DNA of 64,000 bases from Caldilineaceae bacterium SB0661_bin_34 (lineage in GTDB: Bacteria > Chloroflexota > Anaerolineae > Caldilineales > Caldilineaceae). A program made the position numbers and the translations under genes. The notes beneath the pieces were generated by a model, which had not been told where the DNA came from, ran no database searches, and worked only from the letters and a program-made list of their open reading frames with translations. Shown here piece by piece: positions 1 through 64,000 of the stretch (the first letter of the stretch is position 1; every line of letters starts with the position of its first letter). Where the stretch lies: positions 1 to 64,000 of the forward strand of contig VXMJ01000042.1 in NCBI GenBank assembly GCA_009841145.1, in the 5' to 3' direction.

Positions 1-219
1 ACTCTCCAACCCCCCCGGCCCGCCCCCTTTTACCCCCGCTCCCCCCCCCTGTTTGGGGGCCCCCCCCCCCCCCGCGCCGTGCCCCCCCCCCGCGCCGCCC
101 CCCGCGCCGCCCGCCCCCGAACGTCGTCCGTGCGCGCGGCTGTCCCCACCCCCTGGTGCAGGCACGCGCCGGTGTAAACGGAACCACCCCAAAAACATCC
201 CACCACAGGAGCAGGCAGC
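1..219. other. C-rich low-complexity window edge
   Basis: The first ~130 bases are dominated by runs of C (up to 14 in a row) unlike anything else in the window. No reading frame here is credible. This could be a contig end with poor base quality or a genuine low-complexity stretch; I cannot tell which. A purine-rich AGGAG at about 206-210 serves as ribosome binding site for the gene starting at 220. Confidence 0.5.
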
Positions 220-1116
220 ATGGCGGAGAAGATCGGCTTTATCGGTCTGGGCATCATGGGTCGCGGCATGGCGGCCAACCTGCTGGCCAAGGGCTTTGAC
301 GTGACGGTCTGGAATCGGACGGCCCGCCGCGCCGACGGACTGGTAGAGGCCGGGGCGGCCCGCGCGGAGAGTCCGGCGGCCGTGGCCCAGGGCTGTCCCA
401 TCGTCATCACCTGTGTCAGCGATACGCCCGACGTCGAGGCCGTGGTTCTCGGTCCCGGAGGGGTGATCGAGGGCGTTTCATCCGATTCGCTGGTGATCGA
501 CTGCAGCACCATCAGTCCACAGGCCACCCTGGAAATTGCCAAGGCCCTGGAGGCCAAAGGCGCCTCCATGCTGGACGCCCCCATCAGCGGAGGCAGCGAA
601 GGCGCGGAGAAGGGCACGCTGAGCATCATGGTCGGCGGTCGGGCCGAGGACTTCGAGCGGGCCCGGCCGTGCCTGGAGGCAATGGGTACCACCATCACCC
701 ACGTGGGCACCCAAGGAGCCGGCCAGACCGTCAAACTAGTCAACCAGATCCTAGTGGTCGGCAACTGCGTGGCCATGTGCGAGGCGCTGCTGTTCGCCCA
801 GGCGGGCGGCGTGGACCTCCAGAAGACCTTCGATGCCATCAGCCAGGGCGCAGCGGGCAGTTGGATGTTCACCAACCGCGCACCCCAGATCATCCAGCGC
901 GACTGGTCGCCGGGATTTATGGTGTCCCTGCAGCAGAAGGACCTGCGCCTGGTCCTGGCGGCGGCGGACGAGATGGGCGTGCCCATTCCGGTCACAGCGC
1001 AAATCTTCAATCTGTACCGCACGCTCGAGGCCCGCGGCCTGCATGAGGAGGGCAACCACGCCCTGATCAAGGCCTTGGAGCACCTGTCGGGCATCGAGGT
1101 GGGCGCCGAGACCTGA
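220..1116 (+). CDS. NAD(P)-dependent beta-hydroxyacid dehydrogenase (3-hydroxyisobutyrate dehydrogenase family)
   Basis: 298 residues, the normal size for this family, whose members oxidise or reduce beta-hydroxyacids such as 3-hydroxyisobutyrate or tartronate semialdehyde in the cytoplasm. The N-terminus has the Rossmann signature IGFIGLGIMGRGMAANL at residues 5-21. A substrate-binding segment LDAPISGGSEGAEKGTL lies near residue 118, and the catalytic Lys is expected in GAGQTVKLVNQ (about residue 168). The ATG at 220 has an AGGAG about 10 bases upstream. It stands alone on the plus strand, 208 bases before the efflux operon. The family assignment is firm; the substrate (hydroxyisobutyrate, tartronate semialdehyde, glyoxylate/succinic semialdehyde) cannot be read from sequence. 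Confidence 0.9.
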   Translation: MAEKIGFIGLGIMGRGMAANLLAKGFDVTVWNRTARRADGLVEAGAARAESPAAVAQGCPIVITCVSDTPDVEAVVLGPGGVIEGVSSDSLVIDCSTISPQATLEIAKALEAKGASMLDAPISGGSEGAEKGTLSIMVGGRAEDFERARPCLEAMGTTITHVGTQGAGQTVKLVNQILVVGNCVAMCEALLFAQAGGVDLQKTFDAISQGAAGSWMFTNRAPQIIQRDWSPGFMVSLQQKDLRLVLAAADEMGVPIPVTAQIFNLYRTLEARGLHEEGNHALIKALEHLSGIEVGAET

Positions 1117-1324
1117 TCACCGCCGCCGGCGGCGGGGCCGCAATCGAGTTGTCCCGGTCGCACGCGTCCAAAGGTGTAAAGACCGGCTCAAGGGGCGATG
1201 CCGTCGGTTACACTCCCTTGCAACGGAGCCGACATCCGTTGCGTATATACATGCAAGACGGCCGGTCGGCCCGAAAAGAATAAGAAACAGGCGGTCCTCC
1301 GGGCCGCTTCCGATTAGGAACCTC

Positions 1325-2827
<1,503 letters not shown>

Positions 2828-2829
2828 CG

Positions 2830-3633
2830 ATGAGCGACGGCGCGTCCAACGGACGGCGGGATGAGCTGAATCCCATCATCTCGATTGAGGGCATCACCAA
2901 GGAATTCAAGCTGGGGGACATCACCGTCGCGGCCTTGCGCGGCGTCGATTTGCAGATCTTTCCCGGCAACTTTGTCTCCATCATGGGCCCCAGCGGCAGC
3001 GGCAAGTCCACACTGATGAACATCCTGGGCTGCCTCGACACGCCGACCGCGGGCAGCTACCTGCTGGACGGCGACGATGTGGCCAAGATGAGCGAGCGGC
3101 GGCTGGCCCGGGTGCGCAGCCAGAAGATCGGCTTCGTGTTCCAGAGCTTCAACCTACTGGCGCGGACCACGGCCCTGGCCAACGTGGAACTGCCCCTGAT
3201 TTACAACGGCGTGTCCCGCCGACAGCGCCGGGAGAAGGCGCGCCATGCCCTGGAATTGGTGGACTTGGCGGACCGCATGGGCCACAAGCCCAACGAACTT
3301 TCCGGTGGGCAGCAGCAGCGAGTCGCCATTGCCCGGGCTCTGGTCAACGATCCGGCCATGATCCTTGCGGACGAGCCAACCGGCAATCTGGACACCGAAA
3401 CCAGCACGGACATCATGAACCTGTTCGCGGAGCTGAACGAGCGGGAACGCATTACCCTGGTGATGGTGACCCATGACCCGGAGGTAACGGAGTACACGCG
3501 CCGCACCATCCATCTGCGCGATGGCCTGGTCGAGGACATCACCAACTCCCCGGGGTACAAGGCCATGGCGAACTGGGCAACGGTTTCGGAGCCGGATGCG
3601 GCCGCCGTCCCCGAGGCGATACCGGCGGCCTAG
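2830..3633 (+). CDS. ABC transporter ATP-binding protein, MacB/LolD type
   Basis: 267 residues. Walker A is GPSGSGKST, the Q-loop is VFQSFNLLARTTALANVELP, the ABC signature is LSGGQQQR, and Walker B is MILADEPTGNLD, all complete and correctly ordered, so it should hydrolyse ATP. The NLDTETSTDIMNLF D-loop context and size are typical of the MacB/LolD (DUF214-permease) group. The gene starts 2 bases after the adaptor stop and its GGAGG ribosome site lies over the adaptor's last codons, so the two are co-translated. A poorly conserved ~30-residue Ala/Pro tail follows the ATPase core. Confidence 0.93.
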   Translation: MSDGASNGRRDELNPIISIEGITKEFKLGDITVAALRGVDLQIFPGNFVSIMGPSGSGKSTLMNILGCLDTPTAGSYLLDGDDVAKMSERRLARVRSQKIGFVFQSFNLLARTTALANVELPLIYNGVSRRQRREKARHALELVDLADRMGHKPNELSGGQQQRVAIARALVNDPAMILADEPTGNLDTETSTDIMNLFAELNERERITLVMVTHDPEVTEYTRRTIHLRDGLVEDITNSPGYKAMANWATVSEPDAAAVPEAIPAA

Positions 3634-3645
3634 CCCGAGCCGACC

Positions 3646-4869
3646 ATGGCGCTGACTTCCGTCCTGATCGCGCTGCGCGCGCTGGCGGCCAACCGGATTC
3701 GCAGCTTCCTGACGATGCTGGGCATCATCATCGGCGTCTTCGCCGTGGTGGTGCTGGTGTCGGTCGGCGAGGGGGTGGAGAACTACGTGGTCAACGTCTT
3801 CCAGCTGGCCGGAACCAACAACCTGTGGGTGGTTCCGGGAGCCCTTGAAGACGAAGGGACTGTTGGCGAACTTACCTTGGCCGACGCCCGGGCCATCGAG
3901 AACCCATTCAACGTCAGTGGCGTCAAGGCGGTGGTAGCCGAGAACCGAGCCAGTCGCATCGCGACCCGCGGTGGTGAAAGCCTGGAGGTGGAGGTGTTGG
4001 GGATCTGGCCCGAACACCAGATCACCGCGAATTGGTTTGTGACGGAGGGCAGCTTCATTACCGACCGGGATATTGACGAACGGGCTCGGGTGGCGATCGT
4101 TGGCACCGGCACTGCGCAGAATTTGTTCGAGCCGGACGAATACCCGATCGGCTCCTACATCAAGGTCGACAACCGCAGCTTTGAAGTCATCGGGATCATG
4201 AAGGAAATCAGCGGCGGAGTCTTCGGCGACTTCAACGACACGGTGTATCTGCCCTTCACCACGATGCAGGACCGCATTGCCCGCCGCAAGACCGTCAGCG
4301 GCGAGTATCTGGCCAACATCATCATTGTCCACATGCACAGCTCGGACCTTTTGGACCAAGCCCAGGTGCAAATCGAGGAGCTAATGAGGGAGCGGCACCG
4401 CATCACCTTCAACGAGGACGACGACTTCACCGTCATCAACCAGCAGGACATCCTGAGCGTCTTTGGAGGCATCACTGCGGCCTTGACCATCTTCCTGGGC
4501 CTGGTCTCGGCCATCAGCCTCCTGGTGGGCGGGGTCGGCATCATGAACATCATGCTTGTGAGCGTGACGGAACGCACGCGCGAGATCGGTCTGCGCAAAG
4601 CCGTGGGCGCCCGACGCGGCACAATCCTGACCCAGTTCATCGTGGAGTCCCTGACCCTGGCGGTGCTGGGCGGCCTGATTGGTGTCGGCCTGGCGGGGCT
4701 GGGCATCATTGTGGTCAACAACAGCCTGGCAGGACTGGACGTCGGGCTGGGAGTCGATGCCGTCCTGCTGGGAGTCGGCTTCTGTGCGGCCATCGGCGCG
4801 GCCTTCGGGATCTATCCGGCTTGGCGCGCCAGCCGCCTCAATCCGATTCAGGCCCTGCGCCACGAATAG
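3646..4869 (+). CDS. ABC transporter permease, MacB/FtsX family
   Basis: 407 residues. TM1 (LGIIIGVFAVVVLVSVGEG) is preceded by ALAANRIRSFLTMLGI, the typical entry motif. A large extracytoplasmic MacB_PCD-like domain (about residues 45-260) follows, then the FtsX domain with three more membrane segments and the motif VGGVGIMNIMLVSVTERT (about residues 298-315) that couples to the ATPase. The C-terminal YPAWRASRLNPIQALRHE is a hallmark ending. It sits 12 bases after the ATPase and is the third gene of the efflux operon. It probably mediates export of small molecules, peptides or lipoproteins; the substrate is not determinable. Confidence 0.93.
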   Translation: MALTSVLIALRALAANRIRSFLTMLGIIIGVFAVVVLVSVGEGVENYVVNVFQLAGTNNLWVVPGALEDEGTVGELTLADARAIENPFNVSGVKAVVAENRASRIATRGGESLEVEVLGIWPEHQITANWFVTEGSFITDRDIDERARVAIVGTGTAQNLFEPDEYPIGSYIKVDNRSFEVIGIMKEISGGVFGDFNDTVYLPFTTMQDRIARRKTVSGEYLANIIIVHMHSSDLLDQAQVQIEELMRERHRITFNEDDDFTVINQQDILSVFGGITAALTIFLGLVSAISLLVGGVGIMNIMLVSVTERTREIGLRKAVGARRGTILTQFIVESLTLAVLGGLIGVGLAGLGIIVVNNSLAGLDVGLGVDAVLLGVGFCAAIGAAFGIYPAWRASRLNPIQALRHE

Positions 4870-4877
4870 GTCCCCGC

Positions 4878-5762
4878 ATGTTTCGATCCGTTCCGGCCTT
4901 GGCCGATCGCATCCCCGGCCTGTTCCGCGCCGAACCGACGCCGCCAGCATCGGATGCGACAGGTTTTGGGCTGCGACAAACCCTGCTGGCAGTCATCCTG
5001 TCGGTGGTGCTGGCCGGCTGCGGCGGTGGCGGTCCCCGGGCAGAACCCACCGCCATCCCGGCGGACTCCGTGATTCCCGATCAACCCACCGTGGTCTTTC
5101 CCACGTTCACGCCAATCCTTCCCGGCCCAACCCTGACACCGACCCCACCGGCGGAGCCAGCGGATACGGCCGTGTCCACGCCCGTACCCGAGGCCCGCGA
5201 ACCCCGTGCACCCAGCGCCTTCCTCGATTTGCTGGCCCTGCCCCAGCAGGATGTGCAGTTGCGCGAATCGCCCGGTGGCACCCTCATCGTCACCATTCCG
5301 GCCAACCAGACCCTGTCGGCCGTGGCCCAGTCGCCGGACGGCCAATGGATAGCGGTCTACACCGAGGACGGTGCGAAGGGTTGGGTCAACGCCGACTCCT
5401 TGAACCTCTATGGCGACGGAACCCTGCTCGTGGCCACGGAGGTCCCGGAGCGCAGCCTCAACCTGCTGGACACCGCGGCCAACCGCGGGTTCGACACCTC
5501 CGAGTCCGAAAACCCGGGCATGGGCGTGATTGCCGCCGACGGCCTGCGCATTCGCTCCGAGCCCAGCGTGGAGACGGGCCGGGTGCTGGGCAACCTGGGA
5601 TTGGGCACGGAGGTGTTCGTCACCGGACGCAACGAGGACGGATCCTGGCTTCAGATCTACCTGCTGGATCTTGGCCTAGCCATTGCCGAAACCAGCGCCT
5701 GGGTGTACGCGCCCTATGTGACGGTGGACTGGAACATCGAGGATTTGCCGGTCATCGAGTGA
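4878..5762 (+). CDS. SH3b-domain lipoprotein with Thr/Pro linker
   Basis: The start is the ATG at 4878, 8 bases after the permease stop, rather than an upstream ATG inside the permease. The protein has 294 residues. An unusually long N-terminal leader (about 30 residues) precedes a lipoprotein signal ending in the lipobox LAGC. A Thr/Pro-rich spacer (TPILPGPTLTPTPPAEPA) follows, then two bacterial SH3 modules. The first contains VQLRESPGGTLIVTIPAN and GAKGWVNADSL; the second contains LRIRSEPSVETGRVLGNLG and ends in SAWVYAPYV. SH3b modules bind cell-wall or carbohydrate ligands. Its place at the end of the efflux operon suggests a surface protein made with the pump, but no direct role is provable. 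The TPT linker is a feature frequent in Chloroflexota. Confidence 0.85.
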   Translation: MFRSVPALADRIPGLFRAEPTPPASDATGFGLRQTLLAVILSVVLAGCGGGGPRAEPTAIPADSVIPDQPTVVFPTFTPILPGPTLTPTPPAEPADTAVSTPVPEAREPRAPSAFLDLLALPQQDVQLRESPGGTLIVTIPANQTLSAVAQSPDGQWIAVYTEDGAKGWVNADSLNLYGDGTLLVATEVPERSLNLLDTAANRGFDTSESENPGMGVIAADGLRIRSEPSVETGRVLGNLGLGTEVFVTGRNEDGSWLQIYLLDLGLAIAETSAWVYAPYVTVDWNIEDLPVIE

Positions 5763-5930
5763 GCCGTCCGCGGTTGCACAGCCGGAGCGACCACGTACCC
5801 CAGCCAACACGGTGCCCTGCTACCGGATGGCCCGATTGCATCAACGGATGTTAAAAAGGCCGGTCGCTGGATCGTTCGGTCCAGTGTCGCTTTGTGCGAT
5901 GGGAAACGTCTGTACGGGCAGGCCAATCGC

Positions 5931-6953
5931 CTACTGTGCCAATCGGTTGGCTCTTGCCTGAAGCTCGCCACACCTGCACATCAGATCCTCGAAAGACTCA
6001 CCTTCGTCGAGGAGCATTCGGTCCGTCAGCATCCGCCCGTAGTCTTCGGCCAGTCCCTTGCCAAACGCCCCCTCTGGCACGAGCTGTAGATCGCCCGAGA
6101 CCGCGGCCACATAGTCAATCCAGTTTCCTACAGTATCCTTCTCACGAAAAAACATCGATTTGTGCCGTGCCACGGAAAAGGCCAGATTCCGGTCGGCAAG
6201 AGCCTTTTGGGCAACGCCCGCGGCGTCTAAACGGACCAAATCGTGCCAGTGCCTTGACAACCGCTCCCCGCGGATGCGTTGCTGGCGACAGAAGACATGC
6301 ACCGCCGTGGCCTTCTCCCAGAATGTACGCTCCGCCGCCATGACCAAGGGCCGGGCCATAGGGAAAACCACTTCGGGCAGGTAGGGTGCCGCATCGCAGG
6401 TGACCGTGTGTTCTGCACGGGGCTCTCCTGTGGACCGTGCTCCAAACTCCACGGTTACCTCGGGTGCCACAAAGCCGTACCCGCTAAACAACGGCTCATA
6501 GCGAACATTCAATCTGTCTCCCTCAGCGTACAACCGTACCGATGAATCCACCTCGGACAGTTTGACTGCCAGTTGGGGCAAGGCCCAAGTTTCCGTCCAA
6601 TCCGCCAACCGTTGTCTGATTTCTCGCGTCCATTTCTTCTCTTGGCTGCGGTTGGGCGGCAATGCCTCGTCTCCACTCCCGGCCACAAGGTCGGATGCAA
6701 AGGACCGAATGTCGTAGGTGACATCGAGGTCTTCGGAGAATCGATGAATGGCGCGATGCACCTTGGAGAGCGAAGTGCCTCCTTTGAAAGTCAAACTCGC
6801 GCTGACCGGGCTGTCCCAAAGCGCGCGCAGGGCATACACCACCCATACGTCCTTTTCAAGGTGATGAGCATGTCTTCCACTGAGCATGGAAGCACCCTCG
6901 AGAACCTCAAAGCGCTCCACGGGTAAAAGTGATTCAAAGAGCGTGTCAGACAT
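5931..6953 (-). CDS. AbiEii-type nucleotidyltransferase toxin
   Basis: 340 residues. Motifs of the AbiEii/AbiGii nucleotidyltransferase family are present: FKGGTSLSKVHRAI (nucleotide-binding GGTSLS), FSEDLDVTYD with the paired acidic metal ligands, and MAAERTFWEKATAVH. Known members are toxins of type IV abortive-infection systems that transfer nucleotides to RNA targets and arrest growth after phage infection. The ATG at 6953 overlaps the end of the antitoxin gene by 8 bases (a TTG two codons earlier is the alternative). Gene order, antitoxin then toxin, is standard. No lesion is visible, so it is probably functional. Confidence 0.88.
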   Translation of the reverse strand: MSDTLFESLLPVERFEVLEGASMLSGRHAHHLEKDVWVVYALRALWDSPVSASLTFKGGTSLSKVHRAIHRFSEDLDVTYDIRSFASDLVAGSGDEALPPNRSQEKKWTREIRQRLADWTETWALPQLAVKLSEVDSSVRLYAEGDRLNVRYEPLFSGYGFVAPEVTVEFGARSTGEPRAEHTVTCDAAPYLPEVVFPMARPLVMAAERTFWEKATAVHVFCRQQRIRGERLSRHWHDLVRLDAAGVAQKALADRNLAFSVARHKSMFFREKDTVGNWIDYVAAVSGDLQLVPEGAFGKGLAEDYGRMLTDRMLLDEGESFEDLMCRCGELQARANRLAQ

Positions 6954-7542
6954 CGGCAACCATTGCAGAAACCGACTCGGCCATCCACGAGGGCATTACG
7001 GCACGCAGTTCAGCCAATTGCAGAAAGTCTTCAGGAGACAACCTGCTCCGAATTGTGCGCAGTCCCTCCGCAACTTCGGAGGGGTCCAACCAAGACAGGG
7101 CACGCACCGCATCGCCCGCGGGCCGATGGGGTGCGACCAGTTGCCAGCGGGGGGCGTGCCGCATTTCCACGATCAACCGACCGAAGGTTAACTTGCGGTC
7201 AGGCCCAGACGTCAAGTACACCAACCGCATCGGAACTTGGGTAGTCAATCCGAAGGCATTGGCGGCCAAGGCGCCACAGGGAACAATCGGCTCACCCCAA
7301 AACGTGGACAGAGATGCAAGCACCTTTCCGATGGAGGGGGGACGAAGACCAAATCGGAATTGGACGGGCTGGACATAGATCCCCTGACATATTCTCATGA
7401 GCTCGCTGCGGCGAGCGAGCCGCGACAGTGCCTGGTCCACGGCCGCCCTGGTGCCCAGATGCAACAGCGCGTTTGCACACAGCACAGTCCCTTCCGGCGA
7501 CTCGTCGGCGAGTTGAAGAATACGGCTAGGCAAACCTGTCAT
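6946..7542 (-). CDS. AbiEi-like antitoxin / transcriptional regulator (DUF6088-like)
   Basis: 198 residues. The N-terminal ~75 residues look like a winged-helix module (TVLCANALLHLGTRAAVDQA followed by LARRSELMRICQGIYVQP, the G-IY wing motif shared by AbiEi-type proteins). The C-terminal part (IVPCGALAANAFGLTTQVP) resembles the AbiEi antitoxin domain. The ATG at 7542 is preferred because a GGGTGGGGG stretch lies about 7 bases upstream; a TTG at 7560 is in frame. It is the first gene of the pair, overlaps the toxin, and is expected to neutralise it and repress the operon through the inverted repeat at 7565-7592. Confidence 0.8.
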   Translation of the reverse strand: MTGLPSRILQLADESPEGTVLCANALLHLGTRAAVDQALSRLARRSELMRICQGIYVQPVQFRFGLRPPSIGKVLASLSTFWGEPIVPCGALAANAFGLTTQVPMRLVYLTSGPDRKLTFGRLIVEMRHAPRWQLVAPHRPAGDAVRALSWLDPSEVAEGLRTIRSRLSPEDFLQLAELRAVMPSWMAESVSAMVADV

Positions 7543-7564
7543 GGTTGAACCCCCACCCAACTAG

Positions 7565-7592
7565 TGTCAGAATTATACTATAAAATCTGACA
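7565..7592 (-). promoter_or_regulatory. inverted-repeat operator/promoter of the AbiE pair
   Basis: The 7-base arms TGTCAGA (7565-7571) and TCTGACA (7586-7592) are perfect and enclose the AT-rich core ATTATACTATAAAA. On the minus strand the core reads TATAGTATAAT, a good -10 element. AbiEi antitoxins are known to bind paired inverted repeats at their own promoter, so this is a likely autoregulatory operator 23 bases upstream of the antitoxin start. The layout is seen directly; the function is inferred. Confidence 0.6.
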
Positions 7593-8017
7593 ATCTATGG
7601 TTCAGGTCTCCACCGAACATGAGGCTTGGCAAACTTCGAGAAGCGGCAGGGCCGGATAGATACGAAGAGCATTTTCCCCATGCCCCGCAGGCAAGAGGTC
7701 GCCTTCCTGCAGCTGAGCGACGACCCGCGTGACACCGGGGGGAGGCCAGTTGCACAACCTCGGATCCAAGTGCAACCGCAGGGGTCCCACTCGGTGCTCT
7801 ATAGGAGGCAACTATCCGACGTTGTGACCAAACTTACCGCGTCACGGGTCAGTTCTGACGGCCAAGCCAACTGGACAAGCCAGATTGCACAGCCGTTTCA
7901 ACATCACGATTGCCGGTTTGCTTGGGACACACCTCAATGCCAAGACCGACCAAAAAGATCTGATCTGCGCTTTTTTGTGCATAATATTAAAGAAATGCAA
8001 TCTTGAGGCGAATGCAG
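7593..8017. other. intergenic region, no supported gene
   Basis: About 425 bases between the divergent AbiE operon and the Schlafen-type pseudogene. Open frames exist on both strands but show no recognisable domain and no good ribosome site. The last ~80 bases are AT-rich (ending near ATAATATTAAAG at 7981-7992) and probably hold the promoter of the downstream gene. Confidence 0.4.
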
Positions 8018-9375
8018 ATGCGATCTGTCGCAATCCTGACACCTGAGCAACTTGAAGCCCTGGCTACAAAAGGGGAGTCCGAGACACAGGAGTTCAAGTG
8101 CACGGCGGGTACGCGCAAGGAGGCCGCGGAGACCATGTGCGCCATGCTCAACCAGCGGGGCGGACACATACTGTTCGGCGTGACGTCAGAAGGCAACGTC
8201 GTGGGCCAGCAGGTGGCTGAGCGAACGATTGAGGAAGTGAGCGCCGAAATCCAGCGGATCGATCCGCCCGCGTTCCCAACCGTGGATCGGGTGCGAATCG
8301 CAGAGAATCGCGAGGTGATCGCGGTCCACGTTGGTCAGGGTTCTTCACCGCCTTATCGGTATCGAGGAACCGCCTTTCTGCGCGTTGGCAACACCACGCG
8401 GGCCATGTCAGCCGATGAATACAACCGAACGCTCTTTGAGCGCATGCACAGTGAGCAGCGATGGGAGAACCAACCTGCCACGGCTGGACCATCGACGACC
8501 TGGACGTGGCGGAAATCCGCAATACGGTGGCAGAGGCAGTGCATATCGGCCGACTGAACGAGCCGGGCGGCCGGGATCCCGAGGATCTGCTACGAGGGTT
8601 GTGACTGCTCCGCGACGGTGTCCTGTTCCGAGCAGCAGCTGTGCTATTCGGGCACGCAGAGCGTCTTGAGTTCGATATGCCGCAGTGCTTGTTGCGCGTC
8701 GCCCGTTTCCGAGACCTCGACCGATCAGAGTTCCTGGACAACCGGCAGTTCAACGGCAACGCGTTCTCCCTGCTCGCGAGCGCGGAGCGCTTCCTGCGCG
8801 ATCACGTGCCGATCGCCAGCCGTTTCGAGTCGGGCCGCATGGCCCGCATCGACGAACCACTCTACCCTCCGCTTGCCACGCGGGAAGCAATAGCGAACGC
8901 CATCTGCCACCGGGACTACGCGTTGGGTGGCGGTTCGATCGGGCTGGCGATGTACGACGACCGCCTGGAAGTGACATCGATCGGCCCATTGCACTTTGGG
9001 TTGACTCCAGACGACCTGTTCGGTCCGCATGAGTCGAAGCCCTGGAACCCGTTGATCGCCCGTATCTTCTACCGACGCGGCATCATCGAGGAATGGGGAC
9101 GCGGGACGCTCAAGATGGCAGACTTGGCGAAGTCCGCCGGACTGTCCCGCATCGAGATCGAGGAACACAATGATTGCGTGACGGTGCGTTTCCGCCGCGC
9201 CGACTATGTGCCGCCGCGCCATGGCAGGAACGAGGCAATCGACCGGCAGGAAGCAGTTCTCACCCTGTTGGACCGCGTGGAAGAAGGCATACCGCTGCGG
9301 GAAATCGTCACCAGCTTGGGGACCGGTACCAGCAAGCGGCAAGTTTCGCGCACGTTGGCGGATTTGCGTAACTAA
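8018..9375 (+). pseudogene. AlbA_2/Schlafen-type ATP-binding transcriptional regulator (COG2865), two lesions
   Basis: The intact protein would have been about 450 residues. The N-terminal AlbA_2 domain is clear (ESETQEFKCTAG at the start, MLNQRGGHILFGVTSEGNVVG, the typical GG-LLFGV signature). A one-base deletion near 8480 shifts the frame: reading continues one frame over as HGWTIDDLDVAEIRN. An in-frame TGA at 8602-8604 then interrupts where the family has Gly in the GLLRDG motif (GGA to TGA). After that the frame is open to 9375 with the HATPase_c_4-like part (REAIANAICHRDYALGG, EEWGRGTLKMADLAKSAGL) and a C-terminal winged helix. ATG 8018 follows GAGG by 8 bases. Family members are often linked to defence or mobile elements. 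The TAA stop overlaps the left end of an IS982 copy. Confidence 0.8.
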
Positions 9376-10380
9376 CCCCGTGTGCAGGTTTCATATCAGG
9401 TAACCAGCTTCGAGAGTTGTAGGGGAGAGTGGCCCTGACCTTGGTTCAGCAGGAACGCGATGGTGTGGCTGAGCACTTTTCGGAGCAGGCGATGGCCCAG
9501 ATGCCACAGGTCTCTCGTGCGGACGTGCTTGATGAGGTAACGGTCCACGAGTTGACCGAAGACCGTATCGATCCGGTACCGCAAGCGGCTGAGGTTGGCA
9601 CTGCGTCGGGGCCAGGGGTCCTGCCGGGCTTTCTGGTAGGGAGCCTGCAGCTGCACACCCTGCGGTGCCAACGCCTCTCGAAGCAGGGGGCTCCAGTAGT
9701 TGCGGTCCCCCACGACGATACCTTGTCGGCCGTCGACCAACTCGGGCACGACGGCCGTCTCATGGACGTTGGCGGGGGCCAGGCTGAAGCGCACGATGAC
9801 CCCGGGCCAGGCCACCAGGACATGGACACGAAAGCCGTAGAAGGTCTGGCGCAACAGCACGTCGTAGCCAAAGGACGCCTCGCCCCCGAAACACCGGCAG
9901 CGGTGGGCCCGCGCGAACTGACAGACGGGGAGTGGAAAGCTGTCCACCAGTTGCAGCCAGGGCTCGCAGCCAATCCGTGGGAGCAGCCGCTGCCACATGC
10001 GCTCCTTGAGATGACACAGATTGGCCGCCTGCCGGACGAAGGTGGTGCGGTGGAGTTGTCCGAGGGCGGGAAAGAAGTGGGGGTAGTGTCTCCGGAGGCA
10101 GTCGAAGATCGCCTTGTCCTGGTGCAGGGACAGGTACTCGCCCACGATCTCCATGGTGAGGACCTCGCTGTCGGCAAGCTTCGGTGCGGGGCCCCGCTGT
10201 CGAAGACATCGATGACCAAGGATGTCGACCATGAGGTCGTCCACGAGGCAGAAAGTGGCTATGATGAAGTGGTCCAGGTCCATGGGTCCTCCAATGTGTT
10301 TCGTCCATACCCATTAGAGACACCGGGACCTGGATTTCCAAATCCATACCATCCTCTGCCTAAAACCTGCACACGGGGTT
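9374..10380 (-). mobile_element. complete IS982-family insertion sequence
   Basis: 1,007 bases bounded by perfect 18-base terminal inverted repeats: AACCCCGTGTGCAGGTTT at 9374-9391 and its complement at 10363-10380. The host sequence AACT is present on both sides (9370-9373 and 10381-10384), a short target duplication. One transposase gene fills the element on the minus strand. Joining the flanks reconstructs CGT AAC TAG, so the element landed in the stop codon of the pseudogene and only changed TAG to TAA. Confidence 0.9.
9396..10283 (-). CDS. IS982-family transposase
   Basis: 295 residues, normal for the family, with an intact frame from the ATG at 10283. The DDE-type catalytic core is visible: first Asp in QLVDSFPLPVC (about residue 113), second Asp in IVVGDRNYWSPLL (about residue 196), and the C-terminal motif RYRIDTVFGQL (about residue 235). 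The family usually has Glu in the last motif (IET); here it is Asp, a conservative but unusual change that could lower activity. Perfect inverted repeats and an undamaged frame nevertheless point to a recent insertion. Confidence 0.9.
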   Translation of the reverse strand: MDLDHFIIATFCLVDDLMVDILGHRCLRQRGPAPKLADSEVLTMEIVGEYLSLHQDKAIFDCLRRHYPHFFPALGQLHRTTFVRQAANLCHLKERMWQRLLPRIGCEPWLQLVDSFPLPVCQFARAHRCRCFGGEASFGYDVLLRQTFYGFRVHVLVAWPGVIVRFSLAPANVHETAVVPELVDGRQGIVVGDRNYWSPLLREALAPQGVQLQAPYQKARQDPWPRRSANLSRLRYRIDTVFGQLVDRYLIKHVRTRDLWHLGHRLLRKVLSHTIAFLLNQGQGHSPLQLSKLVT

Positions 10381-10676
10381 AACTAGGGATTGGCAAGGTC
10401 CTACGGCCGGGGGCTGGCAGCCCGGTGGAGACGAGTGCGATCCGAGTGAACGAAGGAGCTACCTTGCCTCCAAGGGGTCTTATTGCGTAGCCTAGGGATT
10501 CCAGAATCCCCAACAGACCCGTTTCAAGCCACTTTCCACCGTAGCTGCCGGTGCCTGATCACTATCGATTCCGGGCTGCTTGGCGAGTGGCGTGCGCTCG
10601 CGCTGTCCCAACCCGCTATGCTACGATCGCGGTGCACACCCACAATCGAGTAACCCTCCTGTCAGGAGTCCCAAAC

Positions 10677-11498
10677 ATGCTCACACCCGAACAAATCGAG
10701 TTCTACCACGAAAACGGGTACCTTCGGATCCCCGAGGTGTTCACGCCCGAAGAGACGGCCGAGTTGTCGGACGAGATGGACCGCTTGGTCGAAGACTGGG
10801 CCTTCACCAGCCCAGGTTGGAGCGGGGCGTGGCGCAATGCCTACATGGACCCTGAAACCGAGAAGAAGTCCAAGCTGACGGCCATGCACGACCTCCACTT
10901 CTATTCGGATGCCTGGATGCGGGCCGTCACCAACAACCGGCTGACGGAGGCCATCGCCGACCTGATCGGACCCAATGTGGAGCTTCACCACTCCACGCTG
11001 CACATCAAACCGCCGCAGACCGGTCATCCCTTCCCCATGCACCAGGACAACCCGTTCTACCGACATGAGAATGGACGCTTCATCGACACCCTGGTCCATC
11101 TGGACGACACTTGCCACGAGAACGGCGAAATCCGATTTCTGGAGGGTTCCCACAAACAGGGATTCCGGGAACACATTACGGAACTGGAGGATGGAACGCC
11201 CTGCACCCCGCACCTGCCCACCGACGAATACAGTCTCGAGGACACGGTGCCGGTACCGGCCAAGGCCGGCGACGTGGTTCTGTTCTGTATCAATACGGTC
11301 CACGGCTCCTACATCAATCAGACCAAAAAGCCGCGTCGCCTGGTGCGCGTCGGCTATCGCGATCCGCAGAACAAGCAGTGGTTCGGCCAAAGCGTTGGAC
11401 GCCCCAGCCTGATGGTCCAGGGATATCGCATCCGCGAGGAAGGCATGGAGTTGCTGCCCATCGGCGGTCCCGCCACGGAGGCCACAGGGGTCAACTGA
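10677..11498 (+). CDS. phytanoyl-CoA dioxygenase (PhyH) family protein
   Basis: 273 residues from the ATG at 10677, which has AGGAG eight bases upstream; an earlier in-frame ATG at 10551 lacks support. The N-terminus LTPEQIEFYHENGYLRIPEVF is the classic PhyH opening. Fe(II) ligands are expected at H and D of PMHQDNPFY and the distal His of NTVHGSYIN, with the 2-oxoglutarate-binding Arg in RRLVRVGYR. These enzymes are Fe(II)/2-oxoglutarate-dependent hydroxylases of diverse small molecules; the substrate cannot be named. It is a single gene followed by a strong hairpin at 11521-11556. Confidence 0.9.
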   Translation: MLTPEQIEFYHENGYLRIPEVFTPEETAELSDEMDRLVEDWAFTSPGWSGAWRNAYMDPETEKKSKLTAMHDLHFYSDAWMRAVTNNRLTEAIADLIGPNVELHHSTLHIKPPQTGHPFPMHQDNPFYRHENGRFIDTLVHLDDTCHENGEIRFLEGSHKQGFREHITELEDGTPCTPHLPTDEYSLEDTVPVPAKAGDVVLFCINTVHGSYINQTKKPRRLVRVGYRDPQNKQWFGQSVGRPSLMVQGYRIREEGMELLPIGGPATEATGVN

Positions 11499-11520
11499 CT
11501 CTGCCGGTCCCCAGGTTCAC

Positions 11521-11556
11521 AACAATAGACGGAACCGGCTAGTTCCGTCTATTGTT
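11521..11556 (+). terminator. 15-bp perfect hairpin, probable terminator
   Basis: Arms 11521-11535 and 11542-11556 are perfect reverse complements (AACAATAGACGGAAC) with a 6-base loop, 22 bases after the PhyH stop. The outer part is A/T-rich on both sides (AACAAT...ATTGTTTATC), so it could terminate transcription in both directions, including read-through from the fibronectin gene on the minus strand. Confidence 0.65.
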
Positions 11557-11567
11557 TATCCTTGGGG

Positions 11568-11803
11568 CTTATATACCTAACTAACCTGCAATTGATGATG
11601 GTTGAGACAGAAGATGCCTCAAAGGTGATCCCTAGCGGCCTTTAAAAACATGGCGTTTCCCAGAATTCACTCGTTCAGCCGAACTTCGAGTGGGTGCGTC
11701 GACTAATAAAGGCATCCCCCGCATTCAAGTAACTCTCTATATCCACCTTAACCTAATCGGCGAAGTTGTCGGGGCCCAATTCATTGTTACTTAGGTATAT
11801 AAG
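11568..11803 (+). mobile_element. 236-bp non-coding element with ends matching the TnpB element
   Basis: 18-base terminal inverted repeats, 17/18 identical: CTTATATACCTAACTAAC at 11568-11585 and the complement of CTTATATACCTAAGTAAC at 11786-11803. There is no coding frame inside. The left boundary TGGGG-CTTATATACCTAACTAA closely matches the boundary upstream of the TnpB element (TGGGG-ATTATATACTTGACTAA, minus strand from 62419). The right boundary AGGTATATAAG-TC matches the TnpB element's other end (complement of 60763-60774). It is therefore probably a non-autonomous relative of that element. The outer end abuts the stop codon of the fibronectin gene. Confidence 0.6.
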
Positions 11804-13702
11804 TCACTTATCTTTCAACGTAAGAGTATATGCCGCTGTTCCACTGAATTGACTAATTTCAACAAGCGCTGTGTCATCAGCTTCGTCAGTGAAACTCAAT
11901 TCCAGGGTGATGTAATTGTGGGTCCCATCACTGATACCCGGATCATAGGCATAGCCTTCTTCTTCAGAAGCAGCCACAGTGTCAACATCAACCCCATCTT
12001 CCGGGGTAACTCTAATTCTCACGAACGATGTCGTGGTCGATGTCAGTTTGAACTCAAGAATACTGGTGGTGTCTGCCTCGGCCGGGATTTCAAAGGCGTC
12101 AATACGATCCCCGTCGCTGACTTGACCCCTGGCTGTTGAGCCCATGATGAGCCGACAGGCGGTGTCAGGTCCACCGCTGCAATCCTGGCCATTGGCCTCA
12201 GGCAGCCTGGTGGGGGTGGCGGTCGGAGTGGCGGGTGTTTGGCCCGAGTTGTCCCTCCTTCTGGCACGCGTCGTAGGTGTGGGCGTGGCTGTCGGTCCCA
12301 ACGTCGCTGTCGGTGACGGGGTCACGGTGGGTGTTGCGGTGGCCGTTGCGGTGGGAATTAGTGTCGGTATTGCCACAGGGGCAGTGGCAATGGGAGTCTC
12401 AAAGGGAGACAGGAAATCCGTGCCCCCTGGATTTGACATCTCAAATACTTCGGACCAGTCAGAGGATTCGCCACCGCCATCAACCGCCCGTACCTGGAAG
12501 TAATAGGAGGCGTAGTCCGGCAACTGTTCCAGTGTGGCCCCGGAACCTTCCACCGAAACCGGAAGCTCGGTTATGGGCAGTATCACCCACTGCGGACTAC
12601 CTGCGCGCTCGTGCCAGAAGCGCACGTCGTAGGTCTGGGCCGAAGACACGTCATTCCAGTCCAGCCAGGCGGCACCATCCGGTTGCCGCAGTCCCCAGAG
12701 CCCCTGGGGCACTCCCAACTCCAGGGCAACTTCCACTACTTTCGACCAGGGGGAGATACTTACACTGTTAACCGCCCGTACCGCGAAATTCAGCATCCTG
12801 TCGGAACTGAACGGAGACAAATCCACCCTGGCCCCCGAGCCGTCAATGGATAGCTGGGCTCCCTCCACGGGCAGGACCGACCATTGGGCAGCCGCTGGAG
12901 TCTCATGCCAATACAGTACCTGATACGTGGCGGCACCCGCCACATCAAGCCAATCCAACCTGACCAATCCGGGATCCCGGTACCAGCCGATGAGATTCTC
13001 GGGTGCTGTCAGAAAGTCCGGTGCCCGAACCACGTCTGACCAAGCGGAAAACCCAGTGTCGGTAAAGGCCCGCACGGCAAAGTTGTGGATGCGCTCGGGG
13101 CCCTCCGGCAATTGACTCACGATTGCCCGCGATCCATCTGCCCAATCCATCAACACCTGAATGTCCTCCGCGGGCAGGATGACCCATGCATCTCCTTCTT
13201 CGGACGAATGCCAGTAGGAAATCTGATAGGAATCAATCGGGGCTGCACCTTGCCAGTCCAGGGTCACGGATCCCAACCCCCGCTTCGTCACCCTGAGATG
13301 GGTCGGACGAATAGGCGGTGCTTCTGCCGGCAAGGCGACATCGTACAGCGGTTCCGACCAGGCTGACCAGTTGCCGTTCGCGGCACGCATGCGCACCGCA
13401 AAGGCATAATCGGAACCACCGGGTAGACCGTGGACGACGGCACTGGAACCCTGAATCGTGACCTGCACATCCTTGTGCGGCAATGGCTTCCATTCTTTAT
13501 CCCGGTACTGCAATTCATATTCAGCAGCGTCAGGTACATCATCCCAGTCCAGGGAGACAGCACCCATATCGAGTGCCGTCAGAATGGGACTGTTCGGTGC
13601 CAAGGCACCACCTGCCCGGCTGGAGACCAAGAAAAAACTCGATCCGGTGACCAGAACAGCAATTGCGAGCGCCACTATGGCATAGAGGCGCGAGTTATTC
13701 AT
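11804..13702 (-). CDS. membrane-anchored fibronectin type III repeat protein with Thr/Pro linker
   Basis: 632 residues from the ATG at 13702, which directly precedes a signal/anchor helix (LYAIVALAIAVLVTG); the upstream in-frame extension is not credible. Four fibronectin type III repeats follow (about residues 35-415), each with the conserved V-LDW-DV pattern and a YELQYRD / YQISYWH / YQVLYWHE / YDVRFWHE strand. A long low-complexity Thr/Pro/Ala linker (about residues 430-500) leads to a C-terminal beta-rich domain like bacterial pre-peptidase (PPC) modules (STARGQVSDGDRIDAFEIP). It is probably a surface-displayed adhesion or scaffolding protein; no catalytic domain is seen. The last codons touch the 236-bp repeat element. 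Confidence 0.8.
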   Translation of the reverse strand: MNNSRLYAIVALAIAVLVTGSSFFLVSSRAGGALAPNSPILTALDMGAVSLDWDDVPDAAEYELQYRDKEWKPLPHKDVQVTIQGSSAVVHGLPGGSDYAFAVRMRAANGNWSAWSEPLYDVALPAEAPPIRPTHLRVTKRGLGSVTLDWQGAAPIDSYQISYWHSSEEGDAWVILPAEDIQVLMDWADGSRAIVSQLPEGPERIHNFAVRAFTDTGFSAWSDVVRAPDFLTAPENLIGWYRDPGLVRLDWLDVAGAATYQVLYWHETPAAAQWSVLPVEGAQLSIDGSGARVDLSPFSSDRMLNFAVRAVNSVSISPWSKVVEVALELGVPQGLWGLRQPDGAAWLDWNDVSSAQTYDVRFWHERAGSPQWVILPITELPVSVEGSGATLEQLPDYASYYFQVRAVDGGGESSDWSEVFEMSNPGGTDFLSPFETPIATAPVAIPTLIPTATATATPTVTPSPTATLGPTATPTPTTRARRRDNSGQTPATPTATPTRLPEANGQDCSGGPDTACRLIMGSTARGQVSDGDRIDAFEIPAEADTTSILEFKLTSTTTSFVRIRVTPEDGVDVDTVAASEEEGYAYDPGISDGTHNYITLELSFTDEADDTALVEISQFSGTAAYTLTLKDK

Positions 13703-14516
13703 TTGCCATGCCTGCTCGATGAAGACTGCGACGAAGGGCAAAGGCACTTCAGGATTATGCCACAATCCGCGGTCAACGGTCACTAGGAGATGCGGTACCG
13801 TTTATGGTTGATTTTGGTCCGGTGCCGGGTCCGGTTCGTGCACGATCCATAACGTAAATCCACCAAGACCGGTATTATGACAGTTGGTATCGACAACAAA
13901 ATAATGTGACTTTACCATTCGAAGGGAAAGTCCCGTTTTTCATTAGTAACTGCAATTCAAAAATCTCAAAACAGTACAGCTTTGCCAGTGTTTGTCACTG
14001 TTTGTTATGATCCGACCTCCTCATCATTGACATGAGCGGCGGCAACCCGACCGGTCACATCTCGCCTGATGCCCGCACCCCAGTTCGCCAACCCGGAACC
14101 GCCCCGCAGCCCGGAGCCGGGCCAACCACCACACCGATTGTCAAGCGCTTCCCGGGTCTCGCACCAACATCAACGAAACAGGGCCTGGGAGATGTCGGGG
14201 CCATCGGATCCTATCGGGGCCAAGCAAGATGACGCTCCGCAGATCGCCCATGCGGGACACCGATTCACCGTTCCTGGCCTGTAATCCTTGACTCAGACCC
14301 GACGGTTTCTGGTTCCCGAATTCCGCTCCAATGGGTCCTGCAAAGGAGGCAACTCTATGGGGGATGAATTGGTGTTCCGGCCGGGAATAATGCGAGCCAT
14401 GTCCGCCTGGCAGTCCAGGGTTGTCCAGGGTCACGAAGCGGCACCACGGCTTCCAGCCGGCGAAGAGGGCGCGCCGGAGCCCGTTGGTCTTGGCCGCCTA
14501 TTTTGGGGGGGGGATT
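13703..14516. other. 814-bp intergenic region
   Basis: No supported gene on either strand. The part at 13880-14020 is AT-rich and likely includes the promoter for the fibronectin gene. A run of nine or ten G at about 14505-14514 sits just beyond the stop of the Nudix gene. Remaining open frames have no domain signature. Confidence 0.4.
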
Positions 14517-15299
14517 TCAGTTGGACTCCGCCGATCGGGCCTGTTCAAAGGCCGGATGGCAGAAGAACTCGTGCTTGCCGGGCAAGCTCATGGTGGGAAG
14601 AGAGCCCGGCACCAGGTGATGGTCGGCCAGGGCGGCGCGCACAATGGACTTGTTGAACTCGTGCACTTGTTCGGTCTCCAGATAGGTACGCAGTGGCATC
14701 CACTCGCAGCGGTCAATCTCCCGGTCTTCCTTCCGGATGTCCGTTGAGAGCGGCGCCAGACGGCAGACCATGTAGATGTCGGACTTGCCGTAGCGGTAGC
14801 CGTGCCAGTGGCGAAAGGCGGCCAAATGGCAGAAACGGGTCTCCACACCCGTTTCCTCCCGCACCTCGCGGATGGCGGCTTCCACTAGGCTTTCGCCTTG
14901 GTGCAGGGCACCACCCGGCAGTTTCCAATGGGGCCAGGAACTGTCCCGCCGGTACCGTTCACTGACCACCAGGAGGCGCTCCTGTTCGTCGATCACCACG
15001 CCGCCGGCCCCGATGTAGTGGGACGCATAGTGGGGGATATAGGCATCCTCCACCAGAGATAGTGTCATCATCAGGTGATCCGGCTTGCTGTGGTGAAAGA
15101 CAAAGCCCTCTGCCACCGCGGTCGGGATCAGTGGGGCGCGGGCCAACGGCACCTTCAGCCAGACCAGCCGGCAGCCCGCCTGCCGCCACTCCTGCAGGGA
15201 TGTCGGCAACAACTCGGCAAACCGGACCGCGGACTCCGGCAGGGATGTCGGATCGACCTCGACACCTTCATACTGGTTGATCGTGCCCGCGAGGCTCAT
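14517..15299 (-). CDS. Nudix hydrolase with Nudt6-like N-terminal domain (copy A)
   Basis: 260 residues from the ATG at 15299, which overlaps the stop of the upstream paralogue by 4 bases (ATGA). The Nudix box is complete: GGALHQGESLVEAAIREVRE then ETG (about residues 136-160), with all metal-binding Glu residues. The N-terminal ~95 residues (LQEWRQAGCRLVWLKVP, AEGFVFHHSKPDHLMM) match the extension of the NUDT6 / plant NUDT2 group, which cleaves ADP-ribose or NADH. It hydrolyses a nucleoside diphosphate linked to another moiety; the exact substrate is unknown. It is the third gene of an operon with copy B and a sulfatase. Confidence 0.88.
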   Translation of the reverse strand: MSLAGTINQYEGVEVDPTSLPESAVRFAELLPTSLQEWRQAGCRLVWLKVPLARAPLIPTAVAEGFVFHHSKPDHLMMTLSLVEDAYIPHYASHYIGAGGVVIDEQERLLVVSERYRRDSSWPHWKLPGGALHQGESLVEAAIREVREETGVETRFCHLAAFRHWHGYRYGKSDIYMVCRLAPLSTDIRKEDREIDRCEWMPLRTYLETEQVHEFNKSIVRAALADHHLVPGSLPTMSLPGKHEFFCHPAFEQARSAESN

Positions 15300-16078
15300 G
15301 GGACAGTTTCGGGCGTCAGCGGCCACGGAGCCGGCGGAAAGAAGAATTCGTGCCGGTCCGGATCCGGATAGAAGGGCAGCACGGTCTCGGCCAGGGTCGG
15401 ATTGGCCACGGCCGCTTCGACAATCACGCGGTTGAAGCTGGCCACATGCGGACTGGCCAAGTACTCCTCCAGGGGCATCCAGCAGCAATCGTCAATTTCG
15501 AAATCGTCCTTGCGGATGTCGAATGTGAGCGGGGTCAGACGACACACCATGTAGAACCCGGACTTGCCAAACTGGTAGCGGTGATTGTGCCAAGCCACCA
15601 CGAGCCTGTCGAACCGGGTCTCGATGCCGGTTTCCTCGAGCACCTCGCGGCGCACGCCGGCCTCCAGGTGTTCGCCAGGATCCAGCAAGCCGCCGGGCAG
15701 CTTCCAGAAAGGCTCGGACCGATTACCCCGAAAGCGCTCATTGACCACCAGCAACCGCTGTCGGCTGTCCAGCACGACCCCGCCCGCGCCGACGAAGTGC
15801 GTGGCGTAGGGCGGAATGAACGCCCTGGGCTCCAGCGCACAGGTGAGCATGACGTAGTCGGCCTGACTGTGATGGAAGACGAATCCCTGCTCCACGGCGG
15901 CGGGGATGGCAAAGGACTTGGCCAGCGGCACCCTAAGCCAGATCAGACTCAGGCCGTCTTCCCGCCACTGCGCCATCCTGGATGGAAACAGCGCGCGCAG
16001 TTCCACCTCCTCGTCGGGAATGGCCTCGCCGTCGATCTCGAGGCCGTTGAAGGCATTTGTGCGCCCTTGCAGGGTCAT
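15296..16078 (-). CDS. Nudix hydrolase with Nudt6-like N-terminal domain (copy B)
   Basis: 260 residues from the ATG at 16078, chosen because it aligns with the start of copy A (MTLQGRTNAFNGLEID against MSLAGTINQYEGVEVD); an ATG at 16114 immediately after the sulfatase stop is the alternative. The Nudix box is GGLLDPGEHLEAGVRREVLE then ETG, complete. Its N-terminal domain has the same WREDGLSLIWLRVPLAKS and EQGFVFHHSQADYVML motifs as copy A, so the two genes are a tandem duplication that has diverged considerably. Both Nudix boxes are intact, which suggests different substrates rather than decay. The 4-base overlap indicates translational coupling to copy A. Confidence 0.87.
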   Translation of the reverse strand: MTLQGRTNAFNGLEIDGEAIPDEEVELRALFPSRMAQWREDGLSLIWLRVPLAKSFAIPAAVEQGFVFHHSQADYVMLTCALEPRAFIPPYATHFVGAGGVVLDSRQRLLVVNERFRGNRSEPFWKLPGGLLDPGEHLEAGVRREVLEETGIETRFDRLVVAWHNHRYQFGKSGFYMVCRLTPLTFDIRKDDFEIDDCCWMPLEEYLASPHVASFNRVIVEAAVANPTLAETVLPFYPDPDRHEFFFPPAPWPLTPETVP

Positions 16079-16114
16079 GGACCGGAAAGGTGATGGGAGA
16101 GGGACGGCATCCAT

Positions 16115-17548
16115 TCAGCGCCAGCGGCTGAACCAATCCTTGGTATGAACCGCACTGTGGATGCGCCATTCACGCAGTTCATCCAGGAGCAACTGTTTCA
16201 CCGCCTGGGACCCTGGATCATGCCAGAGACAGTGTTCCTCCAAGGGATCGTTCTCCAGGTCGAACAGCTGACCGAACTCCTCGCCCGCGAAATGGACCAG
16301 CTTCCAACGCCGATTGCGAACCATGGTCATGAACTCGGTTTCCTGCAGAATGCCGTCCCGACCATGCTCCGCATAGACATGGTCGCGGCCGGCCCACGGC
16401 CCCCCTGACAGAGCCGGCACCAGGGAGACGGCCTCCATGCCCGGGTCGGGTTCCAGACCAGCCCACTCCAGGATGGCCGGGCCGAGATCCATCTGTTGGC
16501 AGAGCCCATCCACCGCGTGACCGGGCGCGGCCCGGCCGGGGGCCCAAATCAACAGTGGGACGCGCACGATTTGCTCGTACATCGTCCACTTCTGACTGTG
16601 GCCGTGGTCGCCGAGGCAGTCGCCGTGATCGGAGGTGAAGATCACCACGGCGTTGTCCAGGTAGCCGTTGCGCTCGAGTGCTGCCAGGATGTTGCCCACC
16701 TGACGATCGATCATGGACACGTTGGCCAGGTAGTAGGCCCGTTGCCGATGGCGCAACTCGACCGGGGGATCCTCGATGTGCACCACCGAGTCGTGGTCGA
16801 CCTCCGTGTTGTGCCGGCGCATGACCTTGAACGGAGGCGGCTGGTTGTCAAGGTCCACCTGCGAGACCGGTGCAATCGGCAGATCCTTCTCCAGGTAGGG
16901 CTGCACGGCCTCCGGGGTTGGATCGTAGGGCGGATGGGGACCGGGGAAACCAATCTCCAGGAACAGGGGTTGTTCGGGCCGGGGCTTGCTGTCCAGCCAC
17001 CAGGCCGCCAAGTCACCAACAAAATTGTCGGAGTGCATGTCCGCCGGCAGCTCCCAGTCGAAAGCTCCCAGGCTGCGTTCGTAATCCTCCCGCTGCCGGT
17101 ACAGGACCCGCTGCTGCTTGGTCAGGCCCCGCGCATGCAGGGCCTTGTCCCATTCGTCAAACCAGTAGCGTTCCTCCAGGAAGCGGTCCTTGTTCTCCAC
17201 CACATACCGCTCGTGGAAGCCCAGCGGCGTATCGTACGGCCACGTGTGCATCTTGCCGATGTTGATGCAGCGGTAGCCGCCGGCCGCCAAGTCCTCGACC
17301 CAGGCACGCTCCCAATGATCCGCGTTGCGGTGGATGCCGGTGGTGTGGGGATACTGTCCGGTGAAGAGACTGGCCCGGGAGGGGGCGCACGAAGGCGCGC
17401 TCACGAAGCAGTTGGTGAAGACGGTCCCCTCCTGCACCATCCGATCCAGATGCGGCGTATCCACGTGGGGAAAGCCAAGCGCGGCAATGGTGTCGTAGCG
17501 CTGCTGATCCGTGATGATCAAAATGATGTGGGGACGGTCGGGGGTCAT
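16115..17548 (-). CDS. sulfatase (type I, formylglycine-dependent)
   Basis: 477 residues from the ATG at 17548. The N-terminal metal-binding motif ILIITDQQRYD contains the Asp pair; the modification motif SCAPSRASLFTGQ (C-x-P-S-R) carries the Cys converted to formylglycine. VVIFTSDHGDCLGDHG is the downstream metal-binding DHG motif. This family cleaves sulfate esters, often of algal or host glycans, or phosphonates. No signal peptide is seen, suggesting a cytoplasmic enzyme acting on imported oligosaccharides or small sulfated compounds. It leads an operon with the two Nudix hydrolases and is divergent from another sulfatase. Formylglycine formation would require a maturase encoded elsewhere. 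Confidence 0.92.
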   Translation of the reverse strand: MTPDRPHIILIITDQQRYDTIAALGFPHVDTPHLDRMVQEGTVFTNCFVSAPSCAPSRASLFTGQYPHTTGIHRNADHWERAWVEDLAAGGYRCINIGKMHTWPYDTPLGFHERYVVENKDRFLEERYWFDEWDKALHARGLTKQQRVLYRQREDYERSLGAFDWELPADMHSDNFVGDLAAWWLDSKPRPEQPLFLEIGFPGPHPPYDPTPEAVQPYLEKDLPIAPVSQVDLDNQPPPFKVMRRHNTEVDHDSVVHIEDPPVELRHRQRAYYLANVSMIDRQVGNILAALERNGYLDNAVVIFTSDHGDCLGDHGHSQKWTMYEQIVRVPLLIWAPGRAAPGHAVDGLCQQMDLGPAILEWAGLEPDPGMEAVSLVPALSGGPWAGRDHVYAEHGRDGILQETEFMTMVRNRRWKLVHFAGEEFGQLFDLENDPLEEHCLWHDPGSQAVKQLLLDELREWRIHSAVHTKDWFSRWR

Positions 17549-17661
17549 CCGCGAGGATCTGTCCTTGGACGGGGAAGCCCATTGTAGCAACCCCCCTTTC
17601 AGACAACACCGCAGGTCGGTGGCTACAATCCAGTTCCAATCCGCAGAAGAAGCACAAGCCT

Positions 17662-19074
17662 ATGCAGCACCCCAACATCCTCATTCTCTACACCGACCAG
17701 CAGCGCTGGGACGGTCTCGGGGCCAACGGCAATCCGGACGTCCAGACACCCCACCTGGACGCGCTGGCGGCCGAGAGCGCCAACTTCGACCACCACTTCG
17801 TGCAGAACCCGGTGTGCATGCCCAGCCGCATTAGCTTCCTGACCGGCCGCTATCCCGGAGCCTTGCGCATTACCCACATGGGCGTGCCGGTGCCCGAAGA
17901 CCTCCAAACCCTGCCCCACATGCTGGGCACCACCGGTTATGTCAGCGCCAACATCGGCAAGCTCCACTTCCTGCCGCATGCCAACCGCGACCATCGGGCC
18001 GTCCATCCGGACTACGGCTTCGACCACCTGGAGGTGTCGGACGAACCCGGTACCTACGAGGACGCCTACCGGGCCTGGGTCCGCGCCCGCTGTCCCGAAG
18101 CCCTGGACAGCATCAGCCTGGGACCGCCACCCACCAACCTGATCTGGAACCGGACAATGCGGGTTGAGGATCCGGTGACGCACCCCCAAACCTGGGACCG
18201 CAACTCGAGTCTGGACGCCGTTCCGTTCGCGGGGCCGGACGACATGACCCACACCGCCTTCGTAGCGGAACAGACCATCGCCTACCTGCAACGATCGCAG
18301 CGTCGCGCCGAGCCGTTCCTGTGCATCGCCGGCTTCTACAGCCCCCACAACCCCTGGGTGGCGCCGCAACGCTTCCTGGACCTGTACGACCGGGATAGCC
18401 TGTCCGTGCCGACCTTCCCACCGGAATGGAATGAACGGGAGACCGATCCTCAGTTCAGCGCCGATTCACTGCGCACGGCCCGCCACAGCTACTACGCCAT
18501 GATCTCGGAGGTGGATCACCACGTCGGCCGCATCCTGGCGGAACTGGACCGGCTGGGCCTGGCCGAGAACACCGTCGTGGTGTTCACCTCCGATCACGGG
18601 GAGCGGCTCGGCGAGTACCACCAGTGGTACAAGGGTTATCCCGGGCGGGACGTGGTCAGTCGCGTGCCACTCCTGATCCGGGCCCCCGGCCGCACCGGCG
18701 GCCACCCTGTGCACAACATTGTGGAGGCCGTGGATGTCGTGCCGACCCTGCTCGAACTGGCCGGCCTGCAGATTCCGCCGGAGATACAGGGTCAGTCCCT
18801 GGTCCCGTGCCTGGGTGATCCCGAGGCCGAACGGGCGAAACAGGACGCCCTGATGGAAATGACCGGCTGGCGCAGCCTGCGCACGGAGCGCTGGCGGTAC
18901 ATCTGCCATGCGGACGGCAGTGAAATCCTGTGGGACCTGGAGGCCGAGTTCGGCGAGTACCGGGACGTCTCCGATGTCCCGGACTGCCAACCGGCCCTGG
19001 CCGAGATGCGGCGACGCCTGCTGCAACGCCTGATCCAGTCGGAACAGCCGCTGGCCCGGACCTGGACCTACTAA
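17662..19074 (+). CDS. sulfatase (type I, formylglycine-dependent)
   Basis: 470 residues. N-terminal ILILYTDQQRWDGLGANG, modification motif VCMPSRISFLTGRYPG (C-x-P-S-R) and VVVFTSDHGERLGEY are all in order. No signal peptide is visible. It is divergent from the sulfatase at 16115-17548 across a 113-base gap that must carry both promoters. The two proteins differ considerably, so they probably act on different sulfate esters. A PhyH oxygenase lies 193 bases downstream on the same strand and could belong to the same pathway, although no pathway can be named. Confidence 0.92.
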   Translation: MQHPNILILYTDQQRWDGLGANGNPDVQTPHLDALAAESANFDHHFVQNPVCMPSRISFLTGRYPGALRITHMGVPVPEDLQTLPHMLGTTGYVSANIGKLHFLPHANRDHRAVHPDYGFDHLEVSDEPGTYEDAYRAWVRARCPEALDSISLGPPPTNLIWNRTMRVEDPVTHPQTWDRNSSLDAVPFAGPDDMTHTAFVAEQTIAYLQRSQRRAEPFLCIAGFYSPHNPWVAPQRFLDLYDRDSLSVPTFPPEWNERETDPQFSADSLRTARHSYYAMISEVDHHVGRILAELDRLGLAENTVVVFTSDHGERLGEYHQWYKGYPGRDVVSRVPLLIRAPGRTGGHPVHNIVEAVDVVPTLLELAGLQIPPEIQGQSLVPCLGDPEAERAKQDALMEMTGWRSLRTERWRYICHADGSEILWDLEAEFGEYRDVSDVPDCQPALAEMRRRLLQRLIQSEQPLARTWTY

Positions 19075-19267
19075 TTGTCCGGACTGTGCGCCGTTGGAGG
19101 ACCGTGGCCGTCTCACCCATGGCTGCTGCCGATGATTTTTGCTGTGGCCCCCGGCTTGCAACTTCGTGGACGACAGCCAGCACGACGCGGCAGGTAAGAT
19201 TCAGCCCGTTCGCCATCCCGGTCTTGATGGCCCCTGAATCCCATTCCCAGTTTGGAAGGATCCCGCC

Positions 19268-20149
19268 ATGGAGCCGTTCGTGGTTTCCAACACCCTGCTG
19301 GACGATCCGGATGCCCTGCGCGCCCGGGCGGACCGCGACGGATACCTGTTCCTGGAGGACTTCGTCGACCCGGCACTGATCCTTGAAACCCGCAGGGACA
19401 TGGCCGCCGTGCTGCAGGAAGTCGGCTGGATTGATGCCGGCACCGATCCGTTCGAGGCCATTACCAGCCATTCCGCCCATGTCTCTGGCGATCCGGAACA
19501 CAAGCCGGTCTACGACCAAATCATGTGTCTGGAGTCCTTCCACACGCTGGCCCACGACCGGGCCGTCTGGGGCCTCATGGAACTCCTGCTGGGACCGGAT
19601 GTCCTGCTGCAGCCGAGCAACATTGCGCGGATGATCTTCCCCTCCGCCACGGAGCACACCACGCCGGCCCACCAGGACTATGTGCATATTCAGGGCACGC
19701 CCGATGTCTGGACGGCCTGGATGCCGCTGGGGGCCTGCCCACACAGTCTGGGTGGCCTGAGCGTGCTGACCGGGTCCCACAAGCTGGGGATTCTGCCGGT
19801 TTCGCGTTCCCTGGGCGCCGGCGGCCTGAAGTCCCACACCGAGGATGTGGACGGGGAGTGGGTGTCCAGCCCGTTCGGGTTGGGCGACGCCCTGTTCTTC
19901 CATAGCCACACCGTCCACCGGGGCTTGCCCAACCTATCGGGGAATCGGCTGCGACTGTCCGTCGACTACCGCTACCAGAGGGCTTCGGACCCGGTCTCGG
20001 ACGTGGTCCTGACGCCGCACCAGGCGCGCCTGACCTGGGAGGAGGTGTACCGGAACTGGAAGTCCGACGCGTTCCAATACCACTGGCGCAAGCACGACCT
20101 CACTCCGGTGCCCAAGGTTCCTGTAACACCGGTCGAGGAGGTCGGCTGA
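19268..20149 (+). CDS. phytanoyl-CoA dioxygenase (PhyH) family protein
   Basis: 293 residues; the ATG at 19268 has AAGGA about 7 bases upstream. The opening ADRDGYLFLEDFVDPALI is PhyH-like. Metal ligands are expected at H and D of TPAHQDYVHIQG (about residue 137) and the distal His in SHTVHRGLPNLS, with Arg in NRLRLSVDYRYQ for 2-oxoglutarate. It is an Fe(II)/2-oxoglutarate oxygenase of unknown substrate. It follows the sulfatase in the same direction after 193 bases without an obvious terminator. Confidence 0.9.
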   Translation: MEPFVVSNTLLDDPDALRARADRDGYLFLEDFVDPALILETRRDMAAVLQEVGWIDAGTDPFEAITSHSAHVSGDPEHKPVYDQIMCLESFHTLAHDRAVWGLMELLLGPDVLLQPSNIARMIFPSATEHTTPAHQDYVHIQGTPDVWTAWMPLGACPHSLGGLSVLTGSHKLGILPVSRSLGAGGLKSHTEDVDGEWVSSPFGLGDALFFHSHTVHRGLPNLSGNRLRLSVDYRYQRASDPVSDVVLTPHQARLTWEEVYRNWKSDAFQYHWRKHDLTPVPKVPVTPVEEVG

Positions 20150-20464
20150 ACCGCTGGTTGTGTGCAATGGGTGTGCTGGCGGATCCAGCGGGTTGAACTG
20201 AATGGGAGGCAGCGCGTTTCAACCTTCTTGGCACCCGGGTTGAGCCACACAGGCTGTTAGCCGCCGATTGCGCACCGGCGGGAGTGTCAGGGCTGCGCTT
20301 ATCGACTGGAACGCGGGATGCGTGTTCCGTTCATTCACATGCCGTCTGGTCCGGGCAGTTCGCAGCGAAGATGAGGAAGCCGAGGGTCAGCCGATAAGGG
20401 ATTGGATGGACCATTCGGGAACCCGGGCTCCCCTACCGATGTGTTTTGAAGCCTGCCAGGATTG
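20150..20464. other. intergenic region, nothing recognised
   Basis: 315 bases between the convergent PhyH and HEPN genes. No hairpin or domain-bearing frame stood out. Confidence 0.35.
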
Positions 20465-20944
20465 TCACCGCGGCAGAGGCGTGGTCACATACACTGCAAA
20501 AGCCCGCTTGTCCTTCTCGCTCACGATCTCGAATGCGGCCATTGCCGATACGGCATCCTCAATGGCGGTCAACACCGACTCAATTACGAACCTGGCTTCC
20601 GGATCGTAATCGGCGGAATGGCGCAATTTCTGCAACTGCACAAACTTCTCGGCAAAAAACCTGATCTCCGTCGGAAACCGAATGATGTAGTTGCTGTTGC
20701 CGCAGCGGTTCCGAACCATCCCATGTTGCAATCCGCGGTAGGCCTGCACCCAGGCAGGTCTGCTCCGTTGATTTGGATCCTCGCCAGCGAAGAAGTCCGC
20801 GCACTGTTTTGACAACATGTGGAAGAGCGCATAGTAGGCACATCGAACCGCACAACGCAAGTTGGCTTGTTCGCCCTGAACCGGAACATCACCCATCCGT
20901 TCAGAAACGAGCTGGCGTGCTAAGCGTAGCAAGTCGTCGTGCAT
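20465..20944 (-). CDS. HEPN-domain protein (putative RNase toxin)
   Basis: 159 residues from the ATG at 20944, which overlaps the upstream stop as TGATG; an ATG at 20956 is also possible. The segment NLRCAVRCAYYALFHMLS is the first HEPN helix pair. LQKLRHSADYDPEARFV carries the R-x4-6-like polar motif and the ADYD signature typical of HEPN proteins encoded beside small partner genes. HEPN proteins are frequently metal-independent RNases in toxin-antitoxin or defence modules. Its partner here is the unrecognised 110-residue protein upstream. A C-terminal fragment of a second, related HEPN gene lies at 21350-21568. Confidence 0.72.
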   Translation of the reverse strand: MHDDLLRLARQLVSERMGDVPVQGEQANLRCAVRCAYYALFHMLSKQCADFFAGEDPNQRSRPAWVQAYRGLQHGMVRNRCGNSNYIIRFPTEIRFFAEKFVQLQKLRHSADYDPEARFVIESVLTAIEDAVSAMAAFEIVSEKDKRAFAVYVTTPLPR

Positions 20945-21276
20945 CAACCTATCCATGCCTTAAGGCCCGGCCAAAACCCAGCCCACTTTTCCTTTGGCAC
21001 GAATTCCTGCACAGGTACGCTGGGAAAGCCGAGCTCAATCGAATGAGGCCAAAGCTCTTCAGTGAATTCGAACCTGAAGTTCGAATCCATTTTGCTAGCG
21101 TCACCATCGTATGCGATGTAAGCAAACAATGAGGGATGTTCAGGATCGGGCTCCGAAGCCGGATCCGCTCGGATCACGATTGGGTCGAAGACGATCTCGT
21201 CGCCGAACCGCTTGGTGAGCAGATCCTTGATGACTGCTGCATATTTCTCCTTCACTTCGGCGTACTCGTCGTACAT
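20944..21276 (-). CDS. small acidic protein of unknown function, HEPN partner
   Basis: 110 residues from the ATG at 21276 (a TTG at 21288 is in frame; GAAGGA lies 12 bases before the ATG). I do not recognise a domain. The N-terminus is a charged helix (YAEVKEKYAAVIKDLLTKRF) followed by beta-like segments rich in Asp/Pro (VIRADPASEPDPEHPSLFAY) and a Trp-containing tail. It overlaps the HEPN gene by one base (TGATG), so the two are translationally coupled and probably act together. An antitoxin role is plausible from position, but the GSxAxG motif of MNT antitoxins is absent. Confidence 0.6.
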   Translation of the reverse strand: MYDEYAEVKEKYAAVIKDLLTKRFGDEIVFDPIVIRADPASEPDPEHPSLFAYIAYDGDASKMDSNFRFEFTEELWPHSIELGFPSVPVQEFVPKEKWAGFWPGLKAWIG

Positions 21277-21349
21277 GACGCATTTCAATCCTTCAACATT
21301 TAGTCAATAATTCTAGCACACACCCGGTAGGAGGCACCGTAGTTCCACA

Positions 21350-21568
21350 TCAATGGGCATTATGGATTTCCGCTGCTGTGCCGAATCCTCCAATGCCTTC
21401 CGGGTTTGCCACCTTGGCAGCGGAACTGTTTGAGTACACCACAAACGCGCGTGGAGCCTTCTTGCTCACGGTTGCGAACGCGGCCTTCGCCAATACCGCG
21501 TCTTGGATGGCCACCGTTGTGGTTCTGCAATCAAACTGCGCGCGGGGATCACCGCCGGGATCGCGCTG
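21350..21568 (-). pseudogene. truncated HEPN paralogue (C-terminal fragment)
   Basis: Minus-strand translation from about 21568 to the TGA at 21350-21352 gives DPRAQFDCRTTTVAIQDAVL, then AKAAFATVSKKAPRAFVVYS. This aligns with the C-terminus of the HEPN protein at 20465 (DPEARFVIESVLTAIEDAVS, then AMAAFEIVSEKDKRAFAVYV). No start codon or N-terminal domain precedes it; the sequence upstream is the end of the MFS gene, whose stop is at 21574. The best reading is a relic of a duplicated HEPN gene cut off by rearrangement. Confidence 0.7.
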
Positions 21569-21573
21569 CCCCT

Positions 21574-23652
21574 TCAGGCCCTGGCTTTGGACCTTCTGTG
21601 GGATGGCCGGTATTTGAGGGTTTCCAACTGGGCGCGTACGTTGCGGCTGAGCCGGGGACGAATGTACGACGCGGTGTATTGTATGGCCCCGCGGACAAGG
21701 GCATCCCCCTTCTCCGGTTGGATGCCCAGTTCGGCGGCTGCAGTCATGCCAGCCTGGTAAATCGTTGGGATCAGGGCCTCCAGATCCTGCCGGGTTTCAT
21801 ATGTCCCCCGAACGGCACCCCGCACCGTGCCGCGCAGAATCCGCCGCGAGCGCTGGCCTTCCAGACGGTGGTCCATTTCCTGGACGATGCCCTTGAGGCT
21901 GTCCTGTACCACCAGACGGGGATCCAGATCGATGTCCTCCACGGCTTGCACCGCGGCCCGCGCGGCATGGTATGCGATTTCCTCCGCGTGGGTCTCCAGG
22001 TTGCGCCGGCCCTGCAGCATTGGGGCCAGACTGCCGCGGACCGAGGACGACAGGTTCCGCACGGACCGGGAACCAACTTGGGAAGTCGCCACGGCCAGGC
22101 GCATGGTGGAGGAAAACTGGTACAGGGTCAGGCCCAACACGGTATCAATCCCGGGGACGCTCCGGGCCACACTCACCGGTACTTGCAGGAACCGGGCGCC
22201 GGGGATGGAGTTCAGGGCCCGTACCGTGGCCGCCGAGTCCTTGTACAGCTCGTCCAGCACAACGGAACGGCTGTGATCCTGGAGTTCATGGATGCGGGCC
22301 AGCAGACTGGATGTGAACAAGCCCAGCAGAAACGCCAGCAGAAACAGGAATTCATAGCCCCCCAGGTTCAGGCCCGTGAACCCTACCGACGCACTGGGTC
22401 CGATCCATTCCACGTTGATGGTCAACTGGCGTTGCAGCAGAACATCGATCAGGCGGCCTCCCGTCAAGGGCCCCAAGCCTGCGCCCAGGCTTCCCGCGAT
22501 GGAGGCCAGGGACAGGTAGGCGCTGGTGCGCTGGTGTCGGGCCCGCTTCATGGTCAGGATCCCCGACGCGACATTGGCCCCGGCGGTGGCCAGGCCCTGC
22601 AGCACCATGCAGAAGCCAATCAGCAGATACACCAGTAGGCCGGCGCCGACATTGCCCTGGTTCACACTGGACACCAGGGACCAGAGGGGCAGAAGCAGCA
22701 TCATGAGCGAACCGCTGGCCATCATGACCACCTTGGCCCCGAACCGATCCGCATATTTGCCCCACACGGACAGGACCGTCACGTTGGCTGCCTGCGACAG
22801 GGTGCCAAAAACGATGACCAGCGACAGCGGGTATGCCAGCTTCTCCAGCATGTACACGGCAAAGAAGGGCGTTGCCAACGATGTGTAGAAGTTGCGCATG
22901 AACAGGAACCACAGGATGGGTCGATATTCCCGATCCTGCAGCGGGGCCGCCAGACCTGCCAAGGGGAATCGTCCCGGCTGCGCCTCCCGCGGACGGCGGC
23001 GTTCCGGGATGTGGGCCATGCACCAGGGACTCGTGATCCCCAAGACGGCCACTCCGAACAGAAAGACGAGGGTGTACCCCTGGATTTCGGTGCCGGCGTC
23101 CCCGGTGGTGCGCCAATAGTCCACGAACAGGGAAGCTGACAAACCCAGCACAATCGCGGCAATGGTGCCGTACGCCAGGCGCCGGGCAAAAACCGTTCCC
23201 ATCAACGGACCGGGAATCAGATCCCGCAGCCAACTCTGCCAGTTGATGGCAATGAGAGGGCGCAGGATGCCCTGCACGCTGACAATCACCATGAGGCTGC
23301 CGACCTGACGGGATGCCGACAGACCCGAGAACGGCAAAAGGGCAACCGGAATCCACAACAGGGTCACCAGAATCCAAGACAGCAGGGCGAGCAGTTTGCG
23401 TTGGCGCAGATAGTCCGTAACCGGTGCAAACACCAGCTGCAGTGGCTGAAAGACAAAGGGGGCCGCACCCACAAAACCCACCTGAAAGACATTGGCCCCC
23501 AACAACAAGGCATACGCCGTCAGGAATCCGCCCGAAACAATACTGCCCAAACCCATGGAGGCAATGCCTTCCATATACAGCCACTTCAATCCAGAGCGGA
23601 TCTGGGATTTGGACAGGGAATCGTGCTGCCGAAACAAGGTCCACATCGTCAT
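21574..23652 (-). CDS. major facilitator superfamily transporter with long C-terminal extension
   Basis: 692 residues. The first ~470 form a membrane domain with about 12 hydrophobic segments, for example GFLTAYALLLGANVFQVGFV near the start, LVIVFGTLSQAANVTVLSVW mid-protein and YEFLFLLAFLLGLFTSSLLA at the end, consistent with MFS. The last ~220 residues are soluble, alanine- and arginine-rich and helical (SSVRGSLAPMLQGRRNLETH, QDSLKGIVQEMDHRLEGQRS), which is unusual for MFS proteins of ~420 residues. Its function is unknown; it could be a regulatory or membrane-associated coiled domain. The transported substrate cannot be inferred. Start at 23652 or two codons later at 23646. Confidence 0.82.
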   Translation of the reverse strand: MTMWTLFRQHDSLSKSQIRSGLKWLYMEGIASMGLGSIVSGGFLTAYALLLGANVFQVGFVGAAPFVFQPLQLVFAPVTDYLRQRKLLALLSWILVTLLWIPVALLPFSGLSASRQVGSLMVIVSVQGILRPLIAINWQSWLRDLIPGPLMGTVFARRLAYGTIAAIVLGLSASLFVDYWRTTGDAGTEIQGYTLVFLFGVAVLGITSPWCMAHIPERRRPREAQPGRFPLAGLAAPLQDREYRPILWFLFMRNFYTSLATPFFAVYMLEKLAYPLSLVIVFGTLSQAANVTVLSVWGKYADRFGAKVVMMASGSLMMLLLPLWSLVSSVNQGNVGAGLLVYLLIGFCMVLQGLATAGANVASGILTMKRARHQRTSAYLSLASIAGSLGAGLGPLTGGRLIDVLLQRQLTINVEWIGPSASVGFTGLNLGGYEFLFLLAFLLGLFTSSLLARIHELQDHSRSVVLDELYKDSAATVRALNSIPGARFLQVPVSVARSVPGIDTVLGLTLYQFSSTMRLAVATSQVGSRSVRNLSSSVRGSLAPMLQGRRNLETHAEEIAYHAARAAVQAVEDIDLDPRLVVQDSLKGIVQEMDHRLEGQRSRRILRGTVRGAVRGTYETRQDLEALIPTIYQAGMTAAAELGIQPEKGDALVRGAIQYTASYIRPRLSRNVRAQLETLKYRPSHRRSKARA

Positions 23653-24086
23653 ATATGCCGGACGTTTGTTCGGGCCCGCGGGATGTGAATGGCGGAGGCG
23701 CGTCCCAGGTTTCCGGTCATGGCAAACGGAATATCATCGTCCGACCAGGATTCCGGCAGCATCATCAATCCGAAGTCTCGGGACAACCAGCAAGCCGCAT
23801 CGCCACGGCCCAGAAGTGCGCGCCGCCGAAACCCACATTCGCCAGTCGGACCCGGCCTACGCGGCTCCGGCACAAGATGCAGGTGGCCGGGAAAGCTGCG
23901 GATAAGACGCATCTTCCTTGATGCGCTGTACACGAATTTCAACGTCGTCCACGCCTGGACGCGCACAAGAGCGACCGGCCGTGCGGCCGGCCGCTCCCTT
24001 TCTGGTCCGTATCAAGTATCAGCGAACCGTCCGTGTCAAGGTTCCCCAGGGATCCAGGGGCCCAAAGCAAGACCTACCGACACCGA
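23653..24086. other. intergenic region, nothing recognised
   Basis: 434 bases between katG and the MFS gene, both on the minus strand. No domain-bearing frame or strong hairpin was seen. Confidence 0.35.
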
Positions 24087-27066
<2,980 letters not shown>

Positions 27067-27714
27067 ATGCTGAGGTTTGCGGAAGAGGTCTTGCTGTTGC
27101 TGCTGGACGAGGAACGCGGGGACATCACCACCCGCATCTCGACACACACGTTGAATGTCGTTCTGTCGGGAGCCGTGTTGATGGATCTGGCTCTCGAAGG
27201 CCACATCGACACGGATCCACGCCAGCTTGTCGTGACCGATCCCACACCGACCGGTGACTCGTTGCTCGATTTTGCCTTGAACGACATGATGCTGGACACC
27301 GAAATCCATGACGCCGGCTACTGGATCCGGTACTTTGCGCGGCAGGGCAACGCCATCCGGCGCCGGGTCCTGCGCCGCCTGGTCAAACGCAATGTCCTCG
27401 AGTCAGAAACCGAGGGGCGGATTCTGCTGTCCCGGCTGGTCTCCCTCTCCCGCCGTTACCCGATGGCCGACGGATCGTGGGTGGAGGAGGTGCGGCTGCG
27501 CATCATGCGGATCCTGTTCAGTGATGAAATTCCCGATCCGCGCGATGTCGCAATCATATGCCTGGCGGATTCCTGCAATCTGTTCGAGATCATCCTGAAC
27601 CCCACGGACCTGTACAACCTGCGGGACCGAATCGATCTGGTGAACAAAATGGACCTCATTGGCCGGTCGGTCAGCACATCGCTCCGCAAGGAGACCTCTG
27701 CCCGCGGTGCGTAA
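27067..27714 (+). CDS. GPP34-family phosphoprotein (Golgi phosphoprotein 3-like)
   Basis: 215 residues from the ATG at 27067 (GGAGG nine bases upstream). The opening FAEEVLLLLLDEERGDI, followed by LNVVLSGAVLMDLALEGHID, is the GPP34 signature. A basic segment GNAIRRRVLRRLVKRNVLES follows, and a C-terminal RDVAIICLADSCNLFEIIL helical stretch completes the fold. The eukaryotic relative GOLPH3 binds phosphatidylinositol-4-phosphate. Bacterial versions occur widely, mainly in Actinobacteria and Chloroflexota, with unknown function, possibly membrane association. It stands alone upstream of a PhyH gene. Confidence 0.85.
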   Translation: MLRFAEEVLLLLLDEERGDITTRISTHTLNVVLSGAVLMDLALEGHIDTDPRQLVVTDPTPTGDSLLDFALNDMMLDTEIHDAGYWIRYFARQGNAIRRRVLRRLVKRNVLESETEGRILLSRLVSLSRRYPMADGSWVEEVRLRIMRILFSDEIPDPRDVAIICLADSCNLFEIILNPTDLYNLRDRIDLVNKMDLIGRSVSTSLRKETSARGA

Positions 27715-27918
27715 CCGGCCGGGATCGCCTGTTCCGGTACCGGACCGGCACCCGCGCATGACCGTTGCAACTCCCGCCGCCGATCCGGTCGGGCATCTCA
27801 AGCCGGCGTTCCCGGCGCCGACCGCCACCACAAGGGAAATGCCAACCGACAGGTTCCCGCGCAGTTGCACTTCCGGCCCTTCACTTCCTCCATGACCGGG
27901 CAGGGAGGCATTGATCGG

Positions 27919-28701
27919 ATGAAGAGTCAGCTAACCCGACAACAGAAAGAGGAATTCGTGGAGAACGGATTTCTCCACATTCCATCCGCGGTGCCCCTGA
28001 ATATGGTCCACGCCGCGTTGTGGGCCATCAACCACTCAATCGGTGAAGTGGGCAAGACCGGGGCGGATCCCACTCGGTACCGGGAGAACAGCCACTGCCA
28101 CGAACTGCGCCACGTCCCGGTCCTCACCGATGTCTTCAACCGCACCACCGTCCGGGACCTGACCGAGGACCTGCTGGGGCCAGACAACATGCAGCCAGTG
28201 GAGGAAGTGCAGATTGCCCCGCGCTTCCCACTGGCACCGGGGGTTGAGGCATCCCCTATCGAAGGCCACCTGGATGCGGTCGGGACCGGGACCAACGGTG
28301 CCCCCACGGGTTCGTACCTGCGCAACTTCACCGTCATCGCCGTCGTCTATTTGGTGGACGTGCCGGCTCCCTACAGCGGCAACTTCACGGTGTGGCCCGG
28401 ATCCCACATCGAGTCCCGCGACTTCTTTCGGCGGGTGGGGCACGAAGTGCTGACCCAAGGCGACCCCGACATCGAGGACCTGACCGGCGAACCCGTCATG
28501 CTGACGGGGAGGGCCGGAGACGCCTTCCTGTGCCACCATCTGATTCAGCACACGGGCGGCCCCAACCTGTCCCCCCATGTACGCCACGCGGTGATCAGCC
28601 GCATCAAGCACCGTAACGTGGACGAACTGGACCTGGGGGGCTTCACGGACATGTGGCGCGAATGGGAAGGCATCACGGACCTGACCGCGGCCCACACTTG
28701 A
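27919..28701 (+). CDS. phytanoyl-CoA dioxygenase (PhyH) family protein
   Basis: 260 residues from the ATG at 27919, preceded by GGGAGG with a 10-base spacer. The opening LTRQQKEEFVENGFLHIPSA is PhyH-like. H and D of IEGHLDAVGTG and the distal His of HLIQHTGGPNLS are the expected Fe(II) ligands; HAVISRIKHRN may provide the 2-oxoglutarate Arg. It is the third PhyH member in the window and quite distinct from the other two, so it is unlikely to be a recent duplicate. Substrate unknown. Confidence 0.88.
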   Translation: MKSQLTRQQKEEFVENGFLHIPSAVPLNMVHAALWAINHSIGEVGKTGADPTRYRENSHCHELRHVPVLTDVFNRTTVRDLTEDLLGPDNMQPVEEVQIAPRFPLAPGVEASPIEGHLDAVGTGTNGAPTGSYLRNFTVIAVVYLVDVPAPYSGNFTVWPGSHIESRDFFRRVGHEVLTQGDPDIEDLTGEPVMLTGRAGDAFLCHHLIQHTGGPNLSPHVRHAVISRIKHRNVDELDLGGFTDMWREWEGITDLTAAHT

Positions 28702-28961
28702 TTCACGGAGTTGCCCCCGCGGACTGACGCCCTGATTGACAACGTTGACTTGATACCAAGTCGCGGATGACGGTCCTGCTGTGTGTCGCCCCAAACTTCC
28801 TGACCGACCTGCAACGAGGATTACCGCCAAACGCGTTAATCCGGCGGTTGCACAAGATAGTGGTACGGAATCCTGTCCGACCAAGGCCAATCATGGACCC
28901 CGTGACAACCTTGTCAACGCCCTGCCGTTCCTGGTCGGCAGTTGCTTGCCTCCAACACTGT

Positions 28962-29525
28962 TTACATTACTGTTGTTTGATTTTCCCGCACATCAGGCGG
29001 CTGGATGTGTGATCCGGATGACTTGACTGTCAGAGGTATACCTGCAACGATCAGATAGACATTGTCAGCCTGCGCCGCCAATAGTTGATGCAAATGCCCC
29101 ATGTGGTCACGAAATGCCCGAGCCAGGGCATTGACAGGAACAATGCCCGAACCCACTTCGTTCGAGACCAAAATTACGGAACAGGAACTGGATGCCAGCG
29201 CTTCCACCAGGGTTTGGCTTTCCGATGCAACATCCCGTCCGGCATGCATCAGATTGCTCACCCACAAAGTCAAACAGTCCACCACCGCCACTGTAGCGGG
29301 CGAGTCGATTCGGACAATGGCCTCCGCAATTGACAAGGGTATCTCCCAAGTCTGCCAGTGAGGGGAACGTCGTTCCTGATGGCGCCGAATCCGATCGGCC
29401 ATCTCTGCATCATCTGGCTGGGCTGTGGCAATATAAATCGGTTGGACAGCTGCATCTGCAAGTTTTTCAGCAAAGGTGCTCTTTCCTGATCGAGCACCTC
29501 CCAGTATCAAGGTGGTAGCTGGCAT
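28962..29525 (-). CDS. cobU: adenosylcobinamide kinase / adenosylcobinamide-phosphate guanylyltransferase
   Basis: 187 residues from the ATG at 29525. The P-loop ILGGARSGKSTFAEKLA is at the N-terminus, IYIATAQPDDAEMADRIRRH carries the guanylylated region, and VAVVDCLTLWVSNLM and ILVSNEVGSGIVP are standard CobU motifs. The enzyme phosphorylates adenosylcobinamide and transfers GMP to it during assembly or salvage of the cobalamin nucleotide loop. No other cobalamin gene is in the window and no cobalamin riboswitch was recognised in the 230 bases upstream. The motif set is complete, so it should be functional. Confidence 0.93.
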   Translation of the reverse strand: MPATTLILGGARSGKSTFAEKLADAAVQPIYIATAQPDDAEMADRIRRHQERRSPHWQTWEIPLSIAEAIVRIDSPATVAVVDCLTLWVSNLMHAGRDVASESQTLVEALASSSCSVILVSNEVGSGIVPVNALARAFRDHMGHLHQLLAAQADNVYLIVAGIPLTVKSSGSHIQPPDVRENQTTVM

Positions 29526-29756
29526 ATTGGGGTTATGTATTACTTGGTTGACATACCATAATCGGTTTATATCAGTCATAGTAGCAAGGATTGAATCAAC
29601 TGTTCAATTCTCTATGGTTTGGACGACTATTAGCCAGTTGCGTGCTCCCTTTCCGACCTTGGCAGTACCGTTGGCATAACGGTTCGGTGAGTTCCTCCGG
29701 GGTGATGGTGCAGCAGCTCCCGCCGCGACGGGAGCCAGGACGACTCCGCTCAGGAA

Positions 29757-30110
29757 TTGAGTAAGATCGTCTACATTGAGGATGCGGAGGCCGTCATGTA
29801 CACATTTGCCAAGGCGTTGGAGGACCGGTTCGAGCAAGGCGAGGCCCAGGGCGAGGCTCAGGGCGAAGCACGGGGCAGAGCAGAAGGCGAAGCACGGGGC
29901 AGAGCAGAAGGCGAAGCACGGGCCACACGGAATCTGCTTCTGCAGTTCGTCGCCGAAGCCTGGGGTGATGCGGAAGCAGAACGGTTCGCCAAGCAACTGG
30001 AAGGCACCGAGCCCAACCGGATGCCGAGCATCCGGGACCTGATGGCGGACCAGCGAGCCGGACGGCCACCCCGCCTGTACCACAACGGACGAACGGCATC
30101 TGCGGAATAA
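29757..30110 (+). CDS. small repeat-containing protein, resembles a Uma2-type C-terminal tail
   Basis: 117 residues if read from the TTG at 29757; ATG 29796 is an alternative start. The middle is a Gly-Glu-Ala-Arg repeat (GEARGRAEGEARGRAEGEAR) encoded by a 24-base tandem repeat. The C-terminus (LLLQFVAEAWGDAEAERFAK) resembles the tails of Uma2 and Rpn-type PD-(D/E)XK nucleases. No nuclease domain precedes it, so this may be a solo tail left after loss of the N-terminal domain, or a small independent protein. Function unknown. Confidence 0.45.
   Translation: MSKIVYIEDAEAVMYTFAKALEDRFEQGEAQGEAQGEARGRAEGEARGRAEGEARATRNLLLQFVAEAWGDAEAERFAKQLEGTEPNRMPSIRDLMADQRAGRPPRLYHNGRTASAE
29862..29924 (+). 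repeat. 24-bp tandem repeat inside small protein gene
   Basis: Two perfect 24-base units (29862-29885 and 29886-29909, each GGCGAAGCACGGGGCAGAGC plus AGAA) followed by a partial third to 29924. The unit encodes GEARGRAE. Copy number probably varies between strains by slippage. Confidence 0.8.
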
Positions 30111-30318
30111 CAATCCCGGGACGCTCCACTGGCCGGCATGCCCATAGCCTACCGCGCAGCAGGAGTTTCGGGATCAGTTCGTGGATTGGGTATTCGTCGC
30201 GCCGGCAGTCCATGGTTGACGAACGTATGGCTGCCACCTCATTTGAGCGGCATCGCGTCAGGAAGGGTGCTGTAGCCGGTATCGCTCGACCTTGATCCGA
30301 GCTTCGTTCCTGCGTGTC

Positions 30319-30540
30319 TCAGGTTGCTCGTCGGCGCAGCCAGAACTCGGCATTGAACCAACCCGCCTTTTCCAGCCGAATCGCCATCTTCGGGGAAATG
30401 TCAGTGTATCCATTCAGGATCCTCGAGAGGATGTGACAAGCCATGCCAAGGACCCGCGCTGCTTTGGGTACGTTCAACAAACCAAGCGGGGCAAGACAGT
30501 TTTGCCGAATGTTGCGTCCGGAGCGCAGGAGTAGCGCAAC
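30319..30540 (-). pseudogene. HigA-type XRE antitoxin remnant
   Basis: Minus-strand translation ending at TGA 30319-30321 reads LAPLGLLNVPKAARVLGMAC, then HILSRILNGYTDISPKMAIR, then LEKAGWFNAEFWLRRRAT. This is the helix-turn-helix core of HigA antitoxins, whose consensus has LEPLG, AA..LG, LSRILNG, ISP.MA.RLEKAG and AEFWL in the same spacing. No start codon, ribosome site or normal N-terminus (HPGEILREEFL) is present upstream, and the usual ~25 C-terminal residues are missing. No HigB toxin gene is adjacent. It is likely a relic of a toxin-antitoxin locus. Confidence 0.7.
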
Positions 30541-30600
30541 AGGGCCGCACCCGCCATGTCTGACCGGTCGGTATCCCAGCCCGTGGACGGATCCAGGGTG

Positions 30601-31830
30601 TCACCGGGAGCCGGTGTCGCTGTTCTCCTCCGGAATCTGCAGCAGGGACCTCCACTCGGCCGGTGCCTGCTGTACTTTCAGAATGCAGTCCATCACGTCC
30701 TGCGGCGGCCCTGCCTTGCGCCAGTGCGCCTCGATCTGGTCCCGGTACCTGGAATGCAGGTGATTGGATAGCAGGGCATGCAGCACAGCAATGGCCACCT
30801 TTGTTTCGCCGATGGCAATGCCTTCCACCCCGCCTTCCACCCGACCCTCTGCCCGGCTTTCCACCCGGGTTGCCTGCAGCTCCCGGACATGGCGGTCCCG
30901 TTCAGCCTGCCGCTCGAAGGCCACATCGCTCTCGGGATCCCGCCAGCGACCCTGCGCCGCATCCCACCACTGGAAGCGCGGCTCGTAGGCTCCGGGCCGC
31001 AGGCGAAAGGGACGGTCCAGCACCCCGCTCCCATACACCGGAACCTCCCACCGGTCCCCGGAGCCGTCCGGTGGCTGGGAGGGCGAAATAGGCGCGTAGA
31101 GACCGTCGGCCCCCAATCGGAACACGGACAGTTCCACGGGCGAATCCGGCCCGCGAATGCCCCCCACATCGCACACCCAGTACTCCCCCACACCTAGGGC
31201 CGCGTACAGACGCGCCTTGACCCCGTAATCCCGCGCCACCGAGGAGACCGACAGGATCTCCACCACCAGCTCCGGTGGTGGTTCACCCTCGTGTGTGCGC
31301 AAGGCACAGTCGCTGCGGTCCCGATGCACTCCCGTCGGCAATGCATAGACCGATGGGAACACCATCAGGTCCGGCTTCACGTAGCTGCCGCGCTTGCCGC
31401 CTCGGGTCAGGAGCTTCAGCCGCTCCGCAATGTTGCCAGGGAAGTAGAGGCGGCCCTGGGATTCGGCGCGGTTGCCGAGCACCGTCCGGAGGAGGTTGAG
31501 CATGGCCCCCTCAAGCATAGTCCGTCGGTCATCGATAGGTGCCAGGACACCCCCGTCGTCGTACTCACAGAATTCAATGCCGTTGCCGGCGTGGTCCGGA
31601 TCGGTCGTCCACTCGTCTTCGTACTCATGGACCACGTCGTAGGCGTATTCAGGGTCGTAGTAGAACAGGGTCTCCAATTCGCGGTCCCATTCCGCGAGAT
31701 GCTCCAGTCGCCAGGCCGTCCGCGTCGCACGCGCAGTGCGCGTCATGTACGGGTCGGCGTGCGGATGCAGTGCCTCCGTGCATCCGTTGGGAGCCGCCTG
31801 CGTCCGCTCCCACATTGCACCCGCGTCCAT
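30601..31830 (-). CDS. Uma2-family PD-(D/E)XK endonuclease, long variant
   Basis: 409 residues from the ATG at 31830, which has an AGGACGGGAA ribosome site; a longer frame to 31944 is less likely. Core motifs are YVKPDLMVFPSVY (catalytic Asp), PPELVVEILSVSS (Glu) and DYGVKARLYAALGVGEYWVC (Lys and the Y-x-GV-EYW signature). A C-terminal charged tail (SRAEGRVEGGVEGIAIGETK) precedes a helical end. Uma2 proteins form expanded families in Chloroflexota and Cyanobacteria; their biological role is unsettled, with proposals including mobile-element association. This one differs considerably from the two Uma2 copies at 58258 and 62858. Confidence 0.82.
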   Translation of the reverse strand: MDAGAMWERTQAAPNGCTEALHPHADPYMTRTARATRTAWRLEHLAEWDRELETLFYYDPEYAYDVVHEYEDEWTTDPDHAGNGIEFCEYDDGGVLAPIDDRRTMLEGAMLNLLRTVLGNRAESQGRLYFPGNIAERLKLLTRGGKRGSYVKPDLMVFPSVYALPTGVHRDRSDCALRTHEGEPPPELVVEILSVSSVARDYGVKARLYAALGVGEYWVCDVGGIRGPDSPVELSVFRLGADGLYAPISPSQPPDGSGDRWEVPVYGSGVLDRPFRLRPGAYEPRFQWWDAAQGRWRDPESDVAFERQAERDRHVRELQATRVESRAEGRVEGGVEGIAIGETKVAIAVLHALLSNHLHSRYRDQIEAHWRKAGPPQDVMDCILKVQQAPAEWRSLLQIPEENSDTGSR

Positions 31831-32466
31831 CGTCGTTTCCCGTCCTGTCCAAGACCCCATTCTATTCCCTACTCGACACTCAACCGGATCAGCTGGCCAA
31901 GCGGCGTGTTTCGTTTGTTTTTGGTCCGAGCCCGGAAAGGACAAGGGACCCTTTCACTTGGTTCCAACCAGACAAACTCCATAGGAGGGCATGCATGCCC
32001 TCTTCGGCCCTGCCCATTCCGACCGATAGAGACTCTCGGCTTGTCCGAAAGCTACACTGGCTTCCATTGCCACACCCCTCCCTGCAACCCGATCGTCCTC
32101 GCGAATGGCCACAGCCAGGAGGTTCTTCACGCCCGAAGGAGTCGCAAATACCCTGTACCGGGTCCTGAATGTGGCCTTTTGGAAGGATGAGAGCCGCCAG
32201 CGCACTGATCATGCCGTATGCACTGCTTGCTCATGTCAGGGCGAATGGCACTCAACCTGCTGCTGCACCGGTAGACCTCCGCCGAGTCCAGTTTCAAGGC
32301 AAAGCACATACAGGCGCAAGCCGGCTGGCTAGGGGTATCGCAAACTCAGGGACCTGTCTCATTTGAGTGCAATTGCCCTGTCCGGTCAGATTGGCTGGTT
32401 TCGGGCTGTCAGGAGGCTAATCCGGGACGCATCTGAACCGTTCCTGATATCGTCCCTGGAAACTAA
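31831..32466. other. 636-bp intergenic region with a perfect palindrome
   Basis: No supported gene. A perfect 18-base palindrome GAGGGCATGCATGCCCTC lies at 31985-32002. It could be a protein-binding site or part of a hairpin; there is no T-run to mark it as a terminator. Confidence 0.4.
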
Positions 32467-33801
32467 TCAGCTGCCGAGGGGTACGAGTGCAAAACTGGTT
32501 TCTTCATTGATGTTCTGTCCCTGCCAGTGCCATAGGTCCCGCCAGAACTGACGGGTAAGGGCATCTCCGTCTTCGGCTTGGCGGAACGGATAAAGCGGAA
32601 ACTGCTGAACCTGGGATGGGGATGTCAAGGACCCAAATGGCCACCAGTCATTCCGTGACGCAGGCATCAGAACGCCGGGTTTCCCGTACACCGTGATTTC
32701 CACCTGCAGGACATACTCAGCCAAAGGCATCTGAGCTTGACACCGCACCTGATCCACCCATGCCAACAGGTTGGGCACCCAAGAAATGAACATTTTTTCT
32801 GACATGTACTGTATGTCAGGGTTTTGTGGATAGATGTCTCGGTTCGAAACGTAGCCAAGTTCCAATAGACCATCACAATGAATTTCACAGTACCGATTGT
32901 GTGAATAGGGTCGAGCAGTCATTTCCTCAGAGACGTAGTCACTCCGGGCGGCCCTCAGCATCGGCCGCCATCGTTGCCCCAAGTACCAAGAGTTCATGTC
33001 CATCTGCCTTTCGGTACTGCCTCGCGTCACTTTGACGGAACGCCATTGGGGTGCCAAGGCTGGCATCAACTGACCACGGTAAAGCACCGCATCGAATGCG
33101 ACGGTGTCCACCACCGGGACTGCCGTCATCCGTATCCCGACACAGGTCTTGGGGTCTTGCAGGCTCGCGATTTCCTTGTCCTGAAAGTGTTGAGCGCGGA
33201 TCTCCAGCTGCTGTTCCAGACGCTCCAGACCACGGGCCGTATTCACACACATGTCCTGGATTTCGCGCATGGTCATGTTCTCACAGCGGTCGGCTCTCCG
33301 GATGGGACATTCAAGGGTCGGTTTCACCCGATGAGGAGCCATTGGAGATCTCCCCACCTGGAACACCACAACACCTGCATCGCCGTCGGTGGGCACTGCG
33401 TGGATCTGCAGTTGTGGCACAGGGGGTTCCACACTGTCTCGGAACACCAAACGCCAACGGTCGGCTAACTCCGCACAATGTGGCATAGGGACCACCTGGT
33501 CAGCCACCGGGGGTTTGGATTCTGTTTCTGCAATGCCCAGCAGCAACGTGCCGCCGTAGGCATTGGCAAAAGCTACGACCTCATGGAGGATCTGTTTTTT
33601 GGCGGCATCGCTGAGTTTCTTGTCGGTTGCCCAAGAATCCTTCCTACCTTTACGGACGGACAGCTCCCGTTTGAACTCCAGGCGTTCCCCTTCCGGTACT
33701 TTCGCGGCAACCAGCGCTTCAACGTCCTTCTGGTTCCGTACGAGATCCAGACTCTGAAGCCAAGGATTGGAATCCTGTCCGTATGCAGTCTCCATTGCCA
33801 T
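32467..33801 (-). CDS. AlbA_2 (Schlafen-type) ATP/nucleic-acid-binding domain protein
   Basis: 444 residues. The N-terminal ~170 residues form an AlbA_2 domain: EGERLEFKRELSVRKGRKDS, then ILHEVVAFANAYGGTLLLGI, and later VVVFQVGRSPMAPHRV. The remaining ~270 residues are not recognised and contain several Trp-rich stretches (SWYLGQRWRPMLRAARSDYV). Related proteins act as regulators or as nucleases of the Schlafen type and occur often in defence islands. It lies just upstream of, and divergent from, the helicase-methyltransferase island, so involvement in defence is plausible. Start at 33801 or 33795. Confidence 0.72.
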   Translation of the reverse strand: MAMETAYGQDSNPWLQSLDLVRNQKDVEALVAAKVPEGERLEFKRELSVRKGRKDSWATDKKLSDAAKKQILHEVVAFANAYGGTLLLGIAETESKPPVADQVVPMPHCAELADRWRLVFRDSVEPPVPQLQIHAVPTDGDAGVVVFQVGRSPMAPHRVKPTLECPIRRADRCENMTMREIQDMCVNTARGLERLEQQLEIRAQHFQDKEIASLQDPKTCVGIRMTAVPVVDTVAFDAVLYRGQLMPALAPQWRSVKVTRGSTERQMDMNSWYLGQRWRPMLRAARSDYVSEEMTARPYSHNRYCEIHCDGLLELGYVSNRDIYPQNPDIQYMSEKMFISWVPNLLAWVDQVRCQAQMPLAEYVLQVEITVYGKPGVLMPASRNDWWPFGSLTSPSQVQQFPLYPFRQAEDGDALTRQFWRDLWHWQGQNINEETSFALVPLGS

Positions 33802-33893
33802 ACTGCTTCCTACGTTTATCCCGCGCCAGGGGCCACCGTCTCAAACAGTCCAGGAGTGTACCTGAGGCACTGTTCAGCCACTGTGTTTGCGTG

Positions 33894-34025
33894 TCAAGCC
33901 TCAGTCGCCATTGACACAGGGTCCTCCTGCCAAGGGACCTGGTCCCGGATCACCGCGTGTAGGATGAGAATCAGCTTGTGTATGGCGGCCACAAGTGCCA
34001 TCTTCCTGGACTTGCCGCGCTGGTT
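33894..34025 (-). pseudogene. IS110-family transposase C-terminal fragment
   Basis: Minus-strand frame ending at TGA 33894-33896 reads GKSRKMALVAAIHKLILILH, then AVIRDQVPWQ. This matches the conserved C-terminus of IS110 transposases (KPKKVAL-A-MRKLL-ILNAMLRD-TPW). The preceding ~70 bases contain possibly related sequence in another frame (MGLNELVREQ). The rest of the transposase and both ends are absent. It marks a past insertion at the edge of the defence island. Confidence 0.6.
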
Positions 34026-34029
34026 CATC

Positions 34030-34448
34030 TGAGGTCCACATCAGAGTGTCCATGATGTCTCGGACCTGCTCACGCACTAACTCATTCAGCCCCAATTCTG
34101 CCCATGAGTCCTCCTTGGCGCGCTACAATCAGCGCGGCAAGCGAAGCAGAACCCTACCGCCTGCGTTAGCCAAGTAGGCGACAGTCAATGCCAACCACAG
34201 GTTGGTGACGGTTTCGAGACTGGGAATCCCGTGGTCCGGCACGGACGGAGTCGCTAGGGTGCTCCAGTGCTCCGAATGGAGCTTCATCCACCCAAACCAC
34301 TGGAATACTCACGTAGCCGCCAACAGGCAGTCAAGCCGACAGACGATCCCGGAAGCCACTGACGACTGCCCCCAGTCGCTGAGGTGAGCACGCTATTCAC
34401 CTCGGTACCCATCCCCTCCCAACCCTGAGCCAGAGAAGGCCCTTTTCC
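34030..34448. other. intergenic region upstream of the defence island
   Basis: About 420 bases that should carry the promoter of the SNF2 helicase gene. No clear -35/-10 pair or gene was recognised. A GAGAAGG about 9 bases before 34449 is the ribosome site. Confidence 0.35.
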
Positions 34449-37364
34449 ATGCCAGATGATGTAACCCTGCGTGTGGCGCCCGGCATGCGCATCGAACTGC
34501 GCAGTGTCGAGTGGCTGGTGAAGCGAACCCAGACCACGGGGATGCGATTCCATCTCATCGACGCAGTCGGCATCTCGGACATCGTCCGCGATCGGGAGAT
34601 GTCCTTCATCCTCGAATACGAGCGCGAGGGCAGCGTCAAGATCCTGGACCCGGCCGACGTTACGCTGGTTCCTGACCGGTCCCCGCACTACAACCAAACC
34701 CTCCTGTACATCGAAAGCCTGCTCCGGTCTGCGGCACCATCCCAATCGGCAGTAGCTGTAGGTACGCGGGCCGCCATCGACCCCATGCCGTACCAGTTGG
34801 AACCTGCACGCAAGGCCCTGCAGGCCACCAGGCCCCGTATCCTCATTGCCGACGATGTCGGCCTTGGCAAGACGATCGAAGCCGGCATCCTCGTCTCCGA
34901 ACTCATAGCCCGGGGCCGGGGCAAGCGGATCCTGGTCGTTACCACCAAGGCGATGCTGACCCAGTTCCAGAAGGAGTTCTGGATTCGCTTCTCCATTGCC
35001 CTGACCCGGCTCGACAGCGATGTCCTGCAACGAGTCAAGGAGCGCATTCCGGACCGGCACAACCCCTTCCACTACTTCGACCGGGTCATCATCTCCATCG
35101 ACACGCTCAAGAACAACAAGCGGTTCGGCACGGCGATTGAGAACGCGACCTGGGACATCATCGTGATCGACGAGGCCCAGAACGTCGCCGAGCGAAGGCA
35201 CGGCACCGGCAAGAGCCAACGGGCGCGGCTGGCCCAGCAGTTGACCAACCGCTCCGATGCCTTGCTGTTGTTGTCCGCTACCCCGCACGACGGCAGCAGG
35301 CGCAGCTTCGCCAGCCTGATGCGCATGCTCTCGCCCCTGGCCATCGCAGACCCGGAGGACTACGGCCCCGAAGACATCAAGGGCCTGTTTGTCCGTCGGT
35401 TCCGGCACAGCAAGGAGGTGAGCCGGGATCTGACCAACGTGATCCCGGAGCGAGACACCCAAAGACTGACTGTACAGGCATCCCCCGTGGAGGAAGAGGC
35501 GTTCGAGTTGCTGGCAAACCTGAGGCTCAAGGCCGACGAATCGGTGAGGAAGTCCACACGGCTGTTCCGCATCGTGCTGGAGAAGGCCCTGTTCTCAAGC
35601 CCGGCCGCCTGTCTCGAGTCCATCGACAACCGAATCGCACGACATCAGCGGGAACTCGATCAAGGCAGGAACACGCACGGTTCGTTCCATGACATGGAAC
35701 GTCTGGAGACCTTGCGCGCAGCCGTGGAACGCATCGATAAGACAAGCTTCAGCCGCTACCAGCGGCTGTTGATGTACCTGCGTGAACAGGGATGGACTGG
35801 CCGCGACGGCAGCGACCGGTTGGTGATCTTCACCGAGCGCATCCCGACGCTCAGATGGCTCAAGGAAAGCCTGCAGGAGGACCTGAACCTGCGGGAGAAC
35901 CAGATCGAGACCATGTCCGGCGACATGAGCGACAACGAACTCAACAACGCCAAGGAGGCGTTCGGACTGGGAGATTCACCGGTGCGGTTGCTGGTAGCCA
36001 GCGATGTTGCGGCCGAAGGCCTGAACCTTCACTTCCAGTGCCATCGCCTGGTGCATTTCGACCTGCCCTGGTCGCTGATGACCTTCCAGCAGCGGAACGG
36101 GCGGATTGATCGCTATGGACAGCAGCAACAGCCCCAAATTGTCTACCTGTTCACCAACTGCCAGGAAGAGCGAATCCACAACGACCTGCGGATCCTCCAG
36201 CTCCTGGCCGAGAAGGAGGAGAACGCCCGTGTCAACATCGGAGACGTGTCCGTCCTGCTGGGAACCAACGACCCTGACGAACAGGAGGAACGCCTCGCCG
36301 ACGAAATTCGCCAAGGCACCCTTGAACAGGAGTGGGAGGAAACCCTCGACACCAATGCCCAGGCCGCCGAGGACAACGAGATCAACTACCTTGAGATGAT
36401 CCTGAGGCAGGGATCCGGGGAGGACACCAGCCCGACACCTGGCTCTTCCCAGGACAGCAGCAACACCATTTACCCCTCCTTCTTCGACTTTGCAACCGCG
36501 GCTCTCAAGGAAGCCCGGGAGCGGCTTGACATGACGGTGCAGATCCATGAGATAGAGCGGATCATCGAGATGGATGTGCCTACGTCGCTGAAGGATCCGA
36601 TCTCGAAAGAGCCACGCTGGATGCCGCAGGAGGCAGTCAAGAAAGGACCGATCCGCCTGACCGACAATCCTGATCAGGTGAAGGAGTCGATGGAACGTGC
36701 CTTGGCCTCGGACGACAGCTGGCCCGAAACCCAGTTCCTGTGGGAGATCCACCCGTTTGCCGTGTGGCTCGGGGACTTGATGAACCAGCTGTTCAACCGG
36801 CGCGAGGTGCCGGTGCTTCTACTGGACGATCACCTAGCCGAAGGCGAATCGATCTTCCTGTTCTTCGGCCGCATCCCCAACCAGGCAGGGTCAACGCTGC
36901 TCGACTCGTGGATTGGCGTGCACTACCGAAACTCGGAGTTCACGGGGTGCCTTGACATCGACGAGGTTCTAAACTTGACCGGCCTGCGTCCGGACGCGCT
37001 GGTCAACCGGGGAGACTTCGAGGTAGAACATCTTCAGGACAGGGTGGAACAGGCGGCCCGCCGGGCGGAGGAACGCTTCGGGCAACAGGTGCAGGAGCTA
37101 CAGGACCGGTTCGATACGAGTCAACTTGAGGAACAGGATCGTCTGGATGAGCTGAGCAAGCGGCACTTGAAGTTGATTGAGGACTGGTATCGGAGACGTC
37201 GAGGGAAGGGAATCGCCGCGGTGGTCGAAGCCGAACACCATGAGAGGAAGGCTGAAGTGGAGCGTTGGAAGGAGGAGTCCTGGGAATGGTACGCACGATC
37301 CCAGGCTACTGACGCAAGGTTGCATCCGCACCCCAGGCTAATCGCGGTTCTGACCGGAGAGTGA
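34449..37364 (+). CDS. SNF2-family helicase, DISARM DrmD-like
   Basis: 971 residues. An N-terminal domain of ~110 residues precedes a two-lobed SNF2 ATPase. Walker A is IADDVGLGKTIEAGILVSEL (about residues 137-156), motif II is IIVIDEAQNV, motif III is LLLLSATPHDG, and the C-terminal lobe has VASDVAAEGLNLHFQCHRLV and motif VI QQRNGRIDRYGQQ. All are intact. A long coiled-coil region rich in Glu/Arg (EQAARRAEERFGQQVQELQD) lies near the C-terminus. Helicases of this build (RapA/HepA-like) are the DrmD component of class 1 DISARM. It is the first gene of the island, with a methyltransferase next on the same strand. It is expected to translocate on duplex DNA. Confidence 0.85.
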   Translation: MPDDVTLRVAPGMRIELRSVEWLVKRTQTTGMRFHLIDAVGISDIVRDREMSFILEYEREGSVKILDPADVTLVPDRSPHYNQTLLYIESLLRSAAPSQSAVAVGTRAAIDPMPYQLEPARKALQATRPRILIADDVGLGKTIEAGILVSELIARGRGKRILVVTTKAMLTQFQKEFWIRFSIALTRLDSDVLQRVKERIPDRHNPFHYFDRVIISIDTLKNNKRFGTAIENATWDIIVIDEAQNVAERRHGTGKSQRARLAQQLTNRSDALLLLSATPHDGSRRSFASLMRMLSPLAIADPEDYGPEDIKGLFVRRFRHSKEVSRDLTNVIPERDTQRLTVQASPVEEEAFELLANLRLKADESVRKSTRLFRIVLEKALFSSPAACLESIDNRIARHQRELDQGRNTHGSFHDMERLETLRAAVERIDKTSFSRYQRLLMYLREQGWTGRDGSDRLVIFTERIPTLRWLKESLQEDLNLRENQIETMSGDMSDNELNNAKEAFGLGDSPVRLLVASDVAAEGLNLHFQCHRLVHFDLPWSLMTFQQRNGRIDRYGQQQQPQIVYLFTNCQEERIHNDLRILQLLAEKEENARVNIGDVSVLLGTNDPDEQEERLADEIRQGTLEQEWEETLDTNAQAAEDNEINYLEMILRQGSGEDTSPTPGSSQDSSNTIYPSFFDFATAALKEARERLDMTVQIHEIERIIEMDVPTSLKDPISKEPRWMPQEAVKKGPIRLTDNPDQVKESMERALASDDSWPETQFLWEIHPFAVWLGDLMNQLFNRREVPVLLLDDHLAEGESIFLFFGRIPNQAGSTLLDSWIGVHYRNSEFTGCLDIDEVLNLTGLRPDALVNRGDFEVEHLQDRVEQAARRAEERFGQQVQELQDRFDTSQLEEQDRLDELSKRHLKLIEDWYRRRRGKGIAAVVEAEHHERKAEVERWKEESWEWYARSQATDARLHPHPRLIAVLTGE

Positions 37365-37460
37365 CGATGGACATCGGAAACCATGGCTGAAACTCACGCT
37401 GACGTTACCAACGAGAACTGTCTCTTCCACAGCACTACTCGTTGGACCTGTTCGGCTCAA
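37352..37460 (+). pseudogene. decayed duplicate of the methyltransferase gene 5' end
   Basis: ATG 37383 starts a frame reading MAETHADVTNENCLF, close to the true methyltransferase start MAETYPGITNENSFF at 38686. A single-base deletion then shifts the frame, and the next frame reads QHYSLDLFGSSRQ, matching DHYLSDLFAKDRQ. The upstream bases GACCGGAGA (37352-37360) are also repeated before the real gene (38655-38663). Homology is lost after about 37460. This is a direct repeat of at least 100 bases flanking a 1.3-kb segment. Confidence 0.75.
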
Positions 37461-37642
37461 GCCGGCAAGGGCGAGGTTTGGTCACTGTTTCAATCTCGTT
37501 GATTTTGGTCCAAACCCGGTATCGACACCTCTGCCAAAGCTAGTTCCCTGTCTGTCCCAGCTCAGGTCATGGGCAGTAGCAGTAGGTTGTCCGCACCGAC
37601 GGCCGTGGGTATAGGTCAGGAACGATTCGGCCCTACTGCGGA

Positions 37643-38083
37643 CTATTCCTGGTCAGAAAACCGGGTTACGTCCGGGTGACGTAAAGCTTCTACCCAGCGC
37701 TCGCTCCAGTCGGGCGTGCCGAAAAACGCCAGCTCGTCGGCCAACACCTCGGGATCGAGCGAAGCCGGGTGGCCGCGCAAACCTGCGGCCACGAAATTGG
37801 CCACTGCCAGTTCGATGTCGTCGTCCCAGATCTCATCGTCGCCAACAGTTGGGATTGTGACAACGGAAATCGGGCACCAGATGTGCCCCTTGGTCCGATG
37901 CTTCGTGGCGGCGGTTGCGTCCGCGATGCGCTCCAGCAGTGCAGGCACTTCGGATGCGCTGATCTTGCGCTTCGGGTAAAGCCACTCGAGGAAAGCGCGC
38001 ACGTTCACGCTGGCAAATCCAGGGTGGTCTCCTAGGTCTTCGGGTTCGCAAAAGAAGTCGCCCAACGGCAACACAACGTTCAT
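37643..38083 (-). CDS. hypothetical protein, unrecognised
   Basis: 146 residues from the ATG at 38083. No domain is recognised. The sequence is acidic and compositionally normal for a soluble protein (GHIWCPISVVTIPTVGDDEI, PDWSERWVEALRHPDVTRFS), which argues that it is a real gene rather than a shadow. It lies on the strand opposite to the island, inside the 1.3-kb segment bracketed by the decayed methyltransferase repeat, so it was probably brought in by the same rearrangement. It may be an orphan cargo gene. Confidence 0.55.
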   Translation of the reverse strand: MNVVLPLGDFFCEPEDLGDHPGFASVNVRAFLEWLYPKRKISASEVPALLERIADATAATKHRTKGHIWCPISVVTIPTVGDDEIWDDDIELAVANFVAAGLRGHPASLDPEVLADELAFFGTPDWSERWVEALRHPDVTRFSDQE

Positions 38084-38685
38084 GGATCAAGCGTGTTTTT
38101 CGACTACGTGTGGTTCCACTTGTGAAACCGTATTGTGACACGACGTGGTGGTCCCACAAACGCCCTTGTGGAAACAGGCGCGGCATCCGGGCGATCTGCG
38201 CCGCGACCTGCCTTGGACATTGGCATTGCGACCACAAGGAGATACGACATGCCGGATGCTTGGATGAAGCTCGGAGGTTGGAGTTCTGCAAGACCATCCG
38301 CGAAGACCATGATCCGCGCTGTCCGATCCGTTGTCGGCTGTACTGTTCAAGGGCTGGGAACCGATCCCACTCAAGGCCTGTGGCATGGTCGCTGCCAACC
38401 AGGGCACCTTGGCCTCCGCACGGCGAAGATCATTGGCACCAACGCTGCCTGAGAGAGACCGCGCAACCGCTATCACTTGGAACTTCGAGAAGGCAACGGC
38501 AGGGAATCAGCGCGACAATCCGCGACAATCAATGCCCAACACCGTGACAGAAAGACTGTAGCGGAGTGTTGGAGGGATGATCCTGGACTTGACATGAACA
38601 ATCCCAAGCTGCCTTTTCCAAGTGGCATCCGTGCCCCGAGCTAAGCACGGTTTCGACCGGAGAACCACCACGAACAAGCAACACC
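38084..38685. other. 602-bp region upstream of the methyltransferase gene
   Basis: No supported gene. A TTGACA at 38589-38594 could be a -35 element for the methyltransferase, but no convincing -10 follows at the usual distance. Confidence 0.35.
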
Positions 38686-41600
38686 ATGGCTGAAACCTAT
38701 CCCGGCATTACCAACGAGAACAGCTTCTTCTCGGACCACTACCTGTCCGACCTATTCGCCAAGGACCGTCAGCGGTGGGCAAAGGACACCGACGCGGAAC
38801 TGGCCAGTCCGGCGGATCGGAGACGGCTGGCAAGCCTGTACCTGCAAGGCAAGCGCGCCTACGGTGCGGGCATGGAGCGAGGCGTGTTGCCGCGACAGGC
38901 CGGGGAGTTCCAGCAGGCCCTGCTCGAAGTCCTGGGTTACGACCGGCGTCCGGAACGAGTGCCGGTCACCATTGACAACCGTCAGGTGGCGGTACCCCTG
39001 CTGGCACGCGTAGCCACCTCAAAGGAACAGGACGCACTGTGGGTGGTGGAGTTCCGGGATCAGATTGGCGATGACGAATGGGGCGGGGATCCCCTGGCCG
39101 GAGGATTCCATGCAGGTCTTTATCCCTGGTCCGACGAAGACGAACTGGACCTGCCGGATGGCAACACGACCGTAGAGAAAGTGATTGAGGCGGGAGTGTT
39201 CGGCCAGAGTCGGCCTCCGCGATGGGTCATGGTGGTGTCCCTGGCCCGGATCATGCTGCTGGATCGGGTCAAGTGGGCCGAGGACAGGCTTCTGCGGTTT
39301 GACCTGGAAACCATCTTTACGCATCCAGATGCGGAGTCGTTCCGAACCATGCAGGCCCTGCTGCACCGGACATCCCTGGCACCGACCGGCGAGGTCCGGG
39401 GTATGGAGGGTTTCGATGAGAACTCGCGCCTGCACGCAGTCGGGGTTTCCACAGACCTCAAGTACGCCATGCAGGAGGCGGTCGAACTTCTGGGCAACGA
39501 GGCGTTGCGCCAATATGCCGACAGAAACCGGCCGGTACCTTCTGCAGAGGATCTCACCCGGGAGTGTCTGCGCTACCTGTATCGTCTGCTGTTCCTGTTC
39601 TTCGCCGAGGCGCATCCGGAACTGGGCCACGCGGGGATGCGTTCACCGGTCTACCAGAACGGCTACAGCCTGGAGACACTACGCGACGCGGAACTGGTAC
39701 GACTACCGGACAACGAAGACAGCTGGTTCCTGCACGAGTCGCTGCAGACGCTGTTCCGGATGCAGTTGGAAGGGACACCCCTGCGCAGCCAAGAGATCCT
39801 GAGAGCCACGGAGACCCATCACGACTTCGTGCTGGAGCCGGTGGGGTCGGTGCTGTTCGAACCGGAACAGACTCCGCATCTTGATGCCGTTCGGTTCCCG
39901 GACCGGGTGTTGCGCCGTGTACTGGAGCTGCTGTCGCTGTCCGGAGCCGGAACCCACCGCAGGAAGGGGCGGCGCACCGGCAGGCGAGGCCGCGGCCGCA
40001 TCTCCTACGCCCAGCTCGGGGTGAACCAGTTGGGCAGCGTCTACGAGGCGTTGCTGTCGTTCTCCGGGTTCATCGCGGACCAGGATCTGGTGGAGGTGAA
40101 ACGGGCGCAGGACGACAAGCCGGACATCCTTGAACGGGCTTGGTTTGTGCCGATTGAAAAGATTGACGAGTACGAAGACGACGAAGTCGTCTACGACGGC
40201 AACGAGCCGCGCATCTACCACAAGGGAAAGTTCGTCTACCGCCAGACCGGCTACGACCGGGAGGCCACGGCTTCGTTCTACACGCCTGAGTCCCTAACAC
40301 AGGCTACCGTGCGCCATGCCCTCAACGAACTACTGAAGGACCGCAAGGCGGACGACATTCTCGACATCCGCATCCTGGAGCCCGCGATGGGTTCGGCCGC
40401 GTTCCTGATCGAGGCCGTCAACCAGTTGGCAGACCGCTACCTCCGCCTGAAGCAGCGAGAGATGGGGAGAACCATTCCGCCGGAGGAACTGCCGCGGGAG
40501 CGGCAGCGCGTACGGGCCTACATCACGGCACGGAACGCGTTCGGGGTGGACTTGAACCCGGTGGCACAGGAACTCGGGGCCATGTCGCTGTGGCTGAACT
40601 GCATGGAGCCGGGAGGCTTCAGGCCGGACTTCAGCCACACCCTCTATACAGGGAACTCGATTGTCGGCGCGCGCCGGGCGGTATTGACGATAAGCAAGCA
40701 AAGACGCGGCTACAAGGTGGACAACGACAGCCTGCGGGAGTTGGGGTTCGGAGACAAGCGAAAGGACGATGAGATCTACCACTTCCTGCTTCCAGTTAAG
40801 GAGATGACCGCGGTCACGCGCAAGGAGTTGAAGGCATTGGTTCCAGAGGCGGTAAAGCAGGGGGCGGACTGGAGCAAGGAGCATGGGCGGCCTTTCACCG
40901 ACCATGAGTTCGCTGTGTTGCAGGAGCTGTCCTCGGCTATTGACGAACTTTGGGACTCGGTGGCGGACAAGCTGCACAACCAGCGTGCCGAGTACGAGGC
41001 AACACTGCCGGCGGTCTGGCCTACCAAAGTTGCACCAATCCAAGACCGGGCACATCGTCAATCTGGCTTCCCGGACGAATACCGTAGGCTGAAGTTGGCT
41101 CTGGATTACTGGTGCAGCCTATGGTTCTGGCCCATCAGTGTCTATGGCCTGCTGCCGTCAAGGAACCGGTTCCTGTTGGAGATGTCCTTAATCCTCACAG
41201 GAAGGCCCGCAGCAACCGAAGGTACTTTGTCGTGGGTGTTGGAGACAGAGTTGGAGGCGGTAGAGGCGAGTGCAGTACGGACCCTGTTGGATGATTCCGA
41301 TAACCCACTGGAAGTTGACGACCTTGCGGAGTTCATGTCGGGCCGGCTACAATCCATCAAGGAGACTTCAGTTGGACACCGTTTCCTCAATTGGCCGTTG
41401 GAGTTTGCAGACATACTTTCGAAGCAGTCCGGATTTGACTTGATCATTGGGAATCCACCATGGGTTCCTCTGCAATGGACTGAGAAGGAGGCCTTGGCCC
41501 AACATACTCCTTTGATTGAAATCCGAATGTGGAGCGCAGACCGAATTGCCAGACAACGCAACGGTATTCTTGAAACCAATAGTCTCAATGGATTGATCTT

Positions 41601-43332
41601 CGACGCCCGCACTGGAAGTGCACGTGCCACCTTTGCCCGCCACCCGCACAACTACCCCCAACTCCGGGGCATCAGCCAGAACACATACAAGCTTTTCCTA
41701 GCACGAAGTTTCGACCTGATCGCATCCAATGGCGCTGCGGGGTTGGTGCATCCAGTCAATCACTTCCGCGAGCCACAAGGTAGTATACTCAGAGATATGT
41801 GCTATAGACGCCTGGTCTTGCTTCTGCAGTTCACCAATGAACGGTCGAATAGCATGTTCTCAGATATTGGACATGCAAGAGTATATTCAACCTGCATCTA
41901 CCTCGGTCATCCAAAACCAGTTCAATTTCGCATGATCGCTAACCTGTTCGCTTCAGAGACTGCCGATGAGTGTTTGGTACACGACGGTGCCGGGCCCGTA
42001 CCCGGCATCAAGGATGTAAACGGCGACTGGCAACTGAAGGGACATCGCAGCCGTGTGATCGAAGTTGATGAAACTGTACTTTTCAACTTCGGGAGCGTAT
42101 TAGATCCAGGAAAACCCCCAAGGTCCTGTCGGTTACCGATGCTACATTCCCAAGAACTGGTGGCATCGCTACTGAAAATAACATCCCAACCGCAACGCTT
42201 GGGCAATTTACAAGGGGAGTATCTTCAGGATGCAATGTGGGATGAAACCGGAGATCGAAAAACTGACCCGCCAGTGTTCAAACGGAAAGTCTCATTCCAA
42301 GCCACACCTGAGGAACTAATCCTCACAGGACCAATCATCGGTCTGGCCAATCCGCTGGCTAAGTGTCCAAATCGAAATAGCCGTACTAAAAATGACTATG
42401 AAGATATTGATCTGGTGCAGATACCGGATGACTACCTTCCCCGTTCCAACTATACCCCGGGGCTACCTTGGTACCAGTACCAGAAGCTCGTTCGATCGAC
42501 GCCCTGGGATAGGACGATCAAGCATATCGACTGTAGTCGGATAGGTTTGCGAAGGCGCGTAGATTCGGGAACTGAGCGAACGCTCCAATGCTGCTTGATG
42601 AGTAAAGGTCTCGCCCACGTTCATGGGCTTGAAACCGTTTCATTCAAGAACTTGGCGCATCTAATTACTGTATGTACGCTTTGGAACTCCTTGCCTTATG
42701 ACTTCGTCGCCAAATCGTTTCAAGTACGCGACATGATTGAATCGTTCACATCTCAATTGGCGATAGTCGACCTGCCGGATGTTGCCTGCCACCGCATGCT
42801 TCAGCTCAACTGTCTTACAAATCATTATGCACCCATCTGGAACGAACTAGCCTGTAACTATTCATCGTTGGGCTGGTCGGCGACACACATTGGCTTAGAA
42901 CTAGAGAATCCATTGACGACAACTGTCACTTGGAATCGAAATTGTGGCCTACGCACTGACTTGACCCGACGTCAAGCCTTACTCGAGGTTGATGTGCTTG
43001 TTGCTATGGCACTTGGCCTGACTCTTGATGAGTTAATTCAGATCTACAGATTAGTCTTTCCGGTCTTGTACAGCTATGAACAGAACACGTGGTATGATCA
43101 GAGTGGACGCATTGTGTGGTCAAACCGTAACGGAAAGGGGATGTCCACTCCGCGGGCGGAGTGGGAACGTAACTGCAGCATGCAACGAGGATGTTTGGCT
43201 GAAATCGTAACCATCGACTTTCTACCCAACGGTCCATTTCAGCATACTATCGAGTACAAAGCACCGTTTTGCAATCCTAATCGGGAAGAGGACTACCGTG
43301 TTGCTTGGGACTACTTCGTAAGGAATTTGTAA
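38686..43332 (+). CDS. large N6-adenine DNA methyltransferase, DISARM DrmMI / BREX PglX-like
   Basis: 1,548 residues. After a ~530-residue N-terminal region, the methyltransferase core opens with ASFYTPESLTQATVRHAL. The AdoMet-binding motif I is ILEPAMGSAAFLIEAVNQLA (about residue 565), followed by NAFGVDLNPVAQELGAMSLW and the catalytic motif IV IIGNPPWVPLQW (about residues 921-932). The distance between motifs I and IV is enlarged by an insertion, as in PglX/DrmMI proteins. The C-terminal ~600 residues should include the target-recognition domain. From about 41.5 kb the DNA becomes clearly AT-richer than the first two thirds. It is expected to mark self DNA while helicase partners act on unmodified invaders. 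No separate restriction gene is adjacent. Confidence 0.85.
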   Translation: MAETYPGITNENSFFSDHYLSDLFAKDRQRWAKDTDAELASPADRRRLASLYLQGKRAYGAGMERGVLPRQAGEFQQALLEVLGYDRRPERVPVTIDNRQVAVPLLARVATSKEQDALWVVEFRDQIGDDEWGGDPLAGGFHAGLYPWSDEDELDLPDGNTTVEKVIEAGVFGQSRPPRWVMVVSLARIMLLDRVKWAEDRLLRFDLETIFTHPDAESFRTMQALLHRTSLAPTGEVRGMEGFDENSRLHAVGVSTDLKYAMQEAVELLGNEALRQYADRNRPVPSAEDLTRECLRYLYRLLFLFFAEAHPELGHAGMRSPVYQNGYSLETLRDAELVRLPDNEDSWFLHESLQTLFRMQLEGTPLRSQEILRATETHHDFVLEPVGSVLFEPEQTPHLDAVRFPDRVLRRVLELLSLSGAGTHRRKGRRTGRRGRGRISYAQLGVNQLGSVYEALLSFSGFIADQDLVEVKRAQDDKPDILERAWFVPIEKIDEYEDDEVVYDGNEPRIYHKGKFVYRQTGYDREATASFYTPESLTQATVRHALNELLKDRKADDILDIRILEPAMGSAAFLIEAVNQLADRYLRLKQREMGRTIPPEELPRERQRVRAYITARNAFGVDLNPVAQELGAMSLWLNCMEPGGFRPDFSHTLYTGNSIVGARRAVLTISKQRRGYKVDNDSLRELGFGDKRKDDEIYHFLLPVKEMTAVTRKELKALVPEAVKQGADWSKEHGRPFTDHEFAVLQELSSAIDELWDSVADKLHNQRAEYEATLPAVWPTKVAPIQDRAHRQSGFPDEYRRLKLALDYWCSLWFWPISVYGLLPSRNRFLLEMSLILTGRPAATEGTLSWVLETELEAVEASAVRTLLDDSDNPLEVDDLAEFMSGRLQSIKETSVGHRFLNWPLEFADILSKQSGFDLIIGNPPWVPLQWTEKEALAQHTPLIEIRMWSADRIARQRNGILETNSLNGLIFDARTGSARATFARHPHNYPQLRGISQNTYKLFLARSFDLIASNGAAGLVHPVNHFREPQGSILRDMCYRRLVLLLQFTNERSNSMFSDIGHARVYSTCIYLGHPKPVQFRMIANLFASETADECLVHDGAGPVPGIKDVNGDWQLKGHRSRVIEVDETVLFNFGSVLDPGKPPRSCRLPMLHSQELVASLLKITSQPQRLGNLQGEYLQDAMWDETGDRKTDPPVFKRKVSFQATPEELILTGPIIGLANPLAKCPNRNSRTKNDYEDIDLVQIPDDYLPRSNYTPGLPWYQYQKLVRSTPWDRTIKHIDCSRIGLRRRVDSGTERTLQCCLMSKGLAHVHGLETVSFKNLAHLITVCTLWNSLPYDFVAKSFQVRDMIESFTSQLAIVDLPDVACHRMLQLNCLTNHYAPIWNELACNYSSLGWSATHIGLELENPLTTTVTWNRNCGLRTDLTRRQALLEVDVLVAMALGLTLDELIQIYRLVFPVLYSYEQNTWYDQSGRIVWSNRNGKGMSTPRAEWERNCSMQRGCLAEIVTIDFLPNGPFQHTIEYKAPFCNPNREEDYRVAWDYFVRNL

Positions 43333-43489
43333 ACACGGTTGTAACAAGAAACCTTGTTTGACAAATTGCAATGTCTGATTCGGCTCGGAGGATTCTACAA
43401 AATGACCCGAGCCGCCTTCCCAGTTGCTGAGAGCCCTGTGGGCGCGGAGGTCGGCGGCAATCGCAATCTAGCAGCCCCACCCAAAAGTG

Positions 43490-44050
43490 CCCGATCGGCT
43501 GTCACAATGTAGCCCTGCACCAGGACGTGGGGAATGACTGTGATCTCGTTGGACTGGATGTCAGTCTTCCGCTGGCCCAGGACCAGCTATGCCTCCACCG
43601 CCCAAGCACTGACCACGTTCAGCGTTGGCACCCCAACCAGCAGCAATCATGTGAGCAGCAGACAGCTTTGCCGTCGATGACGACCGCCTCGCCCGGCATC
43701 CGCACCGCCAGTGACTGTACCCAGCAACTGAAACAGCGTTCCAACTCCTCCGGTGAATCCCCCAAGACAAAGACCTATCCGTAGAAATCGTGCGAGGGAA
43801 TGCAGTGCGGCTGTGCCAAGAAGGTGGACAACCTGTCTCGTTGGCTGCGACCGAAGGGTACCCCCCGGCCACCAGTTGGCACCGCAGATCACTGCAAGGA
43901 GGGGCACGATGCCGCCGTGAAACAAATGCAGTCGGGCCGATTCCACACGGGAATCTTCTTTGTCGCCGCTGAAATCCACCAGGGGACCAGCAGCACAGGG
44001 GTTGGGAGTAATCAAAGGGAAATCCAGAAACGGAGCAGACCGCGCCGGTC
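43490..44050 (-). pseudogene. ISAs1-family transposase remnant
   Basis: Fragments in shifted minus-strand frames follow the ISAs1 transposase in order. First is LLAVICGANWW (consensus AVICGADDW), then IPSHDFYG-stop-VFVLGDS (consensus GIPSHDTFGRVF). Next are CWVQSLAVRMPGEAVVIDGK (consensus WV..L....GEVIAIDGKTLR), LNVVSAWAVEA-stop-LVLGQ and TDIQSNEITVIPHVL (consensus KSNEI.AIP.LL). At least two stops and several frameshifts are present, so it is long dead. No terminal repeats were located. It lies between the methyltransferase and the Argonaute gene. Confidence 0.75.
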
Positions 44051-44272
44051 TCAACTCAACCTCCCATTCACAACCCAAATGCCTCGTAGCTGGCGACCGG
44101 ACACATCATCGCGTCACTAAATCGTGTTACAATCACATCACCCGCGGTTGGCTAACAGACACGGAAACACACCAAGCCCATTCCACCAACAATCAACATC
44201 CCCTTCCACTGAGCAATCCAACTCAAATCTGTCCACACAATCACCTTGGCTTTCAAGGAGAACAGCTCCAGA

Positions 44273-46165
44273 ATGTCCGACATCGCGCTAAATTTGTTTC
44301 CTGTTTTGACGACAGATTTTTCATACACCTTATATCGTCACCCTTACATTGAGCAATATCGGCCCACCGTAGGCACCGAGCAGGCAATCCGCCGCTATTT
44401 GAACATAGACGGTACCAGTAACCACTACTGGACAACGTTTACACCATCACAAAATGGAACCAAAACAATCTGCAAGCCATACGACAACATTTACGCGACG
44501 CAGGCAGCCCTCCACACAGCACTCATTAACAAATGTGAGCATTCTTTATCTCCAAGCGAGTTTCACGTTTTGGGAACGCGGTTTCCACGTGTCGAGTTTG
44601 TACTAGCAGCGTACCCAGAAGGCGAACAGGTCGTTTCTATTGACCCATATTACTTGCGCAGCCGCCGCCTATTCGGTTTCAGGGCGCAATTCAGATTCCA
44701 TCCCCAAGAAGAACATCGTTACACTCCCAAAGCACTCCAACTTAGCTTAGCCCTTGACCGAAATGGCCATCAAAACAAAAATCGTTATGCAGACAGATAT
44801 ACCAAACTAGCTGAATTCATCAAAGAATACGAATCAGCCATATTCCACTTGGAGTTGCCTGGAGGTTGCACTGTGGAAGTGGCACCCCACTTAGCTAAAC
44901 TTCCAGTTAAACATCTTGACATCAAACATTATATTGTTAGCCGCCACCAAGAGGCCAATTCACAGTTTCTGGGGGTGAAAAACCATGGACCGCTAGACCA
45001 AGCTCAAAAAGACACCCGCTTTTGGTTCATTTACAGACCAGAAGACCGACCATTAGCACATGACTTGTTTCGAGCACTAAGGGGAGACACATTCCGCACA
45101 TTCCCCGGGATGGAACCCATGTTCCATCTCTCAATGCACAAAGACTACGTCAATGGTATTACGATATCAGATTTTACACAAGATGAAATCGAAAGAGTAT
45201 CCAACAAAGTGGCTTCAGATACTGACAATGTAATACCCATCGTGCTGACACCATTCGACAGAGATGACGATCCTGCCATAAACGGTCCATATTGGATGTT
45301 GAAATATGCATTTCTCGAAAAGCACTTACCACTCCAAGTAGTTTCAAACAACACAATCGCAAACAGAAACACACTCAAATGGTCTGCCGCGAGCATCGGA
45401 CTACAATCGTTCGCAAAAGCTGGTGGCACTCCATGGAAAGTACGTCCCCGAACTGAAAGTTGTTTAATCATCGGAGTAGGTCAAGCACATAAGCTGATCA
45501 ACGGTAAGATTGTGCGATACTTCGCTTTTTCTGTCCTTACAGACTCGAGCGGTGTATTCGAAGAAGTCAGGCTACTGGGAGAAGGTCGAAACGAAAGTCA
45601 GTACATTCAAGACCTGTCCATTAATCTGGCTGAAATCATCCAGGATTATTCTCACCGCTACACAAATTTCGTAGTCCACTCTACATTCGCAATTCAGCAT
45701 GCTGAACTCAGCAGCATCGCCGATACTCTTGAAGACCAACAAATGCAAGGACACGATGGTGCATTCGCTTCACTCAAGTTCAATGAGCACAATCGTTTCT
45801 TTGGATTTGCCCCTGAACATAATAGCCGCGTGCCATATGAAAGTACTTTGATTCGACTATCAACAAATGAATGCTTGGTGTGGTTCGAAGGGCTTTTGTA
45901 CGGACAAAGGACCGTCAAAAAAATGGTCGGCAATCCACTCCATGTAAGATTTTTGTATCCAAAAGAAGGACTTTCTGATTATCAACGCCTAGCCTATCTA
46001 CAGGATGCAGTAAACTTGTCGGGGGCCAACTGGCGTGGGTTCAACGCCAAGTCTCTACCTGTCTCAGTTTACTACGCGCAAATCATCGCCAAGTATTTGA
46101 AAGAATTCGACAATCTTGGCTTGGCACCGATTGATGTTCACACACTCAAACCTTGGTTCCTATAA
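44273..46165 (+). CDS. prokaryotic Argonaute, long-B type, catalytically inactive
   Basis: 630 residues from the ATG at 44273 (AAGGAG 12 bases upstream; a TTG at 44246 precedes the ribosome site and is unlikely). The MID domain is recognisable: YWMLKYAFLEKHLPLQVV and then SIGLQSFAKAGGTPWKV (about residues 341-395), the pattern Y..K....Q...GL...AK.GG.PW of pAgo MID regions. The PIWI domain begins LIIGVGQAHKLI, where active Argonautes have Asp (IGxD); here it is Gly. The later catalytic HRDG equivalent is VVHSTFAIQHAEL, also lacking Asp. It should thus bind guide and target without cutting. The N-terminal ~330 residues are long enough for N and PAZ-like domains, so it is not a short pAgo. The DNA is more AT-rich than its surroundings. 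It overlaps the SIR2 gene. Confidence 0.82.
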   Translation: MSDIALNLFPVLTTDFSYTLYRHPYIEQYRPTVGTEQAIRRYLNIDGTSNHYWTTFTPSQNGTKTICKPYDNIYATQAALHTALINKCEHSLSPSEFHVLGTRFPRVEFVLAAYPEGEQVVSIDPYYLRSRRLFGFRAQFRFHPQEEHRYTPKALQLSLALDRNGHQNKNRYADRYTKLAEFIKEYESAIFHLELPGGCTVEVAPHLAKLPVKHLDIKHYIVSRHQEANSQFLGVKNHGPLDQAQKDTRFWFIYRPEDRPLAHDLFRALRGDTFRTFPGMEPMFHLSMHKDYVNGITISDFTQDEIERVSNKVASDTDNVIPIVLTPFDRDDDPAINGPYWMLKYAFLEKHLPLQVVSNNTIANRNTLKWSAASIGLQSFAKAGGTPWKVRPRTESCLIIGVGQAHKLINGKIVRYFAFSVLTDSSGVFEEVRLLGEGRNESQYIQDLSINLAEIIQDYSHRYTNFVVHSTFAIQHAELSSIADTLEDQQMQGHDGAFASLKFNEHNRFFGFAPEHNSRVPYESTLIRLSTNECLVWFEGLLYGQRTVKKMVGNPLHVRFLYPKEGLSDYQRLAYLQDAVNLSGANWRGFNAKSLPVSVYYAQIIAKYLKEFDNLGLAPIDVHTLKPWFL

Positions 46166-47277
46166 TGGCAACTACAGTATTTAAGCGAGATGAAGTAATT
46201 CTCCTGCTTGGTGCCGGGGCCAGCGTAGAAGCTGGATTGCTGGATTCTAGTACAATGATTGATGAGATTGAGAAACTCATCTCTAGCGATCCTGCTTGGA
46301 TGTGTTATAGGGAGCTGTATCGGTACGTTCGAAGTTCAATTTTCTTCGCTGACGGCCTAGATGGTGTGTTCGATAAGAATGTGCCATTCAACATTGAGCG
46401 TTTGGTGAACGTACTGGATGAACTCTTGAAGAAGGAGCGGCATGCCCTTTGTCCATTCGTCGGAGCTTGGAATCCTAAGTTGCAAGAAGTTGCGGGGGAT
46501 GACTTCAAGAATGTACGGGACTTTCGCAATCTGATCGTCAAAATTCTAAGAGATGAGTGGGTTACTTTGAGCGAAACTGAGAAAGCTGGTTATTACGAAG
46601 GTCTTCTTCGTTTCCAAAGGCAGTATGAACACCCTTTGCGAGTATTTTCACTGAATTTCGATTTGTGTGTGGAACAGTCATGTGAATTGAAGAATGTTCA
46701 ACGGGGGTTTGATCTGAGAGTTTGGGATTGGCGCATGTTCGATGAGACTCTCGACGATTCACATTCATTACTACTCTACAAACTACATGGTTCACTCGAC
46801 TGGTATTTTAAGGATGGGCAAGTCCTGTATTCTGATGCGCCGACTAAGATTAAAGCTGATGAAATTGCATTGATTTTTGGCACGTCATACAAGTTGCAAT
46901 ACGTAGATCCGTTTCTTTTCTTCGCATACGAACTCCGTCGTTGGACACTAGATTCTGCGCGGCTCATCATATGTATTGGTTACGGCTTTAATGACGAACA
47001 TATCAATGGCATTCTTGGGCAAGCGCTCAGTCGGAACAATGAGCGGAAGCTACTCGCCGTGTTTGGACCGTCTGATGACTGTGATACTCTGAACGTAAAG
47101 ATCGCTAACCTGCTCGGCGCAAATCCGTCGCAGATGATCGTTGACAATTCTGGGGCACGTCAGTTTTTGGAAAGTGGTTTGAGAATTTCTCGGCTAGCTG
47201 AAAATTTCCCTGCTGAAGCAGACTTGATGGTTGAAATTATGGACTCTGCAGAAGGTCGATCAGGCTTCTCGGGATAA
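46165..47277 (+). CDS. SIR2-domain protein, Argonaute-associated effector
   Basis: 370 residues; the ATG at 46165 overlaps the Argonaute stop by one base (TAATG). SIR2 motifs are complete: NAD-binding VILLLGAGASVEAGLLD (residues 11-27), catalytic-site VFSLNFDLCVEQS (Asn-Asp), LYKLHGSLDWYF (His) and IICIGYGFNDEHIN. No APAZ domain or transmembrane segment is seen, which separates it from the fused SIR2-APAZ effectors of short pAgo systems. In long-B pAgo systems separate SIR2 proteins act as effectors that deplete NAD+ on invader recognition, causing abortive infection. The complete active site suggests this function here. The composition is AT-rich like the Argonaute gene. Confidence 0.85.
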   Translation: MATTVFKRDEVILLLGAGASVEAGLLDSSTMIDEIEKLISSDPAWMCYRELYRYVRSSIFFADGLDGVFDKNVPFNIERLVNVLDELLKKERHALCPFVGAWNPKLQEVAGDDFKNVRDFRNLIVKILRDEWVTLSETEKAGYYEGLLRFQRQYEHPLRVFSLNFDLCVEQSCELKNVQRGFDLRVWDWRMFDETLDDSHSLLLYKLHGSLDWYFKDGQVLYSDAPTKIKADEIALIFGTSYKLQYVDPFLFFAYELRRWTLDSARLIICIGYGFNDEHINGILGQALSRNNERKLLAVFGPSDDCDTLNVKIANLLGANPSQMIVDNSGARQFLESGLRISRLAENFPAEADLMVEIMDSAEGRSGFSG

Positions 47278-47619
47278 AGCGTCGTGCAATGGATGTGGCG
47301 TCTTGATTTTCCTTGACGACTCGCAGTGTGTGGACGACTGGGGGTGCCTCGGCGGTAGTTACCGAAATTACCATCAAGTCGGCAGGCATCCGTACAGGGC
47401 GCGATCACCTGCATGGCGGAGTGAATGGTTCTACCTGTCGTCAGCTTGAATTCACAGGTTGGGTTCCTGATGGTGTTCGCGGAAGTGATTTTCTGACTGG
47501 GTTCCACACACCGATCATGGTCGGTTCTTATATGGGTGCGGCGGACGTTCGGGTCGGTGTTGTGGGCACCGGTGCCTCGGGGTTCTGGCGATGCCGACTG
47601 GGCTGTGGTATTGGTCCAA

Positions 47620-47654
47620 CTCCTGCAGGCCATCTCCCAGACGGCCTGCAGGAG
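47620..47654. repeat. 12-bp perfect inverted repeat
   Basis: CTCCTGCAGGCC at 47620-47631 and its complement GGCCTGCAGGAG at 47643-47654, with an 11-base loop. It lies 343 bases after the SIR2 stop. There is no T-run, so it is a weak terminator candidate; it may instead be an end of a degraded element. Confidence 0.6.
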
Positions 47655-48049
47655 TCCAAGAACCGGCGGTCGTCAGACGGGGATAGGGTGTAAGGGTGAC
47701 CGGCCGTTCCTAGTACACCTGCAGCCCACAGTAGGCCGACACTGTGGACAACTGGAGGAAGAGGTCTAACAGAGACGTTCTGGTGGGCCGACTACCGACA
47801 TGGCTGAAGACGCAGTACCTTCGCTTCCTGTAGCTGAGGGCTCCTACCATAGCTTCGCTCAGACGAACGATACTCTACACACGCAAGATACGCGACACAG
47901 AACTCGCACTACCTTCAACGAGACTGTACCGGGTCGTCTCGATGCGAGTTGATATCCACACCCAGCCGGTATGATTGACCTTCACGAATGTGGGGCCAAT
48001 TGATCCCTGCTCGCAGTCGGCCCGATCCCATTTGCTTTACCTTCTGCAT

Positions 48050-48090
48050 TTCAGCTCCTCCAACTGCCCCAGCAGTTTGGAGGAGCTGAA
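48050..48090. promoter_or_regulatory. long hairpin in the leader of the helicase-DUF1998 gene
   Basis: The arm TTCAGCTCCTCCAACTGC (48050-48067) pairs with GCAGTTTGGAGGAGCTGAA (48072-48090) with a single bulged base and a 4-base loop. It sits just upstream of the likely GTG start at 48134. It could be an attenuator, an RNA processing site or a regulatory stem. It could also terminate the Argonaute-SIR2 transcript, although no T-run follows. Confidence 0.5.
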
Positions 48091-48133
48091 CTCCCATCTT
48101 CCGGACACTCAGTGCAACAACGTTGAAACAACC

Positions 48134-51100
48134 GTGCGATCTTCGCCCTTGGACCCGCCCACGCCCTTCACCGGCATCCTCCCCCTCGACTTGACCGAAC
48201 AGGCCAAGACCGCAGTTGAGGAGGTTCTCCGTGCCTCCTACAGGCCGTCGCCTCCCGCTTTCTCAAACCTCATCGACAACTTCGTCGCGAAACCCGACAA
48301 CCTCTTCCGAGGACCCTACCTGAGCCTAGACCTGCCCTACACCAGCGCAGATACCCTCACAGAGCCTTTCCCTTCGGTCCCGCTCGGTCACACCCCCTAC
48401 GCCCACCAACTGGAAGCCTTCCAGAGACTGCAACCCGACGCTCCTCGGTCAACGATCATCGCCACCGGCACGGGCTCTGGCAAGACCGAATGCTTCCAAC
48501 TGCCGATCCTCGACTGGTGCTACCAACACGCGGACCAACCGGGCATCAAGGCTATCGTCATCTACCCCATGAATGCCCTGGCTGAGGATCAGGCTAGGCG
48601 CATTGCAACCCGCATCTGGAACTCCCCGGAGCTGCGAGGGCGGGTCACGGCCGGCATGTACGCGGACGCGGAACCGCAGGACGCATCCCCCTCCATGCTG
48701 GAGGACGACATCATTCGGTCCCGCCGGGCGATGCACGAAACTCCTCCAGACATCCTGCTGACCAACTACAGGATGCTGGACAGCCTCCTGGTCCGTCCGG
48801 AACGCAAGGGACTCTGGGAACAGAACACACCTGAAACGCTGCGGTTTCTGGTCGTGGACGAACTCCACACCTTTGATGGAGCCCAGGGCACGGACCTTGC
48901 CTGTCTCATCCGCAGGCTGAAGGACCGCTTGGCCGTACCCAAGGGATCCCTGTGCTGCATCGGAACCTCCGCAACACTGGGAGACCAGAGCGATACCAAA
49001 CCTGTCATTGACTATGCCCAGGAGCTGTTCGACGTGGAGTTCGATGCGGATGCGGTGGTGACGGAGAACCGCCAGGATCTCTCCGAGTACCTCGAAACCG
49101 AAGAGGATATTGAACTGTCCAACCGCCTCCCCGACAAGGAACTGGTGGCAGACCTTGCCGGCCACACCGAGATGCAGGATCCCGTCCGTTTGATACGCCA
49201 CCTGTATCAAGCCTGGTTTGGGGACGAGGCGACGGAGGACATTGGTGGCGCATGGCGCGTCGAATTGGGCAACCAGTTGCGCTCGCACGAATTCCTGGCC
49301 ACTTTGCTCGGCGCCCTGAACGGAGGCATTCGACCGGTCGATGAGGTAGTAACCCACCTCCAAAGATCGTTCCCGGAGCTTGGTTCGTGGTCCCAGCCCG
49401 AAATACGAAACCTGCTTCAGGGATTCATGGCACTGCTGGCCTTCGCCAGAAGATCCGAGGAGGAAACCGACGAGCTGCGTCCCTTCCTCTCCATCCGTGT
49501 CCACTTCTGGATTCGCGAGCTGAAGCGCATGGTGGTGTCATTGCCACCGGATCCGGACCCAGCAGACACCACCACACAGGTCAACGTCAACAGCAACGAA
49601 CTACCGGATGATTTCCACACAGCGGCCCGGAACCAGGAGGCCGACCCGCGCCTGCTGCACTCCGACGACCTCCCCGACAATTTCGGAGAAGCAGTTCTAC
49701 CCGTTGTCCACTGCCGGGAATGCGCCGGCATGGCATGGGTGACCGCCACCAACCCGGACAACAGCGGCTTCGTGGAGGACAGGGACGCCATCTACCGGGA
49801 GTACTTCGCCAAGCCCCTGTCCCACAGGCTGGTCTACCTGCTGGCCCAGCCTCCGGACGCGACTCTCGTCTCGGGGTCAAGGGTGGTGCCAGGACATGTC
49901 TGTTGCCGTTGCCTGCGGTGGCAGACCTCGGCGGCCGGACGTCACGCAAGGTCTCCCGGCGCGTGCCCGGAATGCAACGCAAACGCCTGGCGTCAAGCAT
50001 GGAGGATGACTCCCGGCAAGAGCGGAGGTGACGGTCCGAGCCGCCGACGCGAATGGGCCTGCGCCTATTGCGGCTCGGCAACCGGCCTCGGCATCTTCGG
50101 CATGGCCTCAACCTCCATGGCCAGCTTCCTGACCTCCACCCTGTTTGCGTCCAGAGTCAACGAGGATCCCAAGCTGCTGGCCTTTGCCGACTCGGTGCAG
50201 GATGTGGCCCACAAGGCAGGTTTCATCGAAGCCCGCAGTTTCCGCACGGTATTGCGCCAGCAGGTGGCTGCCTGGCTGGCGGACCAACCCGGGACCCCGT
50301 CCCTGCCTGCCCTGATGGACGGATTCGCGCCTTGGGTCAAGGCCTCCTTCGACGATGATCGGGAGTTTGTGGGAGCCATAACCCACGTGGACCTCAAGTG
50401 GTTCAGTGCCGTCAACGACCTGTTCGAAGGCAACAACGATGGAAAACTGCCGGAGATCCCCGAACGCGACATCGAGGATGTGGGCCTACGCCTAACTTGG
50501 GAGGCCTTTGCCGAACTCACCTTCCTGTCCCGGTTCGGCCGCACCTTGGAAAACACGGGCAGGCTGTGCCTGGGTATCGACGCATCCCTATTGCAGCAGG
50601 CCGGACAGAGACTAGCCGCAGACGCGGGCGAACACTTGGGCTCCCTCTTTGAGGATGCAGACAGCAATGCCTGCACCTGGTTCCTCCTTGGGATCGTGCA
50701 CAGGATGATTCACGACGGCGCGATCCGGATCGATCCCAGCGGCTTGGATCCCATCGGCGGTTTGGCCCGGTCCAACGGGAGTTGGATTGGCATGGTCAGA
50801 TCCAGGAAAGTTGGCCACGTCCTTCCCGCATACAGCCCACGCGCCCGCAAGCCCCTGTTGCCCAGCCTCAACGGACGGGACGAGTTCGCACCCCTTGGCG
50901 ATGCCGGTTCATCGGCCCGGTGGTATCCCCACTGGGCGCGCAAGTGCCTGCCGGCTGGACCCAACCTCAAGGGAGATCTCCTTGAAGACCTCTACTTCCT
51001 GGCCTTCAGGCACCTGGAAGAGAGCGGCATTGCGGAACAGGTTCAACCAACCGGCAAGTCCCCCATCTGGGCATTGCGGGCCGAGCACATCACGGTTGAG

Positions 51101-54100
51101 CAGGACGCTGTCGCCCTAACATGCGACAGTTGCGGACGACGCATGCAGATCCCCGCCGGACAAATCCGGACCTGGACCGGCATGGTCTGCCCCAATCCGG
51201 GTTGCCCCAACGGCAAAATTGCGAACCGGCAGACGGAGATCCCGGCACCGCTGCTGGGTTCGCAGCTGACCCGCGGCCAGCGTCGCCGGGTCAACGCAAG
51301 GGACCACTCTGGCCTACTCGAAGCGGAAACCCGCAGACGCCTCGAACAGCAGTTCATGGATGGGGACCACAGTTGGTTCCCGAACGTCCTGTCCACTACC
51401 TCCACCTTGGAACTCGGCGTGGACATCGGCGATCTCTCCTCGGTCATGCTCTATGCGGTACCTCCCAGCCAGGCGAACTATGTCCAGCGGCTGGGCCGCG
51501 CCGGACGGAGGGACGGCAACTCCCTTGGCCTGACGGTGGTGAACGCCCGCCCTCACGACCTCTACTTCTGGCAGGACACCCTGGACATGATCCAGGGCTC
51601 GGTGGAGGTTCCCGGCCTCTACCTTGAGGCCTACGCCATCCTGCGCCGCCAGTTCAACGCCTACACCCTTGAACGGTTCATCACGGACACCGACAGGAAC
51701 GTTCCCTTCGGGACGCTTGCGAATGTAGCCTCCGGGACCAGAGGGCAACCCGGCACGGGAGCGCTGAATGACTGGATCGGCTTCGTGCGGGCCAACCGGC
51801 AGGATCTGCTGTCGGGATTCCGGACGATGTTCGCACTGCCTGCCGAAGGCGATCTCTTCACCAAGCTGACGGGTTTCGTCGAGGGAACCTTGCCGGGTGA
51901 TGCCTTCGCGAGTTCCATCCGAACTTGCCTTGAAGACGCACAGGAGGAGCGCAAGACGTGGACCAACCGGGCCAGGGCCGTGTCCCGGCAAATCGACCGT
52001 TTCAAGGCGAACAAGGCTCCGCCCAAGGACCTCGACGAGCAGATCCAGCAACTGGAAAGGGACATGCGGGCCTTCCGCCGCGTTGCCTCGGAACTCGGCC
52101 GTCAGGACCTGCTGCAGCTCCTGACCGAACGCGGTGTCCTGCCCAACTACGCCTTCCCCGCGGAAGGCATTCGCCTGCGATCGATCATCCTCTACCGGGC
52201 CGCGGAAGGGGCCGACCGGAGCTGGGTGAACAGAACCTACGAATACGCCCGGCCTGCCGCCTCCGGGCTGTCAGAGCTGGCCCCGGAAGCGTTCTTCTAT
52301 GCCGAAGGCCACCGCGTCACGGTCAATTCCGTGGATCTCAAAATCTCGGAGCCGGAACGGTGGCGCTTCTGCCCGGTCTGTCCCCACATGGAACTGGACG
52401 GCGAAGGGCAGGCCAAGACCTGCCCCGCCTGCGGCTCGAAGCAGTGGGGCGACCTGGGCCAGGTCCATGAAATGGTGCGCCTGCGGCAGGTGCATGCACA
52501 CAACAAGGACCGGGATTCCCGCATCAGGGACGACCACGAGGATCGAACCCTGACCCGGCACTTCCGGAACCTGTACCCTGCCTTCGACCGCCACGCGGCC
52601 GAGAAAGCCCACCTAATCCAGTCCCTGCCCCAGCCATTCGGCTTCGAGTTCCTGCGCGAGGTGGAGTTCACCGACATCAACTTCGGACGCGAAATCGACG
52701 AAAGGGACCTGGTCCACCATCGGCGCGTGGGCGGCAAGCACATCCTGGCCAACCCGTTCCGGCTGTGCAAGGAGTGCGGACACGCCCTGAAACGTAACCG
52801 CGAACCGGAACACATCACCGATGTACTCACCGGCCCCTCTCGCGAACCGGCCTGGAAGGATGAGCACGCCGTCCAATGCCCCGTCCGCCGCCTGCCGGAC
52901 GATGAAGACAGTGTGTTCGAAACCTACCTCTACTACGGTTTCCCGTCCGAGGCGGTGCGCATCCGCCTGCCGTTCAGCAGTGAACAGGAAACCGAGGTCG
53001 CGTCGTTTGCGGCGGCCCTACACCTGGGCCTGCGGTTGGTGTTCCAGGGCAAGGTGGACCACCTGCGCTCCCTACCGTTGTCCCTGCAGGAGAACCAGTA
53101 CACGTCGCACTGGTTGTTCCTGTACGACACGGTGCCCGGCGGCACGGGCTACCTGGAACGGCTGGCCTCGGCGAACATCTTTGAGGACGTGCTGCGCCGC
53201 GCGTTGCAGACCATGCTTGAATGCACCTGCAACCAGCATCAGGATGCAGACGAGGCCCAGCGCAAGGACGGGTGCTACCGCTGCCTCTACCGGTACCAGG
53301 ACAACCGCTACGACAGCGTTGTCTCGCGCGATGCCGCCATTCGCATCCTCCGCTCCATCCTCGACCAGTGGTACAAGATCCATCCCGTCGCCAGCGTGGA
53401 GATCGTCGAGCCGGACAGACTGGCCGAGAGCGAGCTTGAGGACCGCTTTGAGTCCTGGCTGGAAAAGCGGGTGCGCCGAGACGGCGGACACATTGAACGC
53501 TCCCCTCTGCCCGACGGCGGATCCGGTTATCGGATAGTGCTGGGAGACCAACTCTGGGAACTGAAGCGGCAGGTCCGTCTGGGTTCGGGAGACAGTGTGG
53601 CTGTGCCGTCCCAAGCGGACTTCATCCTGCGACCTGTGGGAAACGCAGACCCCGAGGTTCTGCCGGTGGCCCTGTTCATGGACGGTTGGCGCTACCACAA
53701 GGCCCGGGTAATCAAGGACGTGCACCAGCGACTGTCGATACACGCCTCCGGAAGGTTTCGGGTCTGGTCGCTGACTTGGCACGACATCGTGCAGGACAAC
53801 GACCCCAACGGCGAACGTGCCGCCTGGAACCCGTTCCGGGACCTGAAGATACCGGCCCGGCCGGCAACGGACGAAACCCAGGCTCTGGACAATATGGTGC
53901 GCAACGGCTCGGCCGCGGACCTGCTGTTTCACTACCTGTGCAATCCGACACCCAAGCTCTGGCGGGATCTGGCCTGCCGTCTGGCCCTGAACACCCTGGT
54001 CGTCCACAATGCATCATGGGATGACTGGCGGGAGGCCTTGGACGGCCTGAACGACATCTGCAACGACTTTGCCCAATCCCTGTCCTGGCACTCTCAGTTG

Positions 54101-54655
54101 GGCATGACCCGAAGCGGCGGCTCCTTTGTCGTGGCCGGTGCGGAGGACCAGGTCCTCACGGGCATGCCCAAGCCGGCCGACCTCCACCCCCTGCTGTACC
54201 TCAACACGGAAGGGAATCTGTCTCAAGCCGAGTGGGCAGGGGCATTGGGGACCTTCAACCTGCTGCAGTTCCTGCCCCTGATGCACTGGGTCTGCGCTTC
54301 CGATCCCAATCCGGAACCGTTCCCAACGGCCCCCTCGCCTGTGGGACCGGACCCGGACGGCTGGGAGGAGGCATGGGAATTTGCACAGGACGAAGCCCGG
54401 CCCCTGGTGGACGCTCTTCGCTCGCGGTCGATTCAGCCGCCGGAGGTGGGTTGGGAGGAACTTGCGTCGGGCGAAGTGTTCGTTGAACTCGAACTGGCCT
54501 GGCCGGACGGCAGAATAGGGATCTCCCTTACACCCCTTCCCGAACCGGAGAAGCGAAGGATGCAGGCAGGAGACTGGATTCTGTTCTCCCTTGAGGAAGC
54601 CCAGGACCAAATCGAGAAACTGCGATCAATCCTGAACGAAAGGTGCTCGGCATGA
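48134..54655 (+). CDS. giant helicase-DUF1998 protein with C-terminal nuclease-like region (DrmA/DrmB fusion or DruE-like)
   Basis: 2,173 residues from a GTG at 48134; the open frame reaches 47975 but the extra part overlaps a hairpin and lacks typical sequence. Walker A is IIATGTGSGKTECFQLPIL, the DEAD-like motif II is LVVDELHTFDGAQGTDLACL, motif III is CCIGTSATLG, and motif VI is YVQRLGRAGRRDGNSLGLTV with TSTLELGVDIGDLSSVMLYA before it. Several CxxC zinc-ribbon-like pairs lie in the middle (HVCCRCLRW, CGSATG, CPVCPHMELD, CPACGSKQW). The DUF1998 domain is near residues 1640-1760 (VPGGTGYLERLASANIFEDV, DGCYRCLYRYQDN). A C-terminal part (PSQADFILRPV, VALFMDGWRYHKARVIKDVH, RVWSLTWHDI) resembles the PD-(D/E)XK/Vsr-like fold seen in DruE and DrmB relatives. 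It overlaps the next gene by 4 bases. Confidence 0.82.
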   Translation: MRSSPLDPPTPFTGILPLDLTEQAKTAVEEVLRASYRPSPPAFSNLIDNFVAKPDNLFRGPYLSLDLPYTSADTLTEPFPSVPLGHTPYAHQLEAFQRLQPDAPRSTIIATGTGSGKTECFQLPILDWCYQHADQPGIKAIVIYPMNALAEDQARRIATRIWNSPELRGRVTAGMYADAEPQDASPSMLEDDIIRSRRAMHETPPDILLTNYRMLDSLLVRPERKGLWEQNTPETLRFLVVDELHTFDGAQGTDLACLIRRLKDRLAVPKGSLCCIGTSATLGDQSDTKPVIDYAQELFDVEFDADAVVTENRQDLSEYLETEEDIELSNRLPDKELVADLAGHTEMQDPVRLIRHLYQAWFGDEATEDIGGAWRVELGNQLRSHEFLATLLGALNGGIRPVDEVVTHLQRSFPELGSWSQPEIRNLLQGFMALLAFARRSEEETDELRPFLSIRVHFWIRELKRMVVSLPPDPDPADTTTQVNVNSNELPDDFHTAARNQEADPRLLHSDDLPDNFGEAVLPVVHCRECAGMAWVTATNPDNSGFVEDRDAIYREYFAKPLSHRLVYLLAQPPDATLVSGSRVVPGHVCCRCLRWQTSAAGRHARSPGACPECNANAWRQAWRMTPGKSGGDGPSRRREWACAYCGSATGLGIFGMASTSMASFLTSTLFASRVNEDPKLLAFADSVQDVAHKAGFIEARSFRTVLRQQVAAWLADQPGTPSLPALMDGFAPWVKASFDDDREFVGAITHVDLKWFSAVNDLFEGNNDGKLPEIPERDIEDVGLRLTWEAFAELTFLSRFGRTLENTGRLCLGIDASLLQQAGQRLAADAGEHLGSLFEDADSNACTWFLLGIVHRMIHDGAIRIDPSGLDPIGGLARSNGSWIGMVRSRKVGHVLPAYSPRARKPLLPSLNGRDEFAPLGDAGSSARWYPHWARKCLPAGPNLKGDLLEDLYFLAFRHLEESGIAEQVQPTGKSPIWALRAEHITVEQDAVALTCDSCGRRMQIPAGQIRTWTGMVCPNPGCPNGKIANRQTEIPAPLLGSQLTRGQRRRVNARDHSGLLEAETRRRLEQQFMDGDHSWFPNVLSTTSTLELGVDIGDLSSVMLYAVPPSQANYVQRLGRAGRRDGNSLGLTVVNARPHDLYFWQDTLDMIQGSVEVPGLYLEAYAILRRQFNAYTLERFITDTDRNVPFGTLANVASGTRGQPGTGALNDWIGFVRANRQDLLSGFRTMFALPAEGDLFTKLTGFVEGTLPGDAFASSIRTCLEDAQEERKTWTNRARAVSRQIDRFKANKAPPKDLDEQIQQLERDMRAFRRVASELGRQDLLQLLTERGVLPNYAFPAEGIRLRSIILYRAAEGADRSWVNRTYEYARPAASGLSELAPEAFFYAEGHRVTVNSVDLKISEPERWRFCPVCPHMELDGEGQAKTCPACGSKQWGDLGQVHEMVRLRQVHAHNKDRDSRIRDDHEDRTLTRHFRNLYPAFDRHAAEKAHLIQSLPQPFGFEFLREVEFTDINFGREIDERDLVHHRRVGGKHILANPFRLCKECGHALKRNREPEHITDVLTGPSREPAWKDEHAVQCPVRRLPDDEDSVFETYLYYGFPSEAVRIRLPFSSEQETEVASFAAALHLGLRLVFQGKVDHLRSLPLSLQENQYTSHWLFLYDTVPGGTGYLERLASANIFEDVLRRALQTMLECTCNQHQDADEAQRKDGCYRCLYRYQDNRYDSVVSRDAAIRILRSILDQWYKIHPVASVEIVEPDRLAESELEDRFESWLEKRVRRDGGHIERSPLPDGGSGYRIVLGDQLWELKRQVRLGSGDSVAVPSQADFILRPVGNADPEVLPVALFMDGWRYHKARVIKDVHQRLSIHASGRFRVWSLTWHDIVQDNDPNGERAAWNPFRDLKIPARPATDETQALDNMVRNGSAADLLFHYLCNPTPKLWRDLACRLALNTLVVHNASWDDWREALDGLNDICNDFAQSLSWHSQLGMTRSGGSFVVAGAEDQVLTGMPKPADLHPLLYLNTEGNLSQAEWAGALGTFNLLQFLPLMHWVCASDPNPEPFPTAPSPVGPDPDGWEEAWEFAQDEARPLVDALRSRSIQPPEVGWEELASGEVFVELELAWPDGRIGISLTPLPEPEKRRMQAGDWILFSLEEAQDQIEKLRSILNERCSA

Positions 54656-56832
54656 CCCAAACGGCAATCTACGACACCTTCATTGATGCCTTGCTGGAGT
54701 TGCCGCGCAATATCCAGCACAAGACCAAAATCCTTCTGCGAAAGCTTCAGCGCAACCCGAACGCTCCGGGACTCAACCTGGAAAGGATCCAGGACACCAA
54801 AAACCTGTATTCGGTGCGGGTCGACCGGGACTACAGGGGCGTGCTGGCCAAGTCCCAAGGCGACGGCGCCATCGTGATCCTCCATGTGGACAGCCATGAC
54901 AACGCCTATGCCTGGGCCCGGCGGCACCGGGCCGGGGTCAATCCGAACTCGGGCGTCTTCGAGGTCATCCCGTTCAGTTCACAGCCGACGGCTACCACCG
55001 ACAAACGGGAACCTGTCCGCGAATCTGCCGACGGCCTGTTTGAAGGGTTGAGGGACCGCAATCTGCGCAAGCTCAACATCCAGGACGATCTGATCCCCCT
55101 TGCCAGATCCGTCACCGGTGAGAAGGATTTTGCCTTGGTCGCCAATCGCTTCCCTCCGGAGGCCCAAGCTGCCATCGAGATGCTGCTAGCGGGGTATACG
55201 TACCAGGAAGCCCTTGACGAACTGCACGCTCCTGACACGAACGTGGACACGGACGACATCGACGCGGCTCTGGCCCGTTTCGGTTCACAGGGCCGCCTTT
55301 GGGTCGTGGATGACGAGGAGGAACTAAAGCGGATGCTGGACGCGCCGCAGGAGAAGTGGCGGGTGTTCCTGCACCCATCGCAGAGGCGGCTGGTCGACCG
55401 CGACTGGAATGGTCCCGTCCGTGTTCTGGGTGGTGCCGGCACCGGCAAGACCGTGGTCGCCATGCACCGGGCCAAGTGGCTCGCGCGGCACCGGGCCCGG
55501 CTGACAGACGGCAAGATCCTGTTCCTTACCTTCACGGCCAATCTGGCTGCGGACCTGAAGCGCAGCCTCAAGGACCTCATCACGTATGAAGAGGACTTCA
55601 AACGCGTGGAGGTGGTCCATCTCGACCAGTGGGTTTACCGGTTCCTGAGTCAGCACAACTTCCCGCAACGAATTGTGTACGACCACCACGACTCGAGTCG
55701 GCAACAGGCATGGAGCGAAGCCCTGAAGACCGCAGACCCCGACTTGGCCCTCGAACCGGAGTTCTACAAGGACGAATGGTCCAAGGTGGTCCTGGCCCAG
55801 GGCGCCCTGAGTGAAACCGAGTACCTGCGAGTGTTTCGGAAGGGACGCGGCACCCCTGTTACCCGTCCCAAACGCGCCCGCATCTGGCGGGTCTTCGAGG
55901 CCTACCGCGCACATCTGGCGGCCAACGGTTTGATTGAGAAGGAGGATGCCTACCGGGCCACGCGGCACCTGGTGGATGCCAATGCCGGTCAGCTGCCCTA
56001 TGTGTCCGTCATTGTCGACGAGGCCCAGGACTTGGGGTACGAGGCGTTCCGCCTGATTGCCTCCCTGGCGTGCATCAACCCCGGCGGGGATCTCCTAGAG
56101 CAACCGGGTCCCAACAGCCTGTTCATCGTGGGCGATGCCCACCAGCGGATTTACGACCAACACGTGGTGCTCGGCCGGTGCGGGATCAACATCAGGGGCC
56201 GCAGTTCGCGCCTGCGGATCAATTACCGCACCTCAAGGGAAATCCTGCACACCGCAGTGTCCGTGCTCGGCAACATCACTGCCGACGACCTGGACGGAGG
56301 CACGGACACCCTGGTCGGATACCGCAGCCTCTTCGGCGGTCCGGAACCCAAGTTCCTGGAAATGCAGGACATGGAACACGGAGCGACCCTGCTGCAACAG
56401 TGGATTGCCGCGCTCCAGTCGGAATTCGACTACGGCTTGCAGGACATCTGCCTTGTGTGCCGAACCAACTCACAGTGCAACACCTGGGACGAGGCCATCA
56501 GGAACACGAATCTGCCCACCCACAGGATCCAGACCGCGCGGGACACCCGCCAAACCGGGGCCGTTCAGCTGGCCACCGCCCATCGGGTCAAGGGTCTGGA
56601 GTTTCCGGCGGTCGCCATCCTGGATGCCGGTCCCGGCAATTTTCCCCTCAAGGTTGCCGTGAACACCGCCGGCAGCCGAGCAGACCGGGAACTGACGCTG
56701 CGCCGGGAGCGTTCCCTGTTGCATGTAGCGGTGTCCAGGGCCAAGCGACACTTGTTGCTTTGCACCCGTACGAGGTTCTCTCCGTTCCTCAAGCCGATGC
56801 TGGAGGCAGCGAGTGCCCGGTCGGATGATTGA
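54652..56832 (+). CDS. UvrD/Rep-type helicase fused to an N-terminal RelE/ParE-like domain
   Basis: 726 residues from the ATG at 54652, overlapping the helicase-DUF1998 stop (ATGA), with AAGGTG as ribosome site. Residues 1-95 resemble a RelE/ParE-fold domain: TFIDALLELPRNIQHKTKIL, then LERIQDTKNLYSVRVDRDYR and ILHVDSHDNAYAWAR. The superfamily 1 helicase follows: Walker A VLGGAGTGKTVVAMHRAKWL (about residue 260), motif II VIVDEAQDLGYEAFRL, motif III GDAHQRIYDQ, motif V TAHRVKGLEFPAVAIL and motif VI SLLHVAVSRAKRHLLL. All helicase motifs are intact. RelE-UvrD fusions are known in defence neighbourhoods. It forms a tight unit with the preceding gene. Confidence 0.85.
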   Translation: MTQTAIYDTFIDALLELPRNIQHKTKILLRKLQRNPNAPGLNLERIQDTKNLYSVRVDRDYRGVLAKSQGDGAIVILHVDSHDNAYAWARRHRAGVNPNSGVFEVIPFSSQPTATTDKREPVRESADGLFEGLRDRNLRKLNIQDDLIPLARSVTGEKDFALVANRFPPEAQAAIEMLLAGYTYQEALDELHAPDTNVDTDDIDAALARFGSQGRLWVVDDEEELKRMLDAPQEKWRVFLHPSQRRLVDRDWNGPVRVLGGAGTGKTVVAMHRAKWLARHRARLTDGKILFLTFTANLAADLKRSLKDLITYEEDFKRVEVVHLDQWVYRFLSQHNFPQRIVYDHHDSSRQQAWSEALKTADPDLALEPEFYKDEWSKVVLAQGALSETEYLRVFRKGRGTPVTRPKRARIWRVFEAYRAHLAANGLIEKEDAYRATRHLVDANAGQLPYVSVIVDEAQDLGYEAFRLIASLACINPGGDLLEQPGPNSLFIVGDAHQRIYDQHVVLGRCGINIRGRSSRLRINYRTSREILHTAVSVLGNITADDLDGGTDTLVGYRSLFGGPEPKFLEMQDMEHGATLLQQWIAALQSEFDYGLQDICLVCRTNSQCNTWDEAIRNTNLPTHRIQTARDTRQTGAVQLATAHRVKGLEFPAVAILDAGPGNFPLKVAVNTAGSRADRELTLRRERSLLHVAVSRAKRHLLLCTRTRFSPFLKPMLEAASARSDD

Positions 56833-56983
56833 AGACGACCCCACAGCTTCAGTGGCAAGCCAATGGCCTGCCGTGTCGAACCGACACCTGCATTGCAACC
56901 GTATCCAAAATTCACCAAGGACACTGATGGCAGTGTTGTTCTGACTGAAGACAAATACCGGCAACGCTCCAACCACCACTTCA

Positions 56984-57904
56984 ATGTTCCATCGACGTCG
57001 CCTTGTGTTGGCACTCCTGGAAACTCTGGGGGGAGAGGCAAACCTGAGGGACTTTCAGATGCACGCATTGCTCCTCACGCGAGGTCAGTCGCGCCCGTCA
57101 TACGACTTCATTCCGTACCGCTGGGGATGCCACTCGTTCACCTTGGAGGCAGATCGCAAGACCCTGATCCGTCACGGATGGCTACGTGACCGACCCGACT
57201 GGGTTCTCGACAACAAACCTCTTCCAGCCGGACAAGCTTCCAACCCACACTCCGCCTTGCTCACAAGCGATGACCAGGCCACGCTCGAACTCCATACGCA
57301 ACGATGGGGAACGCTAAGGGGAGGTCAACTTGCCAGGGAGGTGTACACTCGCTATCCGTTTTTCGCAACGCGCAGTGAAGTTGCAGATCAGCACCTCTCG
57401 CGTACCGGGTTGCTCAAGGTTCACGAGTGCATTCCCGTTCCCATGCCGGGACCTGCACTGTTCACAATTGGCTACCAAGGCAAGTCGTTCGAAAACTACC
57501 TGCAGCAGCTGATCAACTCACAAGTGAACGTGCTCTGCGATGTCCGGCGCAACCCGACAAGCCGAAAGATGGGCTTCTCCGGTGGCCCAATGCGCCGTGC
57601 CCTGAATGGACTGGAAATTGAATACCGGCACTTTCCTCGCCTTGGCATCGCATCGGATGCACGACGCAATCTCCAGACTCCAAGTGATTACGAACAACTG
57701 TTTGCCGAGTACCGTCAAACCACGTTGCAGACCAATGAAACCGACCTGCGAGCGATCATTCAGTTGTTGACTCAACGCAAGCGAGTGGCACTCACTTGTT
57801 TTGAGCTGGAACCCCACCAATGCCACCGCAGCAGCCTCGCAAAAGCGATTGTAGGCAGATTCATGTGCCAAGGCTTACAGTCGCTGACTTGCGACGATCT
57901 CTAA
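56984..57904 (+). CDS. DUF488-domain protein with N-terminal winged-helix-like region
   Basis: 306 residues. The C-terminal ~150 residues are DUF488: FTIGYQGKSFENYLQQLINS, VLCDVRRNPTSRKMGFSG and the closing motif LTCFELEPHQCHRSSLAKAI, which has the conserved C-x-E-x-x-x-x-C-H-R. The N-terminal part (LVLALLETLGGEANLRDFQM, SYDFIPYRWGCHSFTLEADR) looks like a winged-helix module common in this protein type. The molecular function of DUF488 is not established; it often accompanies defence helicases. It starts 151 bases after the UvrD gene on the same strand and ends the island. Confidence 0.78.
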   Translation: MFHRRRLVLALLETLGGEANLRDFQMHALLLTRGQSRPSYDFIPYRWGCHSFTLEADRKTLIRHGWLRDRPDWVLDNKPLPAGQASNPHSALLTSDDQATLELHTQRWGTLRGGQLAREVYTRYPFFATRSEVADQHLSRTGLLKVHECIPVPMPGPALFTIGYQGKSFENYLQQLINSQVNVLCDVRRNPTSRKMGFSGGPMRRALNGLEIEYRHFPRLGIASDARRNLQTPSDYEQLFAEYRQTTLQTNETDLRAIIQLLTQRKRVALTCFELEPHQCHRSSLAKAIVGRFMCQGLQSLTCDDL

Positions 57905-58257
57905 TCAAACACAAGCGAGTATTGATGACAGTCAAAACGTAACTGCTTCCGTCTCGTCAATGCGATGAACTGGTTTGTACGGCGGGAGCGCCTGAAGACG
58001 GCACTTGGTTCGCATCCACTCAATGCCCTCTCGATATCTCAAAGGCAACTTGCGATATCGGAATATGTGCAAACTGCCGGCACGGCCGGCGATTGATATC
58101 CCGATCCGGGCATGACCAAGTGCTTGTCATGGCATCCGTGTGAGCTCCTTGCGCACTACCGCAACGCTCCGCGCCGTCGCCTAGAATGGGAGACTCGCCG
58201 GCCTCTGCAATTGGGATGGGACTTTCCGCCGCGTACGGCCACCAAGGAGGAAAACCG
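57905..58257. other. intergenic region between the island and Uma2 copy 1
   Basis: 353 bases. The last ~140 are part of the 1-kb direct repeat. No gene, tRNA or hairpin recognised. Confidence 0.35.
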
Positions 58258-59077
58258 ATGCGTTTGCCACCGCCTGCCCCCGCTCCGCCACGGGCCCTCG
58301 GACGCGCGGAACTGGACGCCCTCTATCCCCTGGAGACCGACGAGCCCATGGCCTCTTCCCTGTCCCACGGCCGCGCCATGCAGTACGCCCAACTGGCCAT
58401 GAGCTACCACCTGCGCGACGTGGAGTGCCTGGTGGCTGCGGACTACATTTTCTACTACCGGGAACTGCCGCCCGAAGCCCCGGGACCGGCCCCGTCGGTA
58501 ACGCCCGACGTGATGGTGGTCTTGGACTTCACCCCGCCGTGGGACACCTCCTACCGGCTGTGGGAGGTGGGCAAGGCTCCGGATCTGGTGATGGAGATGT
58601 CCAGCCGCGCCACGCACCGGCAGGATCAGTTCCACAAGCATCATCTGTACGCCGAACTGGGCATCCGCGAATACTGGCTCCACGACCCGCACGGCGGCTA
58701 CCTGGAGCCGCGTCTGGAGGGCTGGCGGCTGGAGGAGGGCCTCTACCGGCCGATCGCCGGCGAGCTACAGCCGGAGTTGGGGGCGGAGACGTTTTACAGC
58801 GAAGTACTGGATACCCACTGGGGCCGCCTTCTGGACACCGAGGAGCTGCGCCTGTGGGACGAGGAGCGCGGCAACTGGTTTCTGCCTCCAGCCGAATCCG
58901 AAGCGGACCGTCTCCAGCAAACCCGCCGTGCGGACCGGGAAGCCCGACGCGCAGACCGGGAGGCACAGGCCCGCGCGGAATTGGAGCAGGAAGTGGCCAA
59001 ACTGCGGGCACAGCTGAAAGGGTTCTCGGAGTCGGAAGAATCCTGACCAAGCCTGGGTCCGATTGGGACGTCGGGCT
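58116..59077 (+). repeat. ~1-kb direct repeat, left copy (Uma2 gene and flanks)
   Basis: The block from CCAAGTGCTTGTCATGG (58116) to TCGGGCT (59077) recurs at 62716-63719. The upstream parts align without gaps exactly 4,600 bases apart. The right copy has an extra 42 bases inside the coiled-coil segment. Confidence 0.85.
58258..59046 (+). CDS. Uma2-family PD-(D/E)XK endonuclease (copy 1)
   Basis: 262 residues from the ATG at 58258, with a perfect AAGGAGG seven bases upstream. Nuclease core: SVTPDVMVVLDF (Asp), APDLVMEMSSRATHRQDQF (Glu), HKHHLYAELGIREYWLHDP (Lys/Tyr region). The tail is a charged coiled coil, QQTRRADREARRADREAQAR then AELEQEVAKLRAQLKGF. It is nearly identical to copy 2 at 62858 except in the tail, where it lacks 14 residues. 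The role of Uma2 proteins is not established; the repeated, nearly identical copies suggest recent duplication or exchange. Confidence 0.87.
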   Translation: MRLPPPAPAPPRALGRAELDALYPLETDEPMASSLSHGRAMQYAQLAMSYHLRDVECLVAADYIFYYRELPPEAPGPAPSVTPDVMVVLDFTPPWDTSYRLWEVGKAPDLVMEMSSRATHRQDQFHKHHLYAELGIREYWLHDPHGGYLEPRLEGWRLEEGLYRPIAGELQPELGAETFYSEVLDTHWGRLLDTEELRLWDEERGNWFLPPAESEADRLQQTRRADREARRADREAQARAELEQEVAKLRAQLKGFSESEES

Positions 59078-59101
59078 GTCTCGGAGGATCCCCTGGACTA
59101 T

Positions 59102-60151
59102 TCAGCCATCATCCGCCAACGGCAGATGCACAGGCATTCCCGTGGTGGCGGAACGGTAGATGGCGCGCACAATCTCCACAGACTTGCGACCTTCATCCCC
59201 GGCGACTGCTGGGGCCCGATCACCGTGAATCGCCTCGATGAGATCCAGGATCTGTTGGCGATGGTTCTCGGAGCCGATGCCCGCGGGATCCTGGGAACCG
59301 CTTCCGGTACCCGCCTCCAGGGACAGCATGGCCGCTTCCTCTTCGTCGTCGGCGTCGGCCAACTGCCATGTGACAATCCGCCCTTCCTCCAGCACGATCG
59401 TCCCTTGGGGCCCCTGCAGCTCGATCCGCGCCGCAGTGCCTGGCCAACAGCTGGTGGCGCCTTGAATCACCCCCATGCCGCCGTGGGCAAATCCCAGCAA
59501 GGCCGTGGCCGTGTCCTCTGTCTCGATATCGTGACTTAGGGTCGCGGTGCGCGCGAACACGTAGTCCACCGGCCCGGCCAGCCACTGCAGCAAATCAATG
59601 CTGTGTATCGACTGGTTCATCAGGGCCCCGCCACCGTCCAGCTTCCAGGTGCCTCGCCAACCCACTTCGTAGTAGGCAGGAGGGCGATACCACTTGACAT
59701 AGGCATCGGCCATCGTCAGGCGACCCAGTCGCCCGGCATCGAGGGCTTGCTTGACCTGGCGCACGCCTTTCATGAATCGCAATGGGAACACACTTGCCAG
59801 GGTTACATTGGCACGGCTGGCGGCGGACAATATGCGATCCACCCTGGGCAGTGTAATGTCGAGCGGTTTCTCCACCAGGAGGTGCTTGCCGGCTGCGGCC
59901 GCGGTCTCGGCAATTTCGGCGTGCGTGCCGCTGGGCGTGCAAATGGACACGACATCCACCTCGGGGTGCTGCACCGCGTCCTGATAGTGCGGGAACCATT
60001 CGGCACCATGGGCCTTCGCCAAGTCCATGCCCGCCCTTGAACCCCGATTGCACACTACGGTCAGGCGTGCATCGGGAATCCGGGCCATGGCTTCGGCTTG
60101 GATGCGGCCGATATTCCCGGTACCGATGATGGCAAAACGGAGGGGTCTCAT
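59102..60151 (-). CDS. Gfo/Idh/MocA-family NAD(P)-dependent oxidoreductase
   Basis: 349 residues from the ATG at 60151 (GGGAC about 8 bases upstream; a TTG two codons earlier is possible). The Rossmann motif FAIIGTGNIGRIQAEAMA is at residues 5-22, with the characteristic HLLVEKPLDITL (EKP motif, about residue 92) and GGGALMNQSIHSIDLLQWL, which contains the catalytic His/Asp region. It oxidises or reduces a sugar or inositol derivative; the exact substrate is unknown. It lies 45 bases downstream of the truncated exonuclease gene on the same strand. Confidence 0.9.
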   Translation of the reverse strand: MRPLRFAIIGTGNIGRIQAEAMARIPDARLTVVCNRGSRAGMDLAKAHGAEWFPHYQDAVQHPEVDVVSICTPSGTHAEIAETAAAAGKHLLVEKPLDITLPRVDRILSAASRANVTLASVFPLRFMKGVRQVKQALDAGRLGRLTMADAYVKWYRPPAYYEVGWRGTWKLDGGGALMNQSIHSIDLLQWLAGPVDYVFARTATLSHDIETEDTATALLGFAHGGMGVIQGATSCWPGTAARIELQGPQGTIVLEEGRIVTWQLADADDEEEAAMLSLEAGTGSGSQDPAGIGSENHRQQILDLIEAIHGDRAPAVAGDEGRKSVEIVRAIYRSATTGMPVHLPLADDG

Positions 60152-60196
60152 ATTCAAAGTCCCGGAAACTGATTTGCCGGACTTGCCCCCACAAGG

Positions 60197-60764
60197 TCAA
60201 CCCGGCTCGGTTGCAGGAGGTTTCGGGCCATGGGACCCCCAACGAGCATGGCACAGGGACCAGAATCGTTCGGGAGCAAGAATCGGAATGCCCCATTTGC
60301 GGGCGTTCCGGGCCTTGGTGGAGTGGCTGTCCGGATCCGCGACGAGCAACTCGCATCCCCTCTTGGTGACGGTTGCAACAGGCTTGAGACCGTTTGCTCT
60401 TGCCATGGCCTCCAACTCGCGGCGCGGGACGGGCATTCCATCCATGAACGCCTCACCGGAGAAGCAAACGCTGGTACCCATGGGTATGGTGCTGCCGGAG
60501 CTGTTCGCTTCGTCGGCCTTGGGCAAATCCCCGGCCGGCAGCATCAAGGCGGCATGCACCTTTTGGAGCAAACGATGTTCCGCGGCGGTGATGACATTGT
60601 CCCGTTGGGCAGCATCGACAAGGGACTGGAAGTAGGCCGCATGAACTTCCCTTCGCTGGTAGGGTGTCAGGCCCAGTGTAGCCGCCAGTTCGTCCAGAGT
60701 GTCCTGTTCCACCGCCTCGATCACGAAGTCATCCAACACATAGTCAAGGGCATTCAGATAGGGA
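60197..60764 (-). pseudogene. exonuclease-BRCT protein, N-terminus removed by the TnpB element
   Basis: The surviving ~188 codons encode a TerB-like helical region (YLNALDYVLDDFVIEAVEQD, LTPYQRREVHAAYFQSLVDA) followed by a BRCT domain (SVCFSGEAFMDG, KPVATVTKRGCELLVADPDS, ARKWGIPILAPERFW). In intact relatives a DEDDh 3'-5' exonuclease (DnaQ-like) domain precedes these. Homology starts exactly at the edge of the TnpB element (CTTATATACC at 60765), and the expected N-terminal part is not found on the other side at 62420. The frame technically continues into the TnpB gene's 3' end but in a meaningless register. It is probably non-functional. Confidence 0.75.
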
Positions 60765-62419
60765 CTTATATACCTGACTGATCGCCCGAAGCCGCAGCCC
60801 CTGGCGGTGGCGGCATATCTTGTTCGCGGGTCGTCGATGCCGATTTGCCCTGGGCTGGCGGCCCAAGGCAGTGACCGAGCGCATCTCGCCGCGCAGTTGC
60901 CCCTGTCCCGCGGGCCGTCGGGTCGGGAGCGGAAAATCCACCCCCAACCAAAATGTTGATGGCGGCGTTGTGGTCGGCGTTCGCCTTGAATCCACATGCC
61001 GTACAGTTGAAATTCGCCTGTGTTTTGCGGTTCTCCTTGTTGACGTTCCCGCAATGGGAACAGGTTTGCGACGTATACGCCGGATTGATGCGCTTGACTG
61101 CGCCCGCCTTGTAGTCCAGGTTGCGGTCGAGGGCTCCCCAGCCGCTCGCCAAGACGGATCGGTTGAGTCCGGACTTCTGCTTTACGTTGAGGCCGGGCTC
61201 CTCAACCGTGCCCTTCGCACTCTTCGTCATGGCCGCGGTGTTCAGGTCCTCCAGAACCACGGTGTGCGCCGTGTTGGCGATTTTGCGGCTGTGCTGGTGG
61301 GCGGCGTTCTCCCGCCGTCGCTTCTTCTTGCGGTGCAGCTTCTTCAGTTGCCCGTTCACGCGCCGCCCGCGGTTGGATTTCTTCTGCCCGCGGGTTTTTG
61401 GTCCCCAACCCTTCTTGCGACTCAACTCCCGCTGCTTGCGCTTGATCTTCGTGTCAATCAGGGAGTCGTCGGGGCTCTCGTACACAACCCCATCGCTGTC
61501 CGTGGCCTGGCCGACATTGCGATCCACCCCCAGCGCGCCCGTCCAAGCGGGCTGCTTCAGGCGGTCCGGGGTCACGTGGTAGGACACGATGGCATACCAC
61601 TTGGGACGGTCCTCCGTGCCCTCCCGGATGATGCGCACCTGCTTGGCATCACAGCCCAAATACTGGCCGCTGCCGTCCAACCGCACCCAGCCAGCCTTCG
61701 GGATGCGGAGACGTTCGCCGTCCATGCGCACGCCGTCCGGGATGGTGAAGCCGTCGCACTTCACGCCGAACCCCTTGCGCCGCGGGAACCCCTGCGGCTT
61801 GCCGTCCGATTTGCGCCGGGGCAGCTTGCGGCCCTGCTTCTTCGCCTCCTTGGCCGCCTTGTAGAAGCGCTTGTAGGAGTCCGCCAGGTACTTCAGGGAG
61901 TAGCGGACGGGTGCGAAGGGCAGATCCCGCAGCCAGGCCAAATCCCGGTCCCGGTAGTACTCGCCGCGGTCGGATTGGAGGAAGTCCAGGTACCACTCTT
62001 CCTGTGGGCGGCTCCGAACCACTGTGAACAGCTTGAACAAATCGAACGCACTGGTACCGGGCGGCTTGGCCTCCGGATCGGACTCCTTCTCCGCCAGGTG
62101 GCGGTCGTACCGCCATTCGCAGATCGTCAACACCAGATTCCAAACGAACCGGTTGGCGCCCGCAATCCGAGCGCAGTAGGCGGCTTGGGCGCGGTTGTCG
62201 AACCGCACGCGGTACCGCTCGTTGCGTACCTGGGGCTCGCCGTGGGGGAGTGGCTGGATTGTAGAATGGGGGTCGGCGGTCATTCGGTTGCCTCTACAAC
62301 CTGGCCGTCAGGGAGCCGTGCGGTGTTCCAGCACCCGCGGCTTCCGCCCATTGTACAACAGGCCCCGTGCCAACCGCGGGGCCGTGTGCCCAACATATTA
62401 GTCAAGTATATAATCCCCA
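60765..62419 (-). mobile_element. TnpB-only IS605/IS1341-type element with inverted-repeat-like ends
   Basis: A single tnpB gene without tnpA. On the minus strand the left boundary is TGGGG-ATTATATACTTGACTAA (from 62419) and the right boundary AGGTATATAAG-TC (to about 60763). The two ends are imperfect inverted repeats (GGGACTTATATACCTGACT against GGGGATTATATACTTGACT, 16/19). The right end overlaps the last codons and the TAA of tnpB. The same ends bracket the 236-bp element at 11568-11803. Guide RNA (omega RNA) is expected to overlap the 3' end of tnpB and extend past the right end. Confidence 0.7.
60766..62283 (-). CDS. tnpB: RNA-guided nuclease TnpB
   Basis: 505 residues. The RuvC-like site is complete: first Asp in GALGVDRNVGQATDSDG, Glu in TVVLEDLNTAAMTKSAKG, final Asp in KANADHNAAINILVGGG. 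The zinc ribbon is CSHCGNVNKENR followed by NFNCTACG. A basic region (KIKRKQRELSRKKGWGPK, KKLHRKKKRRREN) binds nucleic acid. The last ~50 residues after the final Asp are low-complexity (PPPPGAAASGDQSGI) and probably reflect the overlapping guide-RNA scaffold rather than folded protein. TnpB cuts DNA using a guide RNA encoded at the element's right end and helps the element persist. No TnpA transposase is nearby, so transposition would need one in trans. Confidence 0.9.
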   Translation of the reverse strand: MTADPHSTIQPLPHGEPQVRNERYRVRFDNRAQAAYCARIAGANRFVWNLVLTICEWRYDRHLAEKESDPEAKPPGTSAFDLFKLFTVVRSRPQEEWYLDFLQSDRGEYYRDRDLAWLRDLPFAPVRYSLKYLADSYKRFYKAAKEAKKQGRKLPRRKSDGKPQGFPRRKGFGVKCDGFTIPDGVRMDGERLRIPKAGWVRLDGSGQYLGCDAKQVRIIREGTEDRPKWYAIVSYHVTPDRLKQPAWTGALGVDRNVGQATDSDGVVYESPDDSLIDTKIKRKQRELSRKKGWGPKTRGQKKSNRGRRVNGQLKKLHRKKKRRRENAAHQHSRKIANTAHTVVLEDLNTAAMTKSAKGTVEEPGLNVKQKSGLNRSVLASGWGALDRNLDYKAGAVKRINPAYTSQTCSHCGNVNKENRKTQANFNCTACGFKANADHNAAINILVGGGFSAPDPTARGTGATARRDALGHCLGPPAQGKSASTTREQDMPPPPGAAASGDQSGI

Positions 62420-62443
62420 GAAAGGAAGTCGGAGGCCATCCTC

Positions 62444-62581
62444 ATGGGAGGCGAATTTGCCGAGGCGGGCGAATGCGGCTGGGATGATCTGCCCTGCGGT
62501 GTGTGCGATGTGTGCATCGGGGACGCGGTGGCCTACGAACTGAACAGACTGTACCAGCAGTGGAAACACAATCAGCCGTGA
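62444..62581 (+). CDS. 45-residue Cys-rich protein or fragment
   Basis: The ATG at 62444 has GGAGG eight bases upstream. The sequence ECGWDDLPCGVCDVCIGDAV has four Cys (C-x6-C-x2-C-x2-C), followed by AYELNRLYQQWKHNQP. The CGxCDxC arrangement recalls the zinc-binding segment of RecQ helicases, so this may be a relic or a very small zinc-binding protein. It lies immediately outside the left end of the TnpB element. Confidence 0.4.
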   Translation: MGGEFAEAGECGWDDLPCGVCDVCIGDAVAYELNRLYQQWKHNQP

Positions 62582-62715
62582 CCTGCCGCCGTCGTATCGG
62601 GGCGGTCCGTGGAAGCGTACGGCCTTGCACAAAGGGGACCGGTACAGGGTGTGAAGAGTTGCAGTGTGGCAACCCCATGCCGGTCCCTCCCATAACCGCC
62701 GTCTGCACTCATTGC

Positions 62716-63719
62716 CCAAGTGCTTGTCATGGCATCCGTGTGAGCCTTTTGCGCACCACTGCACCACTCCCTGCCATCGACTAGAATGGGAAACCCGCCG
62801 GCCTCTGCGGTCGGGAGGGGACTTGCCGCCGCGTACGGCCACCAAGGAGGAAAACCGATGCGTTTGCCACCGCCTGCCACCGCCCCGCCACGGGCCCTCG
62901 GACGCGCGGAACTGGACGCCCTCTATCCCCTGGAGACCGACGAGCCCATGGCCTCTTCCCTGTCCCATGGTCTTGCCATGCAGTACGCCCAGCTGGCCAT
63001 GAGCTACCACCTGCGCGATGTGGAGTGCCTGGTGGCCGCAGACTACATTTTCTACTACCGGGAACTGCCGCCCGGAGCCACCGGTCCGGCCCCGTCGGTG
63101 ACGCCCGACGTCATGGTGGTCTTGGATTTCACCCCGCCGCGGGACACGTCCTACCGATTGTGGGAGGTGGGCAAGGCCCCGGATCTGGTGATGGAAATGT
63201 CCAGCCGCGCCACGCACCGGCAGGATCAGTTCCACAAGCACCACCTGTACGCCGAACTGGGCATCCGCGAATACTGGCTCCACGACCCGCACGGCGGCTA
63301 CCTGGAGCCGCGTCTGGAGGGCTGGCGGCTGGAGGAGGGCCTCTACCGGCCGATCGCCGGCGAGCTACAGCCGGAGTTGGGGGCGGAGACGTTTTACAGT
63401 GAGGTACTCGGCACCCACTGGGGCCGCCTGCTGGACACCGAGGCGCTGCGACTGTGGGACGAGGAGCGGGGCAACTGGTTTCTGCCTCCGGCCGAAGCCG
63501 AAGCGGACCGTCTCCGGCAGACCCGCCGTGCGGACCGGGAAGCTCAACGTGCGGACCGAGAAGCTCGACGTGTGGCTCAAGAGGTTCGACGTGCAGACCG
63601 GGAGGCACAGGCCCGCGCGGAATTGGAGCAGGAAGTAGCCAGACTGCGGGCACAGCTGAAAGGATTCTCGGAGGCGGAAGAATCCTGACCAAGCCCGGGT
63701 CCGATTGGGATATCGGGCT
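62716..63719 (+). repeat. ~1-kb direct repeat, right copy (Uma2 gene and flanks)
   Basis: Right counterpart of the block at 58116-59077, starting with CCAAGTGCTTGTCATGG and ending at TCGGGCT (63719). A 42-base in-frame difference lies near 63545-63590. Confidence 0.85.
62858..63688 (+). CDS. Uma2-family PD-(D/E)XK endonuclease (copy 2)
   Basis: 276 residues from the ATG at 62858 with AAGGAGG seven bases upstream. The core is the same as copy 1 (SVTPDVMVVLDF, APDLVMEMSSRATHRQDQF, KHHLYAELGIREYWLHDP). The tail is longer by 14 residues (RREADREA-type heptads: RADREAQRADREARRVAQEV), extending the coiled coil in register. The nuclease core differs from copy 1 by only a few residues. The 1-kb repeat can recombine with the left copy, which would delete or invert the intervening oxidoreductase and TnpB region. 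Confidence 0.87.
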   Translation: MRLPPPATAPPRALGRAELDALYPLETDEPMASSLSHGLAMQYAQLAMSYHLRDVECLVAADYIFYYRELPPGATGPAPSVTPDVMVVLDFTPPRDTSYRLWEVGKAPDLVMEMSSRATHRQDQFHKHHLYAELGIREYWLHDPHGGYLEPRLEGWRLEEGLYRPIAGELQPELGAETFYSEVLGTHWGRLLDTEALRLWDEERGNWFLPPAEAEADRLRQTRRADREAQRADREARRVAQEVRRADREAQARAELEQEVARLRAQLKGFSEAEES

Positions 63720-63861
63720 TCATGGCAGGAACCGTACTCCCCTGCCTCGGGCAGTCCGCCGCTTCCCCGAGTGTCTGCGCAAGCCAAAACAGGGCGATTT
63801 AATCCCCGCTCAGGCCAAGGGGTTTCGAAAACCGTTCACACCGTTGTTGGGAGGAAGTACC

Positions 63862-64000
63862 GTGCCAGAAACCAGACCCAATCTTCTCGTGGTGTTCTGC
63901 GACCAATTGCGACGGGATGCCATTGCCGCTTTCGGAGATCCCAATGTTGAAACACCCCACATTGATCGCTTGGCACAAAACGGGGTGTCCTTCACCAACG
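63862..64000 (+). CDS. sulfatase, N-terminal part (runs off the window)
   Basis: The GTG at 63862 has GGGAGG seven bases upstream. The first 46 codons read PETRPNLLVVFCDQLRRDAI, then AAFGDPNVETPHIDRLAQNG, the standard sulfatase opening with the metal-binding Asp in FCDQ. The C-x-P-S-R modification site would lie beyond the window. It is the third sulfatase of the window. Confidence 0.85.
   Translation, partial: MPETRPNLLVVFCDQLRRDAIAAFGDPNVETPHIDRLAQNGVSFTN

Follow-up and report, generated by a model that had tools for sequence, protein, structure and literature searches.

The locus raises the question of which defence system is served by a very large protein that joins a helicase, a DUF1998 module and a nuclease-like tail, an architecture that recalls both DISARM and Druantia. 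Judged by its sequence and gene neighbourhood, the protein is almost certainly ArmC of an intact ARMADA type II operon in a Caldilineaceae-like Chloroflexota genome. ARMADA type II is a four-gene anti-phage system, ArmA-ArmB-ArmC-ArmD, reported in 2025 (Bell et al., PMC12458937). Within the window, i.e. the whole 64,000-nt stretch analysed, the armC frame lies on the forward strand (48134–54655) and is uninterrupted for 2,173 residues, while the opposite strand is interrupted by stops; an upstream TTG at 47975 would extend the protein to 2,226 residues. The preliminary description was correct in seeing a single polypeptide, although not in its count of 2,170 residues. It had also placed helicase motifs, several CxxC pairs and a DUF1998 module in one chain, and all of these are indeed found in this frame: a RecA1/DEAD domain at residues 90–284 (48401–48985; Pfam DEAD, E 5e-22), a zinc-binding cluster at residues 527–646 (49712–50071; CxxC at 527, 590, 611 and 643, out of nine such motifs in the protein), RecA2/Helicase_C at residues 1051–1126 (51284–51511; Pfam Helicase_C, 2.5e-10) and a DUF1998/MZB zinc domain at residues 1626–1718 (53009–53287; Pfam MZB, 2.3e-11). 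The helicase is of the YprA/DruE-like kind. Homologues in Alphaproteobacteria, E. coli and cyanobacteria share 31–37% identity and are collinear with the protein along ~97% of its length, so the architecture is not due to chance. A viral scan with E. coli ArmC as query gave no matches.

The neighbouring genes, all on the forward strand, complete the set in the expected order. ArmA (34449–37364, 971 aa) is a BrxHII/DrmD-like SNF2 helicase (PADLOC DrmD, 330 bits; Pfam SNF2-rel_dom and Helicase_C) that shares 39–43% identity with its counterparts in collinear ARMADA II operons. ArmB (38686–43332, 1,548 aa) is a PglX/DrmMI-like N6-adenine DNA methyltransferase recognized by the PADLOC type IIG and DrmMI models and by Pfam Eco57I. 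ArmD (54643–56832, 729 aa) combines a RelE/ParE-like N-terminus (Pfam ParE_like at 23–85, E 5e-5, slightly short of the cut-off) with a GajB/UvrD-like helicase (UvrD-helicase 2e-19, UvrD_C) and is collinear with ArmD of other ARMADA II loci. Of the 19 non-redundant loci in which the full gene set can be seen, 18 keep the order A-B-C-D and one (L011) is rotated to C-D-A-B. All eight residues mutated in the Walker motifs, NPPW and GxG of E. coli ARMADA II (PMC12458937) are conserved in the window: K141 and D241 of ArmA (E. coli K136/D236), G569 and the NPPW N923 of ArmB (G605/N971), the Walker A K117 and DELH D242 of ArmC (K110/D234, invariant in 10 homologues) and K269 and D459 of ArmD (K266/D454). 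The ARMADA II clade that includes the window protein has a support of 100 with FastTree and 100/100 with IQ-TREE. Counting against the assignment is the rarity of the system in the phylum, with one occurrence in 301 sampled genomes.

The C-terminal tail of ArmC has no profile match in Pfam or to PDB sequences. Its AlphaFold2 models bear the greatest resemblance to PD-(D/E)XK nucleases, which supports the nuclease-like fold anticipated in the preliminary description; the three motifs singled out there (DFILRPV, FMDGWRYH and VWSLTWHD) are all present. Foldseek searches with the 452-residue C-terminal model gave only weak mixed matches, and the putative nuclease domain (residues 1762–1887; 53417–53794) was therefore folded alone. 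The resulting models, of medium confidence (mean pLDDT 74–76, 10 sequences), show a helix, five strands, a helix and a strand; their top structural matches are BsoBI, BstEII, VRR_NUC, TnsA and Hjc, and Foldseek returned nothing at E ≤ 0.001. The motif residues E1769, D1829, D1850, H1855, D1862 and R1866 are invariant in distant full-length homologues. An hhalign comparison of the tail with a Vsr sequence reached a probability of 6% yet aligned the correct motif, and Vsr itself is absent from the structural matches; for these two reasons we base the Vsr subtype only on the motif pattern and on Bell et al. (PMC12458937), who predict that ArmC carries an active C-terminal Vsr-type PD-(D/E)XK domain. 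It is likely, from the conservation pattern, that the domain is catalytically active in the window protein as well. A second restriction-endonuclease-like domain is modelled at residues 2076–2171 (54359–54646), recognized in part 350–452 of the model via matches to 3hrl (Z 8.0) and PvuRts1I (Z 5.7). It lacks conservation of the acidic and His residues that characterize the first domain, and is probably inactive.

With these components, ArmC might load on single-stranded DNA or replication intermediates of the invader and translocate 3′–5′ with the strand gripped by the DUF1998 'canopy', while its C-terminal nuclease would cut the invading DNA. ArmA and ArmD could act as additional ATP-driven motors, and methylation by ArmB would be the likely way of sparing self DNA. 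Protection would then be of the direct kind reported for the E. coli system, with no abortive response. We consider membership in ARMADA II together with this general mode of action highly probable; the detailed sequence of steps is a reading that we favour by a small degree. A variant that we judge unlikely keeps the ARMADA II assignment and supposes that the nuclease fold is catalytically dead and serves for DNA binding only, cutting being left to another component or to host nucleases. In its favour, Druantia I and II have inactivated Vsr domains (PMC12458937), and the mutants reported in the available text of that paper cover Walker and methyltransferase motifs with no nuclease mutant among them. 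However, the invariance of E1769, D1829, D1850 and H1855 across homologues of ~33% identity, unlike the decay of the second domain, argues for an active enzyme, as does the prediction by Bell et al.

Two further genes are nested between ArmB and ArmC and were not part of the frame of the preliminary description. The first encodes a prokaryotic Argonaute of 639 aa with a Piwi domain (44246–46165, forward strand; PADLOC pAgo_II 636 bits, Pfam Piwi 7e-13) whose PIWI part matches AfAgo. The second, which overlaps it, encodes an Argonaute-associated SIR2 protein of 374 aa (46153–47277, forward strand; PADLOC Aga_SIR2 386 bits, Pfam SIR2_2). All genes being co-directional and the pair (44246–47277) lying inside the operon, one could think of the Argonaute, the SIR2 protein and the four Arm proteins as a single integrated system instead of two nested ones. 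This seems very improbable, given that the pair is set off by 0.9-kb gaps on either side, that other ARMADA II loci have no such genes or hold unrelated cargo at the same junction, and that the long-B pAgo/SIR2 systems known as BPAS function on their own (PMC10620215). The pair would rather form a separate abortive, NAD-depleting module that the ARMADA II operon carries as cargo.

The position of the pair is a recurrent one. Unrelated, often defence-like cargo occupies the B-C junction in 9 of 21 non-redundant ARMADA II operons, as opposed to 1 of 19 for the A-B junction and 0 of 25 for the C-D junction; the kinds found are pAgo with SIR2, TmtA-like, Ser/Thr kinase, Schlafen/AlbA-type, PDC-M28-like and IrrE-like genes. 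Two pairs of empty and occupied operons, together with duplicated gene ends, show that cargo is both gained and lost. A search for a duplicated ArmB end in the B-C gap of the window itself found none. A sister locus (L001) has an ArmC 90% identical to that of the window; upstream of this gene its contig continues for only ~0.7 kb, with a transposase-like gene at the end. We tentatively propose, as a possibility with slightly less in its favour than against it, that the B-C junction is a dedicated slot in which foreign, often defence-related genes come and go by recombination that duplicates Arm gene ends and leaves the core intact. On this view, ARMADA II would be a compact, modular defence island built on an unchanging chassis, and its cargo may serve as a backup set off by failure of the core. 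Auxiliary effectors have similarly been found inside BREX loci (PMC12839542). The B-C slot is not mentioned in the main text of the ARMADA paper (PMC12458937), and the slot with its Piwi/SIR2 pair is what is new here. If real, it offers a testable case of one defence operon recruiting unrelated defence genes at a fixed internal position.

The window shows two other peculiarities. ArmA and ArmB are separated by a 1.3-kb insert (37365–38685); none of the other 18 non-redundant loci has more than 53 bp at this junction. The insert is bounded by imperfect copies of the junction between the ArmA end and the ArmB start (37271–37480 and 38541–38760), with a relic of the ArmB start at the left end (74% over 73 bp) and one of the ArmA end at the right (72% over 131 bp). 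Downstream of ArmD follows a gene for a 306-aa DUF488 protein (56984–57904, forward strand; Pfam DUF488 1.7e-22, PADLOC PDC-M19A 304 bits), which lies outside the conserved core and adjoins an ArmD relic in locus L001. None of the ten papers listed when the literature was searched for a role of DUF488 in defence contains the term.

Assignments to other systems fare worst. A DISARM variant with DrmA and DrmB fused and the tail in place of DrmC, close to what the preliminary description had in mind, could draw on the matches of ArmA and ArmB to the DrmD and DrmMI models and on the helicase and DUF1998 parts sharing one chain, but has next to no chance of being correct: DrmA models reach no more than 57 bits while those for DruE reach 330, no separate DrmB gene exists and both parts reside in the 2,173-aa frame, a concatenate of real DrmA and DrmB sits on a very long branch that lies outside the clade, and the complete four-gene set fits ARMADA II. 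The tail is thus supported as a normal ARMADA nuclease domain and not as a stand-in for a missing DrmC. The resemblance to DruE noted early on does hold, DruE1 and DruE3 being the top PADLOC models for ArmC (332 and 315 bits; 326 and 350 for E. coli ArmC), and scans with PADLOC-DB 2.0.0 may consequently miscount ArmC as Druantia. That the protein is itself a DruE or represents a Druantia subtype is equally remote. Its score is about one seventh of the 2180 bits that a true DruE3 obtains on its own model, a topology that joins it to Druantia is rejected (p-AU 4e-44), neither DruH nor DruA adjoins ArmC among the operon genes scanned, and E. coli has Druantia III beside ARMADA II as distinct systems. 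The phylogeny against DrmA, DrmB and DruE suggested at the outset leads to the ARMADA II clade, and with clear orthology and an identical gene complement the protein does not stand outside every known system. The idea of a bridge between DISARM and Druantia was sound, but not its novelty, since ARMADA has already been called a 'missing link' (PMC12458937). TALON came into question as a system mostly restricted to Chloroflexota; it was rejected, as the operon genes scanned include no TPR-CSD, TBP or NERD-nuclease gene and its C-terminus is RNase H-like while that of ArmC is PD-(D/E)XK-like.

A supposed DISARM/Druantia hybrid can thus be struck off the list of new systems and filed correctly, and the range of ARMADA II is extended to a Chloroflexota genome. 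DISARM shares with the locus the helicase and DUF1998 module and the DrmD-like and DrmMI-like partners, but distributes helicase and DUF1998 over two genes, uses the PLD nuclease DrmC and is distant in the tree. Druantia type III DruE likewise has a YprA-family helicase, DUF1998 and a C-terminal nuclease; DruE3 differs in its PLD nuclease domains and its partner DruH (PMC13192584), and is also distant in the tree. ARMADA type I forms a separate clade at a support of 100, usually has the order YprA-helicase-methyltransferase and is without ArmD. BPAS, in which a pAgo adjoins a stand-alone SIR2_2-domain protein, the effector bAgaS (PMC10620215), resembles the nested pair in its gene pairing, its own pAgo being of the long-B, catalytically inactive type. 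ARMADA type II agrees with the locus in gene content, order and orientation, in the RelE-like N-terminus of ArmD, in the domain order of ArmC including DUF1998 and the C-terminal Vsr-like nuclease, and in all eight tested residues. From it the window departs by its Chloroflexota host, the pAgo-SIR2 cargo between ArmB and ArmC, the insert with duplicated junction between ArmA and ArmB, and the DUF488 neighbour.

The open frame at 48134-54655 (+) encodes a single protein of 2,173 residues (2,226 if the alternative in-frame TTG start at 47975 is used) in which Pfam recognizes a DEAD domain (residues 90-284), a Helicase_C domain (1051-1126) and a DUF1998/MZB zinc domain (1626-1718), together with nine CxxC motifs. 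The preliminary description, which had placed helicase, CxxC and DUF1998 parts in one chain, was thus correct, and the nuclease-like strings it reported in the tail are present. While it read these features properly, the kind of protein it took for a possible bridge between DISARM and Druantia had already been described: we are dealing with one more ARMADA II protein. The identity of the system is settled because the neighbouring genes match ARMADA type II, in which this protein is ArmC. Upstream lie ArmA, a BrxHII/DrmD-like SNF2 helicase (34449-37364), and ArmB, a PglX/DrmMI-like adenine methyltransferase (38686-43332); downstream, overlapping ArmC by 13 bp, ArmD (54643-56832) joins a ParE/RelE-like N-terminus to a UvrD/GajB-like helicase. 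Bell et al. (2025, PMC12458937) describe the same genes in the same order for ARMADA type II. The identical four-gene order occurs on plasmids of Microvirga, Nostoc, Pseudanabaena, Haematobacter, Martelella, Gemmobacter and E. coli, and likewise in chromosomes and viral-collection contigs; the locus on the E. coli chromosome corresponds to a published array, Zorya II - Druantia III - ARMADA II. By sequence comparison, all eight residues mutated in E. coli ARMADA II are conserved in the window (ArmA K136/D236, ArmB G605/N971, ArmC K110/D234, ArmD K266/D454).

PADLOC assigns its best label for the window ArmC to 'DruE' (DruE1 332 bits, DruE3 315 bits). E. coli ArmC scores 326 and 350 bits on the same two models, and the true DruE3 from the E. 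coli array reaches 2180 bits on its own model. A placement next to DruE was not borne out by phylogeny. The core ARMADA II proteins form a single clade with support of 100, actinobacterial relatives alongside, in a tree of 44 proteins; with 21 proteins (IQ-TREE) support is 100/100 for each of the two ARMADA clades, I and II, and for the split holding Druantia, and grouping the window ArmC with Druantia is rejected (p-AU 4e-44). Its closest relative is a 90% identical ArmC in a Caldilineaceae MAG, and ArmC is also present in a genome of the same genus. Horizontal acquisition fits, since only one of 301 genomes sampled across the phylum, the window's own, carries such a protein. A cluster of 1,500-1,670-aa YprA-family proteins from other Chloroflexota loci (L034, L039, L040, L042, L043 and L050) lies near Druantia in the tree, with the C-terminal extension almost absent and few recognised partner genes; it is possibly Druantia III-B-like.

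The ArmC tail has no match in Pfam, and hhalign against annotated Vsr aligned the ADF...DG...H motif alone, weakly (probability 6%). Structure prediction points to the PD-(D/E)XK-like fold that had been suspected there. AlphaFold2 models (mean pLDDT 73.6 for the whole tail, 75.8 for the nuclease domain alone) show a helix, five strands, a helix and a strand, and the top VIA-align ranks are restriction enzymes and related PD-(D/E)XK proteins, with BsoBI best (Z 9.2, 131 residues, 3.5 A), followed by BstEII (6.2), VRR_NUC (6.0), TnsA (5.9) and Hjc (5.5); as Z is mostly below 8, support lies in the consistency of the family and not in any single match. The best Foldseek rows are TnsA (E 0.02, prob 0.89). 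Ten to twelve homologues were compared, and E1769, D1829, D1850-G1851, H1855, D1862 and R1866 do not vary among them. The extreme C-terminus (2076-2171) is structurally similar to 3hrl (Z 8.0) and, in the model, looks like a further PD-(D/E)XK-type domain that has decayed.

YprA-family helicases move 3'-5' along single-stranded DNA, the DUF1998 module forming a canopy (as cited in PMC12458937). ArmC most likely acts likewise, with a PD-(D/E)XK nuclease in place of a PLD one, and the ArmA and ArmD motors would assist it. ArmB is required for defence in E. coli, where ARMADA II protects without killing the cell (PMC12458937); self DNA is probably marked or read by ArmB.

The part of the finding worth pursuing is a putative cargo slot between ArmB and ArmC. 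When all junctions of non-redundant ARMADA II loci were measured, inserts of at least 600 bp were found at 9 of 21 B-C junctions, at 1 of 19 A-B junctions (the window itself) and at none of 25 C-D junctions (Fisher p 7e-5 for B-C against the other two, a guide only because the loci are a non-random sample and some are related). The A-B and C-D junctions are tight, unlike B-C. The cargo differs at every occupied B-C junction and is mostly defence-like. In the window (43333-48133) it comprises a Piwi protein matching the Argonaute class II model (44246-46165) and an overlapping SIR2 gene matching the Argonaute-associated SIR2 model (46153-47277); the comparison loci hold a Ser/Thr kinase (L002), a MoxR-like AAA protein (L008), an IrrE-like peptidase (L012), a TmtA-like 1834-aa protein with DUF932 (L057), a 466-aa protein without assignment with Schlafen/AlbA_2 (L058), a 284-aa protein without assignment (L060), PDC-M28-like genes (L085) and lipoprotein-like ORFs (L088). 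Empty and filled sites can be paired in Martelella and Haematobacter, whose ArmC DNA is 99.5% identical, and in Aulosira and Nostoc. Text sections and term searches of the main text of the ARMADA preprint (PMC12458937) gave no mention of such a slot.

Relics of the ArmB 3' end occur in L057 (87% identical) and L085 (75%), either inside the cargo or downstream of it. Two imperfect direct repeats of the A/B junction (37271-37480 and 38541-38760) enclose the 1.3-kb A-B insert of the window; they may have been left by a duplication or by recombination with a different ARMADA locus. The sister-lineage locus L001 has a 5-kb insert with an ArmD relic behind it. Such gene-end relics and junction copies are what homologous recombination among separate ARMADA loci would be expected to leave. 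In L001 (10468-15880) the ArmD relic precedes a DUF488 gene, and between the relic and the intact ArmD are ORFs that we read from their translations as a PHP-like ATPase (957 aa) and a Schlafen/RecG-like protein (413 aa). A DUF488 protein matching the PADLOC candidate PDC-M19A also follows ArmD in the window (56984-57904); the gene is kept in the sister lineage and was not identified beside ArmD in other ARMADA II loci. A Schlafen/AlbA_2-domain protein (32467-33801, -) lies directly upstream of ArmA on the opposite strand, the island is flanked by three genes for putative endonucleases of the Uma2 family, PF05685 (30601-31944, -; 58186-59046, +; 62786-63688, +), and a TnpB/IS605 OrfB-like (Cas12f-like) ORF of 505 aa is found at 60766-62283 (-).

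The Piwi/SIR2 pair of the window resembles BPAS, in which the encounter of the Argonaute with an invader leads SIR2 to deplete NAD (PMC10620215). The nuclease domain of ArmC and the decayed second domain predicted behind it agree with the description by Bell et al. (PMC12458937) of an active Vsr-type domain in ArmC that is often followed by inactivated ones.
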